This document shows, piece by piece, positions 1-62,640 of a DNA stretch of 62,640 nt. The notes beneath the pieces were generated by a model. That model did not search any database. It saw only the letters and a program-made list of their open reading frames with translations, and was not told the DNA's origin. Numbering within the stretch: position 1 is the stretch's first letter; each line of letters starts with the position of its first letter. Location of the stretch: NCBI GenBank assembly GCA_017541275.1, contig JAFXZM010000049.1, positions 1 through 62,640 of the forward strand. Reading direction: 5' to 3'. Origin of the DNA: Oscillospiraceae bacterium (GTDB lineage: Bacteria > Bacillota > Clostridia > Oscillospirales > Ruminococcaceae). The translations under genes were made by a program, and so were the position numbers.

Positions 1-109
1 AGGTCTGTTCTGTTTCCGGCGCGGCGGTTTCTTCCGCGAAAGCCGGTGCAGTGAGCGCACAGCAGCCCAGCACGGCCGCGCTCAGAATGGCTAGAATCTT
101 CTTTTTCAT
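1..109 (-). CDS. Secreted protein, N-terminal fragment (cut by window edge)
   Basis: Only the first 36 codons are in the window. They read as a classic Sec signal peptide: MKKKILAILSA, a hydrophobic core, then an APAFA|EE-type cleavage site, followed by a Glu/Thr/Pro-rich stretch. The start is supported by a strong GGGGAGGGG ribosome binding site just upstream and by a minus-strand promoter at 221-249. The mature domain is outside the window, so no function can be given. Its neighbour is divergent. Confidence 0.75.
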   Translation of the reverse strand, partial: MKKKILAILSAAVLGCCALTAPAFAEETAAPETEQT

Positions 110-220
110 GATAACCCCTCCCCGAATCACTTGTAAACCCGTTTGCTCATTGGCAGCTTGTCTGACCGTGGGCAGCTTATTTGAACACGGCAGTCGGGGC
201 TCCTGCCCCGTTCTGCTTTT

Positions 221-249
221 ATTGTAGCATAGCAGGAAACAAATGTCAA
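221..249 (-). promoter_or_regulatory. Promoter of the left-edge secreted protein gene
   Basis: Minus-strand TTGACA, 17-bp spacer, TACAAT, with an extended TGC before the -10. Transcription would start near 213. The first transcribed bases form a GGGGC-TCCT-GCCCC hairpin (195-210), and the untranslated leader of about 105 nt also contains two GGCAGCTT direct repeats (152-179). Confidence 0.7.
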
Positions 250-376
250 TTCGCAGAAGCAATAAGGCTAAACAGCACAATCTATGCATCATGCACGAAA
301 AAAACGGATCAAACCCAACATTGCCCGCGAAACGAAACGGCAGGAGCCGTGCGCATTTTCTCCAAATTGGGCTTTG

Positions 377-452
377 TTGCAGATTGCACAAAAATTGCAC
401 GCAAGATTCTTCTAAAAAGCGGATTGCATCTTGCAGGAAATTGCAGTATAAT
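377..452 (+). promoter_or_regulatory. Promoter of the AraC-type regulator with clustered TTGCA boxes
   Basis: TTGCAT (424-429), 17-bp spacer, TATAAT (447-452). Six TTGCA motifs start at 377, 384, 395, 424, 431 and 441. One is the -35 itself and two lie in the spacer. AraC-family proteins commonly bind short direct repeats close to the -35, so these could be autoregulatory sites; that part is inference. Confidence 0.55.
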
Positions 453-524
453 AATGTCAGAAGATCAGATATTTCAGAAAAAATTGCAAAGACCGATGCT
501 TTTTTTATTTCAGGGGGAATGATT

Positions 525-1391
525 ATGACACAGCAGAAAACAGATTTTGTTCCGAATCCGCTGGACAGCCGGATCATAAAAACGCCGAGTGCCGTAGCGC
601 GCCGAGCCTTTTTCTATTTGCAGGAATGCGGACATCTGAAGGCCGGCGACAGCAGCCACCATACGAGCCGCCAGAATTTGCAGTCATTCCTGTTTGCGGT
701 CGTGCTCGACGGCAAGGGCAGCCTGAATTATGACAATCAGTGCCGTTCGCTCAGCGCGGGCGACTGCTTCTTCATCGACTGCCGCACGCCGCATTCCTAT
801 CAGAGCGATGCACAGCAGCCGTGGGAGCTGCTCTGGGTGCATTTCAACGGCTGCACCACCGAGGAATACTACAAGCTCTTTACGGCACAGCTCCCGCCGG
901 TCTTTCATCCGGCATCGACCGTGAAATTCGTTTCGCTGCTTCAGGAGCTGATGCGGCTCAATACCGAGACCTTTGCCGATACGGAGGTGCTGACCTCCGG
1001 CGTGCTGATGAATCTGCTGACCGCCCTGCTGACGGTCAACAGCATCACCGAGGAAAACAACTCCGCGCTTCAGGCAAAGCTCAAAACCGTTCTGGCACAT
1101 ATTGATGCCAACTACACCGCAGATATCCGGCTCGATGAGCTCGCAAAGCGCTTTGATATCAGCAAATATTATCTCACGAGAGAATTCAAGCGGGCCTACG
1201 GCGAAACAATCTTTCAGCATATCATCAGCCTCCGCATCAACTATGCAAAAAGGCTGCTGCGGTTTACCGATAAATCCGTTGAGGAGATTGCCTCCCTCTG
1301 CGGCTTCAATGACCAGAGCTACTTTTCCAAGCAGTTCAAGAAGGCCGAGAACGTCACCTGTCTCGCCTTCCGCCGCCGCTGGCGGGACTGA
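525..1391 (+). CDS. AraC-family transcriptional regulator with N-terminal cupin sensor
   Basis: 288 aa. Residues of about 30-160 fit an AraC_binding cupin (LLWVHFNG, FIDCRTPHSYQ). The C-terminal ~100 residues are a double helix-turn-helix of the AraC/XylS type, with IRLDELAKRFDISKYYLTRE followed by the second-helix signature ASLCGFNDQSYFSKQFK. Such proteins usually sense a sugar-like ligand and control carbohydrate genes. The start at 525 is preferred over 519 because GGGGG at 513-517 then has a 7-nt spacer. The target is unknown; the downstream lipoprotein or the gene itself are candidates. The family call is firm, the ligand is not. Confidence 0.93.
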   Translation: MTQQKTDFVPNPLDSRIIKTPSAVARRAFFYLQECGHLKAGDSSHHTSRQNLQSFLFAVVLDGKGSLNYDNQCRSLSAGDCFFIDCRTPHSYQSDAQQPWELLWVHFNGCTTEEYYKLFTAQLPPVFHPASTVKFVSLLQELMRLNTETFADTEVLTSGVLMNLLTALLTVNSITEENNSALQAKLKTVLAHIDANYTADIRLDELAKRFDISKYYLTREFKRAYGETIFQHIISLRINYAKRLLRFTDKSVEEIASLCGFNDQSYFSKQFKKAENVTCLAFRRRWRD

Positions 1392-1481
1392 GGATGCCCG
1401 CCGGAGCTTTGGCAATCGTGACGAATTCCCCCCGCCGTGATGTGCAAATAAGGTCAATGTGCGCATTTTTCGGCGGGGGTG

Positions 1482-1511
1482 TTGCATTTTTGCGCCGTGC
1501 TGTGATATAAT
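1482..1511 (+). promoter_or_regulatory. Promoter of lipoprotein gene
   Basis: TTGCAT, 18-bp spacer, TATAAT, about 50 bp before the start codon at 1562. The lipoprotein can therefore be transcribed separately from the AraC-type gene. Confidence 0.6.
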
Positions 1512-1561
1512 ACGCTCAATCAAACATATTCCGTATTCTGATAATGAAAGAGGTACGTGTT

Positions 1562-2362
1562 ATGAAGAAAAAACTGTTTTCCGGCATCGCAGCGCTGACA
1601 ATGAGCCTTTCGGTTCTGACCGGCTGCAGCGACAAATCCTCCGCAGAGACCCCGGATTCAGCCGGAGAGGTCGTGATTACCGAAGCGACCGGTGTTACAA
1701 CGGATACAGCAGCGGTCACCACAGAAGCGACTGTCGATACAAAGCTTACGATGGATCCGACATTTGATGAGATCATGCAGGGAATGTTACACAGCATTGC
1801 CGTGCCGGAGTTTCAGATGAACGATGCAGCCGTGAGAGCGGATTTCAACGGCAAATGGGAATGCGATGCCATTTCGGACGGAGAAAGCGCATATGATTCG
1901 ATGTTCGGCATCCCGGTCGGCGTGATGATGCATCTGGAGATCACCGCGGATAAGGACGAAATCGCGATGATAAGCGTTGAGGCGCCGGATGACGGCGAAC
2001 AAGCGGAGGAGGAAAATGAGACCGCAGCGTTCGTATATGAGGCCGGCAGACTGACAATCACCACACCGCCGGAGGACGACAAGGAAGGGGAGATTCCCGG
2101 CGCATATGATACCGTCACCTATATCGTTCTCAATTCGGACGGCAGGCTGGTCATGTACGACAAAGACGAGGCGGACGCAAAGTATTACTTCCGCCGCGTT
2201 GACAGCTATACGGAATTTGACTGGAGCACCTACCAAAACCCGTTCAGCAGCATGTTCGAGATTGAAGACGGTGACGCATCCGATACCACAACCGTCCCGG
2301 ATGAAACCGGAACGGCTGCAGACGGCACTGATGCCGGCACAGACGCCGCCGTGATCGAATAA
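1562..2362 (+). CDS. Lipoprotein of unknown function
   Basis: 266 aa. The signal peptide ends in a lipobox (SVLTGC), so the protein should be anchored outside the membrane by its diacylglycerol-modified Cys. A Thr/Ser/Glu-rich linker (about 25-60) leads into a compact domain starting near FNGKWECDA and rich in alternating beta-strand patterns (MHLEITADKDEIAMISVE, RLTITTPPE, DTVTYIVLNSDGRLVMYDKD). This is reminiscent of lipocalin-like or META-like small beta-barrels, but I do not recognise a family. The tail is Thr/Asp/Ala-rich. The start follows AAAGAGG; the upstream ATG at 1544 has no ribosome binding site. Confidence 0.85.
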   Translation: MKKKLFSGIAALTMSLSVLTGCSDKSSAETPDSAGEVVITEATGVTTDTAAVTTEATVDTKLTMDPTFDEIMQGMLHSIAVPEFQMNDAAVRADFNGKWECDAISDGESAYDSMFGIPVGVMMHLEITADKDEIAMISVEAPDDGEQAEEENETAAFVYEAGRLTITTPPEDDKEGEIPGAYDTVTYIVLNSDGRLVMYDKDEADAKYYFRRVDSYTEFDWSTYQNPFSSMFEIEDGDASDTTTVPDETGTAADGTDAGTDAAVIE

Positions 2363-2376
2363 TCTGATACAGCATA

Positions 2377-2414
2377 AAACCGCGCCGCCCGCAAAAAGCC
2401 GGGCGGCGCGGTTT
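2377..2414. terminator. Bidirectional terminator
   Basis: A perfect 14-bp GC-rich stem (AAACCGCGCCGCCC with its complement) with a roughly 10-nt loop lies between two converging genes. T-rich tracts follow on both strands, so it can serve both the lipoprotein and the LRR-dockerin gene at 2418. Confidence 0.85.
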
Positions 2415-2417
2415 AGC

Positions 2418-3935
2418 TTAATTTTGTTTGGGAATGAGCTGCTCCCAAGTGACATTTTTGCCGGCGAGGATATTGACATAATATTTCAGAATGATCTGCG
2501 CATCCGTTGCGGTGATCTCACCGTCGCCGTCAACGTCTGCGGCCTTTTTCTGTGCATCAGTCAGGCCGGTGTCCTTTTCGGCGAGCATATTGACATAGGC
2601 CTTCAGGGTCATCTGCGCATCGTCGGCCTCGACCGCGCCGTTTTCAGTGACATCGCCCAAAACAAACGGGTGGTATGCACCGATGGATTCAAATCTGAGA
2701 TAATTATTCTCTGCATACGTTTCCGCATAGGAACCGGTATAGCCCTTGATCGTGACATCGCTGTACGTGTAAAAGGCATTATATCCGATCTCTGTCACAC
2801 TTGCGGGAACCGTGATGCTTGTGAGATTGTAGCATCCCTGGAACACCTCGCTGCCGATTACGGTCACACCCTCCGGAATGATTACGCCGGTGATGCCGGT
2901 GCAGTACGAAAACGCATTGTCCGAGATGCATGTCATGCCGTCCGGAAGTGTGATCTCGCCTTCGCAGGCAGTCGCATCGACCAGGATTCCGTTGACAAAG
3001 ACCAGCGGGTTTTCCGCCTGCTTTTCCGCCAGCCACGGCGTTTTTGTGAACACCGATCTGCCGATTTTTGTCACTGTCTCCGGTACGGTGACATCTGTCA
3101 GGCTGGTGCAGCCGTCGAATACATAGGCGCCGATTTCCGTAACACCGTCCGGAATCACGACCTTGGTCAGCGCCTCACAGTCCTGCAAAATGCAGTTGTC
3201 AACCTTTTCCAGTCCGCGCGGAAGTGTGATCTCCTGCAGCGATGTTTTATGAAATGCCAGTGCACCGATATATGTGACGCTGTCCGGGATCTGAATTTCG
3301 CTCAGATATCCGCACCGCTGGAATGCAGATTCCTCGATGCGGGTCAGCCCGTCGGGAAGGGTAACGCTGCTCAGGCTGTAGCAGCGGAAAAACGCATTCG
3401 GCTCGATCACAGTCACGCCGTCCGGTATGACAATGCTGCCCAGAGCGGTGCAGTCACTGAACGCATTTTCGCCGAGATTCGTGAGGCTGTCCGGCAGAGT
3501 GACGCTGTTCAGGAACTTGCAGGAAGCAAACGCGCTCCGGCCGATGTCCGTCACGCCCTCCGGTATGACGGCGCTCCGCAGGTCTTTTCCGTAGAACGCC
3601 GTGCTCCCGATCGCCGTGACCGGCAGCCCGCCGATCGCCGCCGGAACGATCACTTCATTCTCGTTCGCCGTATACTTGTCGATCGTCACACCGGCACCGT
3701 CCTCATTGACGGTATAGCTGAAATCCTCCTCCGGGGAGACAGTTACTCCGTCGTCTGATTCATCAAAAATGCCATTTTTACCGATCTCCGTGACGCCTGC
3801 CGAAACATCTGCGCCGGAGGAGCGTTCCTCCGCAGATACGGTATTCTGTGCAAGCACAGGAGCCATGCAGGGAAGTGCGCCGCTGAACAGGGCAACGGAA
3901 AGCAGCGCTGCAATCGTTCTCTTGTAATTCATCAT
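2418..3935 (-). CDS. Secreted BspA-type LRR protein with C-terminal dockerin
   Basis: 505 aa. Signal peptide 1-35 (MMNYKRTIAALLSVALFSGA...). Residues of about 65-420 are LRR_5 (BspA/TpLRR) repeats built on the pattern I-P-x-x-V-T-x-I-G-x-x-A-F-x-x-C. A dockerin occupies about 431-505: GDVTENGAVEADDAQ and DVDGDGEITATDAQ are two EF-hand-like calcium loops with canonical D/N/D spacing. Dockerins plug into cohesins of a scaffoldin, so the protein should be a cell-surface or cellulosome component. The LRR part probably binds a partner; no enzymatic domain is visible. It is the last gene of a unit with the 1,620-residue paralog upstream (gap 41 bp). The start has AAAGGAG six bases upstream. Confidence 0.93.
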   Translation of the reverse strand: MMNYKRTIAALLSVALFSGALPCMAPVLAQNTVSAEERSSGADVSAGVTEIGKNGIFDESDDGVTVSPEEDFSYTVNEDGAGVTIDKYTANENEVIVPAAIGGLPVTAIGSTAFYGKDLRSAVIPEGVTDIGRSAFASCKFLNSVTLPDSLTNLGENAFSDCTALGSIVIPDGVTVIEPNAFFRCYSLSSVTLPDGLTRIEESAFQRCGYLSEIQIPDSVTYIGALAFHKTSLQEITLPRGLEKVDNCILQDCEALTKVVIPDGVTEIGAYVFDGCTSLTDVTVPETVTKIGRSVFTKTPWLAEKQAENPLVFVNGILVDATACEGEITLPDGMTCISDNAFSYCTGITGVIIPEGVTVIGSEVFQGCYNLTSITVPASVTEIGYNAFYTYSDVTIKGYTGSYAETYAENNYLRFESIGAYHPFVLGDVTENGAVEADDAQMTLKAYVNMLAEKDTGLTDAQKKAADVDGDGEITATDAQIILKYYVNILAGKNVTWEQLIPKQN

Positions 3936-3976
3936 TCACAACTCCTTTCCTATTCGATCTTTGGCAATTCGGTCTG

Positions 3977-6900
3977 TTATAACTGCTTCGGAATCAGGTC
4001 TTCCCATGTAACAGGCTTGCTTGCGAGACGGTTGACGTAATATTTCAGAATGATCTGCGCATCGGTCGCGGTAACTGCGCCGTCGCCGTCAACGTCTGCG
4101 GCCTTTTTCTGTGCATCAGTCAGGCCGATGTCCTTTTCGGCGAGCATATTGACATAGGCCTTCAGGGTCATCTGTGCATCGTCCGCGCCGATCTCGCCGT
4201 TGCCGGAAACATCGCCGGTTATGGGCTCCGGTGTGCTGTCAAGTGCAATAAACGGAATATTGTTTTCTTTTGCATAGGATTCTGCATAGGAGCCTGCATA
4301 GCCCTTGATTGTCAGATTCGGGCAGTCCTCAAAAGCAGTATCATCCATGCTTTCGATGCTGTTCGGGAGCGTAATGCTTTCCAGCTTCGTACATTCTGCA
4401 AATGCCTTGATGCCGATTCCCTTGACACCCTCCGGAATCACAATTTCTTTCAGCCCGCTGCACCGCATGAATGTATAATTATTGATTATGTCCACACCGT
4501 CAGGAATCGTAATTTCAGCGAGAGCCCTGCATCCTTCAAATGCACTTCCGTCAATGCTTGTGACACTGTCAGGTATCTGAATACTTGCCAGACTGCTGCA
4601 TCCGGAAAACGTACTCGACGCAATCGCTTCGATTCCGTCCGGAAGCACAATGCCTGTCAGGCTTGTGCAATCCCGAAATGCTCCGGAATCTATTTCCGTT
4701 ACACTTTCCGGCAAAGCGATTTCGGTCAGACTCTTGCAGTCTTCAAACGCGGACTCACCAATCACAGTCACGCTGTCCGGAATTGTGACACGCTGCAAAC
4801 TGCTGCATCCTGCAAATGTTCCGCCTTCGATATACCATACACCGCTCGGAATGACCGCTTCGGTCAGGGCGGTGCATCCGGAAAACGCATCCGAAGTGAT
4901 GTTTGTTACACTGTCCGGAATGGTAACGGTTTCAAGGCTTGTGCAGTTCTTGAAGCACTTCCCCCCGATGGTTGTCACACCGTCCGGAATGACGATTCTT
5001 TTCAGGCTGCTGCATTCTGCAAAGGCACTGCCGCCGATGATTCCCTGAATACTGTCCGGCAGCTTGATTTCAGTAATACCGGTGCATTTGTGGAAAGCAG
5101 ACCCGCCGATTTCCGTGACACTGTCGGAAATTGAAATATCAGTCAGATTGCTGCAAGTCTCAAATGCGAAATCACCGATGCTTTCTGCACCCTCCGCAAT
5201 CACAATTCTGAGAATATCCTGCATGTATTCATTCCACGGGGTGTAAAAATAGGAATAATAATCATCCATTTTTCCGCTGCCGGAGATCGTCAGCGTTCCC
5301 TCGCTGTCCAGTGTCCATGTGAGGCTTTCGCCGCAGGTGCCGCTTTCAATGATATTTGCAGATGTATCCTCGATTGCCTCAAACTGAATATCATGGTCGT
5401 TTGCATAGGTCTCTGCGTAAGTGCCTAAATATCCCTTGATTGTCAGGCTGTCGCAATCATAAAAAGAATTGTACCCGATGCTTTCCACACTTGCCGGAAT
5501 CGTGATCTCTGTCAGTCCGGAACAGCGGAAAAAAGCACCGTTCCCGATGTTTGTCACACTATCCGGAATCGTGATCTCTGTCAGTCTGTAGCATCCTTCA
5601 AAAGCAGACGCACCGATGCTTGTTACACCATCTGGAATCGTGACGGATGTCAGTTTGGAGCAGTCGGAAAATGCAGCGTTCTCGATACTCGTCACACCGT
5701 CCGGAATCGTAACGGATGTCAGTTTGGAACATAGACAAAAAGCAAACTTCCCTATACTCGTCACACTAGCCGGAATTATGATCTTTGTCAGTTCGGAGCA
5801 ACCGGTAAAAGCACCTATTCCAATGCTTGTGACACTATCCGGAATCTCAACGGAGGTCAGGGCTGAACATCCGGAAAATGCATAGCTGCCGATACTATTA
5901 ATACCGTTCGCTATCACAGCACATTTGATGTTAGCGCTCTGTTCATACCATGGAGTATCTGCTCCTTCTTTCCAATCAGACATACTGCCGCTGCCGGAGA
6001 TCGTCAGCGTTCCCTCGCTGTCCAGCGTCCAGGTGAGGCTTTCGCCGCAGGTGCCGCTTTCGATGATATGAGGGGATTCTTCGGTAATTGTCTCAAACGG
6101 AATATTGTTGTCTTCTGCATATTTTTCTGCCGCAGAGCCGGCATATCCGGAGATTTTCACATTTTTCAGGACGCCCATGAACGGCGCCGTGAAAATCCTG
6201 CTGCCGAAAACGGTCACACTGTTTGGAATCAGAACAGACTGCAAACCGGAGCATGCGGAAAATGCCTCATCTCCGATTTCTGTCAGTCCCTCCGGCAGCA
6301 CGATATCCGTCAGGGCACCGCATCCGGAAAACGCATCGCTGCCGATTGTTTTCAGCCCCTTGCCGAAGGTGACTTTCGCAAGGCTATCACAGTCATCGAA
6401 CGCTTTATCGCTGATCGCCGTGACGCTGTCCGGAATTGTAACGGCAGTCAGCTTTTCGTTATACATGAATGCGCTGTCTCCGATTGTCTTTACCCCGTCG
6501 GGCACAGTCACATTGCCCTCGCAGGCTGTTCCGTCGATCAGAATGCCGTTGACAACCACACAGGGATTATCGGCCTGTTTATCCTCAAGCCATTTGGTAT
6601 TGTAAAACGCATTTCGGCCGAATTCCGTCACGCTTTCCGGAATCACGATCTCTGAAAGGAGCGGATTGATCTTGAATGCGCCCGCACCGATTCGCTTGAT
6701 GCTGTCCGGCAGCACGATGCTGTTGAAGTAGATACCGGTCTGGGAAAAGGCTTCCTCTCCGATCTCTGTGACCGGAAGCCCGTTTATCTCCGCAGGAACT
6801 ATCAGATCATATTCCTTGCCTGCATAGCTCAGGATGCGGATGCCCTCACCGTCCTCGCAGACCTCGTAATTGTAGTCAGCGAACGGGTCATCACTGTCCA

Positions 6901-8839
6901 GTGCGATAAACCAGATGCCGTTTTCACTCGCGTAGGTCTCGGCACAAGAATCCTTGTAGCCATAGATTTTCAGGCTGTCATCCGCAATGATCGCATTCTC
7001 GCCGATTTCGGTGACACTTTTCGGAATTGTGACCTCTTTCAGCTGTCCGCATTCAGAGAACGCACTTTTCCCGATTTTTGTTGTTCCTTCGGAAATGGTC
7101 ACCTTCTCGAGTCCGTAACAATTATAAAAGGCGTTTTCGTCGATTTCCGTTACGCTCGCCGGCAAGGTAACACTTCCGATCAGTCCGAGACGGGAAAAAG
7201 AGCCATTATTGATAAAGGTCACTCCGTCCGGCACAACGATATTCTGAACGACATTATCATCCGGTTCTTTGCAGCAGTACAGAATTCCGTTGATGATAAC
7301 CAGCGGTTCATCCGCAGGGGTGTTTGCAAGCCATGCGGTATTGTAAAACGCATTTCTGCCGATATGCCGCACACTTTCCGGGATATGGATCTCTGCGAGT
7401 GCAGTGCAGTTGGAAAATGCCTCCCTGCCTATGCTGGCAACACTGTCCGGAATGACAATATCCGTCAGCTTTTCACAGTTACAGAAGGCATAGTCACCGA
7501 TCGCGGCGGTGCCTTCCTTGATTGTCACTTTATTCAGCACTTTGCAGTCTTCAAATGCATAGTCAGAGATTTCGGAAATGCTGCCGGGGAGCGCAATTTC
7601 TGTCAGCTCGTCACATCCGCAGAACGCAGATTGACTGAGCGTTGTCACGCTGTCCGGAATGCTGATCTCTGTGACGGACTGGAAGTAAAATGCATACGCA
7701 CCGATGCTGTTTACGCCGTCCTCGATCACAACTTTGGTAATATCTCCGTCAACATAATCCCACGGACGGTGCTTATTCGGGTTATAAAAGCCCTCCGGTT
7801 CGAGACTGAGACATGCATCATAATCGTCCATATTGCCGCTGCCGGAAATTGTCAGTGTTTTCGTCGATTTACTGTATGCCCATGTCAGGTTCTCGCCGCA
7901 GGTGCCGCTTTCAGTGATATTTGCAGATGTATCCTCGATTGCTTCAAACGTCCAGTATTCGTTATTTGCAGCAAATGTTTCCGCATAGGAGTCCGCATAG
8001 CCGTGAATCGTAATTCTGCCGCAGCCTTGGAATGCATTTCCGCCGATCTCCGTCACGCTTGCAGGAATCGTGATATCCGTCAGCCCGGAGTTCCGAAATG
8101 CATAGCTGTCAATGCGCTTTGTGCCGTCCGGTATTGTCATGCTGTTCAGTGCGCCGCAAAACGCAAATGCGTCGATACCGATGCGTTCGAGATTCTTCGG
8201 CAGCGTTACGCCGGTCAGGCGGCGGCAGCCATCAAACGCAGAATCACTGATATCTGTGACACCGTCCGGAATGACAATGCTTTTCAGATCGGAACAGCTT
8301 TGGAATGCATACGCACCGAGCGCAGTCAGACCCTGCGGCAATGTCACGGATGTCAGTCCGGAATTCGCAAACGCATATCTGCCGATGCTTGTGACGCTCT
8401 CCGGAATCGTGAGCGTTTTCAGTGCGCTGCAATTTGAGAATGCCCTGAATTCAATGCTTGTCACGCCGTCCGGAATATTGATCTCCGTCAGGCTCAGGCA
8501 GCCGTTAAATGCGTTTTGTCCGATTCCGGCTATGGTGTCCGGAAGCGTGATCTTTGTCAGCAGTGCCTGATCCTTGAATGCGCTGCCGCTGATCTCATTG
8601 ACCGGCAGCCCGTTGATCTCCGACGGAACCACAACCGTCTCGCCGCTGCCGTTCCATTTTTTGATCTGGATGCCGTCGCCGATATTGGTATACTCAAATT
8701 CCGATGCAGGATTTTCCGTTTCCGCCGCACTCGCCGTCAGGCAGAAGGGCTGCACTGCCGGTGCCGGCAGAACGCCGGCAGACGCCGATAACGCAAAGCA
8801 GCCTGCGAACAGCGCAGAAAAACATTGCTGATATTTCAT
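3977..8839 (-). CDS. Giant secreted multi-block LRR protein with dockerin
   Basis: 1,620 aa. Signal peptide about 1-40. The body is a chain of LRR_5 blocks interrupted by three copies of a cap module with the signature ESGTCGESLTW...LTISGSG (near residues 310, 925 and 1,165), each opening a new LRR block. Each block tends to end with GYxxSYAETYA and an F-(E/I)-A-(I/L) turn. The dockerin is at about 1,545-1,620 (GDVSGNGEIGADDAQ, DVDGDGAVTATDAQ). At this size it could span the cell wall or form a long binding surface. Two cap-encoding segments are almost identical at the DNA level. The start follows AAGGAAGGTGATGAG; a promoter lies at 8886-8914. It is probably non-enzymatic. Confidence 0.93.
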   Translation of the reverse strand: MKYQQCFSALFAGCFALSASAGVLPAPAVQPFCLTASAAETENPASEFEYTNIGDGIQIKKWNGSGETVVVPSEINGLPVNEISGSAFKDQALLTKITLPDTIAGIGQNAFNGCLSLTEINIPDGVTSIEFRAFSNCSALKTLTIPESVTSIGRYAFANSGLTSVTLPQGLTALGAYAFQSCSDLKSIVIPDGVTDISDSAFDGCRRLTGVTLPKNLERIGIDAFAFCGALNSMTIPDGTKRIDSYAFRNSGLTDITIPASVTEIGGNAFQGCGRITIHGYADSYAETFAANNEYWTFEAIEDTSANITESGTCGENLTWAYSKSTKTLTISGSGNMDDYDACLSLEPEGFYNPNKHRPWDYVDGDITKVVIEDGVNSIGAYAFYFQSVTEISIPDSVTTLSQSAFCGCDELTEIALPGSISEISDYAFEDCKVLNKVTIKEGTAAIGDYAFCNCEKLTDIVIPDSVASIGREAFSNCTALAEIHIPESVRHIGRNAFYNTAWLANTPADEPLVIINGILYCCKEPDDNVVQNIVVPDGVTFINNGSFSRLGLIGSVTLPASVTEIDENAFYNCYGLEKVTISEGTTKIGKSAFSECGQLKEVTIPKSVTEIGENAIIADDSLKIYGYKDSCAETYASENGIWFIALDSDDPFADYNYEVCEDGEGIRILSYAGKEYDLIVPAEINGLPVTEIGEEAFSQTGIYFNSIVLPDSIKRIGAGAFKINPLLSEIVIPESVTEFGRNAFYNTKWLEDKQADNPCVVVNGILIDGTACEGNVTVPDGVKTIGDSAFMYNEKLTAVTIPDSVTAISDKAFDDCDSLAKVTFGKGLKTIGSDAFSGCGALTDIVLPEGLTEIGDEAFSACSGLQSVLIPNSVTVFGSRIFTAPFMGVLKNVKISGYAGSAAEKYAEDNNIPFETITEESPHIIESGTCGESLTWTLDSEGTLTISGSGSMSDWKEGADTPWYEQSANIKCAVIANGINSIGSYAFSGCSALTSVEIPDSVTSIGIGAFTGCSELTKIIIPASVTSIGKFAFCLCSKLTSVTIPDGVTSIENAAFSDCSKLTSVTIPDGVTSIGASAFEGCYRLTEITIPDSVTNIGNGAFFRCSGLTEITIPASVESIGYNSFYDCDSLTIKGYLGTYAETYANDHDIQFEAIEDTSANIIESGTCGESLTWTLDSEGTLTISGSGKMDDYYSYFYTPWNEYMQDILRIVIAEGAESIGDFAFETCSNLTDISISDSVTEIGGSAFHKCTGITEIKLPDSIQGIIGGSAFAECSSLKRIVIPDGVTTIGGKCFKNCTSLETVTIPDSVTNITSDAFSGCTALTEAVIPSGVWYIEGGTFAGCSSLQRVTIPDSVTVIGESAFEDCKSLTEIALPESVTEIDSGAFRDCTSLTGIVLPDGIEAIASSTFSGCSSLASIQIPDSVTSIDGSAFEGCRALAEITIPDGVDIINNYTFMRCSGLKEIVIPEGVKGIGIKAFAECTKLESITLPNSIESMDDTAFEDCPNLTIKGYAGSYAESYAKENNIPFIALDSTPEPITGDVSGNGEIGADDAQMTLKAYVNMLAEKDIGLTDAQKKAADVDGDGAVTATDAQIILKYYVNRLASKPVTWEDLIPKQL

Positions 8840-8885
8840 ATCTCATCACCTTCCTTAAAAAAACAAGCCAAAAGCTGCTGTTTAT

Positions 8886-8914
8886 ATTATAACATGCCGA
8901 TATAAATTATGCAA
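8886..8914 (-). promoter_or_regulatory. Promoter of the giant LRR-dockerin gene
   Basis: Minus-strand TTGCAT, 17-bp spacer, TATAAT. It starts the unit that covers 8839-2418. Confidence 0.7.
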
Positions 8915-8996
8915 TGATTTCTGTATAAATCATGCAGATGCACAAAGCGTTCTACCTTCGTTTGTCAGTATCGCCCAAAAAGCGCACCGGATACCA

Positions 8997-9034
8997 AAGC
9001 CCGCCCGCCGGCAGATGCGCCGGCGGGCGGGCTT
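8997..9034 (-). terminator. Terminator-like hairpin after the 9042 gene
   Basis: A 16-bp GC-rich perfect stem (AAGCCCGCCCGCCGGC and complement) sits 8 bp past the stop codon of the LRR-dockerin gene at 9042-11468. The T-tract on the minus strand is short. Confidence 0.7.
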
Positions 9035-9041
9035 GTGCGTG

Positions 9042-11468
9042 TTATTTTTTCGGCAGCAGGTCATTCCATGTGACATCCTTGCCGGCGAGGGTATTGACAT
9101 AGTATTTCAGAATTATCTGTGCATCGGTTGCGGTGACTGCACCGTCGCCGTCCACATCGGCAGCCTTCATCTGTGCGTCCGTCAGACCGCTGACCTTGTC
9201 GGCGAGTATATTGACATAGGCCTTCAGCGTCATCTGCGCATCGTCCGCGCCGATCTCACCGTCGCCGGAAATATCGCCGGTCTTTGCCTCAGATATGCCG
9301 TCAATCGCTTCAAACTGATACTCATACCGCTCGGCATATGCTTTTGCAGTTGATTCAGAATAGCCGCGGATCGTACCGTTGAACACAGCCTTGAACGTAT
9401 CAGTATCCGTATAGCTGCTGATCGTTGAGCGGGAGTTATAGATGGTGCACTGCGGGTTTTCGATCGTGATGGTGTTCAGGTTCTTGCAGGAGGAAAACGC
9501 GCTGCTGCCGATCTCCGTGACATTTGCGGGAATGGTTACATCTGTCAGGCCGTAGCAGTACTGATAAGCCTCCTGCCCGATAATCTGAACATTCGCCGGG
9601 ATCGTGATATTCGTGAAGCTGTTGCACCCCGCGAAAGTCCGCCGTGCGATGCTTGTCACACCTGCCGGAATCGTAAAGTCAGTGAGCTTTTCGCAGTCAG
9701 CAAACGCCAGTTCGCCGATGCTTGTCACGCCGTCCGGAACAGAAACTTCAGTCAGGCTCTTGCAGCCGAACAGCGCATAATCCTTCAGCACGGTCACGCT
9801 GTCCGGAATCGTGATCTCCGTCATATTTCTGCATCCGTAAAACGCATTTGCACCGATGCTTTCCGCGCCGTCGCCGATGATGACCTTTTGAATCGCATCA
9901 ATATAGTCATACCAGGGAATCGTGGTTTCCTCATAGTCCGTCATCTCACCGGTTCCCTCAATGCGCAGCACACCGATTTCCGGGTCAAATGTCCATGTCA
10001 GGTGTTCGCCGCAGGTACCGGAGAACGGATCCGCGTCAAGCGCTTCAAAATGATAGCCGTACCATTCTGCATATTCCTGCGCGGTTGAATTCCGGTAGCC
10101 GCAGATCGTTCCGCCGTAGTAATAATTGTAGGTCTCCTCATTGGCGCCGAATGAGATCGTTGCGGGGCTGCGCGCAATCTTGCAGTCCTTGTTTTCAATG
10201 GTAATGCGCTCCAGCGAAGCACACTGCTGGAAGGCACCGTTGCCGATCTCTGCCACGGATTCCGGCAGCGTGACCTGCTCCAGGGCGGTGCATTCCTCAA
10301 ACGCCCATTCCCCGATGATCTTCACGGTATCGGGGATCGTGATAGATTTCAGATCTTTCCGGAACAGAAATGCGTATCCGGAAATCATGTCAACGGTATC
10401 CGGCACGATGAAATCCGCATCCTTGTTTGCGGTCGCATCCAGCAGAATGCGGTTGACGATCACGACCGGCGTTTCCTCTTTTTTCGCATTCATCCACGGG
10501 GTCTCCTGGAATGCACGGCCGCCGATGTAGGTCACGCCTGCGGGAATGCTGATGTCCGCGAGCTGCTTGCAGTATTCAAATGCCAGTGTGCCGATATAGG
10601 TCACGGTGTCGGGAATATTGACTGTCACCAGCTTCGTGCAGCTATAGAAGGCGGTTTTGCCGATGGTTGTGAGGGTTTCCGGCAGCGAGGCCGACCGCAG
10701 ATTCTTGCAGCTTGCAAAGCAGTGTTCCGGGATTTCTTTGACGCCTGCCGGAACAGAGACCTGTTCCAGATTGGCGGCCGAATAGAACGCATAGGGCTTG
10801 CATTCGGTCACGGTCACGGGAATCAGGTAGCTCTGATCTGCCTTTGCCGCAGGGTACTGCATCAGCAGTGTTTTGTCCTTATTGAACAGCACGCCGTCCG
10901 CCGCGGAAAAATACGGATTCTCCTCCGCAACGCGGAAGGCAGTCAGTGAACCGCAGGGGGCAAATGCATCATCGCCGATCTTCGCCACCTTTGCGGGCAG
11001 CTCAATCTCCTTCAGGGCATGGCAGCAGGCGAATGCCTCATCGTCGATATACTCCAGATTGGCCGGCAGTTTGATTTCTGTCAGTGAATAGCAATAATTG
11101 AACGCACTGTCGCCGATTTTTGTGATGCTGTCCGGCAGCGTCACCTGTTCCAGGGAATTGCACTGGAAAAATGCCGTATCGCAGATATCGGTCACGCCGT
11201 CCGAGAAGGTGACGGTTTTGATCTCCTTGCAGAAGGAAGCCCACGGGATCTTGCTCGACCCGCCGAAATACGTCATACTGCCGGTACCGCTGATCGTCAG
11301 CGCACCGGTCTCCGCATCGTATGTCCAGGTCAGATTCTCGCCGCAGGAGCCGCTTGTCACGGTCTCGTCCGCATAGGCCGCATAGGGCGCCGGAAGGGCT
11401 GCCGCAGCGCCGGTGCATACCAGTGTGCCCGCACAGAGCACCGCGCAAATCCGTTTCATGTTCATCAT
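9042..11468 (-). CDS. Secreted BspA-type LRR protein with dockerin
   Basis: 808 aa from the start at 11468. An ATG at 11474 is also in frame, but AAAGG directly abuts it; from 11468 the spacing is 6 nt. Signal peptide, then an N-terminal cap (SGSCGENLTWTYDAETGALT), an LRR_5 block, a second cap (SGTCGEHLTWTFDPE, near residue 475), a second LRR_5 block, and a dockerin at about 737-808. Inserted loops such as ENKDCKIARS and ENPQCTIYNS appear where repeats end, also seen in the 12701 and 60905 paralogs. It lies only 21 bp after the 11490 gene, so the two are co-transcribed. Confidence 0.92.
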   Translation of the reverse strand: MMNMKRICAVLCAGTLVCTGAAAALPAPYAAYADETVTSGSCGENLTWTYDAETGALTISGTGSMTYFGGSSKIPWASFCKEIKTVTFSDGVTDICDTAFFQCNSLEQVTLPDSITKIGDSAFNYCYSLTEIKLPANLEYIDDEAFACCHALKEIELPAKVAKIGDDAFAPCGSLTAFRVAEENPYFSAADGVLFNKDKTLLMQYPAAKADQSYLIPVTVTECKPYAFYSAANLEQVSVPAGVKEIPEHCFASCKNLRSASLPETLTTIGKTAFYSCTKLVTVNIPDTVTYIGTLAFEYCKQLADISIPAGVTYIGGRAFQETPWMNAKKEETPVVIVNRILLDATANKDADFIVPDTVDMISGYAFLFRKDLKSITIPDTVKIIGEWAFEECTALEQVTLPESVAEIGNGAFQQCASLERITIENKDCKIARSPATISFGANEETYNYYYGGTICGYRNSTAQEYAEWYGYHFEALDADPFSGTCGEHLTWTFDPEIGVLRIEGTGEMTDYEETTIPWYDYIDAIQKVIIGDGAESIGANAFYGCRNMTEITIPDSVTVLKDYALFGCKSLTEVSVPDGVTSIGELAFADCEKLTDFTIPAGVTSIARRTFAGCNSFTNITIPANVQIIGQEAYQYCYGLTDVTIPANVTEIGSSAFSSCKNLNTITIENPQCTIYNSRSTISSYTDTDTFKAVFNGTIRGYSESTAKAYAERYEYQFEAIDGISEAKTGDISGDGEIGADDAQMTLKAYVNILADKVSGLTDAQMKAADVDGDGAVTATDAQIILKYYVNTLAGKDVTWNDLLPKK

Positions 11469-11489
11469 GTTCATCCTTTCATGTGATGC

Positions 11490-12503
11490 TTATTTTTTCG
11501 GCAGCAGGTCATCCCATGTGACCTCCTTGCCGGCGAGGGTATTGACGTAATATTTCAGAATCATCTGCGCATCGGTTGCGGTCACTGCGCCGTCGCCGTC
11601 AACGTCCGCGACCTTTAACTGTATTTCCGTCAGACCGCTGTCCTTGTCGGCGAGTATATTGACATAGGCCTTCAGCGTCATCTGCGCATCGTCCGCGCCG
11701 ATCTCACCGTCGCCGGTCAGGTCGCCGGTTTTGTTTGCCGGCTGCTCGCTAAGTGCGACGAACGGGATGCCTTTACTGTTCGCATAAGATTCTGCATAGG
11801 AACCGCTGTATCCGTATATGGTTAGGTTTTCATTGCAATGCTTAAAAGCAGCCGCACCGATTTCCTGCACGCTTTCCGGAATTATGATATTGGTTAATCC
11901 GGAATTATAGAATGCAAAGGTACCGATTTTTGTCACGCCTTCCGGAATCGTAATACCGGTCAAGCTGCTGCAATCTGCAAATGCGGACTGCCCGATTTCC
12001 GTCACACCGTCCGGAATGATAATACCTGATAAACTTTCGCAGCGAGAAAATGTACCGTTTGGGATCTTGGTTATATTCTTAGACAGCGTGACGCTTTTTA
12101 ATGCGAGGCAGCCGGAAAATACGTTCATTTTCATGACTGTTACACTATCAGGAACAGTGATGCTGGTTATTAACTTAAAGCTCCCGAACGCAGATTCGCC
12201 GATTGTTGTGACTGTGTCCGGGATTGTAACGTCGATATAAATTTCTTTGCCCCAGAGGTGATCGGCAATATTTGTCACAGGCAGTCCGCCCAGAGTTTCC
12301 GGAATAATCAGATGCTCGCTTTCTCCGGTGTAGCTGAGAAATGTCGAACTTTCATTATCATCATTGATGGCATAGTTATATTCGCCGTCTATTTGAACGA
12401 CATATGCATTTGCTTTCAGTCCGGAATCCGGCATGACGGCAGATGTGCCTGAAAGCGCCAGTCCTGCCGCGCAGAATCCTGCACGCAACCGTTTGAACTG
12501 CAT
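11490..12503 (-). CDS. Secreted BspA-type LRR protein with dockerin (short)
   Basis: 337 aa, the smallest of the array. Signal peptide about 1-33, a short lead-in (IDGEYNYAINDD), about 160 residues of LRR_5 repeats, a closing GYSGSYAESYANSKG segment, and a dockerin at about 263-337. It has no GTCGE cap module, unlike several paralogs. AAAGGATG lies ahead of the start at 12503, and its own promoter lies at 12557-12585. First gene of a two-gene unit with the 9042 gene. A surface binding role is inferred from domain content only. Confidence 0.92.
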   Translation of the reverse strand: MQFKRLRAGFCAAGLALSGTSAVMPDSGLKANAYVVQIDGEYNYAINDDNESSTFLSYTGESEHLIIPETLGGLPVTNIADHLWGKEIYIDVTIPDTVTTIGESAFGSFKLITSITVPDSVTVMKMNVFSGCLALKSVTLSKNITKIPNGTFSRCESLSGIIIPDGVTEIGQSAFADCSSLTGITIPEGVTKIGTFAFYNSGLTNIIIPESVQEIGAAAFKHCNENLTIYGYSGSYAESYANSKGIPFVALSEQPANKTGDLTGDGEIGADDAQMTLKAYVNILADKDSGLTEIQLKVADVDGDGAVTATDAQMILKYYVNTLAGKEVTWDDLLPKK

Positions 12504-12556
12504 AAAAACATCCTTTCTGTTAACTCGAAATTCAGCAAAACCATTTTCTTAGCCTT

Positions 12557-12585
12557 ATTATAGCATAATCTCATCACAGAATCAA
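12557..12585 (-). promoter_or_regulatory. Promoter of the 12503-9042 LRR-dockerin unit
   Basis: Minus-strand TTGATT, 17-bp spacer, TATAAT preceded by TGC (extended -10). It sits between the terminator at 12666-12693 and the start codon at 12503. Confidence 0.7.
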
Positions 12586-12665
12586 CCGGCCCTCTTAATA
12601 ATCATACAACTGCACAAAAACCGCCGCGCTGTTATTGTGGTATCTGCTGAAGATGCGCGCAAAAT

Positions 12666-12693
12666 CCGCCGCCCGATTTTCACCGGGCGGCGC
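12666..12693 (-). terminator. Terminator of the 17839-12701 unit
   Basis: A 9-bp stem CGCCGCCCG/CGGGCGGCG with an 8-nt loop, followed on the minus strand by GATTTTG. It lies 8 bp past the stop codon at 12701. Confidence 0.8.
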
Positions 12694-12700
12694 GTTCATT

Positions 12701-13918
12701 TTATTCTTTTTTTGGGAGAAGCTGCTCCCATGTCACCTCCTTGCCCGCGAGTGTGTTGACATAATATTTCAGAATCATCTGCGCATCGGTTGCGGTCACT
12801 GCGCCGTCGCCGTCAACGTCCGCGACCTTTAACTGTATGTCCGTCAGACCGCTTTCCTTGTCGGCGAGCATATTGACATAGGCCTTCAGCGTCATCTGTG
12901 CATCGTCCGCGCCGATCTCGCCGTTTCTGCTGACATCGCCTCTGAGCGGTGCAGGGCCCAGCGATTCAAATTGGTATCCGTATTGTGCCGCATAGGCTTC
13001 TGCCGTTGAGCCGTCATAGCCCTTTATCACGCCCGAATAGGTCTTGCTGTCATTTGCAAAGGTATTTGCCCTGCTGAAGATCCGGCAATCCGGATTCAGA
13101 ACCGTGACCTCAGCGAGTGCCGTACACTGTGCAAACGCCTGCATTCCGAGCTCCGTCACGGAATCGGGAATCTCCACGCATTCCAGCCCCGAGCACCCCA
13201 CAAACGAATTGTATTCGATGACCGTAACCGTATCGGGGATTGTCAGCTTTCTGATACCGGTTCTGCCGTAAAACGAATTGCTGACGACAGTCGTGACCCC
13301 GGCGGGAATCACGGCTTCTGCGGTGTCCGGCCCATAGATCAGCAGGCCGTTTATCGTGACATACGGTGACTGTGCCGCCGCATCCTTCAGCCACGGCGTA
13401 CCGGAAAAGGCAAGCGAGCCGATTGATGCAACGGAGGGCGGAAACGTGATATCCTTCAGGCTCTTGCAGGATACAAATGCAAACGTGGCGATATTGCTTA
13501 CAGAATCCGGAATATTGACCGATGTCAGCGATACACAGTTGCTGAATGCGCTCTCGTCGATGGAAGTGACGGTATCGGAGAGACTCACCGAAGTGAGGTT
13601 CCTGCATTCGCTGAAGCACTGACCGCCCACATTGGTAATGCCCTTGCCGATGACAACCTGCCGGATGCTGTCCTTTTCCTCAGCCCACGGAATCGCGTAC
13701 TGAGAATTGAGGCCGTACATTTTTCCGGTTCCGCTGACAGTGAGCGTTCCGTCACTGTCAAGCGTCCAGACAGCATCCTTGCCGCAGGAACCGCCTGTCA
13801 CAGTCTCCGCCGCGCACACCGCACAGGATACCGGAAGCGGTGCTGTCACAGTGCCGGTGCATACCGTCATGCCCGCACCGAGCACCGCGCAGACACGAAT
13901 CATATTCATCATGCTCAT
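12701..13918 (-). CDS. Secreted BspA-type LRR protein with dockerin
   Basis: 405 aa. Signal peptide, a GGSCGKDAVWTLDSDGTLT cap at about 38-60, one LRR_5 block, the loop NPDCRIFSRA, a GYDGSTAEAYA closing segment and a dockerin at about 331-405. The stop codon of the gene upstream lies only 12 bp before this start, and no strong ribosome binding site is visible (GCAGTACGCAAA precedes ATG), so translation may be coupled to the 13931 gene. Its N-terminus (MSMMNMIRVCAVLGAG) closely resembles that of the 9042 gene, pointing to duplication. Confidence 0.91.
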   Translation of the reverse strand: MSMMNMIRVCAVLGAGMTVCTGTVTAPLPVSCAVCAAETVTGGSCGKDAVWTLDSDGTLTVSGTGKMYGLNSQYAIPWAEEKDSIRQVVIGKGITNVGGQCFSECRNLTSVSLSDTVTSIDESAFSNCVSLTSVNIPDSVSNIATFAFVSCKSLKDITFPPSVASIGSLAFSGTPWLKDAAAQSPYVTINGLLIYGPDTAEAVIPAGVTTVVSNSFYGRTGIRKLTIPDTVTVIEYNSFVGCSGLECVEIPDSVTELGMQAFAQCTALAEVTVLNPDCRIFSRANTFANDSKTYSGVIKGYDGSTAEAYAAQYGYQFESLGPAPLRGDVSRNGEIGADDAQMTLKAYVNMLADKESGLTDIQLKVADVDGDGAVTATDAQMILKYYVNTLAGKEVTWEQLLPKKE

Positions 13919-13930
13919 TTTGCGTACTGC

Positions 13931-16201
13931 TTATTTTTTCGGCAGCAGGTCATCCCATGTGACCTCCTTGCCGGCGAGGGTATTGACGTAGTATTTCAGA
14001 ATCATCTGCGCATCGGTCGCATCAACCGTTCCGCTGCCGTCAACATCGGCAGCGAGCATCTGCGATTCTGTCAGACCGCTTTCCTTGTCCGCGAGCATAT
14101 TGACATAGGCCTTCAGCGTCATCTGCGCATCGTCCGCGCCGATCTCGCCGTTTTCATTGACATCGCCGGGCAGATAATCCGGCTTATCCTCCGGGAGCGT
14201 GAACTGCCGCTTCACGAGGATTGTACCGTCATCGGCTCCTGACTTTTCGCTTCTGGCGGTCTCGCCGTTGATGTGCGAATCGACCAGACCGGCAGATCTG
14301 TAGAACTGATAGCCGTCCTTCGGCTTCAGCCGCACCCAGACCGTATACTTCTTGCCTGCTTCAAAGGTCATATCGCCGGTCATGACGGTGCCGCCGTCGT
14401 CATCGGCAGTCCAGTAGACACCGTCGCCGGCGCTGGCTTCGATATCGGAATCCGTGCAGAGCTCCGCGGTAATGCCGAGCACATTTGCCGCATCGGACGG
14501 CTTCTGACCGGCGACAGGCTCCGTCACGCCGTTGACGGCAATGCGGAACATGGTTGAGGGGCCGATGTCCGTGCGGATATAGGTTGCAGCCGCAGTATGT
14601 TCAAATTCGGCGGAATCAATGCTTCCGCTGATGATCGTACCCGGATCGAGCGCATTTGCCCAGCCGGGTTCGCTGTAGAGATTGTGGTTCCATGTGATAT
14701 TGCCGAAATTGTCGCCCAGTGTCAGGCGCTGCAGCATGCACGACCGCAGGAACATATCCGATGTACACTCATCCCGGTCTTCGACGCCGGAGAAATCAAA
14801 GCTGCTCAGATCAAGCGCTGTCAAGCTGGAGCAGTTGCTGACAAAATAATGCATTTCCTTGATGCTGTCCATGCGGAAGCTGCTGACATTCAGCGATTGC
14901 AGACTGTAGCAGCCGTAGAACATCCAGTTCATTTGCTTGACATTGGCGGTATTGAAGCTGCTCAGATCGAGCGCAGTCAGGGAGCAGCAATCCTGGAACA
15001 TCTGGCCCATATCCGTAACGTTTTCCGTATTGAAGCTGCTGACGTCGAGTGCTGTCAGGCTTTCGCACATATGGAACATCTCATTCATGTTTTCAACATT
15101 TGAAGTATCAAAATGGCTGACATCCAGCGTTTTCAGCTTTAAGCAATACGAAAACATGGAGCTCATGTCCGTCACATTGCCGGTCTCAAAGCTGCTGAGG
15201 TCCAGTGACTCCAGCGACTTGCAGTATTCGAACATACCGTACATGGATGTCACCTTGTCCGTTTTGAAGCCGCTGACGTCTAGCTTTTTCACCTTATAGC
15301 AGCCCGAAAACATCTTCCTCATATTGGTTGCATTTTCCGTATTGAAGCCGCTGACATCCAGTGCCTCTACTTGGAAACAGCAGTTGAACATAAAGAAGAA
15401 ATCCTTGACCTGCGACGTATCAAAGCCGCTGACGTCCAGCTTCTTCACAAGCTGGCAGTTATCGAACATGCTGTGCATATCCGTTGCCTGCGCCGTATTG
15501 AAGCCGCTGACATCGAGCGCTTCCACAGCCATGCAGCATGAAAACATATAGCCGAACGAGGTGACATTGCTTGTATCGAAGCGGGAAACATCGAGCTTTT
15601 TCACTTCCCGGCAATCCTGAAACATGGAATTCATCTTGGTGACATTGCCGGTTTTGAAGCCGCTGACATCGAGCTTTTTCAGGCCTTTGCAGCCTTTGAA
15701 CATATATGCCATATCCGTGACTTGATCCGTTTGGAAGCCGCTGACATCAAGATTGGTCAGGCTCCGGCATTCGTAGAACATAGCGTTCATGTTCGTGACA
15801 TTGGAGGTATCGAAGCGGCCGAGCTTCAGCGAGGTCAGCGCATAGCAGTTGAAGAACAGATTGCTCATGTTGGTGACATTGCTTGTATCCGCATTGGTGA
15901 GGTCAATGGCAGTGCATTGATAAAAGCTGTTGAACAGACTGCTGATATCCTCCGGAAAAACGGTTCCCGGCGCAGCGGTAATGCTTGTGACCGTCTTATT
16001 TTTGAGCGCTTTGATCTCATCTGAAATGACATTGCCCTTCAGGGTCAGAGCGCCGGTCTCCCCGTTGAAGTCATAGCATTCGCCGGAGGCATTCTCCTCA
16101 GCGTAAACGGCATTCTGCACAAGCACGGGAGCCGTGCAGGGGAGTGCGCCGCTGAGCAGGCAGACAGAAAGCAGTGCAGCAATCGTTTTTCTGTAGTTCA
16201 T
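13931..16201 (-). CDS. Secreted DUF285-type LRR protein with beta-sandwich and dockerin
   Basis: 756 aa. Signal peptide about 1-35. Residues of about 60-500 are about 20 repeats of the DUF285 (BspA-like surface protein) type, with a period near 23-24: LDVSGFDTSNVTDMSSMFxxC variants. These differ from the LRR_5 repeats of the neighbours. Residues of about 550-680 look like a small beta-sandwich (FRIAVNGVTEP, KKYTVWVRLKPKDGYQF). The dockerin is at about 682-756. It has the same signal-peptide start (MNYRKTIAALLSV) as the 2418 gene. Middle gene of the 17839-12701 operon, with AAAGGAG ahead of the start. Confidence 0.92.
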   Translation of the reverse strand: MNYRKTIAALLSVCLLSGALPCTAPVLVQNAVYAEENASGECYDFNGETGALTLKGNVISDEIKALKNKTVTSITAAPGTVFPEDISSLFNSFYQCTAIDLTNADTSNVTNMSNLFFNCYALTSLKLGRFDTSNVTNMNAMFYECRSLTNLDVSGFQTDQVTDMAYMFKGCKGLKKLDVSGFKTGNVTKMNSMFQDCREVKKLDVSRFDTSNVTSFGYMFSCCMAVEALDVSGFNTAQATDMHSMFDNCQLVKKLDVSGFDTSQVKDFFFMFNCCFQVEALDVSGFNTENATNMRKMFSGCYKVKKLDVSGFKTDKVTSMYGMFEYCKSLESLDLSSFETGNVTDMSSMFSYCLKLKTLDVSHFDTSNVENMNEMFHMCESLTALDVSSFNTENVTDMGQMFQDCCSLTALDLSSFNTANVKQMNWMFYGCYSLQSLNVSSFRMDSIKEMHYFVSNCSSLTALDLSSFDFSGVEDRDECTSDMFLRSCMLQRLTLGDNFGNITWNHNLYSEPGWANALDPGTIISGSIDSAEFEHTAAATYIRTDIGPSTMFRIAVNGVTEPVAGQKPSDAANVLGITAELCTDSDIEASAGDGVYWTADDDGGTVMTGDMTFEAGKKYTVWVRLKPKDGYQFYRSAGLVDSHINGETARSEKSGADDGTILVKRQFTLPEDKPDYLPGDVNENGEIGADDAQMTLKAYVNMLADKESGLTESQMLAADVDGSGTVDATDAQMILKYYVNTLAGKEVTWDDLLPKK

Positions 16202-16231
16202 TTTCCAATTTCTCCTTTACCTAACATAAAT

Positions 16232-17839
16232 TCAGACTTTTTTCGGGATCAGATCATCCCAGGCAACAGGCTTGCCTGCCAGATGCCTGACATAATATTG
16301 CAGGATGATCTGCGCATCCGTTGCAGTGGCCGCGCCGTCGCGGTCAACATCAGCGGCAAGCAGAGCAGCAGTGCTCAGGCCGTCGCTTTTGCCGGCCAGC
16401 GTTTTGACGTAAGCACGCAGCGTCATCTGTGCATCGTCCGCGCCGATCGCCCCGTTCGCATTGACATCGCCGCGGGAAAGATCGTCCGCGAGCAGATCGG
16501 TGAGATAGCCCGGCGCACCGGCAGTATCGAGGCGGGCATATGTGCTGTCGGTATGCGCCTCAGAATAGGCGGTGCCGTTTCCGCCGGTGAGCTTTTCGCA
16601 GCCGTAGAACATACATGAGGATGCCTCCGCACCGAGGCGGGAGAGATCCCACTGTGCGCCCGCATAAATCGCAGTGAGCTTCCGACAGTTCCGGAACATC
16701 TCCGCCGCCTCGGTGACGTTCGATGTATCAAAGCTCATCAGGCTGAGCGCGGTCAGCGATTTGCAGGAATAGAACATTTTGCTCATATTCTCTGCGGATC
16801 TGGTATTCCAGCCTTCGAGGTCAACCGACTGCAATGCCGTGCAGCCGCTGAACATTTCGCTGAAATCCGTGACACAGGCGGTATTGATGCCGGTAAAACT
16901 GAGCTCAGTGAGCGACGAACAATCCCGGAACATGCCGCGGAAAGTCGTGACCTTATCGGTTTTCAAACCATTGAACGAAAACTTCTTTGCAGCGGAGCAC
17001 CCGCTGAACATTTCACTCATATCGGTGACATTCTTCGTATCGAACTGCTTTGCGCTCAGTGCGAGCATCGAGCTGCATCCGCAAAACATTTTCGAGAGCG
17101 TTGCCGCGGATTCAGTATTCCAGTCAGAGATATCCAGATATTCCAGCGATTCGCACCGTTCAAAGGCACTGCTCATATCCGTGACATGCGAGGTATCGAA
17201 GCCGCTGACATTCAGGTCGGCAAGCTGAAGGCAGTTGCGGAACATTTCTTCGATTGTTTGCAGCTTCGGCGTGCGGAAGCCGGAGAGGTCGAGCACCACG
17301 AGCGACCGGCATTCCAGAAACATCGTGCTCATATCCGTGACATTCGAGGTGTCGATGCCGTCCAGCTTCACGGTTTTCAGGGCATAGCAGAGTGCAAACA
17401 TCCCGCGCATGTCCGTGACATTTTCCGTATTCAGGCCGGAGAGATCGACGGTGACGAGGTTCGGGCAGTTTTCAAACATGTAGTGCATATCCGTAACGGC
17501 GGAGGCATCTGCATTTTTGAGGTCGATTGTTTCCGCCGCATAGCCGCGGAACAGCATCGCGCAGTATGCGGGGAGCACAGCGCCTTCCGCAGCAATAATT
17601 TTTTTGACCTGATCCTTTTTCCCGAAGCACTCCAGCTCAGAGCGCAGCATATTTTCAGCAGCGGCGGCAGTAATCGTCAGAGTTCCCGCAGCTTCGTCAA
17701 AGGTGAAGCATTCGGCTTCGGCGGCATCTGCAAAAGCGGTGCCGGATGCGCAGGTCTCAGCAGATACGGCAATGCCGGGGGAGCATGCAGCGAGCATGCA
17801 GCCGGAAACCAGCGCAGCGATAATTCTCCTGCAATTCAT
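16232..17839 (-). CDS. Secreted DUF285-type LRR protein with dockerin
   Basis: 535 aa. Signal peptide 1-27 (MNCRRIIAALVSGCMLAACSPGIAVSAE). It contains an internal LAAC, but a normal AVSA|E cleavage site follows, so lipidation is uncertain. Residues of about 80-440 are DUF285-type repeats (NTENVTDMRGMFALCYAL...). The dockerin at about 461-535 is the most divergent of the array: NANGAIGADDAQMTLRAYVK and DVDRDGAATATDAQIILQYY. First gene of the operon; promoter at 17910-17938. AAAGGAATTGTGAAACA precedes the start. Confidence 0.92.
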   Translation of the reverse strand: MNCRRIIAALVSGCMLAACSPGIAVSAETCASGTAFADAAEAECFTFDEAAGTLTITAAAAENMLRSELECFGKKDQVKKIIAAEGAVLPAYCAMLFRGYAAETIDLKNADASAVTDMHYMFENCPNLVTVDLSGLNTENVTDMRGMFALCYALKTVKLDGIDTSNVTDMSTMFLECRSLVVLDLSGFRTPKLQTIEEMFRNCLQLADLNVSGFDTSHVTDMSSAFERCESLEYLDISDWNTESAATLSKMFCGCSSMLALSAKQFDTKNVTDMSEMFSGCSAAKKFSFNGLKTDKVTTFRGMFRDCSSLTELSFTGINTACVTDFSEMFSGCTALQSVDLEGWNTRSAENMSKMFYSCKSLTALSLMSFDTSNVTEAAEMFRNCRKLTAIYAGAQWDLSRLGAEASSCMFYGCEKLTGGNGTAYSEAHTDSTYARLDTAGAPGYLTDLLADDLSRGDVNANGAIGADDAQMTLRAYVKTLAGKSDGLSTAALLAADVDRDGAATATDAQIILQYYVRHLAGKPVAWDDLIPKKV

Positions 17840-17909
17840 TGTTTCACAATTCCTTTATTATGTATTTTCGGCCTCAGATCCGTCATGTGATCGTTTTGCC
17901 TGCAACATG

Positions 17910-17938
17910 ATTATATCATACACAGAGTTTATTTGCAA
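17910..17938 (-). promoter_or_regulatory. Promoter of the 17839-12701 LRR-dockerin operon
   Basis: Minus-strand TTGCAA, 17-bp spacer, TATAAT, about 70 bp before the start codon. Confidence 0.7.
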
Positions 17939-18069
17939 GCATTTTTTACGGATTGCAGAGTTTCACACAGAAAGATTGTGAAGAATGCTGTATTTTTCTC
18001 TGCTTTGGGAAATGGCTAAAATATACAATACACAATAGATCATTTTATTTTCGATTTGCCGCAGCATAC

Positions 18070-18102
18070 AAAAACAGAGCGGCACAAACCGTACCGCTCT
18101 GT
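18070..18102 (-). terminator. Terminator after split transketolase
   Basis: Stem ACAGAGCGG/CCGCTCTGT with an 11-nt loop. On the minus strand it is followed by TTTTTGTATG, as expected for intrinsic termination after the stop codon at 18114. Confidence 0.85.
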
Positions 18103-18113
18103 GACTGATTCAA

Positions 18114-19061
18114 TTATTTTGCGTTGACGGCCTCGCGGACGACCTCCGCGATATGCTCGGCAGAGAGTCCGAACTGTCTGAGCAGATCGGCAGCGGGGCC
18201 GGAGTGGCCGAAGGTGTCGTTCACGCCGATGCGGCGCACGGGAACCGGACAGGCCTCGCAGACAGCCTCCGCAACAGCCGAGCCGAGGCCGCCGATGACG
18301 CTGTGCTCCTCAGCAGTAACGATCGAGCCGGTCTCCTGCGCGGCCTGAACGATCAGCTCCTTATCGAGCGGCTTAATCGTGTGGATATTGATGACGCGGA
18401 CAGAAATACCCTCTGCCGCGAGTGTCTCCGCAGCGATGAGCGCCTCATTGACGAGCAGGCCGGTTGCGATCACGGTCACATCGCTGCCGTTTCGCAGGGT
18501 GACGCCCTTACCGAGCTCGAATTTATAGGTATCGGGGTCATTGATGACCGGAACAGCGAGTCTGCCGAAGCGGCAGTAAACCGGGCCCTCATGCTGAATT
18601 GCGGCCTCGACCGCTGCCTTTGCCTCGACATCGTCAGCGGGATTGATGACGACCATGCCGGGAATGGTGCGCATCAGAGCGAGATCCTCGCAGCACTGAT
18701 GCATCGCGCCGTCCTCGCCGACAGAAATGCCGGCATGTGTAGCGCCGATCTTGACATTGAGATGCGGGTATCCGATGCTGTTGCGGACGATTTCATAGGC
18801 TCTGCCCGCAGCGAACATTGCAAAGGAGGATGCGAACGGGATCATGCCGGCGGCAGCGAGGCCTGCCGCAACGCCCATCATGTTCGCCTCTGCGATGCCG
18901 CAGTCATAGAAGCGGTCGGCATAGGCTTTTTTGAAGATGCCGGTCTTTGTGGCAGCCGCGAGGTCGGCGTCCAGAACGATCAGGTTTTCGTATTTTTCAG
19001 CCAGTGCAACGAGTGCTTCGCCGTAGCTTTCGCGCGTTGCCTTTTTCATCACATCACTCAT
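18114..19061 (-). CDS. Transketolase, C-terminal subunit
   Basis: 315 aa, matching the split-transketolase C subunit, which carries the pyrimidine-binding and C-terminal domains. Visible markers are GIAEANMMGVAAGLAAAG, the FASSFAMFAAGRAYE segment, HAGISVGEDGAMHQCCEDLA and GLGSAVAEAV near the end. Together with the N subunit it moves two-carbon units between sugar phosphates in the non-oxidative pentose phosphate pathway, using thiamine diphosphate. It starts 3 bp after the N-subunit stop codon with GGAGGCG as ribosome binding site, so the two are made together. Confidence 0.95.
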   Translation of the reverse strand: MSDVMKKATRESYGEALVALAEKYENLIVLDADLAAATKTGIFKKAYADRFYDCGIAEANMMGVAAGLAAAGMIPFASSFAMFAAGRAYEIVRNSIGYPHLNVKIGATHAGISVGEDGAMHQCCEDLALMRTIPGMVVINPADDVEAKAAVEAAIQHEGPVYCRFGRLAVPVINDPDTYKFELGKGVTLRNGSDVTVIATGLLVNEALIAAETLAAEGISVRVINIHTIKPLDKELIVQAAQETGSIVTAEEHSVIGGLGSAVAEAVCEACPVPVRRIGVNDTFGHSGPAADLLRQFGLSAEHIAEVVREAVNAK

Positions 19062-19064
19062 TGC

Positions 19065-19904
19065 TCACGCCTCCAATTCTGCGAGCTCGGCCTTCAGCTC
19101 CGCCATAGCTTTTTCGTACTGCTCGGTATTCGGGGCGGTGCCGTGCCATCCGACCTGATTTTCCATAAAGGAAACGCCCTTGCCCTTTGTGCTGTGCTGA
19201 ATGATTGCGACCGGCTGACCGGAAACGCGCTCCGCCTCACGGAAGGCCTTGTCGATCTGGTCGAAATCATGCGCATCGGTTTCGATCACATACCAGCCGA
19301 AGGCGCGGAACTTTTCCGGAATCGGCTCGGGGGAGCAGACCTCGGTAATTTTTCCGTCGATCTGGAGGCCGTTGTTGTCGATGATTGCGGTGAGGTTATC
19401 GAGGCCGTAATGCGCCGCAAACATTGCAGCCTCCCAGACCTGTCCCTCCTCGATTTCGCCGTCGCCGAGGATTGTATAGACATGGTAATTATCATTGCGA
19501 TGCTTGCCGGCGAGCGCCATGCCGCAGGCAGCGGAGATACCCTGACCGAGAGAGCCGCTGCTCATATCCACGCCGGGGATACTGATGCAGGGATGGCCCT
19601 GAAGCCGGGCGCCGATATGCCGGAGGGTCTGCATTTCCTCCATCGGGAAGAAGCCGCGCTCGGCGAGGGCGGCATAGAGAGCCGGGGCGGTGTGGCCTTT
19701 GGAGAGTACAAGGCGGTCGCGCTCGGCAAAATCCGGATTATCCGGATAGACATGCATTCTGGTGAAATAGAGGTAGGTCAGCAGGTCGGCGATAGAGAGA
19801 GAGCCGCCCGGATGACCGGATTTTGCGTGATACACGCCCTCAATAATCCCCATCCGGATTTTGCAGGCATGAATCTGAAGCTGTTTTTTCAGGCTTTCAT
19901 CCAT
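19065..19904 (-). CDS. Transketolase, N-terminal subunit
   Basis: 279 aa, the thiamine-pyrophosphate-binding half of a split transketolase. It shows the GHPGGSLSIADLLTYLYF start motif and the TPP/Mg site GDGEIEEGQVWEAAMFAAHYGLDNLTAIIDNN (GDG followed by NN). KGKGVSFMENQVGWHG is the loop typical of the family. First gene of a two-gene operon with AAAGGAAG ahead of the start and a promoter at 19947-19975. Split transketolases are common in Clostridia and are not broken genes. Confidence 0.95.
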   Translation of the reverse strand: MDESLKKQLQIHACKIRMGIIEGVYHAKSGHPGGSLSIADLLTYLYFTRMHVYPDNPDFAERDRLVLSKGHTAPALYAALAERGFFPMEEMQTLRHIGARLQGHPCISIPGVDMSSGSLGQGISAACGMALAGKHRNDNYHVYTILGDGEIEEGQVWEAAMFAAHYGLDNLTAIIDNNGLQIDGKITEVCSPEPIPEKFRAFGWYVIETDAHDFDQIDKAFREAERVSGQPVAIIQHSTKGKGVSFMENQVGWHGTAPNTEQYEKAMAELKAELAELEA

Positions 19905-19946
19905 TATTCATTCTTCCTTTCCGTGCCGCAGCACATAGCTGTTTTT

Positions 19947-19975
19947 ATTATACTATATTTCGCACAAAAAAGCAA
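19947..19975 (-). promoter_or_regulatory. Promoter of the transketolase operon
   Basis: Minus-strand TTGCTT, 17-bp spacer, TATAAT, about 45 bp before the start codon at 19904. Confidence 0.65.
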
Positions 19976-20223
19976 GCAGTTTTTTCACAGTGGAAAACGG
20001 CTAATCGGGGAGCCCCCGCTGGCGATTTGCTAAAGGCACGGTCAGGCTCATTCTCCCAAGTTTCCAAATACACGCTGCTGATCGCAGCTTTTCTTTTCTG
20101 ACTGGAATTCTGCTGTTGAGCCAATTTAACTGCACAGAAGATGCGAATAGCATCGTGCGTTTTGCATGCAGAATTATAAAGCGTAAATGTGCCTTTAGCA
20201 AAATGGAACCGCGCACTGCGCGG

Positions 20224-20622
20224 GTGGGGAGCCCCCGCCGGCATTTTGCTAAAGCAGCGCATAGGCTCACTCTCCGCAGCAACCTTGCCAAGCGGCGCAG
20301 GAGTGCGCCGCAATTTACGCCATACTCCCATAATCGGGAGCATACACATATCTGCGGCGTTTTCGTTTTATGATTCAATCAGCGAACGCAGTAAAAGCGC
20401 ATAACGAAAAATCTGCGGAACTTAGAGGGATAGGGGTCAGGAAAGCGGGGGCTCGGGGGCGAAAACCTAAGGGGGAAGGGAGAATGAGCGACCGGAGGGA
20501 GCGATCTCCCTTCCCCCTTGGGTTGTCACCCCCGACTCCGAGGATGAAAAGGACGTATGGAAACTGATTTCAGCAGCAGGAAGTCAAATCAAGGCATATC
20601 ATGCGACATTTATTATGATGCG
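20224..20622 (+). repeat. Dispersed ~400-bp structured repeat, copy A
   Basis: It begins with GGGGAGCCCCCGCCGG and ATTTTGCTAAAG, then hairpins CGGCGCA-GGAG-TGCGCCG and CTCCCATAATCGGGAG, the phrase CTGCGGAACTTAGAGGGATA, a very G-rich core (GCGGGGG, CGGGGGCGAAAAC) mirrored by a C-rich half, and ends with AGCAGCAGGAAGTCAAATCA and GGCATATCATGCGA. Close relatives are at 28468, 34923 and 38161. It is intergenic and encodes no supported protein. Confidence 0.85.
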
Positions 20623-20754
20623 AAGATCCCCTGCCCCTCTCCTTGTGGTCTTTTCCTCACACTTGCACCCCGCACCCGGTGAAAAAAACGGTCAGACAAG
20701 GAATAAAAAAGAATGACATAAATCATAAGCAGCTAAATCGTGAATTATCACCGC

Positions 20755-20783
20755 TTGACAATTCAGTGCAGATGTGTTACAAT
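20755..20783 (+). promoter_or_regulatory. Promoter of the queuosine (preQ1) operon
   Basis: TTGACA (20755-20760), exactly 17 bp, TACAAT (20778-20783). The transcript would start near 20790, just ahead of the riboswitch. Confidence 0.85.
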
Positions 20784-20805
20784 AAAGGCTGCGGCATCAG
20801 CCGCC

Positions 20806-20918
20806 GACAGTTCGTTTGCACCATCCTGTCGTAAAACAAAACTAGGGCAGGAAAGACGGCATACAAATGCAAATTATGCGGTACTCCTGTCTGATAATCG
20901 GGCAGGAGTACCGTTTTT
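20806..20918 (+). promoter_or_regulatory. preQ1-I-like riboswitch with intrinsic terminator
   Basis: The aptamer is seen as P1 GACAG...CTGTC (20806-20810 with 20826-20830), the UUC start of loop 1 directly after P1, and the A-rich tail AAAACAAAACUAGG, matching the preQ1-I pattern of a small hairpin plus pseudoknot tail ending in ACUA. GGGCAGG (20845-20851) can pair with CCTGTCT (20886-20892), the 5' part of the terminator, as an antiterminator. The terminator follows (20879-20918). The expected logic, known for this class, is that bound preQ1 favours termination. Its place ahead of preQ1 biosynthesis genes supports the call. Confidence 0.85.
20879..20918 (+). terminator. Riboswitch-controlled terminator
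   Basis: An 11-bp stem CGGTACTCCTG/CAGGAGTACCG followed by TTTTT, ending 21 bp before the queD start codon. It is the expression platform of the preQ1 riboswitch. Confidence 0.88.
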
Positions 20919-20939
20919 ATGAAAACTGGGAGCGATCAC

Positions 20940-21359
20940 ATGTACAGACTGAAAACATCGGCAGCGTTTGACAGCGCACATTTTCTTTCGGGCTACAGCG
21001 GAAAATGTGCAAACCTGCACGGACACCGCTGGGTCATCGAGGCGGAGGCGGGAGCAGAGCAGCTTCAGGCATCGGGCGAAAAGCGCGGCATGGTCATCGA
21101 CTTCGGTGATCTGAAGCAGGCCGTCCGAGCGCTTGCAGATGCCTACGATCACGCGCTGATCTATGAAGCGGGCTCGCTGAAAGAAACGACACTGGATGCG
21201 CTGCGCGGGGAGCAGTTCCGGCTGATCGAGGTGCCGTACCGCCCGACAGCGGAGAATTTCGCGCATGCATTTTATGATGCACTGCTTGCCAAAGGGCTGC
21301 CGGTTCTGCGCGTGACGGTCTATGAGACCCCTGATAACTGCGCGGCATATGAGGTATGA
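20940..21359 (+). CDS. queD: 6-carboxy-5,6,7,8-tetrahydropterin synthase
   Basis: 139 aa. Converts dihydroneopterin triphosphate to 6-carboxytetrahydropterin, the second step to preQ0. The Zn-binding histidines of the PTPS fold are visible (H14 in FDSAHFL, H27 and H29 in LHGHRW), as is the catalytic Cys region (C23 in GKCANLHGH). DHALI and the late YETPDNCA motif complete the family pattern. The start at 20940 has GGGAG seven bases upstream; an in-frame ATG at 20919 lies at the end of the terminator U-tract. First gene of the preQ1 operon. Confidence 0.95.
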   Translation: MYRLKTSAAFDSAHFLSGYSGKCANLHGHRWVIEAEAGAEQLQASGEKRGMVIDFGDLKQAVRALADAYDHALIYEAGSLKETTLDALRGEQFRLIEVPYRPTAENFAHAFYDALLAKGLPVLRVTVYETPDNCAAYEV

Positions 21360-21360
21360 G

Positions 21361-22026
21361 ATGAGCAAAACATATAAGCTGGCAGAGCAATTCATCAGCA
21401 TTAACGGCGAGGGGCAGTGTGCCGGAGAGCTTGCACTGTTTCTGCGGTTTGCGGGCTGCAATCTGCGCTGTGTCTGGTGTGATACGGCATGGGCCTGCGG
21501 CAAGGACGCGCCGCACGAAACGGTTACGCTGCAAAGGCTCGCGGAGATCGCAGCGGACGCACAGGCAAAGGGCGTGCGGAATGTCACGCTGACCGGCGGC
21601 GAGCCGCTCCTTCAGGAGAATATTGCCGCGGCTGCGGAGCATCTCTGCAAAAGCGGAATGCGGGTAGAAATTGAAACAAACGGCGCAGTCAGCCTTGCGC
21701 CGTATCTTGAAACAGGCGCAGTATTCACCATGGATTACAAGCTGCCGTCGAGCGGCATGGAGCGGCATATGCGCACAGAGAATTTCGCGCTGCTGCGGGA
21801 GCGCGACACCGTTAAATTTGTGTGCGGCTCGCGGGAAGATGTATTCCGTGCAAAGGAGATTGCAGAGCAGTACCGGCCGCAGTGCCCGCTGTATCTCAGC
21901 CCGGTGTTCGGACAGATTGACCCCGCAGAGATCGTAGAGATCATGAAGGCGCAGAAAATGGGCGGCTTCCGGCTGCAATTACAGCTTCATAAGTTTATCT
22001 GGGACCCCATGGCGCGGGGCGTCTGA
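21361..22026 (+). CDS. queE: 7-carboxy-7-deazaguanine synthase (radical SAM)
   Basis: 221 aa. A radical-SAM enzyme that contracts the ring of 6-carboxytetrahydropterin to give 7-carboxy-7-deazaguanine. The [4Fe-4S] motif is [13 protein letters not shown] (C-x3-C-x2-C), preceded by the substrate-loop region [30 protein letters not shown] is the SAM-binding GGE motif. It starts one base after the queD stop codon, so translation is probably coupled. Confidence 0.95.
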
Positions 22027-22052
22027 GCATGCAGAAGAACGGAGGGTTTGAA

Positions 22053-22622
22053 ATGATCGACCAGAAAGCAATCGAAGAACATATCCGCGGGATCCTTGTT
22101 GCACTCGGCGAGGACCCTGACAGAGAAGGGCTGCTCGAAACACCGGCGCGCGTGGCGAGAATGTATGCAGAGGTGTTCGACGGCATCAACTATACGAATC
22201 ATGACATCGCAGAGATGTTCAGCAAGCGGTTTGATGCGCCGAAAAACGCAGGGCCGGTTGTTGTGCGGGATATTGAGGTGTTTTCGTACTGTGAGCATCA
22301 TATGGCGCTGATGTATGATATGTCTGTGAATGTGGCATATGTGCCGAACGGAAAGGTGATCGGCTTATCCAAGATCGCGCGCATCTGCGACCTTGCAGCC
22401 AAGCGCCTGCAATTACAGGAGCGGCTTGGTTCGGATATCGCAGAGATCATGATGGAGGCGACCGGCTCGCAGGATGTCGGCGTCGTAATCGCGGGCACGC
22501 ATAGCTGCATGACGGCGCGGGGAATCCGCAATGCCTCCGCCCGAACGGTAACGCAGACATTCTGCGGAAAATTCCGCGAGGACTGGAACCTGCAAAGACT
22601 GATATCGGAGGGCGTAAAGTAA
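22053..22622 (+). CDS. folE: GTP cyclohydrolase I
   Basis: 189 aa. Opens the GTP imidazole ring to give dihydroneopterin triphosphate, the entry step for both folate and queuosine; in this operon it feeds QueD. Zn ligands fit C80, H83 (YCEHHM) and C152 ([10 protein letters not shown]). [14 protein letters not shown] and [11 protein letters not shown] are family motifs. The start at 22053 is chosen because GGAGGG lies six bases upstream; the in-frame ATG at 22029 has none. It overlaps queC by 1 bp. Confidence 0.95.
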
Positions 22623-23320
22623 TGAAGGCATTGGTATTATTCAGCGGGGGCGTAGACAGCACGACCTGTCTGGCGCTTGCGGTTACAAAATACGGTGCAG
22701 CGGAGGTGCTTGCGCTGTCGGTCAGCTACGGGCAGAAGCACACAAAGGAGCTGGAGGCGGCGAAGGCGGTTGCCGCATATTACGGGGTAAAGCTGCAAAC
22801 GCTCGACCTTGCGGCAATTTTCGCAGATTCCAACTGTTCGCTTCTGAAGGGGCGCGAAGCCGAGATTCCGAAGGAGACCTATGCCGAGCAGCTCCGCAAA
22901 ACCGACGGCAAGCCGGTTTCGACCTATGTGCCGTTCCGGAACGGACTGTTTCTGGCCTCTGCGGCGAGCATTGCGCTCTCGCACGGCTGCGGGGTAATCT
23001 ATTACGGCGCACATGCAGACGACGCAGCAGGCAATGCCTACCCGGACTGCTCCGTAGATTTCAATGATGCAATCAATGACGCGATTTTCTACGGCAGCGG
23101 AAAGCAGCTTCATGTAGAGGCGCCGTTTGTGGAATCCAGCAAGGCAGAGATTGTAGCGGTCGGCCTGCGGCTTCAGGCGCCCTATCATCTGACATGGAGC
23201 TGTTATGAGGGCGGAGAGAAGCCCTGCGGGGTCTGCGGCACCTGCCGTGACCGCGCCGCAGCATTTGCAGAGAACGGCATCGCCGACCCCGCGCTGACGC
23301 AGAGCAGCAGAAAGGAGTAA
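22622..23320 (+). CDS. queC: 7-cyano-7-deazaguanine (preQ0) synthase
   Basis: 232 aa. ATP-dependent conversion of 7-carboxy-7-deazaguanine plus ammonia to preQ0. The PP-loop SGGVDST is at residues 8-14, and the Zn-binding C-terminus is CYEGGEKPCGVCGTCRDR. Its ATG shares the last A of the folE stop codon (TAATG), so it is translationally coupled. Confidence 0.96.
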   Translation: MKALVLFSGGVDSTTCLALAVTKYGAAEVLALSVSYGQKHTKELEAAKAVAAYYGVKLQTLDLAAIFADSNCSLLKGREAEIPKETYAEQLRKTDGKPVSTYVPFRNGLFLASAASIALSHGCGVIYYGAHADDAAGNAYPDCSVDFNDAINDAIFYGSGKQLHVEAPFVESSKAEIVAVGLRLQAPYHLTWSCYEGGEKPCGVCGTCRDRAAAFAENGIADPALTQSSRKE

Positions 23321-23324
23321 CCCG

Positions 23325-23540
23325 GTGACGGAAGAAACACATTTTGAGGTACAGCCCGATACCGTCAAGCTAATCGGTGATGTCATGCACGGTGTCGCAG
23401 GAACCTATCAGGGCAGACCGGTCTCGTTTATCTGCGATATCAAGGATCAGTCGATCCTTGTTCCGGAGGGCATGGAGGATGTTTACCACGACATCCTGAA
23501 CGCGGTTGTCCGGTATCTGCGGATCGTCGGAAGAATCTGA
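23325..23540 (+). CDS. Small protein of unknown function in the queuosine operon
   Basis: 71 aa, GTG start at 23325 with AAAGGAG seven bases upstream. It contains [20 protein letters not shown] and [20 protein letters not shown], giving a mixed alpha/beta small acidic protein with no signal peptide, membrane segment or cysteine pair (one Cys). I do not recognise a family. It lies 4 bp after queC and 13 bp before queF, so it is clearly part of the operon. It could be an accessory factor or a small protein regulated with the pathway; no function can be assigned. Confidence 0.8.
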
Positions 23541-23553
23541 GGAGGGAACGGCA

Positions 23554-24048
23554 ATGAGCGAACGGAACAAAGCGCAGGAGGGCATGACCCTGCTTGGCAA
23601 TCAGCACACGAAGTACCCGCAGAATTACGATCCGTCGGTGCTTGAAACCTTTGAGAACAAGCATCCGGACAGGGAATATTTCGTCAAATTCAACTGTCCG
23701 GAGTTCACGAGCCTGTGCCCGATCACCGGCCAGCCGGATTTTGCGACGATCTACATTTCATATGTGCCGCGCATCCGCATGGTTGAGAGCAAGTCGCTGA
23801 AGCTGTATCTGTTCAGCTTCCGGAACCACGGCGATTTTCATGAGGACTGCGTGAATATCATCATGAATGATCTCATCAGGCTGATGGAGCCGGCATATAT
23901 CGAGGTCTGGGGCAAATTTCTGCCGCGCGGCGGCATCTCGATCGACCCCTACTGCAATTACGGAATGCCCGGCACGAAATGGGAGCAGGTCGCGTGGGAG
24001 CGCCTGACGCACCATGACCTGTATCCGGAGCCGGTCGATAACCGCTGA
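23554..24048 (+). CDS. queF: NADPH-dependent preQ0 reductase
   Basis: 164 aa, the short (unimodular) QueF type. Reduces the nitrile of preQ0 to the aminomethyl of preQ1, the last step before insertion into t[14 protein letters not shown] contains the nucleophilic Cys that forms the thioimide; [20 protein letters not shown] is the QueF signature with the NADPH-binding and His/Asp residues. GAGGAGGGAACGGCA precedes the start. The product is the expected riboswitch ligand, closing a feedback loop. Confidence 0.96.
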
Positions 24049-24049
24049 C

Positions 24050-24078
24050 TTGACAAACGCAGTAATCTGTGCTATACT
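24050..24078 (+). promoter_or_regulatory. Promoter of acetyltransferase gene
   Basis: TTGACA (24050-24055), 17 bp, TATACT (24073-24078), starting immediately at the queF stop codon. It gives a roughly 150-nt leader before the start codon at 24236. Confidence 0.8.
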
Positions 24079-24113
24079 GAAACCGCTGCATCACAGCAGC
24101 AAAAATTCATTAT

Positions 24114-24204
24114 AAAGGAGTCCGTTGTTTGAAATTTAACAGCCGACCTGAGATTGCAGCATAACCGGGAGGTTTGCGAATTCAATCTCAACACAAGCCT
24201 CCCG
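24114..24204 (+). promoter_or_regulatory. Leader with possible short ORF and hairpin
   Basis: AAAGGAG (24114-24120) is followed eight bases later by TTG and an 11-codon frame ending TAA (24129-24164). Directly after the stop is a hairpin CGGGAGGTTTG (24166-24176) with CAAGCCTCCCG (24194-24204), without a T-tract. The arrangement of ribosome binding site, mini-ORF and stem resembles translation-controlled leaders, but the mini-ORF has no telling residues and may be chance. Confidence 0.35.
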
Positions 24205-24235
24205 TATCGCCGAACAAATACAGGAGGAACACACC

Positions 24236-24886
24236 ATGAACAATCAGGAATTTTTGATCCGTCCGGAGCAGCGCTCCGATCACCGCGCCGTCGAGGAGCT
24301 GACGCGGCAGGCTTTCTGGAATGTCTATAAGCCCGGCTGCGATGAGCATTATTTCGTGCATATCATGCGCAGTCACCCGGATTTCATACCGGAGCTTGAT
24401 TTTGTCATCACGCACGGCAGCACGGTTGTCGCCAATATCATGTATCTGAAATCGTGGCTGGAGGATGAAGCGGGAACACGCAGAGAGATCCTCTCGTTCG
24501 GGCCGATTTCGGTGCATCCCGCATTTCAGCGGAGAGGGCTCGGCAAGCTGCTGATCTCGCATTCCTGCGAAGCGGCACAGAAGCTGGGCTATGATACCGT
24601 TGTGATCTTCGGCAATCCGGAGAACTACGTGTGCAGCGGCTTCAAAAGCTGCAAGCGGTTCAATGTCTGTCTGGAGGGCGGCCGGTTCCCGAGCGCACTG
24701 CTCGTCAGGGAGCTGAAGGAAGGCGCACTGGACGGCCGGCGGTATATTTACCGGGAAAGCGGCTGTGCGGCGATGATCGAAGCAGAAAAGGCTGAAGCAT
24801 TTGACCGGAGCTTTCCGCCGATGGAAAAGGCGTGGATGCCCAGTCAGGAGAAATTCTACATTTACAGTCATTCGGCAATCGGATAA
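24236..24886 (+). CDS. GNAT-family N-acetyltransferase
   Basis: 216 aa. N-terminal GNAT fold (FLIRPEQRSDHRAVEELTRQ), with the acetyl-CoA pyrophosphate-binding signature VHPAFQRRGLGKLLI (Q/R-x-x-G-x-G/A) preceded by the FGPISV strand. A second block (FGNPENYVCSGFKSC) follows the pattern of YitI/YhbS-like acetyltransferases. The substrate is unknown. It has its own promoter and leader and ends in a terminator, so it is a single-gene unit. CAGGAGGAACACACC precedes the start. Confidence 0.92.
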   Translation: MNNQEFLIRPEQRSDHRAVEELTRQAFWNVYKPGCDEHYFVHIMRSHPDFIPELDFVITHGSTVVANIMYLKSWLEDEAGTRREILSFGPISVHPAFQRRGLGKLLISHSCEAAQKLGYDTVVIFGNPENYVCSGFKSCKRFNVCLEGGRFPSALLVRELKEGALDGRRYIYRESGCAAMIEAEKAEAFDRSFPPMEKAWMPSQEKFYIYSHSAIG

Positions 24887-24894
24887 AAATACCA

Positions 24895-24931
24895 GAAGCG
24901 GAGAACGGCATGTGCCGGTCTCCGCTTTTGT
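24895..24931 (+). terminator. Terminator after the acetyltransferase
   Basis: Stem AAGCGGAGAACGGC paired with GCCGGTCTCCGCTT (one mismatch), followed by TTTTGTC. Confidence 0.85.
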
Positions 24932-24932
24932 C

Positions 24933-24951
24933 TGTCGAAAAAGGTATCGCT
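24933..24951 (+). repeat. Short dispersed repeat, copy 1
   Basis: TGTCGAAAAAGGTATCGCT, also at 28434 and (one mismatch) at 51856. Here it directly follows a terminator and is followed by TCGCTATGA and a GAGTTTGC-ACC-GCAAACTC hairpin (24959-24977). Confidence 0.6.
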
Positions 24952-25049
24952 TCGCTATGAGTTTGCACCGCAAACTCACTCAAAACCCGCCAATGTCCCC
25001 GGCAGGGGTATGGGGACGGAGTCCCCATTTTGAATCCGTCGGAGACGCT

Positions 25050-26642
25050 TCATCCGCGGTGCAGAAGCTGATCCCAGCGGGTCGGAATCGCGCTCAGCAC
25101 ATTTTTGACATAATATTTGAGGATAAGCTGTGCATCGGCGGCCGTGACGGCACCGTCCATATCGACATCGGCGCACAATGTCTGCACGGCAGTGAGCTGA
25201 GCGGGGTGTTCTGCGAGCATCCTGACATATTCCTGAAGCACAGACTGCGCATCGTCAGCCTCAACGGCGCCGTTGCTGTTCACATCGCCGCGGAGGGGCT
25301 CGGCCTGAACATGCTCAAACATATCGTTGATGCCGGAATCCGGGCCGACGGTCGTGCGGTAGAGCCCGAACAGGCATGGGCTGTAGGTAGAGATCTGCGA
25401 TGCTTTGGAAAACGGCGCATTTTTCGGGCCGTAGCCCCATTTTGTAAACCAGGTGTACTGCTGCGAGTTATGGCAGGTATAGCCCTTGCGGCTCATCTGA
25501 TAGGCCGTCTGCCCGCCGAAATAATCAAGCGGTTCATCATAGTTCATGACAAGCTGATTTTTGCCGTAGAGGTGCAGATAGGTTTTGGGCACATCCCAGA
25601 CGCCGTATTTCTGTGCAGAGGCGGGGTCATTCGAGGCAATGCCGGCCTGCTCGACGGCTTTCGTCAGCGTATCGGCATTGAGGCGGTGCTGACCGTGTCC
25701 GTATTCGCCGCTGAGGTCATGCCCGACGACAACATCCGGCCGGTATTTCCGCAGCATTTCGATCTGATGCGCGAGCACCGTGTTATAGGAAAAGCCGGCA
25801 TAGCTGAAATTATTTTTCGCAGCCTGGAGCGTTTCGGAATACTGATCGGGGAAGATGCCGATTTCCGGGTAATGTGTCGCGCCTGCGGCCCAGAGCCCGT
25901 TGAGCTGTTCATGCAGCCTGATCGGCTCGCCGTTGTGGTGTGTGAAATAGATGACCTGTAATTTGATGCCGTGGGCGGCGGCATAGGGAATGAGGCCGAG
26001 GAAAAAGAGCTGCTCATCGTCGCTGTGCGTGGTAAAGAGCGCCATATCGGCCTTTTCATAGGGCGGCTGCCAGACCTGAACGTCATCGGGCAGGGTGCCG
26101 GGGCCGAAGACCCGCAGCTCACTGACCGTCGTATAGGATGCGGTAAAGCGCATGGTCACGGTATCGGAATGCAGCTCTGACACATCGGCATATTCATGCA
26201 GAAAGCCGCTCTGTCCGCAGGAGAGGGTCAGGGTATCCGATACAGCCTCCCACGGATAGGCGTTCTTTTCAAATTTGACATAGAGCCCCGCGATCTCGCC
26301 GTCCGCCTTGATTGTCAGGGTTTTTCCGGCGCTGAATGAAAAGGTTGTGGATTCATTGCCGTCGCGGAGGCGGTCGGGGTTATAGCCGCTCGAAGCGGTC
26401 ATGACTGCCGATTTTGTATATTCTGCCGCCGCACCGTCCGCAGCGTGCGCATCGGAAGCGACCGGCTCAGCGATTGCGGCACGGCTCTCCGGCAGCAAAT
26501 CTGCGGGCATTTCTGTGATTTCCTCTGCTGCCGCATTTTCAGCCGGCAGCATTTCCGTTTCCGCTGCGGCATGCAGTCCGCAGACGGATGACAGAAGCGC
26601 CGCCGCGATGCAAGCGCAGAAAAACTGTCTGATTGGTCTCAT
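25050..26642 (-). CDS. Secreted PIG-L-type deacetylase with F5/8C-like domain and dockerin
   Basis: 530 aa. Signal peptide about 1-27; Ala/Glu-rich linker to about 70; residues of about 74-180 resemble an F5/8 type C (discoidin) carbohydrate-binding sandwich (VMTASSGYNPDRLRDGNEST ... ELRVFGPG). From about 198 comes a PIG-L/LmbE metal-dependent N-deacetylase: LFTTHSDDEQLFF (the usual PHPDDE is HSDDE here) and VVVGHDLSGEYGHGQHRLN with the C-terminal His motif. The dockerin at about 455-530 has loops DVNSNGAVEADD and DVDMDGAVTAAD. Known PIG-L proteins remove acetyl from GlcNAc-containing glycans; here a chitin-, host- or wall-derived substrate is possible. AAAGGAGA precedes the start. Gap of 56 bp from the CotH-like gene. 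Confidence 0.9.
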   Translation of the reverse strand: MRPIRQFFCACIAAALLSSVCGLHAAAETEMLPAENAAAEEITEMPADLLPESRAAIAEPVASDAHAADGAAAEYTKSAVMTASSGYNPDRLRDGNESTTFSFSAGKTLTIKADGEIAGLYVKFEKNAYPWEAVSDTLTLSCGQSGFLHEYADVSELHSDTVTMRFTASYTTVSELRVFGPGTLPDDVQVWQPPYEKADMALFTTHSDDEQLFFLGLIPYAAAHGIKLQVIYFTHHNGEPIRLHEQLNGLWAAGATHYPEIGIFPDQYSETLQAAKNNFSYAGFSYNTVLAHQIEMLRKYRPDVVVGHDLSGEYGHGQHRLNADTLTKAVEQAGIASNDPASAQKYGVWDVPKTYLHLYGKNQLVMNYDEPLDYFGGQTAYQMSRKGYTCHNSQQYTWFTKWGYGPKNAPFSKASQISTYSPCLFGLYRTTVGPDSGINDMFEHVQAEPLRGDVNSNGAVEADDAQSVLQEYVRMLAEHPAQLTAVQTLCADVDMDGAVTAADAQLILKYYVKNVLSAIPTRWDQLLHRG

Positions 26643-26698
26643 ACTGTCTCCTTTTCCGGTTTACTTTTCATACTCATGCTGTCCGATTATTTACGGAA

Positions 26699-28357
26699 TC
26701 ATACATGCCAATAATCGTTCAGGAAGCTGACGCGGGCTTCCAGCCATTTTGTGACAAGCTCTGAAGCGGCCTCCTGCGTTCTGCATTTTTGGGAAGCAGG
26801 GGAAAGCTCCTTTGCGATGCCGGGATCGGAAACCGCGACACCCCAGCGCTTATCATTCTGCACAAATGCGTCATGATACGCAGCGGCATCCGATTTCAGA
26901 GTATCGAGCGCACGTTCAAAGACGCCGTCATCATAGGCGGCGGTCCATTTTTCGCGCACGATCTGCTGAAACCAGTCCTCATTCATCAGCACAGCGAGCC
27001 ACGGATTCACTGTTTCGTAAGCGACGCCGTTGACCTCCGGAACGATATTGGCAGCATAGAAGCCGGAGCCGTCGGCGCAGCGGGCCTTGTTGCCGAGCCC
27101 GGAGTCAAAATCCCACGGAGCCTCGAAGGTGAGCTTTTTGCCGCCGCCCTCGCCGAAATCCGCATCCATGAAGAAGCTCGACCAATAGATATCGGCATCA
27201 CAGGTCAGCTCCGCGACAAGGTACGCATCCGCAAGAGACTGCGTATCGACGACCGCCTCGACGGCCTCCTGCGGGGTCATATCCTTCGCCTCCGTGATCT
27301 CTTTGAAATCGTCATCGAAGCGATACGCCTTATGCTCATAAGCGGCGGCATACATAATGCGGTAGACCTGATTGACATAATTGGCGATAAAATCGTGCTG
27401 CTCCTGCGAATAGATATCGCTTTTGATTGAGAAGCCGATATCAATTTTGGGGTCGCCGGGGGATTCCGGCAGGCAGGTAATAGTTTTCCCGTTTCCGCCC
27501 GCGCCGTCGAAGGGCGTGAGCGGCGCATTATCGGCATAGTCCACATGGAACTGATGCAGAGGGTCCTCGGAATAGAAATAGCCGTCGAATTCGAGGAAAT
27601 AGCCGATACCGGTGCCTGTTTCATCCTTTTTCGGGTCAGAGATATTGACGCGGTTTGGGTTGACCTGCTGATATTCGGTCAGCAGATAAACGCCGTAATA
27701 ATCGCCGTTGAGATGCAGCTCCACGAAAGCGGCATCGGCGGCATAGAGCCCGTCCGGTTCGAGCAGCTCGCGTGCGATCTGGAGCGCGGTTTTGCTGCGC
27801 TGCATGGAAACGTCCTTGAATTCGGCGAGCAGCAGCCAGTTTTTCATTTCCGCGCCGTCATTGAGGCCGAGCAGGTTTTGCTTTTCTGCAAATTTGATGC
27901 GCAGAGATTTTTTGTCATAGGTCGTAGTCCAGTTTCCGCGCACCTTGACCTCGGCATCAGCGGCATCGAGCAAAACCTGCTGTGCGGTATCGGTCAGGCT
28001 GACCGCACATTGCTCATAGTAGGGCTCCGGCGGAATGACATAGCCGGGCGTCCACGAAGCGATTTGTTTTGCGACATGCCGTGCGACCGGCTCGGTAAAG
28101 AAGTCGAGGGCATCGGCGCCCTGTTTTTGTGTACGGATAGAGAGCACGGGCAGGACAGTGGGAGCAGCATCCGGCTTTTGGGGCTCCGGAGCAGCCGCAG
28201 AGGAATCGTCCGGAGCGGCAGAGCTGAGGCTTTCAGTGGGAACGCTGTCCTGAACGGACTGTGTACCGCCGGCAGCACACCCGGTGAGCAGCGTGCAGGA
28301 AAACAGCAGCGGGAGAATGTGGCTGCGAAAATGATTTCTGAAATTATTACGGGACAT
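26699..28357 (-). CDS. CotH-family lipoprotein
   Basis: 552 aa. Signal peptide with lipobox LLTGCAAGG, then a Ser/Pro/Ala linker. Residues of about 90-480 match the CotH protein-kinase-like family: VKVRGNWTTTYDKKSLRIKF, RSKTALQIARELLEP, DYYGVYLLTEYQQVNPNRV, and FEAPWDFDSGLGN carrying the metal-binding DFD. CotH kinases phosphorylate spore coat proteins in Bacillus, and CotH modules occur in ruminococcal cellulosome proteins; the substrate here is unknown. There is no dockerin. The start at 28357 is favoured by AGGAGGG; the ATG at 28408 lies within the promoter. Confidence 0.9.
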   Translation of the reverse strand: MSRNNFRNHFRSHILPLLFSCTLLTGCAAGGTQSVQDSVPTESLSSAAPDDSSAAAPEPQKPDAAPTVLPVLSIRTQKQGADALDFFTEPVARHVAKQIASWTPGYVIPPEPYYEQCAVSLTDTAQQVLLDAADAEVKVRGNWTTTYDKKSLRIKFAEKQNLLGLNDGAEMKNWLLLAEFKDVSMQRSKTALQIARELLEPDGLYAADAAFVELHLNGDYYGVYLLTEYQQVNPNRVNISDPKKDETGTGIGYFLEFDGYFYSEDPLHQFHVDYADNAPLTPFDGAGGNGKTITCLPESPGDPKIDIGFSIKSDIYSQEQHDFIANYVNQVYRIMYAAAYEHKAYRFDDDFKEITEAKDMTPQEAVEAVVDTQSLADAYLVAELTCDADIYWSSFFMDADFGEGGGKKLTFEAPWDFDSGLGNKARCADGSGFYAANIVPEVNGVAYETVNPWLAVLMNEDWFQQIVREKWTAAYDDGVFERALDTLKSDAAAYHDAFVQNDKRWGVAVSDPGIAKELSPASQKCRTQEAASELVTKWLEARVSFLNDYWHV

Positions 28358-28379
28358 AGAATTCCCTCCTCTCAGAGGT

Positions 28380-28408
28380 ATTATACCATATCGCGAAAAA
28401 AAGTGCAA
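28380..28408 (-). promoter_or_regulatory. Promoter of the CotH-like / deacetylase unit
   Basis: Minus-strand TTGCAC, 17-bp spacer, TATAAT, ending 22 bp before the CotH start codon at 28357. It probably also serves the PIG-L gene. Confidence 0.75.
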
Positions 28409-28433
28409 CGAGAATTATAATTTGAGATCAGCT

Positions 28434-28452
28434 TGTCGAAAAAGGTATCGCT
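28434..28452 (+). repeat. Short dispersed repeat, copy 2
   Basis: TGTCGAAAAAGGTATCGCT, identical to 24933-24951. It abuts repeat copy B, separated by a GCAAGCGCCGG segment. Confidence 0.6.
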
Positions 28453-28467
28453 GCAAGCGCCGGCGGC

Positions 28468-28912
28468 GGGGAGCCCCCGCCGGCGCGGGGAGCCCCCGCT
28501 GGTATTTTGCTAAAGCGGCGCATAGGCTCATTCACCACTACAGCCTTCCCGAGCGGCGCAGGAGTGCGCCGCATTTTACGCCATACTCCCATAATCGGGA
28601 GCATACGCATATCTGCGGCGTTTTTGTTTTGCGATTCAATCGACAAAAGCAGTAAATACGAACAACGATAATTCTGCGGAACTTAGAGGGATAGGGGTCA
28701 GGAAAGCGGGGGTTCGGGGGCGAAAACTGCCAGACGGGCTCCGTCCTAAGGGGGAAGGGAGAATGAGCGAACGCAGTGAGCGCTTCCCCCTGTCCCTCTG
28801 GGTTTTCACCCCCGATCCCGAGGATGACAAAAACGAAAAAATGTGAATTCAGCAGCAGGAAGTCAAATCAAGGCATATCATGCGATATTTATTATGATTA
28901 TGATGCGGACAG
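28468..28912 (+). repeat. Dispersed ~400-bp structured repeat, copy B
   Basis: Same order of blocks as copy A, but the leading GGGGAGCCCCCGC unit is doubled (28468-28499) and an extra hairpin block TGCCAGACGGGCTCCGTC (28728-28745) sits in the G-rich core. The phrases TTACGCCATACTCCCATAAT, CTGCGGAACTTAGAGGGATA and GAAGTCAAATCAAGGCATAT are conserved. Confidence 0.85.
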
Positions 28913-28962
28913 GTCATCCAAAGCTCATGCAGGTGCATCTTAGAAGCTTGATAACAAAATAA

Positions 28963-28995
28963 CAGCGCCCCGGCCTGAACAGAACCGGGACGCTG
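28963..28995 (-). terminator. Terminator of the hydrogenase operon
   Basis: Stem CAGCGCCCCGG/CCGGGACGCTG (one mismatch) 24 bp beyond the hydA stop codon, followed on the minus strand by TTATTTTG. Confidence 0.75.
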
Positions 28996-29018
28996 CAAAA
29001 AACACAAACACGCCGCGC

Positions 29019-30779
29019 TTAGAAATTGACCTTTCTTGCGACATAGCTGGTGTGCAGGAGCTCATGTGCCTTATGGCCGCCGGGCTCACCGAGATACTCT
29101 TTATAGAGCGTCTGGATTGCGGGGTTATCCTGCGACTTGCGCAGATCCATTTCCGCATCGACGGAATACAGCGCCTTCGCACGCTCCGCACGCAGATCGA
29201 CGAAGTTGCGGACGGATGCCGGCTGGATCGGCTGACCGCCGCCGTTGACGCAGCCGCCCGGACAGGCCATGATCTCGATGAAGGTGTAATCCGCTTCACC
29301 GGCCTGCACCTTTTCGAGCAGTCTTCTTGCATTTGCAAGGCCGCTGGCGACAGCAACCTTGACAGTCAGGCCGCCGACGGTGTAGGAAGCCTCCTTGACG
29401 CCCTCAATGCCGCGGACATCGGTGAAGTCGAGCTTGTCATTCGGCAGCTTTTCGCCGCTGATCTTCTCAACAGCGAAACGCAGAGCAGCCTCCATAACAC
29501 CGCCGGTTGCGCCGAAGATGAGACCTGCGCCGGAGTAGATGCCCAGCGGGTCATCGAACTTCTCATCCGGCAGAGAGCGGAAGTCGAGGCCTGCGCGGTC
29601 GATCATCCGGCCGAGCTCTCTGGTAGTCAGTGCAATGTCAACATCCGGATAGCCCGAAGCGGACTGATCGTCTCTGCCGCACTCAAACTTCTTTGCAGTA
29701 CACGGCATGATCGAAACCGAAACGATATCCTTCGGATCCCAGCCCATCTTCTCTGCATAGTAGGTCTTGATGATCGCGCCCTGCATCTGCTGCGGGGACT
29801 TGCAGGTGGAGAGGTTCGGGATCATATCCGGGAAGTAGTGCTCACAGAACTTGACCCAGCCCGGCGAGCAGGATGTGATCATCGGGAGAACGCCGCCGTT
29901 GGTGACGCGCTCGATGAGCTCCGTGCCTTCCTCCATGATGGTGAGGTCAGCGCCGTAGTTCGTGTCGGTGACGACATCGAAGCCGAGTCTGCGGAGCGCA
30001 GCAGCCATTTTGCCCTCGACATTTGTGCCGATCGGGTAGCCGAACAGCTCGCCCAGACCTGCGCGGACAGACGGAGCGGTCTGCACGACAACATGCTTGG
30101 TCGGGTCAGCGATTGCAGCAAAGACCTTGTCGGTGTAATCCTTTTCGGAGAGTGCGCCGGTCGGACAGACCGTGATGCACTGGCCGCAGGAAACGCAGGC
30201 GGTCTCACCCAGCGGCTTGTTGAACTGCGAGCCGATGTTGGTGATGAAGCCTCTCTCGTTTGCGCCGATGACGCCGATGCCCTGTGTAACGGCACATGCG
30301 GCAACGCAGCGGCGGCAGAGGATGCACTTATTGTTATCGCGGTACATATGCGCGGCGGAATCGTCGATCGGGTACACAGTCTTTTCGCCTGCGTAGAAAT
30401 CGTCGTCCTCGATGCCGAGCTCATTTGCGAGCTTCTGGAGCTCACAGTTCTTGCTTCTCACGCAGGAGAGGCACTTCTTATCGTGATTCGAGAGAATGAG
30501 CTGCATATTCTTTCTGCGCGCATCGAGCACCTTCGGGGAGTTGGTCAGAACCTCCATGCCCTCGGAAACCGGGTACACGCAGGCTGCGACGAGGCGGAAG
30601 CCTCTGCCCTCATTGGCCTCGACCATGCACATACGACATGCGCCGATCTCGTTGATATCCTTCAGGTAGCAGAGCGTCGGGATCGTGACGCTTGCTTCAC
30701 GGGCGGCTTCCAGAATGGAAGTTCCCTTCGGAACTGCCACAGCCAAACCGTTGATTTTTACATTTACCATTTCACTCAT
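29019..30779 (-). CDS. hydA: [FeFe] hydrogenase, catalytic subunit
   Basis: 586 aa. N-terminal [2Fe-2S] ferredoxin domain (LCYLKDINEIGACRMCMVEA), a His-Cys3 [4Fe-4S] site (HDKKCLSCVRSKNC), two [4Fe-4S] ferredoxin clusters (CILCRRCVAAC and CVSCGQCITVC), then the H-cluster domain with L1 TSCSPGW (near 300), L2 MPCTAKKFE (near 356) and L3 MACPGGCVNGGGQP (near 500). The C-terminus has the small-subunit region. It produces or oxidises H2; with HydB and HydC it forms a complex of the NAD(P)/ferredoxin-bifurcating type (HndD). Last gene of the operon, 15 bp after hydB. Confidence 0.96.
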   Translation of the reverse strand: MSEMVNVKINGLAVAVPKGTSILEAAREASVTIPTLCYLKDINEIGACRMCMVEANEGRGFRLVAACVYPVSEGMEVLTNSPKVLDARRKNMQLILSNHDKKCLSCVRSKNCELQKLANELGIEDDDFYAGEKTVYPIDDSAAHMYRDNNKCILCRRCVAACAVTQGIGVIGANERGFITNIGSQFNKPLGETACVSCGQCITVCPTGALSEKDYTDKVFAAIADPTKHVVVQTAPSVRAGLGELFGYPIGTNVEGKMAAALRRLGFDVVTDTNYGADLTIMEEGTELIERVTNGGVLPMITSCSPGWVKFCEHYFPDMIPNLSTCKSPQQMQGAIIKTYYAEKMGWDPKDIVSVSIMPCTAKKFECGRDDQSASGYPDVDIALTTRELGRMIDRAGLDFRSLPDEKFDDPLGIYSGAGLIFGATGGVMEAALRFAVEKISGEKLPNDKLDFTDVRGIEGVKEASYTVGGLTVKVAVASGLANARRLLEKVQAGEADYTFIEIMACPGGCVNGGGQPIQPASVRNFVDLRAERAKALYSVDAEMDLRKSQDNPAIQTLYKEYLGEPGGHKAHELLHTSYVARKVNF

Positions 30780-30794
30780 GTTCCGGAAGCCTCC

Positions 30795-32702
30795 TTACTG
30801 CTTGCTGATTGCCTTCGGTCTGCACTGTGCCATGCAGGCGCCGCACTTCACGCACTTTTCCTGGTCGATCGCAAAGGATGCGAGCTTATGGTTCGGTGCA
30901 ATGTAATCCGTTCTTTCGATCGCGGAAGCGGGGCACTGCTTTGCGCACATGCCGCAGCCGACGCACTTGTCCTTGTCGATGACATACTGAAGCAGCGACT
31001 TGCAGACGCCAGCCGGGCACTTCTTGTCAACGATATGTGCAAGGTACTCGTCACGGAAGAAGCGGAGCGTCGAGAGAACCGGATTCGGTGCTGTCTGACC
31101 CAGACCGCAGAGCGAGTTGGTTTTGACGTAGTAGCAGAGCTCTTCGAGCTTGTCCAGATCCTCCAGCGTACCGTTGCCGTTGGTGATCTTGTCGAGAATC
31201 TCATACATGCGCTTGGTACCGATGCGGCACGGTGTACACTTACCGCAGGATTCATCCATCGTGAACTGGAGGAAGAACTTTGCGATATCGACCATGCAGT
31301 TATCCTCATCGAGAACGATCAGACCGCCGGAGCCGATCATGCAGCCGATCTTTGCGAGGCTGTCGTAATCGACATTGACGTCATAGTGCTCGAACGGGAT
31401 GCAGCCGCCGGAGGGGCCGCCGGCCTGCGCGGCCTTGAACTTCTTGCCGTTCGGGATGCCGCCGCCGATCTCCTCGATGATCTCGCGGAGCGTGGTGCCC
31501 ATCGGGACTTCGACCAGACCGGTGTTCTTGATCTTGCCGCCGAGTGCAAAGACCTTGGTGCCCTTGGAGTTATCCTTGCCCATCGAGGCATACCACTTTG
31601 CGCCCTTCAGAATGATCTGCGGGACATTTGCGTAGGTCTCGACGTTATTGAGGATGGTCGGCTTCTGATACAGACCCTTTTCTGCCGGGAACGGCGGACG
31701 CGGACGCGGCTCGCCTCTGTTGCCCTCGATCGAGGTCATCAGTGCAGTTTCCTCGCCGCAGACGAACGCACCTGCACCCAGGCGGAGGTCGATGTCGAAG
31801 CGGAAGCCGGTGCCGAAGATATCGTCGCCCAGCATACCTGCTTCTCTTGCCTGCTTGATTGCGATGCGCAGTCTCTGAACAGCGATCGGATACTCTGCAC
31901 GGACATAGATATAGCCCTGCGATGCACCGATTGCATAGCCGGCAATCGTCATTGCTTCGAGCACGACATGCGGGTCGCCCTCAAGCACGGAACGGTCCAT
32001 GAATGCGCCGGGGTCGCCCTCGTCGGCGTTGCAGCAGACATACTTGATGTCCGCATCCGGAACGATATTGCGGGCGAGCTTCCATTTGGTGCCGGTCGGG
32101 AATCCGCCGCCGCCTCTGCCGCGCAGTCCGGAATCGGAGATCTCCTGAATGACCTCCTCCGGGGTCATTGAGGTCAGCACCTTATGCAGTGCCTCATAGC
32201 CCTTTCTGCCGATGTACTCATTGATATTCTCCGGGTCGATCAGGCCGCAGTTGCGGAGTGCGACACGGTGCTGCTTTGCATAGAATGTGGTCTCGTTCAG
32301 AGACTTGATCTCATCGGAGCCCTCGGTCACGGTCTCGTCATAGAGATACTTCTTGACGGGCTTGCCGCCGATGAGATGCTCGTCCACGATCTCCGTAATC
32401 ATTTCCATTTTGACATGGGTGTAGAAAGCGCCTTCCGGATAGACAATCATGATCGGGCCGCGCTCGCACAGGCCGAAGCAGCCTGTCCGGACGACATAAA
32501 CCTTCTGGTCAATGCCCTTTTCCTTGAGCTGTCTTTCCAGCTCATCCGCGATCTTCATGGAGCCGGACGAGGTACATCCTGTACCGCCGCACATCAGAAC
32601 ATGCTTCTCATACTTCGCGCCGCTGGTATCCTTGCCCAGACGCACCGCGATTTCCTTGCGCATTTCTTCCTTGATTGCAGCGAGGTCCTGCAAAGTTTTC
32701 AT
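30795..32702 (-). CDS. hydB: Bifurcating-type hydrogenase subunit HydB (NuoF-like)
   Basis: 635 aa. Thioredoxin-like [2Fe-2S] domain first (VLMCGGTGCTSSGS...VVRTGCFGLCERGP), then the NuoF flavoprotein with the NADH/FMN motif GRGGGGFPTGTKW and the CGKCTPCRIGTKRM [4Fe-4S] site, and two C-terminal ferredoxin clusters (CVGCGMCAKQC, CVKCGACMAQC). This is the full HydB/HndC layout that binds FMN and NAD(H) and is believed to host flavin-based electron bifurcation. AGGAGGTTTAAT precedes the start. Confidence 0.96.
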   Translation of the reverse strand: MKTLQDLAAIKEEMRKEIAVRLGKDTSGAKYEKHVLMCGGTGCTSSGSMKIADELERQLKEKGIDQKVYVVRTGCFGLCERGPIMIVYPEGAFYTHVKMEMITEIVDEHLIGGKPVKKYLYDETVTEGSDEIKSLNETTFYAKQHRVALRNCGLIDPENINEYIGRKGYEALHKVLTSMTPEEVIQEISDSGLRGRGGGGFPTGTKWKLARNIVPDADIKYVCCNADEGDPGAFMDRSVLEGDPHVVLEAMTIAGYAIGASQGYIYVRAEYPIAVQRLRIAIKQAREAGMLGDDIFGTGFRFDIDLRLGAGAFVCGEETALMTSIEGNRGEPRPRPPFPAEKGLYQKPTILNNVETYANVPQIILKGAKWYASMGKDNSKGTKVFALGGKIKNTGLVEVPMGTTLREIIEEIGGGIPNGKKFKAAQAGGPSGGCIPFEHYDVNVDYDSLAKIGCMIGSGGLIVLDEDNCMVDIAKFFLQFTMDESCGKCTPCRIGTKRMYEILDKITNGNGTLEDLDKLEELCYYVKTNSLCGLGQTAPNPVLSTLRFFRDEYLAHIVDKKCPAGVCKSLLQYVIDKDKCVGCGMCAKQCPASAIERTDYIAPNHKLASFAIDQEKCVKCGACMAQCRPKAISKQ

Positions 32703-32734
32703 ATTAAACCTCCTATTATGCTGTTCGTTCGGGA

Positions 32735-33238
32735 TCAGTCAGCGTATTTTGCGAGGATTTCCTGAAGCTCCTCGGACTTGCCGGTCAGTCTGCCGTAAAC
32801 ATCATCGTTGATTGTGACAACCGGAGCCAGACCGCAGGCACCGACGCAGCGGCAGTCATCGAGCGAGAACTTGCCGTCCTGCGTGATCTCGCCGCTGTCG
32901 ATGCCCAGCAGCTCCTCGAGCTTTTCCATGACCACACCGGAGCCCTTGACATAGCAGGCGGTTCCGAGGCAGACCGAGATGCGGTACTTGCCCTTGGGCG
33001 ACATGGTGAACTGTGCATAGAAGGTTGCAACGCCGAACACTTTTTCCAGCGGAATATTCAGCTCCTCCGCGATCACGGTCTGCACCTCGAGCGGGAGATA
33101 GCCGTAGATTTCCTGCGCCTTCTGCATGATCGGCATGAGACATCCCGGATCATCCCGCAGTGCGTCGATCACGGCGCGGAGCTCCTGCTCCTGCTCTGCG
33201 GTTCCGGTAAAGGGGATAGTTGCGATTTTCTTTGCCAT
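32735..33238 (-). CDS. hydC: Bifurcating-type hydrogenase subunit HydC (NuoE-like)
   Basis: 167 aa. Thioredoxin-like [2Fe-2S] protein of the NuoE/HndA family. Ligands are visible in VCLGTACYVKGS and CRCVGACGLAPV, and VFGVATFYAQFTMSPKG is a family hallmark. It relays electrons between HydB and HydA. The start at 33238 has GGAGGAAA upstream; the longer frame to 33301 has no ribosome binding site. First gene of the hydCBA operon. Confidence 0.95.
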   Translation of the reverse strand: MAKKIATIPFTGTAEQEQELRAVIDALRDDPGCLMPIMQKAQEIYGYLPLEVQTVIAEELNIPLEKVFGVATFYAQFTMSPKGKYRISVCLGTACYVKGSGVVMEKLEELLGIDSGEITQDGKFSLDDCRCVGACGLAPVVTINDDVYGRLTGKSEELQEILAKYAD

Positions 33239-33785
33239 ATGAATCGTTTCCTCCTTTTTTATAATTTGAGAATCGACTGATTTGGAATTTCCGGCAGGCA
33301 CGGAAAAACCGGCATTGCCTGATTTTCACCCTGCCCGGGGGTGATTCTGACTGCAACGCCTTCGATACCTGCCGATATGAATCGGTATGCGTCTGAAAAA
33401 CAGCATACGTACTCTTATGTATTCTACACCATATTGCAGAAAAAATCAAGGTCAAAAGTGCACAACAATTCAGACAGTTTTTCGTGCGTTTCCATGAATA
33501 ACTCTGTGCTGATATGCAGTTTTCCGCCATTTGCCTGTGTTTTTCCGCGATTTGCGGCGATTTCGAGCCGTCCGCCCAGGGCGTACAACTGTACGAATCT
33601 CCTGCACTTTCCTATTTTTCGACACGACGGCAGAAATATTTTCGCTTTTCACAGAAAAATCGCGCTTTCTCTACATGCAGAGAGAATACAATAAAAGGAG
33701 CGCCGCGTACAGCCGCAGACAATCACGCTGCGGCTGCACGGCCATCAAAATGCATACAAATCAGCAAAAGAATCTGGAGGTCGAA
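33239..33785. other. Divergent intergenic region, hydrogenase / S1 protein
   Basis: 547 bp without a gene. It holds the candidate hydrogenase promoter and presumably the promoter of the S1-domain gene; TACAAT occurs at 33688-33693 in front of a ribosome-binding-site-like AAAAGGAG, but no good -35 is seen. The plus-strand frame of the S1 gene stays open back to 33531, without a convincing upstream start. Confidence 0.5.
33421..33449 (-). promoter_or_regulatory. Candidate promoter of the hydrogenase operon
   Basis: Minus-strand TTGATT, 17-bp spacer, TAGAAT. It would leave a leader of about 175 nt before hydC. Confidence 0.5.
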
Positions 33786-34733
33786 ATGGAACAACAATCT
33801 CGGTTTCTCCCCGAAGGGAGTCTGCTCGGTTCCCCGCAGAATACGGAGGCGCTCAGCTCTGAGGCCGCTCTGCGGGAGGCGATCCGCACCGGACAGCGTC
33901 TGGAAGCGCGCGTCCGCGTCTGCGACGGCAATCACAATCTGCATGTCGATCTGCCCTGCATGCAGGGATTGATTCCGCGCGCGGAGGGTGCGCTCGGTAT
34001 TCAGGAGGGCGCTACGCGCGATATCGCCCTGATCTCGCGCGTCAATAAGCCGGTCTGCTTCTCTGTTCTGCGCATTGACCGCGATGCGAAGGGCGAGCCC
34101 GTTGCCGTGCTTTCGCGCCGCGCGCAGCAGGAGCAGTGCCGCGAGGGCTATATCAGCAGGCTGCGTCCGGGCGATGTCATTCCGGCGCGCGTCACGCATC
34201 TGGCACCCTTTGGCTGCTTTGTCGATATCGGCTGCGGTGTCCCCTCTCTCATCCCGATCGACGCGATCTCGGTCTCGCGGATCTCACATCCCTCCGACCG
34301 CTTTTTCGTCGGGCAGGAGATCCGCGTCATGGTCAAGGGCTTCGAGAACGGCCGCGTCCTGCTTACACACAAGGAGCTGCTCGGCACATGGGCGGAAAAT
34401 GCCGCCTGCTTCTCGCCCGGCGAAACAGTCGCCGGTATCGTCCGCTCCGTCGAGGATTACGGCATTTTTATCGAGCTCTCCCCGAATCTCGCCGGCCTTG
34501 CCGATCTGCGCCCCGATGTCCATGCCGGTCAGCACGCGAGTGTGTATATCAAAAGCATCGTTCCGGAACGCATGAAGATTAAGCTGGCGATTGTCGATGT
34601 CTTTGACGATGCCTGCCCGCCTGCTCCGATCCGGTATTTCTTCCGCGGCAGCCATATGGACGAATGGGTCTATACGCCCCCGCAGGCCAAGCGCCGCATC
34701 GCCAGCCAGTTCGCTGCTGCCGGCGCGGAATAG
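33786..34733 (+). CDS. S1-domain RNA-binding protein
   Basis: 315 aa. At least two S1 (OB-fold) domains: RPGDVIPARVTHLAPFGCFVDIG (about 120-195) and SPGETVAGIVRSVEDYGIFIELS (about 205-285), preceded by a degenerate S1-like segment (about 30-110). It resembles the ribosomal protein S1-like proteins of Firmicutes and probably binds mRNA or the ribosome. GGAGGTCGAA precedes the start at 33786. It is shorter than E. coli S1 (six domains) and monocistronic. Confidence 0.88.
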   Translation: MEQQSRFLPEGSLLGSPQNTEALSSEAALREAIRTGQRLEARVRVCDGNHNLHVDLPCMQGLIPRAEGALGIQEGATRDIALISRVNKPVCFSVLRIDRDAKGEPVAVLSRRAQQEQCREGYISRLRPGDVIPARVTHLAPFGCFVDIGCGVPSLIPIDAISVSRISHPSDRFFVGQEIRVMVKGFENGRVLLTHKELLGTWAENAACFSPGETVAGIVRSVEDYGIFIELSPNLAGLADLRPDVHAGQHASVYIKSIVPERMKIKLAIVDVFDDACPPAPIRYFFRGSHMDEWVYTPPQAKRRIASQFAAAGAE

Positions 34734-34741
34734 AGGTGTTT

Positions 34742-34869
34742 CCGGCGGATTCAAAATGGGGGCTGCTACTGCGTCGGGAACATTGTTCCCAGACCCCGAT
34801 ATGATGTAAAAAGACGTTTTCGCATCATTGGGGATTGATCTGTCAGCAGCCCCATTATCAATCCATCGG
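34742..34869. repeat. 128-bp palindromic element with two internal hairpins
   Basis: Outer arms CCGGCGGATTCAAAATGGGG and CCCCATTATCAATCCATCGG are imperfectly complementary; next come GGGCTGCT and AGCAGCCC. Inside are two separate hairpins, GGGAACATTGTTCCC and ATGATG...CATCAT. A related single arm (CCCCATTTTGAATCCGTCGG) lies at 25023-25042. There is no open reading frame. It could be a small non-autonomous element or a structured transcript end. Confidence 0.6.
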
Positions 34870-34922
34870 AGATACCACTTTCTCTACAGACTGAAATTTG
34901 AGCGGAGGAATACAGGCGCTCT

Positions 34923-35262
34923 GCATGATATGCCTTGATTTGACTTCCTGCTGCTGAAATCAGTTTTCATACGTTCTTTTCATCCTCGGGATCGGGGGTG
35001 AAAACCCAGAGGGACAGGAGGAAGCGCTCACTGCGTTCGCTGATTCCCCCTATCCCCCTAGGACGGAGCCCGTCTGGCAGTTTTCGCCCCCGAACCCCCG
35101 CTTTCCTGACCCCTTGACCCCCTAAGTTCCGCAGAATTATTGTTATGCGCTTTTACTGCGTTTGTTGCAGTTATCGCAAAACGAAAACGCCGCAGATTTG
35201 CGCATGCTCCCGATTGTTATTTTGCAGGGGAGTATGGCGTAAATTGCGGCGCACTCCTGTAT
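34923..35262 (-). repeat. Dispersed ~400-bp structured repeat, copy C
   Basis: Inverse orientation relative to copies A and B. It starts with CATGATATGCCTTGATTTGA and runs through the C-rich/G-rich core, including the extra GACGGAGCCCGTCTGGCA block shared with copy B, then GCATGCTCCCGATTGTTATT (an altered hairpin loop) and TATGGCGTAAATTGCGGCGC. It stops before the GGGGAGCCCCCGC end, so it is truncated there. Confidence 0.82.
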
Positions 35263-35319
35263 CGTTCGGAAAGATTGTCGGATAAAAGATTCAGCGAGAA
35301 TGACAACGTGCCCATCAAC

Positions 35320-37530
35320 TTATTTCTTCAGCATCCGCATGGCGTTCAGTACCGCCAGAATCGCGACGCCGACATCGCCGAACACCGCTGCCCACATTCC
35401 CGCCAGACCCAGTGCCCCAAGCGTCAGCAGCACTGCCTTGACTCCAAGTGCGAATATCAGATTTTCTGTCACAATGCGGCGCGTTTTCTTCGCGACTGCC
35501 CGCGCTGCCGTCAGCCTCGTAAGCTCATCTGTCATCAGTACAACATCCGCCGCCTCAATCGCTGCGTCTGAGCCAAGCGCCCCCATCGCAATACCGAGAT
35601 CGGCACGCGCCAGCACCGGCGCATCGTTGATGCCGTCGCCGACAAACGCGAGCTTTTCACCCGCCGGCTTCCCTTTCAGCATTTCCTCCAGCCGTTCGAG
35701 CTTCTCACCCGGAAGCAGCTCCGCTGCATATCCGTCAAGCTGCAAATCCTTCGCAACGGCCTCCGCGATCACTCTATCATCACCCGTCAGCATCGTCATC
35801 CTCCGGATGCCGCCCGCCCGCAGCGCGCGAAGCGCCTCTCTGCTGTCCTTTTTGCAGGCATCCGCAATCAGAATACAGCCCGCAAAATGCCCGTCCTCGG
35901 CGACATATACCTTTGTGCCGGGCTTTTCACATGCCGCATAGGCGATGCCGTGACGCTCCATGAGCTTGGCACTGCCCGCGAGCAGATGTCTGCCGGCACT
36001 GACCGCTTCAATGCCGTATCCCGGCAGCTCGTCAAGCTCCTCACAGATTTCCCCTGCTGCTCCGCCGTTTGCCGCAAGCACTGACTGTGCGATCGGATGA
36101 TTCGAGCCCTGCTCGCAGACCGCCGCCAGCTTCAGCAGCTCCGCTTCGTCATAGCCCGGTGCCGGAAACAGCGACGTCACATGAAATACACCCTCTGTCA
36201 GCGTGCCGGTCTTGTCAAACACGATTTCCGTGACCCGGTTCAGCGCTTCCAGATAATTGCTGCCCTTGATTAGCACGCCCTGCTTCGAGGCCGCCCCGAT
36301 GCCGCCGAAATATGTCAGCGGAATCGAAATGACCAGCGCACAGGGGCAGGATACAATCAGAAATACAAACGCTCTGTGAATCCAGTCTGACCAGATGCCC
36401 CCGCATGCCAGCGGCGGAATCAGCGCAAGCAGCAGCGCCGCGATGACAACAACGGGCGTATAATATCGCGCAAACGTCGTTATGAAATTCTCGGCCGGCG
36501 CCTTTCGCGCAGCAGCACTCTCGACCATGCCGATGACCTTTGAGGCGGTCGATTCGCCGAACGGCTTTGTGACCTCCAGCGTCAGTGTGCCGGAGCAGTT
36601 GATGCAGCCCGAAAGCGCTGCATCGCCGATGCCGATGCGCCGCGGAACGGATTCGCCGGTCAGTGCGCTTGTGTCAAGCATCGACTCGCCGGCAATTACG
36701 GTGCCGTCCAGCGGAATGCGCTCTCCGGGCTTGACGACGATCTCATCCGTGACCGCGACCTCTCCGCAGGGGACGACCCGCAGTTCCCCGTTTTCCAGCA
36801 GATTCGCTGTATCCGGGCAGATCTCCATAAGAGCGGAGATCGAATGCCGCGAACGCTGCACAGCCATGGACTGAAACCACTCTCCGATTTGATAAAGCAG
36901 CATGACGGCGGCTGCCTCCGGGAATTCCCGCATTGCAATCGCACCGACCGTCGATACACTCATCAGGAAATGCTCATCAAATACGCGCCCGTGCACGATG
37001 TTTTTCAGCGCGTGCAGCACGACATCCCAGCCCAGCAGCGCATAGGTCAGCAGCATCAGCCCGTCAGAGACATATGCAGGCACCCCGCTCACAATCCGCG
37101 AAATCAGCAGTGCGGCGAAAAACATCACCGTGCCCGCTATGATGCGGATGAGCATACTGCGGTTCGCACCCTCACTGTGACTGTGCGCATGACCGTGTGC
37201 ATGTTCATGCGCATGCTCGTGTTCATGTTCGTGCCCGTGCGCATGCTCGTGTCCGTGACAATGCCCGTCACAGTGCGCATGTGCATGCGGTGCCGCTGCA
37301 TGCCCTGTGTGCGGCATGACATCCACATCCGGCTCATGCTTATGCACGATCGCCGTGATATCCCGCTCCAACGCCTCATGATGCTCCGTGCTGTCCGTGT
37401 GAACCGTCAGCGTTTGCTGCATCAGATTCACCGCCGCTGCCTTCACGATGCCCAGTGCGCCGACCTCGTGCTCGATTTTTGCAGCACAGTTCGGGCAGTC
37501 AAGCCCTTTGAGTGTATAGATCAGTTCCAT
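35320..37530 (-). CDS. cadA: Heavy-metal-exporting P1B-type ATPase (Zn/Cd/Pb/Co type)
   Basis: 736 aa. N-terminal metal-binding domain (GLDCPNCAAKIEHEVG), then a His-rich spacer of about 45 residues (alternating HAH, HGHEH), then the membrane core with TGESVP, the SCPCALVISIPL metal-transport helix, the phosphorylation site DKTGTLTEG, GSNHPIAQSV and GDGINDAPVLA. CPC plus the His-rich spacer points to Zn/Cd-type export rather than copper. The start at 37530 has CAGGAGGCTGAT upstream; the frame further upstream overlaps operator and terminator. It lies behind its own operator copy at 37553-37570. Confidence 0.95.
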   Translation of the reverse strand: MELIYTLKGLDCPNCAAKIEHEVGALGIVKAAAVNLMQQTLTVHTDSTEHHEALERDITAIVHKHEPDVDVMPHTGHAAAPHAHAHCDGHCHGHEHAHGHEHEHEHAHEHAHGHAHSHSEGANRSMLIRIIAGTVMFFAALLISRIVSGVPAYVSDGLMLLTYALLGWDVVLHALKNIVHGRVFDEHFLMSVSTVGAIAMREFPEAAAVMLLYQIGEWFQSMAVQRSRHSISALMEICPDTANLLENGELRVVPCGEVAVTDEIVVKPGERIPLDGTVIAGESMLDTSALTGESVPRRIGIGDAALSGCINCSGTLTLEVTKPFGESTASKVIGMVESAAARKAPAENFITTFARYYTPVVVIAALLLALIPPLACGGIWSDWIHRAFVFLIVSCPCALVISIPLTYFGGIGAASKQGVLIKGSNYLEALNRVTEIVFDKTGTLTEGVFHVTSLFPAPGYDEAELLKLAAVCEQGSNHPIAQSVLAANGGAAGEICEELDELPGYGIEAVSAGRHLLAGSAKLMERHGIAYAACEKPGTKVYVAEDGHFAGCILIADACKKDSREALRALRAGGIRRMTMLTGDDRVIAEAVAKDLQLDGYAAELLPGEKLERLEEMLKGKPAGEKLAFVGDGINDAPVLARADLGIAMGALGSDAAIEAADVVLMTDELTRLTAARAVAKKTRRIVTENLIFALGVKAVLLTLGALGLAGMWAAVFGDVGVAILAVLNAMRMLKK

Positions 37531-37552
37531 ATCAGCCTCCTGTTGTTTTACA

Positions 37553-37570
37553 GTTGAGCATTTATTCAAC
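37553..37570. promoter_or_regulatory. ArsR/SmtB-type operator, cadA copy
   Basis: GTTGAGCA-TT-TATTCAAC, an imperfect 8-2-8 palindrome, 23 bp before the ATPase start. It is nearly the same as the operator ahead of the repressor gene (38011-38028). Confidence 0.75.
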
Positions 37571-37583
37571 AATATGTTCGGTA

Positions 37584-37612
37584 AAATGCCCGGCACCGTT
37601 TCTGAGCCGGGC
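37584..37612 (-). terminator. Terminator between arsR-type gene and ATPase gene
   Basis: Stem GCCCGGC/GCCGGGC with an 11-nt loop, followed on the minus strand by ATTTTAC. It should reduce read-through from the repressor gene into the ATPase gene. Confidence 0.75.
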
Positions 37613-37630
37613 GGTTTTGCTTGCTTTTCG

Positions 37631-37996
37631 TTATTCGGAAATGTGCTCATAGCCCATGTCAAGTATCTTTTTCACATGATCGTCTGCAAGCGCGTAATAC
37701 ACGTTCTGCCCCTCCCTGCGGTATTTGACAAGCCTTGCAATCCGCAGTGACTTGAGCTGATGCGAAATCGCGGATTTGGTCACGCCCAGCAGCGCGGCCA
37801 GATCGCAGACGCACATTTCATGCTGCTCCAACGCATGAAGAAGCTGCACGCGCGTTGCATCGCCGAACAGCTTGAACAGTGTCGCAAGCTCGATATAGGT
37901 CTCTCTGCCGCAGAGCTGCTGCCGCACGGCCGACACGATCTCCTCATGGATAATATCGCAGTCGCACAGGGTTTTTTCCGGTTTTTCTTCTGCCAT
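37631..37996 (-). CDS. ArsR/SmtB-family metal-responsive repressor (CadC-like)
   Basis: 121 aa winged-helix repressor. N-terminal CDCD at 11-14, then ATLFKLFGDATRVQLLHALE and HEMCVCDLAALLGVTKSAISHQLKSL, where the C-V-C pair in the recognition-helix region is the classical CadC/ArsR metal site; the tail HVKKILDMGYEHISE is CzrA/SmtB-like. Metal binding should release it from the two palindromic operators. Own promoter at 38036-38064; ribosome binding site AAGGAGGCG. Confidence 0.94.
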   Translation of the reverse strand: MAEEKPEKTLCDCDIIHEEIVSAVRQQLCGRETYIELATLFKLFGDATRVQLLHALEQHEMCVCDLAALLGVTKSAISHQLKSLRIARLVKYRREGQNVYYALADDHVKKILDMGYEHISE

Positions 37997-38010
37997 TTTG
38001 CGCCTCCTTG

Positions 38011-38028
38011 GTTGAGCAGTTGTTCAAC
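38011..38028. promoter_or_regulatory. ArsR/SmtB-type operator, repressor copy
   Basis: GTTGAGCA-GT-TGTTCAAC, imperfect 8-2-8 palindrome. It covers the expected transcription start of the repressor promoter (38036-38064), so bound repressor would block its own synthesis. Confidence 0.8.
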
Positions 38029-38035
38029 TGTTGAT

Positions 38036-38064
38036 ATTATATCACATTTTCTGCCGGATGTCAA
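38036..38064 (-). promoter_or_regulatory. Consensus promoter of the metal repressor gene
   Basis: Minus-strand TTGACA, 17-bp spacer, TATAAT: a perfect SigA consensus, as expected for a promoter held off by a repressor. Confidence 0.88.
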
Positions 38065-38160
38065 GGGGTTTTTTGAAAATAGAAGCAGATGATCGGGTTT
38101 TTATCGTCAGTGAATTTGCAGGAGAAGCACACCCAATCAAAACGGTATAAACATACCGCT

Positions 38161-38297
38161 TACTTCTCCCCGCAAATCGGGGGTGACAACCCAGAGGGAC
38201 AGGGGGAAGCACTCACTGCGTTCGCTTATTTCCCCTATCCCCCTAGGTTTTCGCCCCCGACCCCCGCTTTAGCAAATCGCCAGCGCGGGCTCCGCGC
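38161..38297 (-). repeat. Dispersed structured repeat, deleted copy D
   Basis: Contains only the G/C-rich palindromic core (CGGGGGTGACAACCCAGAGG, CTCACTGCGTTCGCTTATTT, GGTTTTCGCCCCCGACCCCC) joined directly to the GCTTTAGCAAATCGCCAGCG end. Compared with copies A and B the middle block with TTAGAGGGATA and the small hairpins is missing. The insert TGCCAGACGGGCTCCGTC is absent, as in copy A. Confidence 0.75.
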
Positions 38298-38303
38298 CTT
38301 GCA

Positions 38304-39260
38304 CTATTCAATTATTTCCAGTACATCGTTCGCCGTCAGCCACTTCATGAACGTGAAACGCGCCTCATCCCGGCACTCCGGCTTTACCATGTAGTACATA
38401 TAATGCTCCATCAGATTGAGCGTATTCGCTGTCCGTCCTTCTATCTTGAACTGCTCAAATCCCATCGGGATATATGTGTTCCAGATCTCATCAGGCGAAA
38501 TATGATTCTTCAGCCCCTTGATCTCAAACAGGCTTCTCCCTGCACACGGGCATGCGTCAAAACGGAGAACCTCCGGATTCTTCGCCTTGAATTCCTCATA
38601 CGGGAACGGTGCGTCGCGGTATTTTTTGACATGCTCCGCATAGGCAATCTGCTGAAGACCAATCATTCTGTAATGCTCGGTGCGCGTCGGACAGCCCGGA
38701 TTGCAGCACGCATTGACCAGCAGCTCGCATTTCTTTTTATCCGGTATTTTGCGGAGCGTGTCAAAATCATGGTTCAGGTCATAGTCGATAACAACAATAT
38801 GGTAATCCTTTTCAACTTCACCGCAGAGCTGCTCCGCATCGGTGATGCGCTTGCAGGTCGAGCTCGTGATCTTATAGCGCGGGTAATTCTTCCGGATGTA
38901 TTCCTCCAGCAGCGGTGACAGCACGATCACTTCATTCAGGCCGTTGTCGGCAAGATGCATGATCGTATTGCAGAAATCATCATTCAGATGCTTCTTTTCC
39001 AGCATCGGATTGGTGAACGTGAAGCGCAGCGGGATTCCCTTGCTGTTGAATGTCTGAATCACCGATTTGATGAAATTCTTGTTGCAGGTGCCTCCCTGCG
39101 TCCGGCCGCCGTTCCACATGGACGGCGGAAATACGCCGTAAAACGATGCGATCTCGACGCCCTCCCGGAAAAATTCAGGATGCCGCTCAAGCAGCTCCGC
39201 AAACACAATATTGAATTTGAAATGTCCTGCGAAATCAGGAAGATGAAAACGTGCCTTCAT
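38304..39260 (-). CDS. Cysteine-rich U32-like protein of unknown function
   Basis: 318 aa. Features that recall the U32 peptidase/UbiU-UbiV-like TIM-barrel family: MKARFHLPDFAGHFKFNIV, FTNPMLEKKHLNDDFCN, EVIVLSPLLEEYIR, LLVNACCNPGCPTRTEHY and DACPCAGRS near the C-terminus. The cysteines could hold an Fe-S cluster as in UbiU/V; this is inference. No signal peptide. The start at 39260 is chosen since GGAGG then has a 10-nt spacer (the ATG at 39269 would be one base from it). It lies 16 bp after the hybrid sensor gene and is surely co-transcribed with it. Confidence 0.7.
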   Translation of the reverse strand: MKARFHLPDFAGHFKFNIVFAELLERHPEFFREGVEIASFYGVFPPSMWNGGRTQGGTCNKNFIKSVIQTFNSKGIPLRFTFTNPMLEKKHLNDDFCNTIMHLADNGLNEVIVLSPLLEEYIRKNYPRYKITSSTCKRITDAEQLCGEVEKDYHIVVIDYDLNHDFDTLRKIPDKKKCELLVNACCNPGCPTRTEHYRMIGLQQIAYAEHVKKYRDAPFPYEEFKAKNPEVLRFDACPCAGRSLFEIKGLKNHISPDEIWNTYIPMGFEQFKIEGRTANTLNLMEHYMYYMVKPECRDEARFTFMKWLTANDVLEIIE

Positions 39261-39276
39261 CAGAATCATCCCTCCT

Positions 39277-41472
39277 TTATCCGTTTTTTCTGCGGAACTG
39301 TCCGGGGGTGACGCCCGTTACCTTCTGGAACTGCCGCAGGAAATAATTGTAATCCTCATAGCCGCACTGCTCCGCTACGCTCGCTATGCTCATGACCGTA
39401 TCCGAGAGCAGGTGCGAGGCATAACAGATGCGCGCGCTGATCGCGTCCTGATGAAAGCTGACGCCGAAGCAGCTCTTGTAGATCTGTCGGAAATAACCCG
39501 CACTGAACGCATGCTGCCGGCAGACCTCGTCCATCGAAAGATCAATCTCCCGGTAAAGCCGGTTCCGGACCGCAAACAGCGCCGCTGCATGCGGATGACT
39601 TTTCTGGCGCATCAGCATTTCCGTTTCCGTATCGAGCTTCTCCCGCAGAATCGCAATGCCGTCCGTTACGGACGCCGCCGGAAGCTGCGCCGTCACGCAG
39701 ATCACCGATTCCATGCCGTCCGAAACGGTCAGGTTCGTGCGTGCAATAATGCTCGACAGCAGCTTCTGCCGGAAAAACCGGCAGTCATCCTCTCCGCGGC
39801 ACGGAATATCCGCGGCCATAAAGGTATGCGCATCGAGGCGGCCGAGCACCGTACTCTGCGGCACGGCCTCGCGCAGAATCTCTGACACAAGCTGCACCCG
39901 TTCAATCTGCTTCTGCTGTGCGGAGGGGCTGACCTCGCTTTGCAGAACGTCTGTCCGCAGGGCAAGTCCCCAGACAAGCTGCTCTGTTTCGGAAAGCCGC
40001 GCCCGGACTGCCGATTCATAGCCGCGCGGATTGTAAAAACCGGTCAGGGAATCATGCTGATCGGAGAGATTCTGACAGTGCAACAGATAGCGGATATCAT
40101 TTTTCATGCAAAGGAATTCAAGGCCGTTCGAGATCGACTTCATCCAGTTGCGGAAAATATCGTCATAGGTATCGGGGCCGTGGTATTCCAGCACATAATA
40201 GCCGAAAAAATGCTTCTGAAAGAAAATCGGCAGATAATAATGCACGGAATCCTCCGGCGACCGCGCAAACAGCGCCTGAAAATCATGCTTGCGGCATGTG
40301 ATTGCCGACTGTCCGGCATTCCACGGCATCACGCTCCGGCAGGTCAGGATATCATCCGGTTTTTCCGCACCGGTATCATACCAGTTTTCGCAGAGGCAGA
40401 GATACATATTCTGCACCCAGCGGACAAGGAACTGATGCTCGCCCAGTACGCCGATAAAATCCTCCAGCGTGCTGCAAACTGTAAGCTGCTGCTCCACTGT
40501 TGCAAGCACATTCCATTTTTCATACTGCTGTTTGACCCGCAGCGCCTCCAGCTCGGCATGAAGCTGCACCGGATCTGTGCCGCAGCCGCACGAATCGCCC
40601 GGCACATGGATGCCTCTCGGCGCAGTAAACGCGGGCGGCTCGACCCCGTTTGCAACACTGTCGATGATCTCGACAGCGCTGATGCCCAGCTCAATGCGTG
40701 CCCGCTGATAGGTCGAGAGCATCGGCGAATAATAGATCCGCTCGTAAATATACTCATAGCCCATAATCAGGACATCCTCCGGCACGCGGATGCCGGCACC
40801 CAGAAACTTGTCCAGCAGGCCGTAGGCCATGTGGTCACTGGTGCAGAGAATCGCATCCGGAAGCGGGAGCTCTCCGCTGATATAGCGGGCGGCGAGCTTC
40901 TCACCGGAGGTCATCCAGAAATCGCCGTAATACACCCGTTCGGGATCGAACGCGATGCCCCGGCGCTCCAGTGCCGCACGGTAGCCGTTCACGCGGCGCT
41001 CTGCCGCCGGATTGCCCTCGAAGCCGGTGAGCAGGTCGATCTTTTCACAGTGATGCACCTGTATCAGATGCTCGGTGAGCTCCTCGATATCCCGTGCGTC
41101 GTCCGAATCAATAAACCGCACATTCGGAAAATCTATTTCCTCCACGTACATGCCGATCGCACACACGGGGATATCCTGCCGCTTTGCAAGCATGCCGCGG
41201 ATAAGCTCACGCAGCTTTTCATTGATGATCGACTCCTCGATCAGCACCAGCCCGCAGAGATCCTGCGAGAACATCAGCTCATATATGCGGTTTTCAAGCG
41301 CTAAATCACTATTGTAGTCATAAGAATTGTACAGATTGGAAAACACAACGACCTTGCGGCCGATCTCCTGCGCCTTCCGGATGATGCCCTTCATGATCTG
41401 CCGCTGCTCAATGCTGTTGACCTCAGCGGCGATGACGCCGATCATCCCTTTCGCTTTCTCGGGCCGAACCAT
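39277..41472 (-). CDS. Hybrid regulator: LacI-type ligand-binding domain, GGDEF-like domain, AraC-type DNA-binding domain
   Basis: 731 aa. Residues 1-290 are a periplasmic-binding-protein-like sensor of the LacI type (IGVIAAEVNSIEQRQIMKGI, FIDSDDARDIEELTEHLI, DAILCTSDHMAYGL, VLIMGYEYIYERIYYSPMLS) but without the usual N-terminal LacI helix-turn-helix. Then GDSCGCG, a GAF-like middle region (about 310-480), and a degenerate GGDEF-like domain (DSLTGFYNPRGYE start; HTFMAAD where GGDEF should be). The last ~110 residues are an AraC double helix-turn-helix (AEQCGYEDYNYFLRQFQKVT). No signal peptide, so cytoplasmic. Paralog at 49359 lacks the AraC part and has an intact GGDEF. Confidence 0.85.
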   Translation of the reverse strand: MVRPEKAKGMIGVIAAEVNSIEQRQIMKGIIRKAQEIGRKVVVFSNLYNSYDYNSDLALENRIYELMFSQDLCGLVLIEESIINEKLRELIRGMLAKRQDIPVCAIGMYVEEIDFPNVRFIDSDDARDIEELTEHLIQVHHCEKIDLLTGFEGNPAAERRVNGYRAALERRGIAFDPERVYYGDFWMTSGEKLAARYISGELPLPDAILCTSDHMAYGLLDKFLGAGIRVPEDVLIMGYEYIYERIYYSPMLSTYQRARIELGISAVEIIDSVANGVEPPAFTAPRGIHVPGDSCGCGTDPVQLHAELEALRVKQQYEKWNVLATVEQQLTVCSTLEDFIGVLGEHQFLVRWVQNMYLCLCENWYDTGAEKPDDILTCRSVMPWNAGQSAITCRKHDFQALFARSPEDSVHYYLPIFFQKHFFGYYVLEYHGPDTYDDIFRNWMKSISNGLEFLCMKNDIRYLLHCQNLSDQHDSLTGFYNPRGYESAVRARLSETEQLVWGLALRTDVLQSEVSPSAQQKQIERVQLVSEILREAVPQSTVLGRLDAHTFMAADIPCRGEDDCRFFRQKLLSSIIARTNLTVSDGMESVICVTAQLPAASVTDGIAILREKLDTETEMLMRQKSHPHAAALFAVRNRLYREIDLSMDEVCRQHAFSAGYFRQIYKSCFGVSFHQDAISARICYASHLLSDTVMSIASVAEQCGYEDYNYFLRQFQKVTGVTPGQFRRKNG

Positions 41473-41516
41473 GCGCGTCCCCCCCTTTGTGCATGCCGGT
41501 CTCGGTTTCTGTTTCT

Positions 41517-41545
41517 ATTATAATATCAAATCTTCAGATTGTCAA
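41517..41545 (-). promoter_or_regulatory. Consensus promoter of the hybrid regulator gene
   Basis: Minus-strand TTGACA, 17-bp spacer, TATAAT (perfect consensus). Confidence 0.88.
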
Positions 41546-41560
41546 GTGAATCTACAGATT
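41529..41560. promoter_or_regulatory. Twin palindromic operator AATCTNNAGATT
   Basis: Two copies, AATCT-TC-AGATT (41529-41540) and AATCT-AC-AGATT (41549-41560), with centres 20 bp apart, i.e. on the same face of the helix. They flank and touch the -35 of the hybrid regulator promoter. AraC-type proteins often bind paired sites at this spacing, so autoregulation is likely but inferred. Confidence 0.65.
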
Positions 41561-41648
41561 TTGAAGCACTCATAATCAACCGGATATCTTTGCACAATAC
41601 AAATTCAGATCGTTATAGAACATCCTGTCAGTTCAACATTGCAAAAAT

Positions 41649-41703
41649 ACCCCGGCCGCACCGGCAGACTTGCATCCTGCCGATATGACCGGGGTGTTTT
41701 TTT
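41649..41703. terminator. Strong bidirectional terminator after mreB-like gene
   Basis: Stem TACCCCGG/CCGGGGTG with an inner hairpin CGGCAG...CTGCCG. Flanked by TTTTTTTT on the plus strand and TATTTTTG on the minus strand, 4 bp beyond the stop codon at 41707. Confidence 0.85.
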
Positions 41704-41706
41704 TCT

Positions 41707-42720
41707 TCAGCGGCTTTGTGTATAGGCGTCGATGCGCTCGAAGCCGTCGAGCAGCATGTCTCTGTGCCGGAAGGCTCGCTCCGTTCCGCGTGCAACACAG
41801 GTCAGCGGATCACGCGCCGTGCGGCAGGGTACGCCGAGCATGCGCGTCAGATATTGCTCCAGTCCGCCGAGCAGCGCGCCGCCGCCCGTCAGCAGGATGC
41901 CGTTCCGGCAGATGTCCCCGACCAGCTCCGGCGGGGTCTCCTCCAGCACGCGCCGGATCGTTTCCACGACCGTATTGATATCATCCTCCAGCGCCTCCGA
42001 AATCTCGGCCTCGCTCAGATCAACCTGATCGGGCAGCCCGCGCGAAATATTCCGCCCCTTGACCGGCGCAATGATATCGTCGGAGGGATTGTAAAGATTA
42101 CAAAGATTCTTTTTCGCCTTTTCCGCCGAATTCTCGCCCAGCAAAACCTGATACTTGTTCTGCACATAGCGGATGATCGACTGATCGAAGCGGCGGCCGG
42201 CTATCTTCAGCGAGCGCGCCGTGACAATTCCGTTCATCGACACGACCGCGATATCCGTCGTGCCGCCGCCGATATCGACAACCATGTGCCCGACCGGCTT
42301 GTTAATCGAAATGCCCGCGCCGAGCAGTGCCGCGAGCGGCTCCTGAATCAGATGCACCTTGCGCGAGCCCGTGCTCATGGCTGCATCGAGAATCGCACGC
42401 TTCTCAACATCCGTAATCAGCGAGGGAATGCATATGACAATGCGCGGCTTCATGACGCGGACGCCCGCCGCTGCATCAATCAGCTCCCGCATCAATGCCT
42501 GCGTCAGAATGTCATCCGAAATGACACCGTCCTGAAGCGGGTGTACGACGGCGATGTAGGACGGGGAGCGCCCCTCCATGCGGTATGCCTCCGTTCCGAC
42601 TGCGACCACGCGCTCCGTGCGCCGGTCGAACGCGATCACGGAAGGCTCGTTCAGTACAACGCCCTTTCTGCGGCGCGTGATGATAATATTCGCCGTACCA
42701 AGATCAATTCCGATATCCAT
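41707..42720 (-). CDS. mreB: MreB/Mbl-type bacterial actin
   Basis: 337 aa, full length. Actin-fold ATPase that guides cell-wall elongation. Phosphate-1 loop GIDLGTANIII, connecting IPSLITDVEKRAILDAA, phosphate-2 VVDIGGGTTDIAVVS and the adenosine motif LTGGGALLGGLEQYL are all present. It has no mreC/mreD neighbours and ends in its own terminator, so it may be a secondary paralog (Mbl/MreBH-like). CAGGAGCAAA precedes the start. Confidence 0.93.
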   Translation of the reverse strand: MDIGIDLGTANIIITRRRKGVVLNEPSVIAFDRRTERVVAVGTEAYRMEGRSPSYIAVVHPLQDGVISDDILTQALMRELIDAAAGVRVMKPRIVICIPSLITDVEKRAILDAAMSTGSRKVHLIQEPLAALLGAGISINKPVGHMVVDIGGGTTDIAVVSMNGIVTARSLKIAGRRFDQSIIRYVQNKYQVLLGENSAEKAKKNLCNLYNPSDDIIAPVKGRNISRGLPDQVDLSEAEISEALEDDINTVVETIRRVLEETPPELVGDICRNGILLTGGGALLGGLEQYLTRMLGVPCRTARDPLTCVARGTERAFRHRDMLLDGFERIDAYTQSR

Positions 42721-42752
42721 TTTGCTCCTGACCTTTCTTTGTCTGCGGTTTC

Positions 42753-43232
42753 TTATTTCTCTATTGTGATTTCCATTTCGGTGAATTTCGAGCGGCTGAC
42801 GGAAAAACCGAGCTTTTCATAGATCGGGCGGCCCATATCGCTCGCCGAAAGCGTCACCAGATCAAGCCCGAGCCGCTTTGCCTCTGCAAGAAGCTGCTGC
42901 ATGATGCGCGTCGCACAGCCCTGCCCGCGATAGGCCGGCTCGGTATATACGCCGAGCACAAGCCCCGACTTCCCGCCCGGAAAATGCGGGTTTGCCGGCT
43001 TTTCCTGACAGCAGAGGATCGCACAGGCACAGAGCCCCTCCCCATCCGCCTTCTCGGCGGCAAAGCAATAGCAATCGCGGCCTAAATGCGCTGCAAAATA
43101 CTGCGGAAGCTGTGCGCGGATCGCATTAAGCTGCGCATCGGGCAGTGCTCCGAACTCTTCTTCAAAATAAGCAAGCCGCAGCCGGACAAGCTCCGGTATA
43201 TCGTATTCGGCCGCACATCTGACTGAAATCAT
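42753..43232 (-). CDS. GNAT-family N-acetyltransferase
   Basis: 159 aa. The acetyl-CoA-binding motif YTEPAYRGQGCATRIMQQLL follows the strand GLVLGVYT; the later VTLSASDMGRPIYEKLGF is a common GNAT end. Substrate unknown. The start at 43232 has AGGAGGGCTT upstream; an in-frame ATG at 43262 lies inside the leader. It sits 32 bp before the mreB-like gene in the same direction and may be co-transcribed. Confidence 0.9.
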   Translation of the reverse strand: MISVRCAAEYDIPELVRLRLAYFEEEFGALPDAQLNAIRAQLPQYFAAHLGRDCYCFAAEKADGEGLCACAILCCQEKPANPHFPGGKSGLVLGVYTEPAYRGQGCATRIMQQLLAEAKRLGLDLVTLSASDMGRPIYEKLGFSVSRSKFTEMEITIEK

Positions 43233-43267
43233 AAGCCCTCCTGACGGTTCATCAGAAATCATTTTTT

Positions 43268-43296
43268 ATTATAGCACAGATTTTGATTTTTCACAA
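43268..43296 (-). promoter_or_regulatory. Promoter of acetyltransferase / mreB unit
   Basis: Minus-strand TTGTGA, 17-bp spacer, TATAAT preceded by TGC (extended -10). Confidence 0.65.
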
Positions 43297-43359
43297 GGGG
43301 GATTTTGCAGAAAGGCAAGGCTGTCCCGCGAGCAACGGAATGCCGCATGCGATTCCGTA

Positions 43360-44340
43360 TCATTCAAAAGACACATCCGTGAAGACCGTCACGCGGGAAC
43401 CGTCGGCGGCCAGATGCACGGTGCCGTCTAAATCGGTGCGGTATACATTGCAGCCCGCCGCACGCAGCCGCGCAAGACATGCCGGCGCGGGATGCCCGTA
43501 ATCATTCGGTGCGCCGACGGAAATCACCGCAAACTGCGGCGCCGCTGCCGCAAGAAAGGCCTCCGTGCCCGATGTGCTGCTGCCGTGATGCGAAACCTTC
43601 AGTACGGTTACAGGTTCGATCAGCCCCGCTGACAGCATTGCAGCCTCGCCCTCTGCCCCCAGATCGCCCGCGCAGAAAAATGAGAAGCCGCCGAATGTCA
43701 CACGGCAGCCCAGCGAGCAGTCGTTCAGGTCGGTAAAGCCGCTGTTGTCCGTACAGAGCAGCTCGATCTCCGCTCCTCCGAGGGGCAGCTTCTCCCGGCA
43801 CTGCGCATGCCGCACGGGTATGCCCTGCTGCTCAGCGGTCTCCAGTGCGTGAAGATATGACGGAACCGTCGGGGTCAGCGCCGCAGGAAAATCCGGCAGA
43901 ATCAGCATGCCGGCCGGTACACGCCGCAGAACAGTCTGCATGCCGCCGATGTGATCTGCGTGCGGGTGCGAATTGACCGCGTAATCCAGATGCGTAATGC
44001 CCAGCGAATGCATCGCCGAAACAACACGCCCGCCCTGTGTATAATCTCCGGCGTCAATCAGCGCCGCATGTCCCTGACATTCCAGCAGAACCGCGTCCCC
44101 CTGTCCGACATCCAGCACATAAATATTCAGCGCATCCGGCACGCATGCCGCTTCGCCTGCACGGCGCGGCCGGCTGCGGAAATACAGCAGAAGCCCCAGC
44201 GCGGTCATCACCGTGAGCAGCACCGCCGCCGGAAGCGCCCGATGCAGAACACGGCGGAACCGCTCCCGCGCCGCTTTTCGGCGGTGCTTCCGCTCAATTT
44301 CCCGCACTCTGCGTTCGATCTGCTGTTCCTTCCTCCGCAT
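43360..44340 (-). CDS. Membrane-anchored metallo-beta-lactamase-fold hydrolase (ComEC C-terminal-like)
   Basis: 326 aa. A basic N-terminus and one membrane segment (ALPAAVLLTVMTALGLLLYF, about 37-57) are followed by an extracellular domain with IYVLDVGQGDAVLLECQGHAALIDAGD, the metal site SHPHADHIGGM, a second His loop LKVSHHGSSTSGTEAF and the closing SVGAPNDYGHP. This is the stand-alone version of the ComEC/Rec2 hydrolase domain; some relatives are secreted nucleases or phosphodiesterases. The start at 44340 has GGAGGAG nine bases upstream; the longer frame runs into the upstream gene. Confidence 0.88.
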   Translation of the reverse strand: MRRKEQQIERRVREIERKHRRKAARERFRRVLHRALPAAVLLTVMTALGLLLYFRSRPRRAGEAACVPDALNIYVLDVGQGDAVLLECQGHAALIDAGDYTQGGRVVSAMHSLGITHLDYAVNSHPHADHIGGMQTVLRRVPAGMLILPDFPAALTPTVPSYLHALETAEQQGIPVRHAQCREKLPLGGAEIELLCTDNSGFTDLNDCSLGCRVTFGGFSFFCAGDLGAEGEAAMLSAGLIEPVTVLKVSHHGSSTSGTEAFLAAAAPQFAVISVGAPNDYGHPAPACLARLRAAGCNVYRTDLDGTVHLAADGSRVTVFTDVSFE

Positions 44341-44440
44341 TGCGCAATGCTCCTCCGTCCTCAGTTTTCGATGCCCCATGACAACGCAGGGCCGCCAAAA
44401 TAGATGAACCCTTCCCGCGCACTGCGGCATAATACCTTTC

Positions 44441-45118
44441 TCACGCGAATTCCGTGCCGTCGGCACAGAGAATCGCCGTCCGCTCGGCATGCAGCATGCC
44501 CGTCCGGATATCCGGCGCGCGCTCCGGCAGGCTGCTCACAAACGCATCCGTCAGCAGGCCGGGGTTTACGTTGACCGCCGTGCCCGCAGGCATCCGCAGC
44601 TTCAGCCAGATGCCGTCCGCAAGCGTCTGCGTCATGAGAATCTGCGCCTGTGCCTTGACATCAACCTGCGCTGTGCCGCGCTTGGTCTTTTTCTCAACAA
44701 GTATTTCATCCTGTGCGATAAAGCTGTCCCATGCCGCACGCAGCCCCTCCGCAGAGGTGCCTTCGGCGCAGTCCAAAGCAATCGCGTATTCTGCAAAGGC
44801 AATGTCCGTATGCTTGCGGATCGGCTGCGCAACCCGTTTGATCTGCAAATCAGGCGGCAGCACGCGGTTCAGGCGCTGCATCGCCTCCTGCATGGACATC
44901 TCGCCGTCAATGCGGAAATCCATGCACTCGCACCCGCTTTCATAGCCCAGAGACAATGCCAGCGGAAACATCAGATATGCATGCGGGTTGAAGCCCTCGG
45001 TATACCAGATCGGCACGCCGGCACGCTTGAATGCCCGCTGCATGCAGCGCATCAGGTCGAGGTGGGAGATATACTTTGCGCGTCTGCGCTTTTCAAAGGT
45101 CGCTCTGACGGGTACCAT
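44441..45118 (-). CDS. DUF2344 / TIGR03936 radical-SAM-linked protein
   Basis: 225 aa. Recognised by VRATFEKRRRAKYISHLDLM, RAFKRAGVPIWYTEGFNPHA and FPLALSLGYESGCECMDF, the core of the DUF2344 family. In Clostridia this protein is usually encoded with (or fused to) the TIGR03960-type radical-SAM protein, which is found here three genes upstream (46106-47950). The biochemical role is unknown. 14 bp from the acetyltransferase gene upstream, so part of the same operon. Confidence 0.9.
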   Translation of the reverse strand: MVPVRATFEKRRRAKYISHLDLMRCMQRAFKRAGVPIWYTEGFNPHAYLMFPLALSLGYESGCECMDFRIDGEMSMQEAMQRLNRVLPPDLQIKRVAQPIRKHTDIAFAEYAIALDCAEGTSAEGLRAAWDSFIAQDEILVEKKTKRGTAQVDVKAQAQILMTQTLADGIWLKLRMPAGTAVNVNPGLLTDAFVSSLPERAPDIRTGMLHAERTAILCADGTEFA

Positions 45119-45132
45119 GTTCCGTTCCTTTC

Positions 45133-45699
45133 TCAGCGCTGCTGCTCGTATTCGCTGCGCAGAATCGAGAAATACAGCCGCCCCACATATTCGCCGTCCA
45201 TGCAGAAGTAATCCCGCAGCGTTCCCTCATACGTAAAGCCGCATTTTTCGATCACCCGCTTGGAGGGCACATTGATCGTTTTTGTGCAGATCTGCACCTT
45301 ATGCAGATTGATTTTGTCAAAGCCGAATGCGATCACCGCCTTTGTCGCTTCGGTCGCATAGCCTTTGCACTGAAACGCTCTGCCGATGCAGTATTCGATC
45401 TCGGCGAAATGGTTTTTGCTGTCTACCAGAAAATAGGCGATCTGTCCGATGCATTCGCCGGACTCCTTTTCGATCACTGCCCAGCGGTAATAATCATCCT
45501 TTTCATAGGAACCGATGTATTTGTCGAGCAGCCCCTTGACCGCTTCGGTCGTTTCGTAGACCGGCTCGGAATACATGCGCTGCACCTGCGCGTCACCCGC
45601 CCAGTTCTTCAGCATATCGGCATTGTCGGAATAGGCAAAGCGGCGCAGAATCAGGCGCTCTGTTTCAATGGTCTGTGTTCCGTTATGTGTCAGCATCAT
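45133..45699 (-). CDS. GNAT-family acetyltransferase (RimJ/RimL-like)
   Basis: 188 aa. Starts ETERLILRRFAYSDNADMLK, typical of RimJ/RimL/SpeG-like acetyltransferases, with IGRAFQCKGYATEATKAVIA as acetyl-CoA-binding loop and NVPSKRVIEKCGFTYEGTLR as the common end motif. It may modify a ribosomal protein N-terminus or a small amine. Two adjacent ATGs (45699, 45696) share the ribosome binding site AAGGGTG. Confidence 0.9.
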   Translation of the reverse strand: MMLTHNGTQTIETERLILRRFAYSDNADMLKNWAGDAQVQRMYSEPVYETTEAVKGLLDKYIGSYEKDDYYRWAVIEKESGECIGQIAYFLVDSKNHFAEIEYCIGRAFQCKGYATEATKAVIAFGFDKINLHKVQICTKTINVPSKRVIEKCGFTYEGTLRDYFCMDGEYVGRLYFSILRSEYEQQR

Positions 45700-45711
45700 A
45701 TTTCACCCTTT

Positions 45712-46077
45712 TCAGCGTTTTTCCTGATATGCATAGCCGAAATGAATCGGCGGCGCCGTCACGGAGACATATATGAACTCCGTATCGCCGTCATTCAGCA
45801 GGCCGTGAACGTCTTTGTCTGCAAAGCGCACGACGTCGCCCGCCGCAAACGGCTTCTCCTGTTCGTCTGCAAGCAGCAGCCTTCCCGTGCCTTTGAGCGC
45901 ATACCAGATCTGCTCGGAGGCTTCGTGGATATGTCTGGGCTGGCTTGCGCCGGGCTCCAGATGCACCTCCGTAATCGTGACCCGTTTGCTTTCGGAGTTT
46001 TCCGGATTCAGAAGCTGACGGGATACCACACCCGGATTCGCCAGCTCTTTGATTGCATTGCCGCTGATAAATTCCAT
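45712..46077 (-). CDS. Small cupin-domain protein
   Basis: 121 aa, a single cupin barrel: VTITEVHLEPGASQPRHIHEA has the metal-binding H-x-H of cupin motif 1, and GDVVRFADKDVHGLLNDGD has motif 2 with its His. Function unknown; such cupins are isomerases, dioxygenases or binding proteins. It lies between the radical-SAM gene and an acetyltransferase with gaps under 30 bp. AAGGAGAAAACAGTC precedes the start. Confidence 0.88.
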   Translation of the reverse strand: MEFISGNAIKELANPGVVSRQLLNPENSESKRVTITEVHLEPGASQPRHIHEASEQIWYALKGTGRLLLADEQEKPFAAGDVVRFADKDVHGLLNDGDTEFIYVSVTAPPIHFGYAYQEKR

Positions 46078-46105
46078 GACTGTTTTCTCCTTTTTGAAAT
46101 CAGGC

Positions 46106-47950
46106 TCAGAAGCAGGGGCGGTGCGTGATCTTCGTCACGCCGCAGCCTGCACATTTCGCCCGGCAGTGCGGTGTGACCTGCGCCTGCTTCGCCTTTTCGT
46201 TTTCCTTTATCAAAAATGACTTTTCTACGTAATAATCAATGTGATCCCACGGGAACACCTCATCGTAGGAGCGAGCCCGGTTCGCGTAGAATTCCACATT
46301 CAGACCGGCAGCCGAAAACGCCTCCAGCCAGAGATCATACCGGAAATGCTCCGACCATGCGTCAAATACGCAGCCGCGCTGCCATGCACCGTATATGACC
46401 GCACAAAGCCGGCGGTCGCCTCTTGCAAGCACAGCCTCCAGAATGCTGGAATCGGGGAAATGCCAGCTTGCCCGGATGCGCTTGTGACCCGAAACCGCCT
46501 CCTCCAGTATCTTCTGCTTGTGCGCGATCATTTCACGGGTGTCCTGCGGGTGAAACTCGAACGGCGTAAACGGCTTCGGTACAAAGGTCGCAACAGAGCA
46601 CGAAATCTGCACCGGCCTGCCCTTCGGCCGGCGCTCCGATTCATAAAACATATCGACTACCCGCTGCGCCAGCTCAATAATACCGCGGATATCGTCATCC
46701 GTTTCGGTCGGCAGTCCCATCATAAAATACAGCTTCACAGACGTCTGCCCCGCATCAAACGCGATCTTGCAGGTGCGCATCAGCTCTTCCTCGGTGACGT
46801 TTTTGTTGATGACGTCGCGGAGCCGCTGCGTACCGGCCTCCGGTGCAAAGGTCAGGCCGCTGCTCCGGACGCGCCGCAGCCGGTTCATCAGTCCCGTACT
46901 GAAATTGTCTACGCGCAGGGACGGCAGGCTGAGATTGATGTGCGCATCCTCCGTAAAGGTCAGCAGCCCGTCCATCATTTCCTCAATGCGGGAGTGATCG
47001 GATGTGGAAAGAGAGCACAGTGACAGCTCGTCATAGCCGGTGTTTTCAATGAGCGTGCGCGCCTGCCTGCAAATGACCTCCGGCGTTTTCTCGCGGAACG
47101 GCCGGTAGAGAAATCCCGCCTGACAGAACCGGCAGCCGCGGATGCAGCCCCGCAGCACCTCCGTCACGGCGCGGTCGTGAACAATCTCCGAAAACGGTAC
47201 GACAAAATCCTCCGGCACCTCGGCTTTGTCCATATCATCAATGATGCGCTTGCGCACAACCGAAGGTATGCCCGGCTCCGGCGTGACCGCCCTGACTGTG
47301 CCGTCCCCGTTGTATGTGACCTCGTACAGCGACGGCACATAGACACCCTCGATCTGTGCGGCCGCACGCAGAAATTCCGTGCGGGACGCGCCTGCATCGC
47401 GCATTCTGACATATAAATCCATGACCTCAAGATCGAGCTCCTCGCCCTCGCCCATGAAAAACAGGTCGATGAAATCCGCGATCGGCTCCGGATTGCACGC
47501 GCAGGAGCCCCCCGCACAGACAATCGGTGCAATCGCCTCGCCGCGGTCCTTCTGCCAGACCGGAACACCTGCCAGATCCAGCATGTTCAGAATATTCGTA
47601 TAGCACAGCTCGTAGCCGAGCGTGAAGCCGATGAAATCAAAATCTTTGATCGGCTCCAGACTTTCGAGCGCATACAGCGGCAGACCGTTCGCCCGCATCA
47701 GCGCCTCAAAATCGGTGTCGGGCGCAAAAACCCGCTCGCACCAGTATTCCGGGCGGTTGTTGATGCAGGTGTACAGAATTTTCATGCCGAGATTGCTCAT
47801 GCCGACATCGTAGCGGTCGGGAAAACAGAAGGCAAACCGCGCCTTGAGCTGCGATTTGTCCTTCATCACACTGCCCATTTCGCCGCCGATATACCGTGCG
47901 GGCTTCTGTACCTGAAGCAGCAGCGGTTCGATTTTTTCAAAGAGGCTCAT
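46106..47950 (-). CDS. TIGR03960-type radical-SAM protein
   Basis: 614 aa. N-terminal B12-binding-like region (FCFPDRYDVGMSNLGMKILY, ALESLEPIKDFDFIGFTLGY, VCAGGSCACNPEP), then the radical-SAM core with RGCIRGCRFCQAGFLYRPFR (C-x3-C-x2-C) and LRVDNFSTGLMNRLRRVRSS, and a Cys-rich end CRAKCAGCGVTKI. Paired with the DUF2344 protein; reaction unknown. The start at 47950 follows GGAGATAGATTT. First gene of the run 47950-44441. Confidence 0.92.
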   Translation of the reverse strand: MSLFEKIEPLLLQVQKPARYIGGEMGSVMKDKSQLKARFAFCFPDRYDVGMSNLGMKILYTCINNRPEYWCERVFAPDTDFEALMRANGLPLYALESLEPIKDFDFIGFTLGYELCYTNILNMLDLAGVPVWQKDRGEAIAPIVCAGGSCACNPEPIADFIDLFFMGEGEELDLEVMDLYVRMRDAGASRTEFLRAAAQIEGVYVPSLYEVTYNGDGTVRAVTPEPGIPSVVRKRIIDDMDKAEVPEDFVVPFSEIVHDRAVTEVLRGCIRGCRFCQAGFLYRPFREKTPEVICRQARTLIENTGYDELSLCSLSTSDHSRIEEMMDGLLTFTEDAHINLSLPSLRVDNFSTGLMNRLRRVRSSGLTFAPEAGTQRLRDVINKNVTEEELMRTCKIAFDAGQTSVKLYFMMGLPTETDDDIRGIIELAQRVVDMFYESERRPKGRPVQISCSVATFVPKPFTPFEFHPQDTREMIAHKQKILEEAVSGHKRIRASWHFPDSSILEAVLARGDRRLCAVIYGAWQRGCVFDAWSEHFRYDLWLEAFSAAGLNVEFYANRARSYDEVFPWDHIDYYVEKSFLIKENEKAKQAQVTPHCRAKCAGCGVTKITHRPCF

Positions 47951-48090
47951 AAATCTATCTCCGTTAATCGTATGTACATTCCTGTATGCGGGTGCGGCAG
48001 ACTGCACCGCCGTCCCTCCCCGCTTACAGTATACACCATTCCGGCGAAAAAGTAAAGCAGTTTTCCCCGCCGGTGCAGTCTTCCGCCCTG

Positions 48091-49299
48091 TCAGCGCATA
48101 TACCGCAGGGCAAGCGCGTCCCAGTCAAGGGCGGAGAGCTTTGCCGCTGCCCGCGTAATTGTTTCGCGGCTTCCGAAGGATGAAAACCGCACCCAGCCCT
48201 CGCCGCATTCGCCGAAGCCCACCCCCGGTGAGGCTGCAATGCCGCAGCGCGTCAGCAGCCCGTCAAAGCAGTCCCATGACCTCATGCCGTAGGGGCATTC
48301 CATCCACACGTAGGGCGCATGCACGCCGCCGGTTGTGAACATTCCGCTGCGGGTCAGCGCGTGCCGGATCAGATCGGCATTTTCCATATAATACTGCACA
48401 TCGGCACGCACCTGCCGCCGGCCCTCCGGCGTAAATACGGCCGCTGCGCCGCGCTGTACGATATAGGATGTGCCGTTGTATTTCGTAGACTGCCGCCGCA
48501 TCCACAGCCTGTAAAGCGGCTGCGTGCCCTGCTTCAGCGCCCGCGGAACAATTACCCAACTGCACCGGACACCTGTGAAGCCCGCCATTTTCGAGAAGGA
48601 ATTGATCTCGATTGCACAGGTTTCCGCTCCGGCAATCTCAAAAATGCTGCGGGGCAGTGCCGCACTGCGGATATACGCTTCATAGGCGGCATCATAAATA
48701 ATGCAGGCATGATGCGCATGCGCGTACTCGACCCACGCCTGAAGCTGGGCGCGGGAATACACCGCACCGGTCGGATTGTTCGGGGAGCACAGGTAGATAA
48801 GGTCAGCGTGTACGCGGTCATCCGGCATCGGGAGAAAGCCGTTTTCCCGCGTGCCGACCGAAAACAGGATGCACCGCCCTGCCATCACGCTGGTATCATA
48901 AAACACCGGATAAACCGGATTCGGCAGCAAAACGGTACTTTCCGGCGCAAAAAGATCACAGAGGCTCGCAAGATCGCTTTTCGCGCCGTCGCTGACAAAA
49001 ATATCCTCCGGCTCTGCGCTGACATTGAAGCTGCGGTAATAATCCGCAATCGCCCTGCGGAGAAACAGCTCGCCCTGCACATCGCCGTAGCCGTGAAAGC
49101 TCTCTGCCCGGCGCATCTCCTGCGCGGCTGCGGACATCGCATCGCAGACTGCCGGCGCGAGCGGCCGCGTGACATCGTTGATGCCGAGCGGCAGCAGCTC
49201 CGCCTCCGGGTTTGCATCGCGGAATTTCCGCACGCGCGCCGCTATCTCGGCAAACAGATAATTCTGCTCCAGCTTCAGCAGGTTTTCATTGAGCTGCAT
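48091..49299 (-). CDS. dapL: LL-diaminopimelate aminotransferase
   Basis: 402 aa. PLP enzyme that makes LL-diaminopimelate directly from tetrahydrodipicolinate and glutamate, for lysine and peptidoglycan. NENLLKLEQNYLFAEIAARV, LGINDVTRPLAPAVCDAM and ESFHGYGDVQGELFLRRAI are DapL hallmarks; SPNNPTGAVY and EINSFSKMAGFTGVRCSW contain the PLP-binding residues (Schiff-base Lys in FSKM). The start at 49299 has GAGAGG upstream; a GTG at 49320 is less likely. Single gene. Confidence 0.92.
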   Translation of the reverse strand: MQLNENLLKLEQNYLFAEIAARVRKFRDANPEAELLPLGINDVTRPLAPAVCDAMSAAAQEMRRAESFHGYGDVQGELFLRRAIADYYRSFNVSAEPEDIFVSDGAKSDLASLCDLFAPESTVLLPNPVYPVFYDTSVMAGRCILFSVGTRENGFLPMPDDRVHADLIYLCSPNNPTGAVYSRAQLQAWVEYAHAHHACIIYDAAYEAYIRSAALPRSIFEIAGAETCAIEINSFSKMAGFTGVRCSWVIVPRALKQGTQPLYRLWMRRQSTKYNGTSYIVQRGAAAVFTPEGRRQVRADVQYYMENADLIRHALTRSGMFTTGGVHAPYVWMECPYGMRSWDCFDGLLTRCGIAASPGVGFGECGEGWVRFSSFGSRETITRAAAKLSALDWDALALRYMR

Positions 49300-49322
49300 C
49301 TGCTCCTCTCCCCCTTTCACAA

Positions 49323-49348
49323 AAACTGCCGCCCTGAGGCGGCAGTTT
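49323..49348 (-). terminator. Terminator between sensor gene and dapL
   Basis: Perfect 11-bp stem AAACTGCCGCC/GGCGGCAGTTT with a CTGA loop, 10 bp beyond the stop codon at 49359. A T-rich run follows on the minus strand. Confidence 0.85.
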
Positions 49349-49358
49349 CATTGTTTTA

Positions 49359-51308
49359 TCAGTTCTTCGGCGGGTCGGGCTGCTTCAGATATTTCGACGG
49401 ATTCTTCTTCTTCTTCTCCTCATACATCCGGTTATCTGCGACGGTAATGAGCTGGAAGATCGAGCTGTCCTTCGGCGGCACCGTAATGCATGCGCCGAGG
49501 CTGACGCTCAGCTCATACGGCAGATCGGAATTCCGGTTGCAGATTTCCAGCGCCTTGTTGATGCGGCCGCGCAGCGCATCTGCCGCCGCCTCCGAATAAT
49601 CTGCACCGAAAATGAAAAATTCATCTCCGCCGAACCGGCAGGCGATTTCTCCGCGCAGGCAGCTTTCCTGAAGGATCGCGGCGATGCTGCGGATCGCGTG
49701 GTCGCCGGCCTTATGGCCGAAATTATCATTGATATGCTTCAGGCCGTCCATATCCGCAAACATGACCATGACCTGTCTGTGCTCTACGGCACAGGCATCG
49801 AATAAGGCCTGCGAACTGCGCTTGAAGCCGTTGCGGTTATATATACCGGTCAGCGAGTCGATCGCGTACAGCTTATCGAGCTCCTGTACGATCTCGTCAA
49901 GGCAGAGCAGCTTGCGGAAGTTTTCCAGCGTATTGCTGATATTGATGCTCCACGAATGGAACAGTGCGCTTGCCATCGGGAAATCTGAATTGACAATCGC
50001 GAAGAAGCCGAGGCAGCGCTCCCGGAAATGCAGCGGAACAAAGAACATATTGCGGTTCCGCTCCGAATCCGTCCGCAGGCGCGGAAGAATGCGGTCTGAG
50101 GTGAAACCGCTTTCGCCGTGGAATTCGCCGTCAAAATACGAAAGCGGCATTATCATGCGCTGCGAATACCCGTGAACGGTATACGTATCGGCGGGGAGTG
50201 CGCCGGTATAGCCGACCTCCTCCTGAATCTGCTTCATATGCCAGTTATCGTTGAGGCAGAGATAAAACTCCTCACATTTCGTCTTGCGCACAAACTGCTT
50301 GAGCGTGTCGATATATTCGTCAAAGGAATCGCACTCGACGAGCGAGCAGGCCATCTGGTCATGGCGCGATATATCGCGGAGCAGATTTTCCTGAAGCTGA
50401 TACGTGCGCTTTTTATATACGGTGATATCCTCCGGGTCGCTGACCTGACAGCCGCAGCTTTCGGAGAAGATCGGCACGGCGCTGAGCTCCTGCACGCGCT
50501 CCGGTTTTTCGCCTGCAATGCAGCGGATAATCAGCTCGCATGCCAGTGCGCCGGACTGCATCAGCGGACGCTCGATCGTCGTCAGCGCCGGAGAAAAATG
50601 TCTTGCGTTATAGATATTGTCGAAGCCGGAAACAAGGATATCCTCCGGGCAGCGGATGCCGTTTTCCTCCAGTGTCAGCACGGCGGAAATCGCCATTGCG
50701 TCATTGGCGCAGACAATCGCCTCCGGGAAGGGCAGGTCGGAGCTGAGGAACGATTCAACTGCCCTGCGGCCGTCCTTGGCGCGGAACGTGCCGTGATAGA
50801 CGCGATCCGGCTCAATCGGGATATCGTGCTCCCGCAGCACCTTCTGGAATGCCGCGAGGCGCTCCGTGCTTTCGGAGTTGGTATCCGGGCCGGAGATGAA
50901 ATTCAGCCGCTTGATATGATGCTGTTCGATCAGATGTCTGGTGATCTGTTCCATTGCGGCGGCATTCCGGATTCCGATATAGTACAGATCGCCGAGGTCA
51001 CGGTCGATGCTGACGGCGGGTATGCCGGCTGCGCGGATCCGCTCATAGAGCGCATCGCCGAGGTCGGCAGAAAATGTATTGGACAGCAGAACCACGCCGT
51101 CGAACAGTGAAAAATTCGGCAGCTCAAAGATATTATATTCGCCCTGATCGTATTTGGGGTTCGCGAGAATCCCCCCGAATGCGATAAAATGCGCGATATT
51201 GACATGATGCTGTGCCGCATAGCGGTGAATCCCTTTCAGGATTGACTGCTGGTATTCTTCATCAATTCCGGATGCGATCACGGCGATCGTGAAGCTGTTG
51301 TTGGGCAT
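49359..51308 (-). CDS. Hybrid sensor: LacI-type ligand-binding domain plus GGDEF diguanylate cyclase
   Basis: 649 aa. Residues 1-290 are a LacI-type sugar-binding sensor without DNA-binding helix-turn-helix (FTIAVIASGIDEEYQQSILK, VVLLSNTFSADLGDALYERI, AIVCANDAMAISAVLTLEEN, ILVSGFDNIYNARHFSPALT). Then SESCGCQ, a GAF-like middle, a short coiled segment and an intact GGDEF domain (DSLTGIYNRNGFKR, FADMDGLKHINDNFGHKAGD, CRFGGDEFFIFG). It should make cyclic di-GMP in response to a sugar-like ligand. No membrane segment. The start at 51308 has AGGTGAACCT. Paralog of the 39277 protein. Confidence 0.9.
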   Translation of the reverse strand: MPNNSFTIAVIASGIDEEYQQSILKGIHRYAAQHHVNIAHFIAFGGILANPKYDQGEYNIFELPNFSLFDGVVLLSNTFSADLGDALYERIRAAGIPAVSIDRDLGDLYYIGIRNAAAMEQITRHLIEQHHIKRLNFISGPDTNSESTERLAAFQKVLREHDIPIEPDRVYHGTFRAKDGRRAVESFLSSDLPFPEAIVCANDAMAISAVLTLEENGIRCPEDILVSGFDNIYNARHFSPALTTIERPLMQSGALACELIIRCIAGEKPERVQELSAVPIFSESCGCQVSDPEDITVYKKRTYQLQENLLRDISRHDQMACSLVECDSFDEYIDTLKQFVRKTKCEEFYLCLNDNWHMKQIQEEVGYTGALPADTYTVHGYSQRMIMPLSYFDGEFHGESGFTSDRILPRLRTDSERNRNMFFVPLHFRERCLGFFAIVNSDFPMASALFHSWSINISNTLENFRKLLCLDEIVQELDKLYAIDSLTGIYNRNGFKRSSQALFDACAVEHRQVMVMFADMDGLKHINDNFGHKAGDHAIRSIAAILQESCLRGEIACRFGGDEFFIFGADYSEAAADALRGRINKALEICNRNSDLPYELSVSLGACITVPPKDSSIFQLITVADNRMYEEKKKKNPSKYLKQPDPPKN

Positions 51309-51385
51309 AGGTTCACCTCGTTTTATGATCTGCCGCAGGTGTACAGAACACGCAGCATATCGCATAGTACATAGTATACGGATAT

Positions 51386-51414
51386 ATTTTATCATATGAA
51401 CGGAAATTTGTCAA
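51386..51414 (-). promoter_or_regulatory. Promoter of the GGDEF hybrid sensor
   Basis: Minus-strand TTGACA, 17-bp spacer, TAAAAT. The leader (about 70 nt) contains the near-palindrome CATAGTACATAG (51363-51374). Confidence 0.75.
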
Positions 51415-51584
51415 GTTCTTTGGCGCGTTCTTCCGGTTTTCGGCATTCTCACGGATTCTGCTGCACGCATTTGTGCAATCTCACCAAGCAAAACGCAGAA
51501 TATGTCTGTACATGTTGATAAAGTTGTGTTCAAAGATGCACAAGGAAGAAGTGATAAATACACAGTCAATATGACAATCCTGCA

Positions 51585-51613
51585 TTGCGCCGTGCCGCAG
51601 AATATGCTATAAT
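51585..51613 (+). promoter_or_regulatory. Promoter of candidate ncRNA
   Basis: TTGCGC (51585-51590), 17 bp, TATAAT (51608-51613) with TGC directly before the -10. The expected start, near 51620, is exactly the first base of a stem that closes at 51760. Confidence 0.72.
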
Positions 51614-51619
51614 GAACTT

Positions 51620-51798
51620 GCAGATGAGGAAACCCTCACCGTTGCATGAAAAAAAGGTGTAGCATCCCGGATGATTCATCAGCGCCCCCTCTGCCGATGA
51701 AACCCTCTCCTTGATCCGCCGTGCTGCATTGAACCGGGCAAGATGCCGGTACACATCTGCCCGCTCAGAAAATCATCGCCCCCGTGCGGTGATTTTTT
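51620..51798 (+). ncRNA. Candidate ~180-nt structured noncoding RNA
   Basis: Bounded by a promoter and an intrinsic terminator with no ribosome binding site or good ORF on the plus strand. The 5' end GCAGATG (51620-51626) pairs with CATCTGC (51754-51760). Inside, ACCG/GCAT (51638-51647) pairs with ATGC/CGGT (51743-51750), CCCGG (51666-51670) with CCGGG (51734-51738), and TTCATC (51675-51680) with GATGAA (51696-51701). An A-rich 18-nt stretch is unpaired on the 5' side. Length, closed ends and a large internal bubble recall 6S RNA, but I cannot confirm that; it could be another small RNA. Confidence 0.55.
51769..51798 (+). terminator. Terminator of candidate ncRNA
   Basis: Stem AAAATCATCGC/GCGGTGATTTT (one wobble pair), then TTTTTT on the plus strand. 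Confidence 0.82.
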
Positions 51799-51816
51799 CT
51801 GTCCGAATCAAACAGT

Positions 51817-51852
51817 AAGCCGCTGTTCCCGCGCCGGAAACAGCGGCTTTTC
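51817..51852 (+). terminator. Second terminator hairpin
   Basis: Stem AAGCCGCTGTT/AACAGCGGCTT followed by TTTT on the plus strand, 20 bp after the ncRNA terminator. It may also end serS transcripts from the other side, although no T-tract is present there. Confidence 0.75.
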
Positions 51853-51855
51853 GTT

Positions 51856-51874
51856 TGTCGGAAAAGGTATCGCT
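51856..51874 (+). repeat. Short dispersed repeat, copy 3
   Basis: TGTCGGAAAAGGTATCGCT, one mismatch to the copies at 24933 and 28434. As at 24933 it directly follows a terminator and is followed by TCGC-ATGA. Confidence 0.55.
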
Positions 51875-51926
51875 TCGCGATGATCTGCTGTGAGGACGGG
51901 GCCTCATTATCACAGTCCGTCACATC

Positions 51927-53213
51927 TTATTTCTGCGGCACGAGCTTGGCCTTGCCGCCCATGTAAGGACGCAGCACCTCCGGAATATTCACCGAGCCGT
52001 CTGCCTGATAGTGATTCTCCAGCAGTGCGATCAGCATTCTCGGCGGTGCAACGACCGTATTATTCAGCGTGTGGACAAGATATGTGCCGTTTTCGCCCTT
52101 CGTGCGGATCTTCAGGCGGCGTGCCTGTGCATCGCCGAGATTCGAGCAGGAGCAGACCTCAAAATACTTCTGCTGACGCGGGCTCCATGCCTCAATATCG
52201 CAGGACTTTACCTTCAGATTTGCAAGATCGCCCGAACAGCACTCAAGCTGCCGCACCGGAATCTCCATGCTGCGGAACAGCTCAACCGAGAGCTTCCACA
52301 TCTTATTGTACCAGTCCATGCTTTCCTCCGGCTTGCAGAGGACGATCATCTCCTGCTTCTCGAACTGGTGAATACGGTAAACGCCGCGCTCCTCCAGACC
52401 GTGCGAGCCGATCTCCTTGCGGAAGCAGGGCGAATAAGAGGTGAGGGTCAGCGGCAGCGAGCTCTCATCGACAATCTGATTCACAAACCGGCCGATCATC
52501 GTGTGCTCGGAGGTGCCGATCAGGTAGAGATCCTCGCCCTCGATCTTGTACATCATCGCTTCCATTTCCTCAAAGCTCATGACGCCCTCGACAATGCTCT
52601 TGTGCATCATGAACGGCGGAATCATGTAGGTGAAGCCGTGGTCAATCATGAAATCTCTTGCATAGGCAAGCACTGCTTCATGCAGCCGCGCGATATCGCC
52701 CATGAGATAATAAAAGCCCGTTCCGGCAACTCTGCCTGCGGAATCCTTATCCAGACCGCAGAGGCTCGTCATGATCTCTGCATGATACGGAATCTCATAA
52801 TCCGGCACCTTCGGCTCGCCGAAGCGCTCAACCTCGACATTCTCGGAATCGTCCCTGCCGATCGGCACCGACGGGTCGATCATCTGCGGGATGCGCTTCA
52901 TGATGTCGTCAAGCTTCACGCTCGCCTCATCCATGAACGCTTCCTTTTCCTTCATGGTCACGGCGTTTTCCTTGACCTGATTCTTGATTGCCTCTGCCTC
53001 GTCCTTTTTGCCGGCCTTCATGAGCTGTGCGACCTCTGCCGAGAGCTTGTTGCGCTGTGCGCGGAGATCCTCCGAGATGTGCTTCGCATCAAGAATCTGC
53101 GCATACAGCTCCGCGGCCTCATCGACCAGCGGGAGCTTGTCGTCCTGATACTTCTTTTTGATGTTTTCCTTAACAGCATCCTTGTTGTTAATCAGAAATT
53201 TAATATCGAGCAT
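51927..53213 (-). CDS. serS: Seryl-tRNA synthetase
   Basis: 428 aa, full length. N-terminal tRNA-binding coiled-coil arm (about 30-100), then the class II core: motif 2 FRKEIGSHGLEERGVYRIHQ and motif 3 with NNTVVAPPRMLIALLE; TSEHTMIG belongs to the serine-binding pocket. Charges tRNA-Ser. No T-box leader is present; the start codon is only 17 bp from the gene upstream, so it is probably co-transcribed with the aminotransferase and the membrane protein. Confidence 0.97.
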   Translation of the reverse strand: MLDIKFLINNKDAVKENIKKKYQDDKLPLVDEAAELYAQILDAKHISEDLRAQRNKLSAEVAQLMKAGKKDEAEAIKNQVKENAVTMKEKEAFMDEASVKLDDIMKRIPQMIDPSVPIGRDDSENVEVERFGEPKVPDYEIPYHAEIMTSLCGLDKDSAGRVAGTGFYYLMGDIARLHEAVLAYARDFMIDHGFTYMIPPFMMHKSIVEGVMSFEEMEAMMYKIEGEDLYLIGTSEHTMIGRFVNQIVDESSLPLTLTSYSPCFRKEIGSHGLEERGVYRIHQFEKQEMIVLCKPEESMDWYNKMWKLSVELFRSMEIPVRQLECCSGDLANLKVKSCDIEAWSPRQQKYFEVCSCSNLGDAQARRLKIRTKGENGTYLVHTLNNTVVAPPRMLIALLENHYQADGSVNIPEVLRPYMGGKAKLVPQK

Positions 53214-53229
53214 AGTACTCTCTCCTTTG

Positions 53230-53850
53230 TCATTTTGTTACGGTTTGCCAGATGCGGAACCCCCGCACCCACAGGGTGAACAGCACCCCGCTGAGCAGCC
53301 AGACCAATCCCGCCGCGGCGAGCAGACCCGCTGCGATCCAGATGATCGTGTTCCGGATCATGAGGCGGCGTTCCTCCGCCAGCAGCACCATTTCGCCGGA
53401 CTGCGGCGCCGAAGGGTCTGACAAAACCTCATGCCGCAGCTCCGGCGCATAGATCAGCGGTTCTGTCTTTGCGTATTGATGCATGATCTTTGGATCACGC
53501 ACGACAGCGATTTCCGCAGTCAGCCCCTTGCCGAGCATGATCTGATACATTTTCGGTGAGAGCGGAAAGCGCATCTCCCGCACGCCTTCCGTTTCGTCAT
53601 TCCAGCGCAGCTTCATGTACCCGTTCGCATTCAGATTCCTGCCAAGAACCTGCCGCAGCTCCGGCGGGACACCGACCAGATCCAGCTCAAGAATCTCCGC
53701 TTGATAAAACCGCGCATGTCTGCGGCGCAGGAGCAGAAGCCGCCGGAGCTTCCGGCACATTATCACGATCAGGTACATAAGCAGGCCGATCAGGCACACA
53801 AACATGCCCAGTCCGAAGCCGGCGCCTCCTACACGGCGGAAGCAGAGCAT
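53230..53850 (-). CDS. Membrane protein of unknown function
   Basis: 206 aa. Two membrane segments, about 12-33 (GLGMFVCLIGLLMYLIVIMC) and about 168-195 (IIWIAAGLLAAAGLVWLLSG), flank a soluble domain of about 130 residues with a very basic start (RKLRRLLLLRRRHARFYQAE). I recognise no family. Its ATG overlaps the stop codon of the aminotransferase gene (TAATG), so it is translationally coupled; it is followed by serS after 16 bp. Confidence 0.82.
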   Translation of the reverse strand: MLCFRRVGGAGFGLGMFVCLIGLLMYLIVIMCRKLRRLLLLRRRHARFYQAEILELDLVGVPPELRQVLGRNLNANGYMKLRWNDETEGVREMRFPLSPKMYQIMLGKGLTAEIAVVRDPKIMHQYAKTEPLIYAPELRHEVLSDPSAPQSGEMVLLAEERRLMIRNTIIWIAAGLLAAAGLVWLLSGVLFTLWVRGFRIWQTVTK

Positions 53851-55139
53851 TATTTTGTGAGCTGTTCGAGTGCGGCGAGCTTCACGCAGATGCAGAACAG
53901 CTCCATTGCCTGCGTCAGTTCAGCGGGAACAGGGTAGGTCGGCGCAATGCGGATATTGCTGTCATCGGGGTCATTCTTATAGGGGTAGGTTGCGCCCGCG
54001 CCGGTCAGCGTGACGCCGCCCTCCTTGCAGAGCTGCACAATGCGCTTTGCCGTGCCCTTCATCGCATCGAAGGATACGAAATAACCGCCCTCCGGCTTTG
54101 TCCACTTCGCAATCTCCAGCGGCGCAATCTCACTTTCAAGCATATCCAGCACAATTTGGAACTTCGGTGCGAGCACCTCGCGGTGCTTTTCCATATGTGC
54201 GCGCATATTCTCTGCATTGCCGAAGAAGCGGACATGCCGCAGCATGTTCATCTTGTCAAAGCCGATCGTCTGGATGCCCAGATGCTTTTCCAGCTCGTCA
54301 AGGTTCGCGCGTGCGGAGTTCATCGCCGCTACGCCTGCGCCCGGAAATGTCACCTTTGATGTGGACACGAACTGATAGAAGATGCCGGTATTGCCGGTCT
54401 CCTCGCAGGCAGCATTGATCGTCAGCGGCTTTTTCGGCGTCTTGGTGATATGGTGGATGCAGTAGGCATTGTCCCAGAAGATGCGGAAGTCCTTTGCGGC
54501 GGGCTTCAGTGCGGCAAATGCACGCACGGTGTCATCGCTGTAAACGATGCCGGTCGGGTTGCCGTAAACCGGAATGCACCAGATGCCCTTGACGCTCTCA
54601 TCGTGCTCGGCATACTGCTTCACAAGCGCCATATCGGGGCCGTTTTCATCGGTCGGAATGTTAATCATCTCTACGCCGAAATACTCGGTCAGCGCAAAAT
54701 GACGGTCATAGCCCGGAACAGGACAGAGGAACTTGACCTCACCCTGCTGCGACCACGGCTTGCAGCCCGCTATGCCCTTGACATAGGCGATCTGGAGACA
54801 TGCAAACATCAGCTCTAGACTGGAATTTCCGCCGATGAACATTTCCTCCGGCTTTGCGCCCAGAATATCGGCAAAGAGCTTTTTTGCCTCGGTGATGCCG
54901 GAGAGCAGACCGTAATTGCGGCAGTCATCGCCGCTCTCGGAGATCGGATCGGCATCGGCAGGGAGGGCATTCAGCAGCGGCATGGTCAGATCAAGCTGCT
55001 CCGGGCCGGGCTTTCCGCGCGCCATGTTGAGCTTGAGCTGTTTGGCCTGAAATGCATCGTAGGCCTGCCGGGTTTCCTTCAGCAGCGCGGAAAGCTCTGC
55101 TGCGGAATACGATTGAAGCGGCTTCTTCTCCATAATCAT
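53850..55139 (-). CDS. Aspartate-type aminotransferase (PF12897-like family)
   Basis: 429 aa PLP enzyme of the less common aspartate aminotransferase subgroup found in actinobacteria and Clostridia. Visible are LNMARGKPGPEQLDLTMPLL at the N-terminus, CRNYGLLSGITEAKKLFADI, CPVPGYDRHFALTEYFG, VYGNPTGIVYSD and FVSTSKVTFPGAGVAAM with the Schiff-base Lys. It probably interconverts aspartate and oxaloacetate. AAAGGATGAT precedes the start; promoter at 55214-55242. Confidence 0.9.
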   Translation of the reverse strand: MIMEKKPLQSYSAAELSALLKETRQAYDAFQAKQLKLNMARGKPGPEQLDLTMPLLNALPADADPISESGDDCRNYGLLSGITEAKKLFADILGAKPEEMFIGGNSSLELMFACLQIAYVKGIAGCKPWSQQGEVKFLCPVPGYDRHFALTEYFGVEMINIPTDENGPDMALVKQYAEHDESVKGIWCIPVYGNPTGIVYSDDTVRAFAALKPAAKDFRIFWDNAYCIHHITKTPKKPLTINAACEETGNTGIFYQFVSTSKVTFPGAGVAAMNSARANLDELEKHLGIQTIGFDKMNMLRHVRFFGNAENMRAHMEKHREVLAPKFQIVLDMLESEIAPLEIAKWTKPEGGYFVSFDAMKGTAKRIVQLCKEGGVTLTGAGATYPYKNDPDDSNIRIAPTYPVPAELTQAMELFCICVKLAALEQLTK

Positions 55140-55213
55140 ATCATCCTTTCTGATTCGCGGTATGCGCGTGCTGAGATTGATAAAAATTTCACAAGTGCTG
55201 AATAGAATACTTT

Positions 55214-55242
55214 ATTATACCATATTCAGGCTAAAAATGCAA
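55214..55242 (-). promoter_or_regulatory. Promoter of the aminotransferase / serS unit
   Basis: Minus-strand TTGCAT, 17-bp spacer, TATAAT. Confidence 0.75.
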
Positions 55243-55456
55243 GACATTTTTCTATTCGGAAGTGGATAATCCCGCAAATTCTAATTTTACGTAACAGCCG
55301 GATATCATTTACGATGTCCCAGGCCGGACGCAGGCCTTCCCATGCAAAACCGCCGCGGAGAACAGACTTATCCGCAGCTTCAGAATCATGCCGGCACAGG
55401 CGCCGCGCCCCGCCGGTGAGTTTTTTGTGAAAAAGCAAAAAATATGGAAAAAGGAC

Positions 55457-55485
55457 TGGACTTTTTCGCGAAAATCATGTATAAT
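55457..55485 (+). promoter_or_regulatory. Promoter of the SurA/PpiC-like lipoprotein gene
   Basis: TGGACT, 17-bp spacer, TATAAT, followed by AAGGAGG ahead of the start codon at 55533. Confidence 0.65.
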
Positions 55486-55532
55486 AGCTTTGTATCGAAT
55501 TTTTCCGAATACGAAGGAGGCTCTTTTATAAA

Positions 55533-57014
55533 ATGAAATTGCTCAAAAAAGCTGCGGCAGCGCTGCTCGCGGTCTGTACCGCCTTTACCTGCGCTTCCTG
55601 CGGCGAAAACACCGCCAACGCCATGACCGTTGACGGATATGATGTCCGCGCAGGCATCTACCTCTACTACGCGACCAGCGCCTATACCGAGGCAATGTCC
55701 GTTCTCCGCGACGGCGGCCAGAATTTCGATGATGTCAAGGAAACAAAAGAAATCAAGAAAATCATGAAAGATGCCACAATCGACAACGTCGATGCGGAAA
55801 CATGGATCCAGAATAAGGCCGCTGAACATTGCGCCGATTTCGTGGAGGTCGAACGCGAGTTCGATGCGCTCGGACTGAAGCTCTCCGGCGAGCAGCTCGC
55901 GGCAATCAAAAATGAAACCGCTTCCAACATGAGCTACTACGGCGATTTCTATGAGAGCGCAGGCATCGGTGAGCAGTCTGTCCGCGATATTGTGGAAAAC
56001 AATTACAAGCAGAATGCGATCTGGGAGGCTTATTACGGCGAGGGCGGCTCAGTCGGCGTCAAGGATGAGGACATGCAGGACTATTACGCTGAGAATCACC
56101 TCCGCCTGAAGTATATTGAAATGCCGCTGAAGGACGGCGAGGGCAATCTGCTCAAGGCCGACGGCAAGAAGAAAATCGAAAAAATGGCCGATGACTTCAT
56201 GAAGCGCCTCGCAAAGAAAAACGGCAGCGAGGCCGAGCTCATGAACGAAATGGATTTCCTCATCGACGAGAACGCCAACTACCAGACCTCGATCTCTGAG
56301 GCGGCCGTCACAACGACCGATGATGAGGGCAATACCATCACGACCGCTACGACCGCGAAAATCACGACCAACGAAAAGGGCGAGACCGATACGACACCGG
56401 CTGAGGGCGATGAAACCACAACGGAGGCGACGGTGACAACAACAACCGCGGACGCAGCGGACGGCGATACCACCGAGACCACTACGACAGTTGAGGTCAC
56501 AACTGAAACGACCGGAACCACCACCGGCACCGATGAAACCGAAACAACCACCACAGAGGCGACTACACTGACCTATGTGTTCGACCACGAGCGCACGCTT
56601 CAGGTCAGCACCACAGCAACCAAGAAAGAGGAGCAGGAGGCCGATACCACAACCACCGAGCCGTATTACACACCCTGCAAGGCCGTCTATGACTGGGTCG
56701 CCGATCCCGATACCCCGCTGCTGAAGCCCGAAAAGATTGTGTCCGACGACGAGGAAACAATCTACATCGTCGTGAAAATGGACATCCGCGAGCGCATCAA
56801 TGAGGACGATATCTGGACAGAATCAACCAGAGAAAGCGTCCGGACGGAAATGTACACCGATGAATTCCAGGATATGATGCGCGAAAAAGCGGACGCGCTG
56901 TCCGTCAAGCGCAACGAAAAGGCTTTCAAACGGTATAAGGTTCTGGATATTGATATTATCGGCTACCAGAACGCCCTGATGTCGTATTATTATAGTATGT
57001 ACAACATGGGCTGA
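55533..57014 (+). CDS. SurA/PpiC-like lipoprotein with Thr-rich insert
   Basis: 493 aa. Lipobox FTCASCGEN at about 20-28. Residues of about 30-190 look like the helical N-terminal part of PrsA/SurA-type chaperones (GYDVRAGIYLYYATSAYTEA; repeated amphipathic helices). The region around RLKYIEMPLKDGEGNLLKAD could be the start of a rotamase (PPIC) domain, but it is interrupted at about 255-375 by a Thr/Glu/Asp-rich stretch (TTTADAADGDTTETTTTVE and similar). The last 120 residues resume a folded pattern. A role in folding exported proteins is a guess from the family likeness; catalytic residues are not evident. Confidence 0.78.
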   Translation: MKLLKKAAAALLAVCTAFTCASCGENTANAMTVDGYDVRAGIYLYYATSAYTEAMSVLRDGGQNFDDVKETKEIKKIMKDATIDNVDAETWIQNKAAEHCADFVEVEREFDALGLKLSGEQLAAIKNETASNMSYYGDFYESAGIGEQSVRDIVENNYKQNAIWEAYYGEGGSVGVKDEDMQDYYAENHLRLKYIEMPLKDGEGNLLKADGKKKIEKMADDFMKRLAKKNGSEAELMNEMDFLIDENANYQTSISEAAVTTTDDEGNTITTATTAKITTNEKGETDTTPAEGDETTTEATVTTTTADAADGDTTETTTTVEVTTETTGTTTGTDETETTTTEATTLTYVFDHERTLQVSTTATKKEEQEADTTTTEPYYTPCKAVYDWVADPDTPLLKPEKIVSDDEETIYIVVKMDIRERINEDDIWTESTRESVRTEMYTDEFQDMMREKADALSVKRNEKAFKRYKVLDIDIIGYQNALMSYYYSMYNMG

Positions 57015-57032
57015 GAAAACTGAATCCCATTC

Positions 57033-57059
57033 AAACGGCGGGCTTTGTCCCGCCGTTTT
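57033..57059 (+). terminator. Terminator after the SurA/PpiC-like gene
   Basis: Stem AAACGGCGGG/CCCGCCGTTT with a 6-nt loop followed by T, 19 bp after the stop codon. Confidence 0.85.
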
Positions 57060-57174
57060 GCGCTGCCATGGAAGATGCAGGAACGCAATTTCTTCTCTTT
57101 TTCGGCAAGCTGACAGCAGGCCGATGTCAGCAGTTTCAGCTTATATCTATATCGGCGAATTTTGACCGCTCTGC

Positions 57175-57204
57175 TTGACAGGATCGGTCGGTTTATGGTA
57201 CAAT
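57175..57204 (+). promoter_or_regulatory. Promoter of the 57258-60547 unit
   Basis: TTGACA (57175-57180), 18-bp spacer, TACAAT (57199-57204). It probably drives the four genes up to ychF, since no terminator is seen between them. Confidence 0.7.
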
Positions 57205-57257
57205 ACAAGGTATGATAATGCCCGGATGTTCCGGGCTGCGAAAGGGTGGGCTGAGTT

Positions 57258-57968
57258 ATGGCTGATCTGTTCTTCTGCCCGGAACGCTGGGAACCGGACA
57301 GTATGATTTCTACCAATGCCGCTTCACAGATTCAGGTGCGCGGATTCTCCGGCAGAACTGCCGAAGCATGGCAGCTCGGCGACTGGGGCAGCGACTGGAC
57401 TGCGATTACCTCCAGAATCCCGATCGAGGCGGGCTGGCTCGAATCCGGCCAGCAGTATCGCTTCTGCTTCTGGCTCAACGGCGGCGAAAACAGCCGCGGC
57501 GATGAAGCCTGTATGCTCGAAATTTACGGTGACGACAGCGAGGACCGCCTCTGCTTCCGCCTCAACCGCGGCCATACCAAGCCGATTCTGCAAAAAAATC
57601 ACTGGCTGCTTTTTGCCGTCCCGTTTACGGCTCCGCAGGCCTCGGAGGCTCTGACCTTCCGCTTTATCGCCTCCGGCGCCGTCTGCACGATCGCCGGTAT
57701 CCCACAGATGAACATGTCCTTCTGCGAATCGCTCACGCCCGATGATCCGGACGAGGAGCCGCATCCGCAGCGGCATAATATCGTTTTCCCGCACGGCTGG
57801 CCGAATGAGGAACGCAAGGTCGTTCTCAAAGCGCGCGGCCGGGAGCTGGAGCTCTCTGCACATATGCTGCGCCTCGCTGCCGGTGCTGCCGGCCTGACAG
57901 CCGGCATCCTGCTGCTGAAGCACTGCTCGAAACGGGCAAAAAAGAAAAAGCATCCGGGGAATCAATGA
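57258..57968 (+). CDS. Protein of unknown function with C-terminal membrane segment
   Basis: 236 aa. No signal peptide. Residues of about 20-160 look like a beta-sandwich similar to carbohydrate-binding modules (WQLGDWGSDWTAITSRIPIE, QQYRFCFWLNGGENSRGDEA, RFIASGAVCTIAGIPQMNMS). A membrane helix at about 205-222 (RLAAGAAGLTAGILLLKHCS) is followed by a Lys-rich tail. This arrangement would leave the domain in the cytoplasm (tail-anchored), which is odd for a CBM-like fold. No family recognised. GGGTGGGCTGAGTT precedes the start. Confidence 0.75.
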   Translation: MADLFFCPERWEPDSMISTNAASQIQVRGFSGRTAEAWQLGDWGSDWTAITSRIPIEAGWLESGQQYRFCFWLNGGENSRGDEACMLEIYGDDSEDRLCFRLNRGHTKPILQKNHWLLFAVPFTAPQASEALTFRFIASGAVCTIAGIPQMNMSFCESLTPDDPDEEPHPQRHNIVFPHGWPNEERKVVLKARGRELELSAHMLRLAAGAAGLTAGILLLKHCSKRAKKKKHPGNQ

Positions 57969-58033
57969 ACCTTTCACCCTCCCGGTGCTGTCCGCAATCA
58001 GGTTGTGAAAAAGAAGACGGAGACTGATAAAGC

Positions 58034-58603
58034 ATGAAGCTGAAACATTTTCTTGCATGGGGCCTTGTATTGCTGTTCTGTGTGCCGCTTGCGGCATGCG
58101 GCGAGCCGATCCAGTCAGCCGAGGGCGACCCGCTGTTCCGCATCACCGAGCCAGCCGAGACCGCTGTCGGCACGACCGGCTCTATGGTGATCGAAAGCGC
58201 CAGACGAAGCAGCTCGGCTACGACCGCTACCACCGCCCTTACCACCAAGGTGTACCGCAAGGATGAGCTGACCAGCGTGAGCTTCTCGAAAAAAGAAATC
58301 ATCAAAGCCGCTAAGCTCAACGATATGTACCTTTCCTACGGCTATATGGACGTTGACGGCCTTTCCGCCAGCTACGGCGATATCAATGTTTACCGCGACA
58401 ACGGGATGTATACGATCCCCGAAGGGCATGACCTGCACTATGTGACGGAGATTGAGCTCCAGAATGTCCCGCACGGAAAAACCGTTGTCCTTACCGGAAC
58501 CGTGTTCGTCAAGGTGCTCGTCGATACGCCGGATTATCCCGGCGTTCAGATCGCCAAAATCGAGGAAACCGGTAAATTTACACTGACCAAATATGTGGCC
58601 TGA
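58034..58603 (+). CDS. Lipoprotein of unknown function, paralog 1
   Basis: 189 aa. Lipobox PLAACGEP, a short Ser/Thr/Ala linker, then a domain of about 110 residues starting KKEIIKAAKLNDMYLSYGYM and containing HYVTEIELQNVPHGKTVVLTGTVFV. The same domain, clearly diverged, ends the next gene. Function unknown; a small extracellular beta-rich domain. It lies 65 bp after the 57258 gene and 120 bp before its paralog. Confidence 0.8.
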   Translation: MKLKHFLAWGLVLLFCVPLAACGEPIQSAEGDPLFRITEPAETAVGTTGSMVIESARRSSSATTATTALTTKVYRKDELTSVSFSKKEIIKAAKLNDMYLSYGYMDVDGLSASYGDINVYRDNGMYTIPEGHDLHYVTEIELQNVPHGKTVVLTGTVFVKVLVDTPDYPGVQIAKIEETGKFTLTKYVA

Positions 58604-58723
58604 GCATTCACCGGCTCAGGCTGTGCAGCATATGATACCTCTGCGGCAGATATTCCCAGCCGCGAACCCTTCGGTGAACCCGCACTGCCAATGCCTGACA
58701 GTGCATGCTAAGGATGATTCAAT

Positions 58724-59428
58724 ATGCGCAAACAAACATCTTTTTGCCGATCTGCACGGTGCATGCTGTGTGTGCTCTGCATGAGCCTGCCGCTGTGCCT
58801 TGCCGCCTGCGGAAGCTCCAGCCCCGTACCCGCAGATCAGCCGACGACGGAGATCACCCGGACGGATACAACCGCGCCCAGCGAACGCCCCGCCGTAACA
58901 ACAACCGCTGCGCCGGAACCGGAAAAGCCCGGTACGACCGCGCGCACAACCGTCACGGAGCAGCACACGGAAACCTCCGCTGCCGATGAAACATCAGCGG
59001 AAGAAACAACCGCCGTCACCTCGCTCTCCGAGGACGTCACCACAACCGAATCCGCCGCGGTGACCTCGGCCCTCGCGGTGCCGGAGCATGTCCGCATTGT
59101 GATCTCTGCTGAGGAGATCATGGAGGCCGCAGGCTTTTCGGCGGATGAACGGCTCTCGTGCGTGCTCGACATCGAAAATACGGCGGCAGATGCCGGAAAC
59201 GTCATGGTCGCAAGAGAACGCCCGTGGAGCGACCCGGATGCGCCGCATCCGGATTGGCTCTACCGCGTCACCGAAATCACCGTGGACGGCATCACACCGG
59301 GACAGACCGTCACGGTCAGCGGCATCGCGGTCGATAACGAATGCGGCATCAGCACAGACCCCGAAAGCTGGTTTGCCGCAAAGCGCGTGCCGTTTACGAT
59401 TACACGCACGGCGGCTGCCGGAAACTGA
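58724..59428 (+). CDS. Lipoprotein of unknown function, paralog 2
   Basis: 234 aa. A Cys-rich signal peptide ends in LCLAACGSSS. A long Thr/Ala/Glu linker (about 32-125: TTTAAPEPEKPGTTARTTVT and similar) holds the conserved domain away from the membrane. That domain (SAEEIMEAAGFSADERLSCV ... LYRVTEITVDGITPGQTVTV) matches the 58034 protein in order and key positions. AAGGATGATTCAAT precedes the start. Function unknown. Confidence 0.8.
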   Translation: MRKQTSFCRSARCMLCVLCMSLPLCLAACGSSSPVPADQPTTEITRTDTTAPSERPAVTTTAAPEPEKPGTTARTTVTEQHTETSAADETSAEETTAVTSLSEDVTTTESAAVTSALAVPEHVRIVISAEEIMEAAGFSADERLSCVLDIENTAADAGNVMVARERPWSDPDAPHPDWLYRVTEITVDGITPGQTVTVSGIAVDNECGISTDPESWFAAKRVPFTITRTAAAGN

Positions 59429-59449
59429 ATCAGGAAGGAATATGCAAAC

Positions 59450-60547
59450 ATGAAGCTCGGAATGGTCGGCCTGCCGAATATCGGCAAAAGCACACTGTTC
59501 AATGCACTGACAAATGCGGGCGCGGAGTCCGCGAATTACCCGTTCTGCACGATCGACAAGAATGTCGGCATCGTCAGCGTACCGGATTCCCGCCTCGAAA
59601 AGCTCGCGGAAATCTATCAGCCGAAAAAATTTACCCCCGCAACCTTGCAGTTCGTCGATATCGCCGGACTCGTCAAGGGCGCCTCGAAGGGTGAGGGCCT
59701 CGGAAACCGCTTTCTCGCGGATATCCGGGAGGTCGATGCAATTATCCATGTCGTCCGCTGCTTTGAGGATGACAATATCGTTCATGTGGACGGCTCGATC
59801 GACCCGAAGCGCGATATTGAGGTCATCAATCTGGAGCTGGTCTTCTCGGATATCGAGCTGATCGAGCGCCGCATCGACAAGACCGCTAAGCTCGCAAAGG
59901 GCGATAAGAAATATCTCGCGGATGCCGAGCTGCTGAAGCGCCTGCTCGCGCATCTCTCTGACGGAAAGCCCGCCCGCAGCTTCGACTGCACGGAGGATGA
60001 GCTTGCCGTGATCCTCGAAACACCGCTCCTGACCGCAAAGCCCGTCATCTATGCGGCGAATCTCTCCGAGGCCGATTTCTCCGGCGATTTGCAGCAGAAC
60101 CCGCATTTTCAGGCGGTGCAGGCGATCGCTGAGGCAGAGCATGCTGCCGTGTTCCCGATTTGTGCGCAGATCGAAGCGGAAATTTCTGACATGAGCGAGG
60201 ACGAGCAGAAGGAGTTTCTCGCCGATCTCGGTCTGGAGGAATCCGGCCTGAACCGCATCATTCATGCAGGCTATGCGCTGCTTGGGCTGATCTCCTATCT
60301 GACAGGCGGCGCCGACGAGTGCCGTGCATGGACGATCAAAAAGGGCACAAAGGCTCCGCAGGCCGCCGGAAAGATTCACTCCGACTTTGAAAAGGGCTTT
60401 ATCCGTGCTGAGGTCATTTCCTATGAGGATTTCATGGCCTGCGGCGGAAATATGGTCGCTGCAAAGGAAAAGGGACTTGTCCGCATGGAGGGCAAAACCT
60501 ATGAGGTCGCTGACGGCGATATCATTACCTTCCACTTTACCGCATAA
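59450..60547 (+). CDS. ychF: Obg-family ATPase YchF
   Basis: 365 aa, full length. P-loop [14 protein letters not shown], switch region [29 protein letters not shown] (DxxG), and the TGS domain at the C-terminus ending [13 protein letters not shown]. The NxxE motif replacing NKxD (AANLSEADF) is the known reason YchF prefers ATP. It associates with ribosomes and stress responses. Ends in a strong terminator. Confidence 0.96.
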
Positions 60548-60553
60548 TAATAC

Positions 60554-60591
60554 AAACGCTCCGCACGGACTGAACCGTGCGGAGCGTTTTT
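60554..60591 (+). terminator. Terminator after ychF
   Basis: Perfect 14-bp stem AAACGCTCCGCACG and complement with a short loop, then TTTTTG. Confidence 0.9.
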
Positions 60592-60832
60592 GTATGATTT
60601 TTTATCGGGAGCAGATGACACAATCATATGCTGCTATATTCCGATCTTTACAGACGAATAGAATGCTCGCAAAGTCCGGCGGCAAAGCCGCTCCCATAAT
60701 TCGCATTCGCAATACCCCAAAAATATACCGATTGCTGTGACCGATGCCGGTGTTTTTACGTCCTTGTCAGCAGCAGGCAGTGCCGGCTGCGTGCTGAAAG
60801 TCCCCGAATATCCACACCTTTTCCGCTCCCCA

Positions 60833-60861
60833 TTGCACTTTCCCGCGTTTTATGCTATAAT
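60833..60861 (+). promoter_or_regulatory. Promoter of the 60905 LRR-dockerin gene
   Basis: TTGCAC, 17-bp spacer, TATAAT with TGC extended -10; about 40 bp before the start codon. Confidence 0.75.
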
Positions 60862-60904
60862 TATTGTATCTGAAAAAAACTCAAAATAGAAAGGATGATT
60901 TATA

Positions 60905-62497
60905 ATGCTGAAACTGAAAAAACAAATTTCCGTCCTGAGCGCACTGAGCCTTGGCCTGACCGCCGCAGTCAGCGCACTGTCTGTCCCCTGCCCGGTCTGT
61001 GCAGAGAGTGATGCCCTCAGCGGCTATGAGTATACAGTCGAGGGCGGCAGCGTCACGATCACCGGTGCGCCGGAAACGCTTCCCGCAGACGTTGTGATTC
61101 CGTCTGAGATTGCCGGGCTGCCCGTTACAGCGATCGGAAACGGAGCCTTCCGGGAGCACGGCGAGATGACCGCCGTCACTGTTCCGGAGGGCGTGACGGC
61201 AATCGGGGAAGATGCGTTTACAAGCTGTCATGCGCTGAAAACCGTTTCGCTGCCCGACAGTCTGACCTCGCTCGGCGACAGCGCATTTTGTTACTGCACT
61301 GCGCTGGAGGGGGTCAATATCCCGGCGGGACTGACGGCGATCAGTGCATGGGCCTTTGAGGAAACTGCCCTGACCGAGATCACCCTGCCTGCACATGTAA
61401 CAAGCATCGGACAATATGCATTTTATAAATGTGCAAATCTGGACGATGTCACTGTTCTGAACCCAAATGCAGAAATATTTGACAATAAGGGTACATTTAC
61501 AAACGCATACTATACCTTCAGCGGAACCGTTCACGGCTATACGGGTTCGACTGCGCAGGCATACGCAGATAAATACCGCTGCAAATTCGAGCCGCTCGAC
61601 GAGCCGGAAATCCCGACCTCCGGCTCCTGCGGCGACGGCCTGACATGGGCATTCGATCAGGAGAACGGCGCGCTGACGGTCGCGGGCAGCGGCAGGATGA
61701 ATGCCGTACCGTGGCGTGCGCTCAAGCCGCAGATCCGGTCTGTCACACTGCCGGACGGCCTCACGGAGCTGGCCGTGGACGCATTCTCTGACTGCACGGT
61801 CCTCGAACAGGTCACGCTCCCCGCGGACATCACGGAGATCCCGGCCGCCGCCTTTCAGAACTGCACGGCGCTGAAAGCAATCAGCATTCCCGACAGCGTG
61901 ACGGCGATCGGCCCGAATGCCTTTTCCGCATGCGGCGCACTGACCGGCCTGACGCTCCCGGCGGAGCTTGAATTTATCGGCTACTGCGCGTTTCTGGACT
62001 GTGCAGGTCTGCGCAGCATCACCGTCCCGAAAATGGTAACGACAGTCGCGGGCGGCGCCTTCGGGTACTGCACCGCACTGGAGGAGATCACATTTCTGAA
62101 CCCGGATGCAGAAATCGCGCAGGGAATCGGGACGGTCAGCAGCACCGCAGAAGGCTATTCCGGCATCATTCGCGGCTATGCGGATTCGACCGCACAAAGC
62201 TATGCAGAGGCTTTTCAATACACGTTTGAATCGCTCGGCAAAGCGCCCGAGCTGCCGGCCGGCGACCTGAACGGCAACGGCAAAATCGAGGCAGATGATG
62301 CACAGTGCACCCTGAAGGCGTATGTCGATAAACTGGCAGACAAAGCGAACAGCATGACCGACAGGCAGCGGCGGGCAGCGGATATTGACGGCGACGGCGA
62401 GATCACCGCATCGGATGCACAGATCATCCTGCGATATTACGTGAACCGGCTTGCCGGCAAGGATGTCACATGGGAGGAGCTGCTCCTGAAAAAATAA
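60905..62497 (+). CDS. Secreted BspA-type LRR protein with dockerin
   Basis: 530 aa. Signal peptide about 1-33 (MLKLKKQISVLSALSLGLTA...). LRR_5 block of about 60-190, a closing GYTGSTAQAYADKY, a cap TSGSCGDGLTWAFDQENGAL near 238, a second LRR_5 block to about 430, and a dockerin at about 457-530 (GDLNGNGKIEADDAQ, DIDGDGEITASDAQ). It is encoded on the opposite strand and 43 kb away from the main array, but has the same layout as the 9042 protein. AAAGGATGATTTATA precedes the start. Confidence 0.93.
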   Translation: MLKLKKQISVLSALSLGLTAAVSALSVPCPVCAESDALSGYEYTVEGGSVTITGAPETLPADVVIPSEIAGLPVTAIGNGAFREHGEMTAVTVPEGVTAIGEDAFTSCHALKTVSLPDSLTSLGDSAFCYCTALEGVNIPAGLTAISAWAFEETALTEITLPAHVTSIGQYAFYKCANLDDVTVLNPNAEIFDNKGTFTNAYYTFSGTVHGYTGSTAQAYADKYRCKFEPLDEPEIPTSGSCGDGLTWAFDQENGALTVAGSGRMNAVPWRALKPQIRSVTLPDGLTELAVDAFSDCTVLEQVTLPADITEIPAAAFQNCTALKAISIPDSVTAIGPNAFSACGALTGLTLPAELEFIGYCAFLDCAGLRSITVPKMVTTVAGGAFGYCTALEEITFLNPDAEIAQGIGTVSSTAEGYSGIIRGYADSTAQSYAEAFQYTFESLGKAPELPAGDLNGNGKIEADDAQCTLKAYVDKLADKANSMTDRQRRAADIDGDGEITASDAQIILRYYVNRLAGKDVTWEELLLKK

Positions 62498-62574
62498 AAG
62501 GGTATGTAATTTTTTAGGTGGTCGGAAAAATAAGGTTAAAACAAATAGTTTTAATTTCGCCCATATTAAAAGTT

Positions 62575-62640
62575 TCGCTCAAGCCTTTTCAAAGGCTTGC
62601 GGGTCGAGGGCAGAGCCCTCGTCGCTCTCCGCAGAGAGCG
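62575..62640. repeat. Run of three small perfect hairpins at the window edge
   Basis: AAGCCTTTTCAAAGGCTT, CGAGGGCAGAGCCCTCG and CGCTCTCCGCAGAGAGCG follow one another with hardly any spacing. No protein is encoded. It may be the start of another dispersed element cut by the window edge. Confidence 0.6.

Follow-up and report, generated by a model that had tools for sequence, protein, structure and literature searches.

Two related hybrid sensors with LacI-type ligand domains in an Oscillospiraceae bacterium, one a putative regulator of plant-fibre enzyme genes

Two hybrid sensor genes and the parts they share

The window, the whole 62,640-nt stretch analysed here, is positions 1-62,640 (forward strand) of contig JAFXZM010000049.1, assembly GCA_017541275.1, from an Oscillospiraceae bacterium that we take to be a rumen-type Ruminococcus relative. 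It holds two hybrid sensor genes, both on the minus strand at the coordinates proposed by a sequence-only reading of this DNA: an AraC-output gene at 39277..41472 (731 aa) and a diguanylate cyclase (DGC)-output gene at 49359..51308 (649 aa), with unrelated genes filling 41473-49358 between them. The DGC start at 51308, given in that reading, is preferred over a longer open reading frame starting at 51395: a promoter-like TTGACA-17-TAAAAT (51386..51414, minus strand, TG before the -10) spans the latter position, and the ATG at 51308 follows an AGGTGA site. A terminator-like hairpin lies 3' of this gene (49329..49345, minus strand). The AraC-output gene has orthologs at at least 53% identity in 21/30 congeneric genomes, the source genome counted in.

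Both proteins begin, within the first ~10 residues, with a LacI-type ligand domain (AraC-output protein, 40582..41472, aa 1-297; DGC-output protein, 50448..51308, aa 1-287; these and all parts below on the minus strand). Pfam assigned Peripla_BP_3 to both (E 3e-16 and 1e-25) and listed no LacI-type helix-turn-helix (HTH) in either at E up to 1, which agrees with the suggestion that the domain lacks the N-terminal HTH of LacI/GalR regulators. The LacI-like R and D, presumably ligand contacts as in LacI, are conserved in 161 and 162 of the 165 family members. An S-C-G-C motif, also anticipated, closes the domain in both proteins (40582..40593, aa 294-297; 50448..50459, aa 284-287), and its two cysteines (C-x-C) are invariant in 165/165 members. 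The proposed GAF-like nature of the middle region (40162..40581, aa 298-437; 49962..50447, aa 288-449) stands tentatively: the sole PDB profile match, 3ci6 (E 0.011), is a PEP-protein phosphotransferase molecule, presumably its GAF domain, and no GAF family was matched in the 34 members scanned with Pfam, which gave scattered weak matches to unrelated families. There follows in the predicted models (pLDDT 81.9 and 89.1) a signalling-type helix, in the DGC-output protein at 49863..49961 (aa 450-482) and in the AraC-output protein a long single helix at 40057..40161 (aa 438-472), of which aa 448-472 show 86.9% mean identity across 21 orthologs. By eye, neither protein has a signal sequence, and both are probably cytoplasmic.

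The two proteins then diverge, as the sequence-only reading had it. The DGC-output protein ends in an intact GGDEF domain (49389..49859, about aa 484-640; Pfam E 9.1e-35, 120 bits, cut-off 23.8) with the signature RFGGDEFF; residues D519, N527, D536, D562 and E563 are invariant in 36 aligned sequences. Its metal-position acids, D519 and D562, are 43 residues apart, the same spacing as the two acidic metal ligands of YfiN, D287 and D330 (PMC7825114). This protein, with its GG(D/E)EF signature and both metal acids, has the appearance of an active cyclic di-GMP synthase. The AraC-output protein carries a dead GGDEF domain (39577..40056, aa 473-632), in which RLDAHTF replaces RFGGDEF, the metal ligands are gone and Pfam GGDEF gave no match at E up to 1. 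Behind it stands the C-terminal double HTH of the AraC/XylS family (39280..39576, aa 633-731), above the Pfam cut-offs for both HTH_18 (E 8.7e-16, 58.4 bits, cut-off 33.6) and HTH_AraC (E 4.3e-15, 55.9 bits, cut-off 26.6).

The two proteins are 27% identical (138/520 columns, E 1e-48) in an alignment that reaches into the start of the GGDEF domain, bearing out the idea of one ancestor with two outputs. The family, with five members in the source genome, extends that idea: its outputs comprise DGC, GGDEF-EAL, EAL, AraC with a dead GGDEF and AraC without GGDEF, and a single origin of the AraC-output members was not rejected (p-AU 0.27). Each would be a one-component sensor consisting of a LacI-type sugar domain, the C-x-C motif, a GAF-like domain, a long signalling helix and a terminal output; in the DGC-output protein the helix would drive a pair of intact GGDEF domains to make cyclic di-GMP.

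A candidate operator and neighbouring fibre-enzyme genes

Upstream of the AraC-output gene is a promoter-like TTGACA-17-TATAAT (41517..41545, minus strand) that matches at 12/12 positions in 20/21 orthologs and at 11/12 in the remaining one, and the ortholog promoters share a conserved box 5' of the -35. Regulators of the AraC/XylS family generally bind close to the -35, at directly repeated half-sites separated by roughly two turns of the helix. The box forms part of a conserved operator candidate of this kind at the branch's own promoter, in the window at 41530..41563 (minus strand): two 14-bp half-sites form a direct repeat with a 20-bp period, and the second half-site overlaps the -35 box. 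A second half-site (at least 3 bits) occurs at a 20-21 bp period in 13/21 orthologs. A weight matrix trained on these orthologs found a two-box site scoring at least 15 within 250 nt upstream of 9/24 other members of the window AraC branch, the remaining 15/24 scoring below 15, and at 0/27 other AraC members, 0/99 DGC members, 1/960 shuffles and 7/1000 random segments. A separate shuffle test of the box in the ortholog promoters is flattered, the box having initially been read by eye from the same 21 promoters; the weight-matrix scan with its 24 other branch members is the independent test.

Within the scanned source-genome sequence the best-scoring site was that at the gene's own promoter. 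Another two-box site lies ~320 bp before a GH10-CBM-dockerin gene, which is followed by a CBM-dockerin-deacetylase gene. This xylanase-side site belongs to a set of 12 loose matches, and two other sites score at least 20 in 3.4 million scanned positions, besides it and the AraC promoters; by score alone, it is near chance.

The gene neighbourhood in relatives points to a link between the window AraC branch and plant-fibre enzyme genes, one that lay beyond the reach of the sequence-only reading. A carbohydrate-active enzyme gene (GH10, GH30, GH43, GH98, GH5 or GH9/16, the GH30 assignments resting mainly on the GH30C beta-sandwich domain) adjoins 21/25 other branch members. It is divergent from the regulator in 16/25, and 12 of the 21 have a Pfam dockerin in the adjacent gene. 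Among the congeneric orthologs, 15/20 have GH10 or dockerin/CBM genes nearby, in flanks of up to 1.5 kb: six GH10 genes, six CBM/dockerin/esterase ends of larger proteins and three CBM-dockerin genes, 9 of the 15 having been checked with Pfam. These counts are not of independent events, the members being related and some near-copies (L191/L192, L198/L201; L141/L143, L142/L144, L140/L147). At control loci of at least 7 kb the same enzyme queries matched 3/62 DGC, 0/9 EAL-type and 4/14 other-AraC loci; the branch's own 22/23 in this control is circular, since most queries derive from those loci. The source genome's own AraC-output gene has no such neighbour, the queries matching nothing in the 62.6-kb window. 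Nor is there such an enzyme within the 437-1503-nt upstream flanks of the nearest orthologs (L188-L190) and of L200 and L205; longer loci for two of the enzyme-less orthologs (L128, 17 kb; L129, 9 kb) gave 0/2 enzyme matches.

The reading we favour, with a probability of about 0.7, is that the AraC-output protein is an autoregulated sugar sensor that controls hemicellulose (mostly xylan) enzymes, and that the DGC-output protein responds to a related cue by making cyclic di-GMP. The domains, the homology of the two proteins, the lost GGDEF signature, the conserved operator candidate and the neighbouring genes in relatives were observed; where the proteins are located, what they bind as ligand, in which direction they regulate, their binding to DNA, their cyclase activity and the role of the dead domain as a spacer are predictions. 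The double HTH would bind the two ~20-bp-spaced direct-repeat half-sites at its own promoter and at hemicellulase genes, many of them dockerin-bearing. For the control of dockerin-bearing fibre enzymes in rumen and gut ruminococci, which to our knowledge is little described, this yields a specific candidate regulator together with a candidate operator, a candidate class of ligand and, across many genomes, putative target genes next to the regulator.

The ligand of the AraC-output protein would likely be a sugar released from hemicellulose, of the xylo-oligosaccharide class. Some other ligand, such as a purine, is rather unlikely: PurR tops the PDB sequence list for the DGC-output protein (E 6e-24), but ancestral LacI and CcpA top that for the AraC-output protein, the LacI-like R and D are conserved, and hemicellulase genes are the neighbours in relatives.

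The AraC-output protein might instead regulate chiefly itself, its proximity to fibre genes in relatives reflecting the general richness of these genomes. Fibre-degrading genomes do have many such enzyme genes, the window gene adjoins none of them and its own promoter is the best site scanned in the source genome. Against this, the same queries matched at 3/62 DGC and 0/9 EAL-type loci, and 16/25 branch members have an intergenic region in common with a divergent enzyme gene. We consider this account unlikely, and prefer that of a sensor controlling both itself and hemicellulose enzymes.

Decay of the GGDEF domain and its consequences

Stand-alone members of the family retain the GGDEF signature in 99/99 cases (GGDE in 98, SGDE in 1) together with both metal acids (99/99), whereas GGDE or SGDE occurs in 0/51 AraC-fused members; in four more AraC members the GGDEF is missing entirely. 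Taken alone, the dead domain of the window's AraC-output protein reached 9.5 bits with a clean GGDEF model, barely above the best of 1100 shuffles (9.0). That it is nevertheless a decayed GGDEF, as first proposed, is upheld by its orthologs (16.8 and 19.0 bits), by a gradient of scores among AraC members from 130 bits downward and by its predicted model, in which, by eye, strands and helices follow one another as in a GGDEF domain except that the first helix is absent. The result is a clear example of an enzyme domain that decays once a new output is added behind it.

The sequence-only reading had also supposed that the dead domain could have become a nucleotide sensor. In the window's AraC-output protein neither metal ligands nor guanine positions remain, and no other part evolves as fast: mean identity across 21 orthologs is 41.7%, compared with 62.8-86.9% in the rest of the protein. 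These two features suggest that it acts as a spacer and not as a nucleotide sensor. With 1.2 indel columns in the orthologs, it may be a spacer of maintained length. That it senses GTP or cyclic di-GMP and gives the HTH a second signal is quite improbable. A degenerate GGDEF can bind GTP and steer a neighbouring domain, as in CC3396 (PMC4823724); GGDEF and EAL genes occur in 11/11 congeneric genomes examined and PilZ in 0/11 (the search control matched in 5); and N527- and D536-type positions persist in 19/51 AraC-fused members. Against this stand the missing positions and first helix of the window protein, its rapid evolution and the four AraC members that dispense with the domain. The nucleotide-sensing idea better fits the C54 branch, that of a sister paralog on contig C54: 14/14 members, all counted among the 19 above, have the guanine positions, both metal positions are lost and the domain is conserved at 83.3%. 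The decayed domain thus appears to have had two later fates, conserved in C54 and fast-evolving in the window branch. One exception is L164, an AraC-fused member that has NGDHF in place of GGDEF but retains both guanine positions as well as the two metal acids.

That the two window proteins talk to each other, as had been suggested, was not borne out: a single pathway in which the AraC-output protein reads the DGC's cyclic di-GMP is very improbable despite their common ancestry and their location in the same 12 kb of the source genome, because their orthologs lie on separate contigs in congeners G246 and G188, no AraC-fused member has an intact GGDEF signature and the AraC-type operator is absent (score at least 15) from all 99 DGC genes.

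A wider and more speculative reading, rather unlikely as a whole, is of an Oscillospiraceae sugar-sensing chassis with exchanged outputs. The sensor core would be fixed, its invariant C-x-C perhaps taking in a second signal, metal or redox; the GGDEF would have died once the AraC tail was added, one AraC branch becoming a regulator of cellulosomal hemicellulases and C54 retaining a guanine pocket without metal with which to gauge GTP. If so, sugar identity and the cellular guanine state would be sensed by paralogs of one protein.

Comparison with known systems

No description of this architecture was recognised among the titles and abstract openings listed by searches of an open-licence library. 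E. coli XylR, a cytoplasmic activator of xylose genes, likewise carries a LacI/PBP-type sugar domain and an AraC double HTH on one polypeptide. Its chains (PDB 4fe7, 4fe4) match the window AraC-output protein in the HTH part only (E 1.5e-6), and XylR is not known to have a GAF-like domain, C-x-C motif or GGDEF remnant. We know of no GGDEF remnant in CuxR or VfmE either. These two AraC-family proteins are cyclic di-GMP effectors that bind through an RxxxR motif (PMC9045272). According to a 2022 review, the Periplas_BP domain, which LacI-family regulators have too, occurs together with cyclic di-GMP enzymes and may bind sugars, its role being unvalidated (PMC8846402); as excerpted, the review makes no mention of a GAF-like part, a C-x-C motif, AraC variants or fibre-enzyme genes. 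In GGDEF-EAL proteins of the CC3396 type, the degenerate GGDEF is regulatory rather than catalytic, binding GTP and activating the EAL domain (PMC4823724), whereas the window AraC-output protein has lost the site and its predicted output is DNA binding. The regulator of the dockerin-hemicellulase cluster of Clostridium cellulolyticum, XydS/XydR, which binds upstream of its targets (PMC3572039), is a two-component system, whereas the window AraC-output protein combines sensor and output in one.

Two window genes and their sensor family

The minus-strand gene at 49359–51308 codes for a protein that joins a LacI-type ligand domain and a GAF-like middle to an intact GGDEF domain (649 residues; hereafter the DGC), and that at 39277–41472, also on the minus strand, encodes the same front half followed by a degenerate GGDEF domain and an AraC double helix-turn-helix (731 residues; the AraC protein). 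The sequence-only reading had taken the two to be related, and their alignment bears this out (27% identity, E 1e-48). The DGC start was placed at 51308 because the ATG there has a ribosome-binding site in front of it and the extension 5' of it is spanned by a promoter-like site. The contig (C11) belongs to a 2.04-Mb assembly that is 75.6% complete, and the nearest named matches in the comparison set were Ruminococcus and Oscillospiraceae MAGs, several of rumen, omasum or faecal origin.

When same-family genomes were searched with the sensor core, 167 of 247 gave a match of E 1e-20 or better; at most six candidates per genome were scored, and family counts per genome are 'at least' figures. 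A class-wide search at 1e-45 found the core in 19/291 genomes, our own and two of its family among them, and returned 14 loci (two same-family); in the 13 that could be classified the output was GGDEF and/or EAL, never AraC. From 178 distinct core-matching frames, 166 held most of the core and 165 remained after removal of identical cores. Their outputs were GGDEF alone (99), GGDEF-like plus AraC (51), AraC without GGDEF (4), GGDEF-EAL with or without a C-terminal region (7) and EAL with that same region but no GGDEF (3), besides one cut frame. The four members lacking GGDEF (loci L165, L166 and L167) carry AraC straight after the GAF-like part; the L166 locus also holds a relative of a GH5 enzyme. 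A single origin of the AraC fusion was not rejected (p-AU 0.27 under a simpler model; 52 rows, 28 AraC and 24 others), and viral contigs held no stretch matching AraC-protein patterns.

Besides the window pair, the genome encodes three members: a second DGC on contig C61, a second AraC protein on C54 (L003:1486–3720) whose GGDEF domain is still plainly recognisable and reads ARIEDADF, and a 1239-residue GGDEF-EAL protein on C37 (L015:2685–6401) made up of ligand domain, GAF-like part, GGDEF, EAL and a C-terminal region of ~345 residues. Searches of Pfam, NCBIfam and PDB sequences gave no convincing match for this last region, although two separate family branches have a related tail after EAL. 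Both cysteines of an S/T-C-x-C motif are invariant (165/165 members), more so than the LacI-like ligand contacts (161/165 and 162/165), and a third one, within the GAF-like part, occurs in 154/165; the conserved cysteines may serve in metal binding or redox sensing.

GGDEF and EAL domains were present in all 11 genomes searched (our own and 10 congeneric). PilZ was found in 0/11, the control being positive in 5, and a riboswitch search covering both cyclic di-GMP classes gave 0/11, with control genomes likewise without a match, so that this zero is no sign of absence.

An LL-diaminopimelate aminotransferase gene lies 3' of the DGC gene (48091–51308 for the pair). This adjacency was detected in 9 of 15 close-ortholog loci (the window, L019, L048–L050 and L054–L057) and not in L051–L053, L058, L059 or L185; L019 and L050 are apparently one genome. 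Neighbours were called naively as longest ORFs, some of them spurious, and were used for the aminotransferase alone. Because the adjacency was detected in just nine of the 15 loci and a terminator-like hairpin separates the two genes in the window, an operon logic was given no functional weight. Nor was a U32-like gene that follows the AraC gene accepted as part of the system, being found in 2/25 ortholog loci (our own genome and L188); a relative (59%) also occurs in the locus of L151, a more distant branch member. By eye, the translation of 35320–37996 resembles a His-rich P-type metal ATPase, next to an ArsR-type regulator.

Fate of the GGDEF domain

All 99 members that end with GGDEF retain the signature (GGDE in 98, SGDE in 1) together with the two metal acids and the two guanine positions, the latter corresponding to the guanine-binding residues of PleD (N335 and D344). 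The metal ligands of YfiN are given as D287 and D330 (PMC7825114), and D519 and D562 of the window DGC have equal spacing. By contrast with these 99, GGDE or SGDE occurs in 0/51 members with AraC behind a GGDEF-like domain. One of these fusions, L164 (825-residue frame), still has the full set of metal and guanine residues alongside an NGDHF signature, and is possibly an intermediate state. The GGDEF-EAL proteins with a C-terminal region have lost the first metal acid in 5/5 rows (4 distinct proteins), other positions being intact; in the C37 protein this first Asp is replaced.

The AraC proteins follow two courses. In the C54 branch both metal positions are lost (14/14) and the guanine positions retained (14/14), and identity among 11 members is 83.3% in the dead GGDEF domain, 74.7% in the ligand domain, 70.9% in the GAF-like part and 95.6% in AraC. 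We read the C54 domain as a remnant nucleotide site apparently under selection, which makes this paralog a candidate GTP sensor. The window AraC protein has lost both metal and both guanine positions, and across its branch (21 members) identity is 41.7% in the dead GGDEF domain, 62.8% in the ligand domain, 66.1% in the GAF-like part, 86.9% in the helix and 69.6% in AraC, with just 1.2 indel columns per pair in the dead domain. The earlier suggestion that this domain became a nucleotide sensor does not suit these losses or the 41.7% identity, and was rejected as the main reading on the predicted model and the domain-conservation figures; the domain is better read as a spacer that probably keeps its length.

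That the stretch derives from GGDEF, as had been proposed, is supported in part by the predicted model, which by eye keeps the order of strands and helices minus the first helix (pLDDT 46–86 in ten-residue blocks). Scored by itself, this stretch shows no significant likeness to GGDEF (9.5 bits vs 9.0 for the best shuffle), so the case for its ancestry rests on the model, the scores of orthologs (16.8 and 19.0 bits) and the gradient of GGDEF scores that runs through the AraC members. Structure searches with the whole model gave match lists filled by the ligand domain.

Fibre-enzyme neighbours and an operator candidate

Among the matches listed, 25 other members of the window AraC protein's branch were chosen by frame length (~700–840) and place in the tree, not by neighbours; 22 come from other genera and three (L132, L137, L163) from congeners. 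A carbohydrate-active enzyme gene adjoins 21 of the 25, divergently in 16. The divergent genes encode GH43 with GH30C (L132), GH98 (L141, L143, L163), GH30C types (L134, L136, L146), GH5 (L150, L151, L153), GH10 (L142, L144 and, with GH43, L149) and GH43 (L138, L148, L154); GH98 lies behind the regulator at L140 and L147, and GH30C types (L152, L145) and a GH9-dockerin-GH16 gene (L133) are convergent. At L135, L137, L046 and L139 an adjoining enzyme gene was absent or not judgeable. Pfam dockerin occurs in an adjacent gene in 12 of the 21, and by eye the enzymes mostly open with what resembles a signal sequence, the one at L154 being an exception.

Closer to the window protein, 15 of 20 congeneric orthologs have a GH10 or CBM/dockerin/esterase-type gene in flanks of up to 1.5 kb (nine assignments Pfam-checked, six by tblastn): divergent GH10 in six (L198, L201, L202, L203, L206, L207), the CBM/dockerin/esterase end of a larger protein in six (L191–L194 and L199 upstream, L204 convergent; the esterase end only at L191) and CBM-dockerin in three (L195–L197). 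Matches of the GH30CE query in these orthologs fall on CBM, dockerin and esterase regions and outside the GH30 part. Flanks of the same extent at L188–L190, L200 and L205 held no such gene, the enzyme queries had no match in L128 and L129, which extend the L190 and L200 loci, and none was found across the window. Outside the 20, lower-identity congeneric matches comprise L209–L211, with a GH43 neighbour, and L208, without. The same queries matched 3/62 DGC, 0/9 EAL-type and 4/14 other-AraC control loci. As a set, GH10, GH30, GH43 and the esterases CE1 and CE4 are xylan-directed, and GH98 includes xylanases, but GH5, GH9 and GH16 are broader in substrate; hemicellulose, mostly xylan, is therefore a fair reading of the target.

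The AraC gene is preceded by a mismatch-free TTGACA-17-TATAAT promoter; the match is complete in 20 of 21 orthologs and covers 11/12 letters in the other. Its operator candidate (41530–41563, minus strand) comprises two half-sites. The first, a box near GACAAAATGCAGAT (best match in each of the 21 orthologs), lies 5' of the −35 element at a gap of 7 in 14/21, 4 in 4/21 and 6, 8 or 27 in one each. A second half-site (≥3 bits) follows 20–21 bp away in 13/21, and in a few others at 23, 24, 9 or 8. Among branch members outside the training set, 9/24 had a two-box site scoring ≥15 within 250 nt upstream (L139, with <150 nt, was excluded), compared with 0/27 other AraC members, 0/99 DGCs, 1/960 shuffles and 7/1000 segments drawn at random from the same loci, a few possibly overlapping true sites.

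A loose search of our own genome for the first half-site gave 12 matches, two being the AraC gene's own promoter, and the reversed-pattern control gave none. Just one of the ten non-promoter matches also had a second half-site at +20, its 15.1 bits being attained at 1e-5 of background positions. This site, on C36 (5630–5663), lies ~320 bp 5' of two adjacent genes (L244:5984–10145), the first for a GH10-CBM-dockerin enzyme and the next for a CBM-dockerin-polysaccharide deacetylase. It counts as a lead to a regulator target, because one such site per genome is near chance by two-box score alone. A dockerin-esterase gene at L163 likewise has a two-box site 5' of it, in inverted orientation.

Proposed mechanism and relation to known systems

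In the mechanism we propose, sugar would close the ligand domain, and the GAF-like part and long helix would relay this change. Few parts are as well conserved as the helix (85.3–94.7% in the C54-branch and window-branch sets), and S-helices are described as linking receptor and output domains, GGDEF included, in PMC1592074. At the helix end the output would be either two GGDEF domains making cyclic di-GMP or two AraC heads on a direct repeat. The second half-site in our own genome overlaps the −35 element and spacer of the AraC gene's promoter, which suggests that the bound AraC protein would repress its own gene; the enzyme genes would be either activated or derepressed.

The combination of LacI-type domain and AraC is known from XylR, which has both in common with the window AraC protein. 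On cyclic di-GMP enzymes, LacI-like domains are noted in a 2022 review as being without a validated role (PMC8846402). What is new is a common chassis on which outputs are exchanged, the rule on GGDEF loss, the operator candidate and the link to fibre-enzyme genes.
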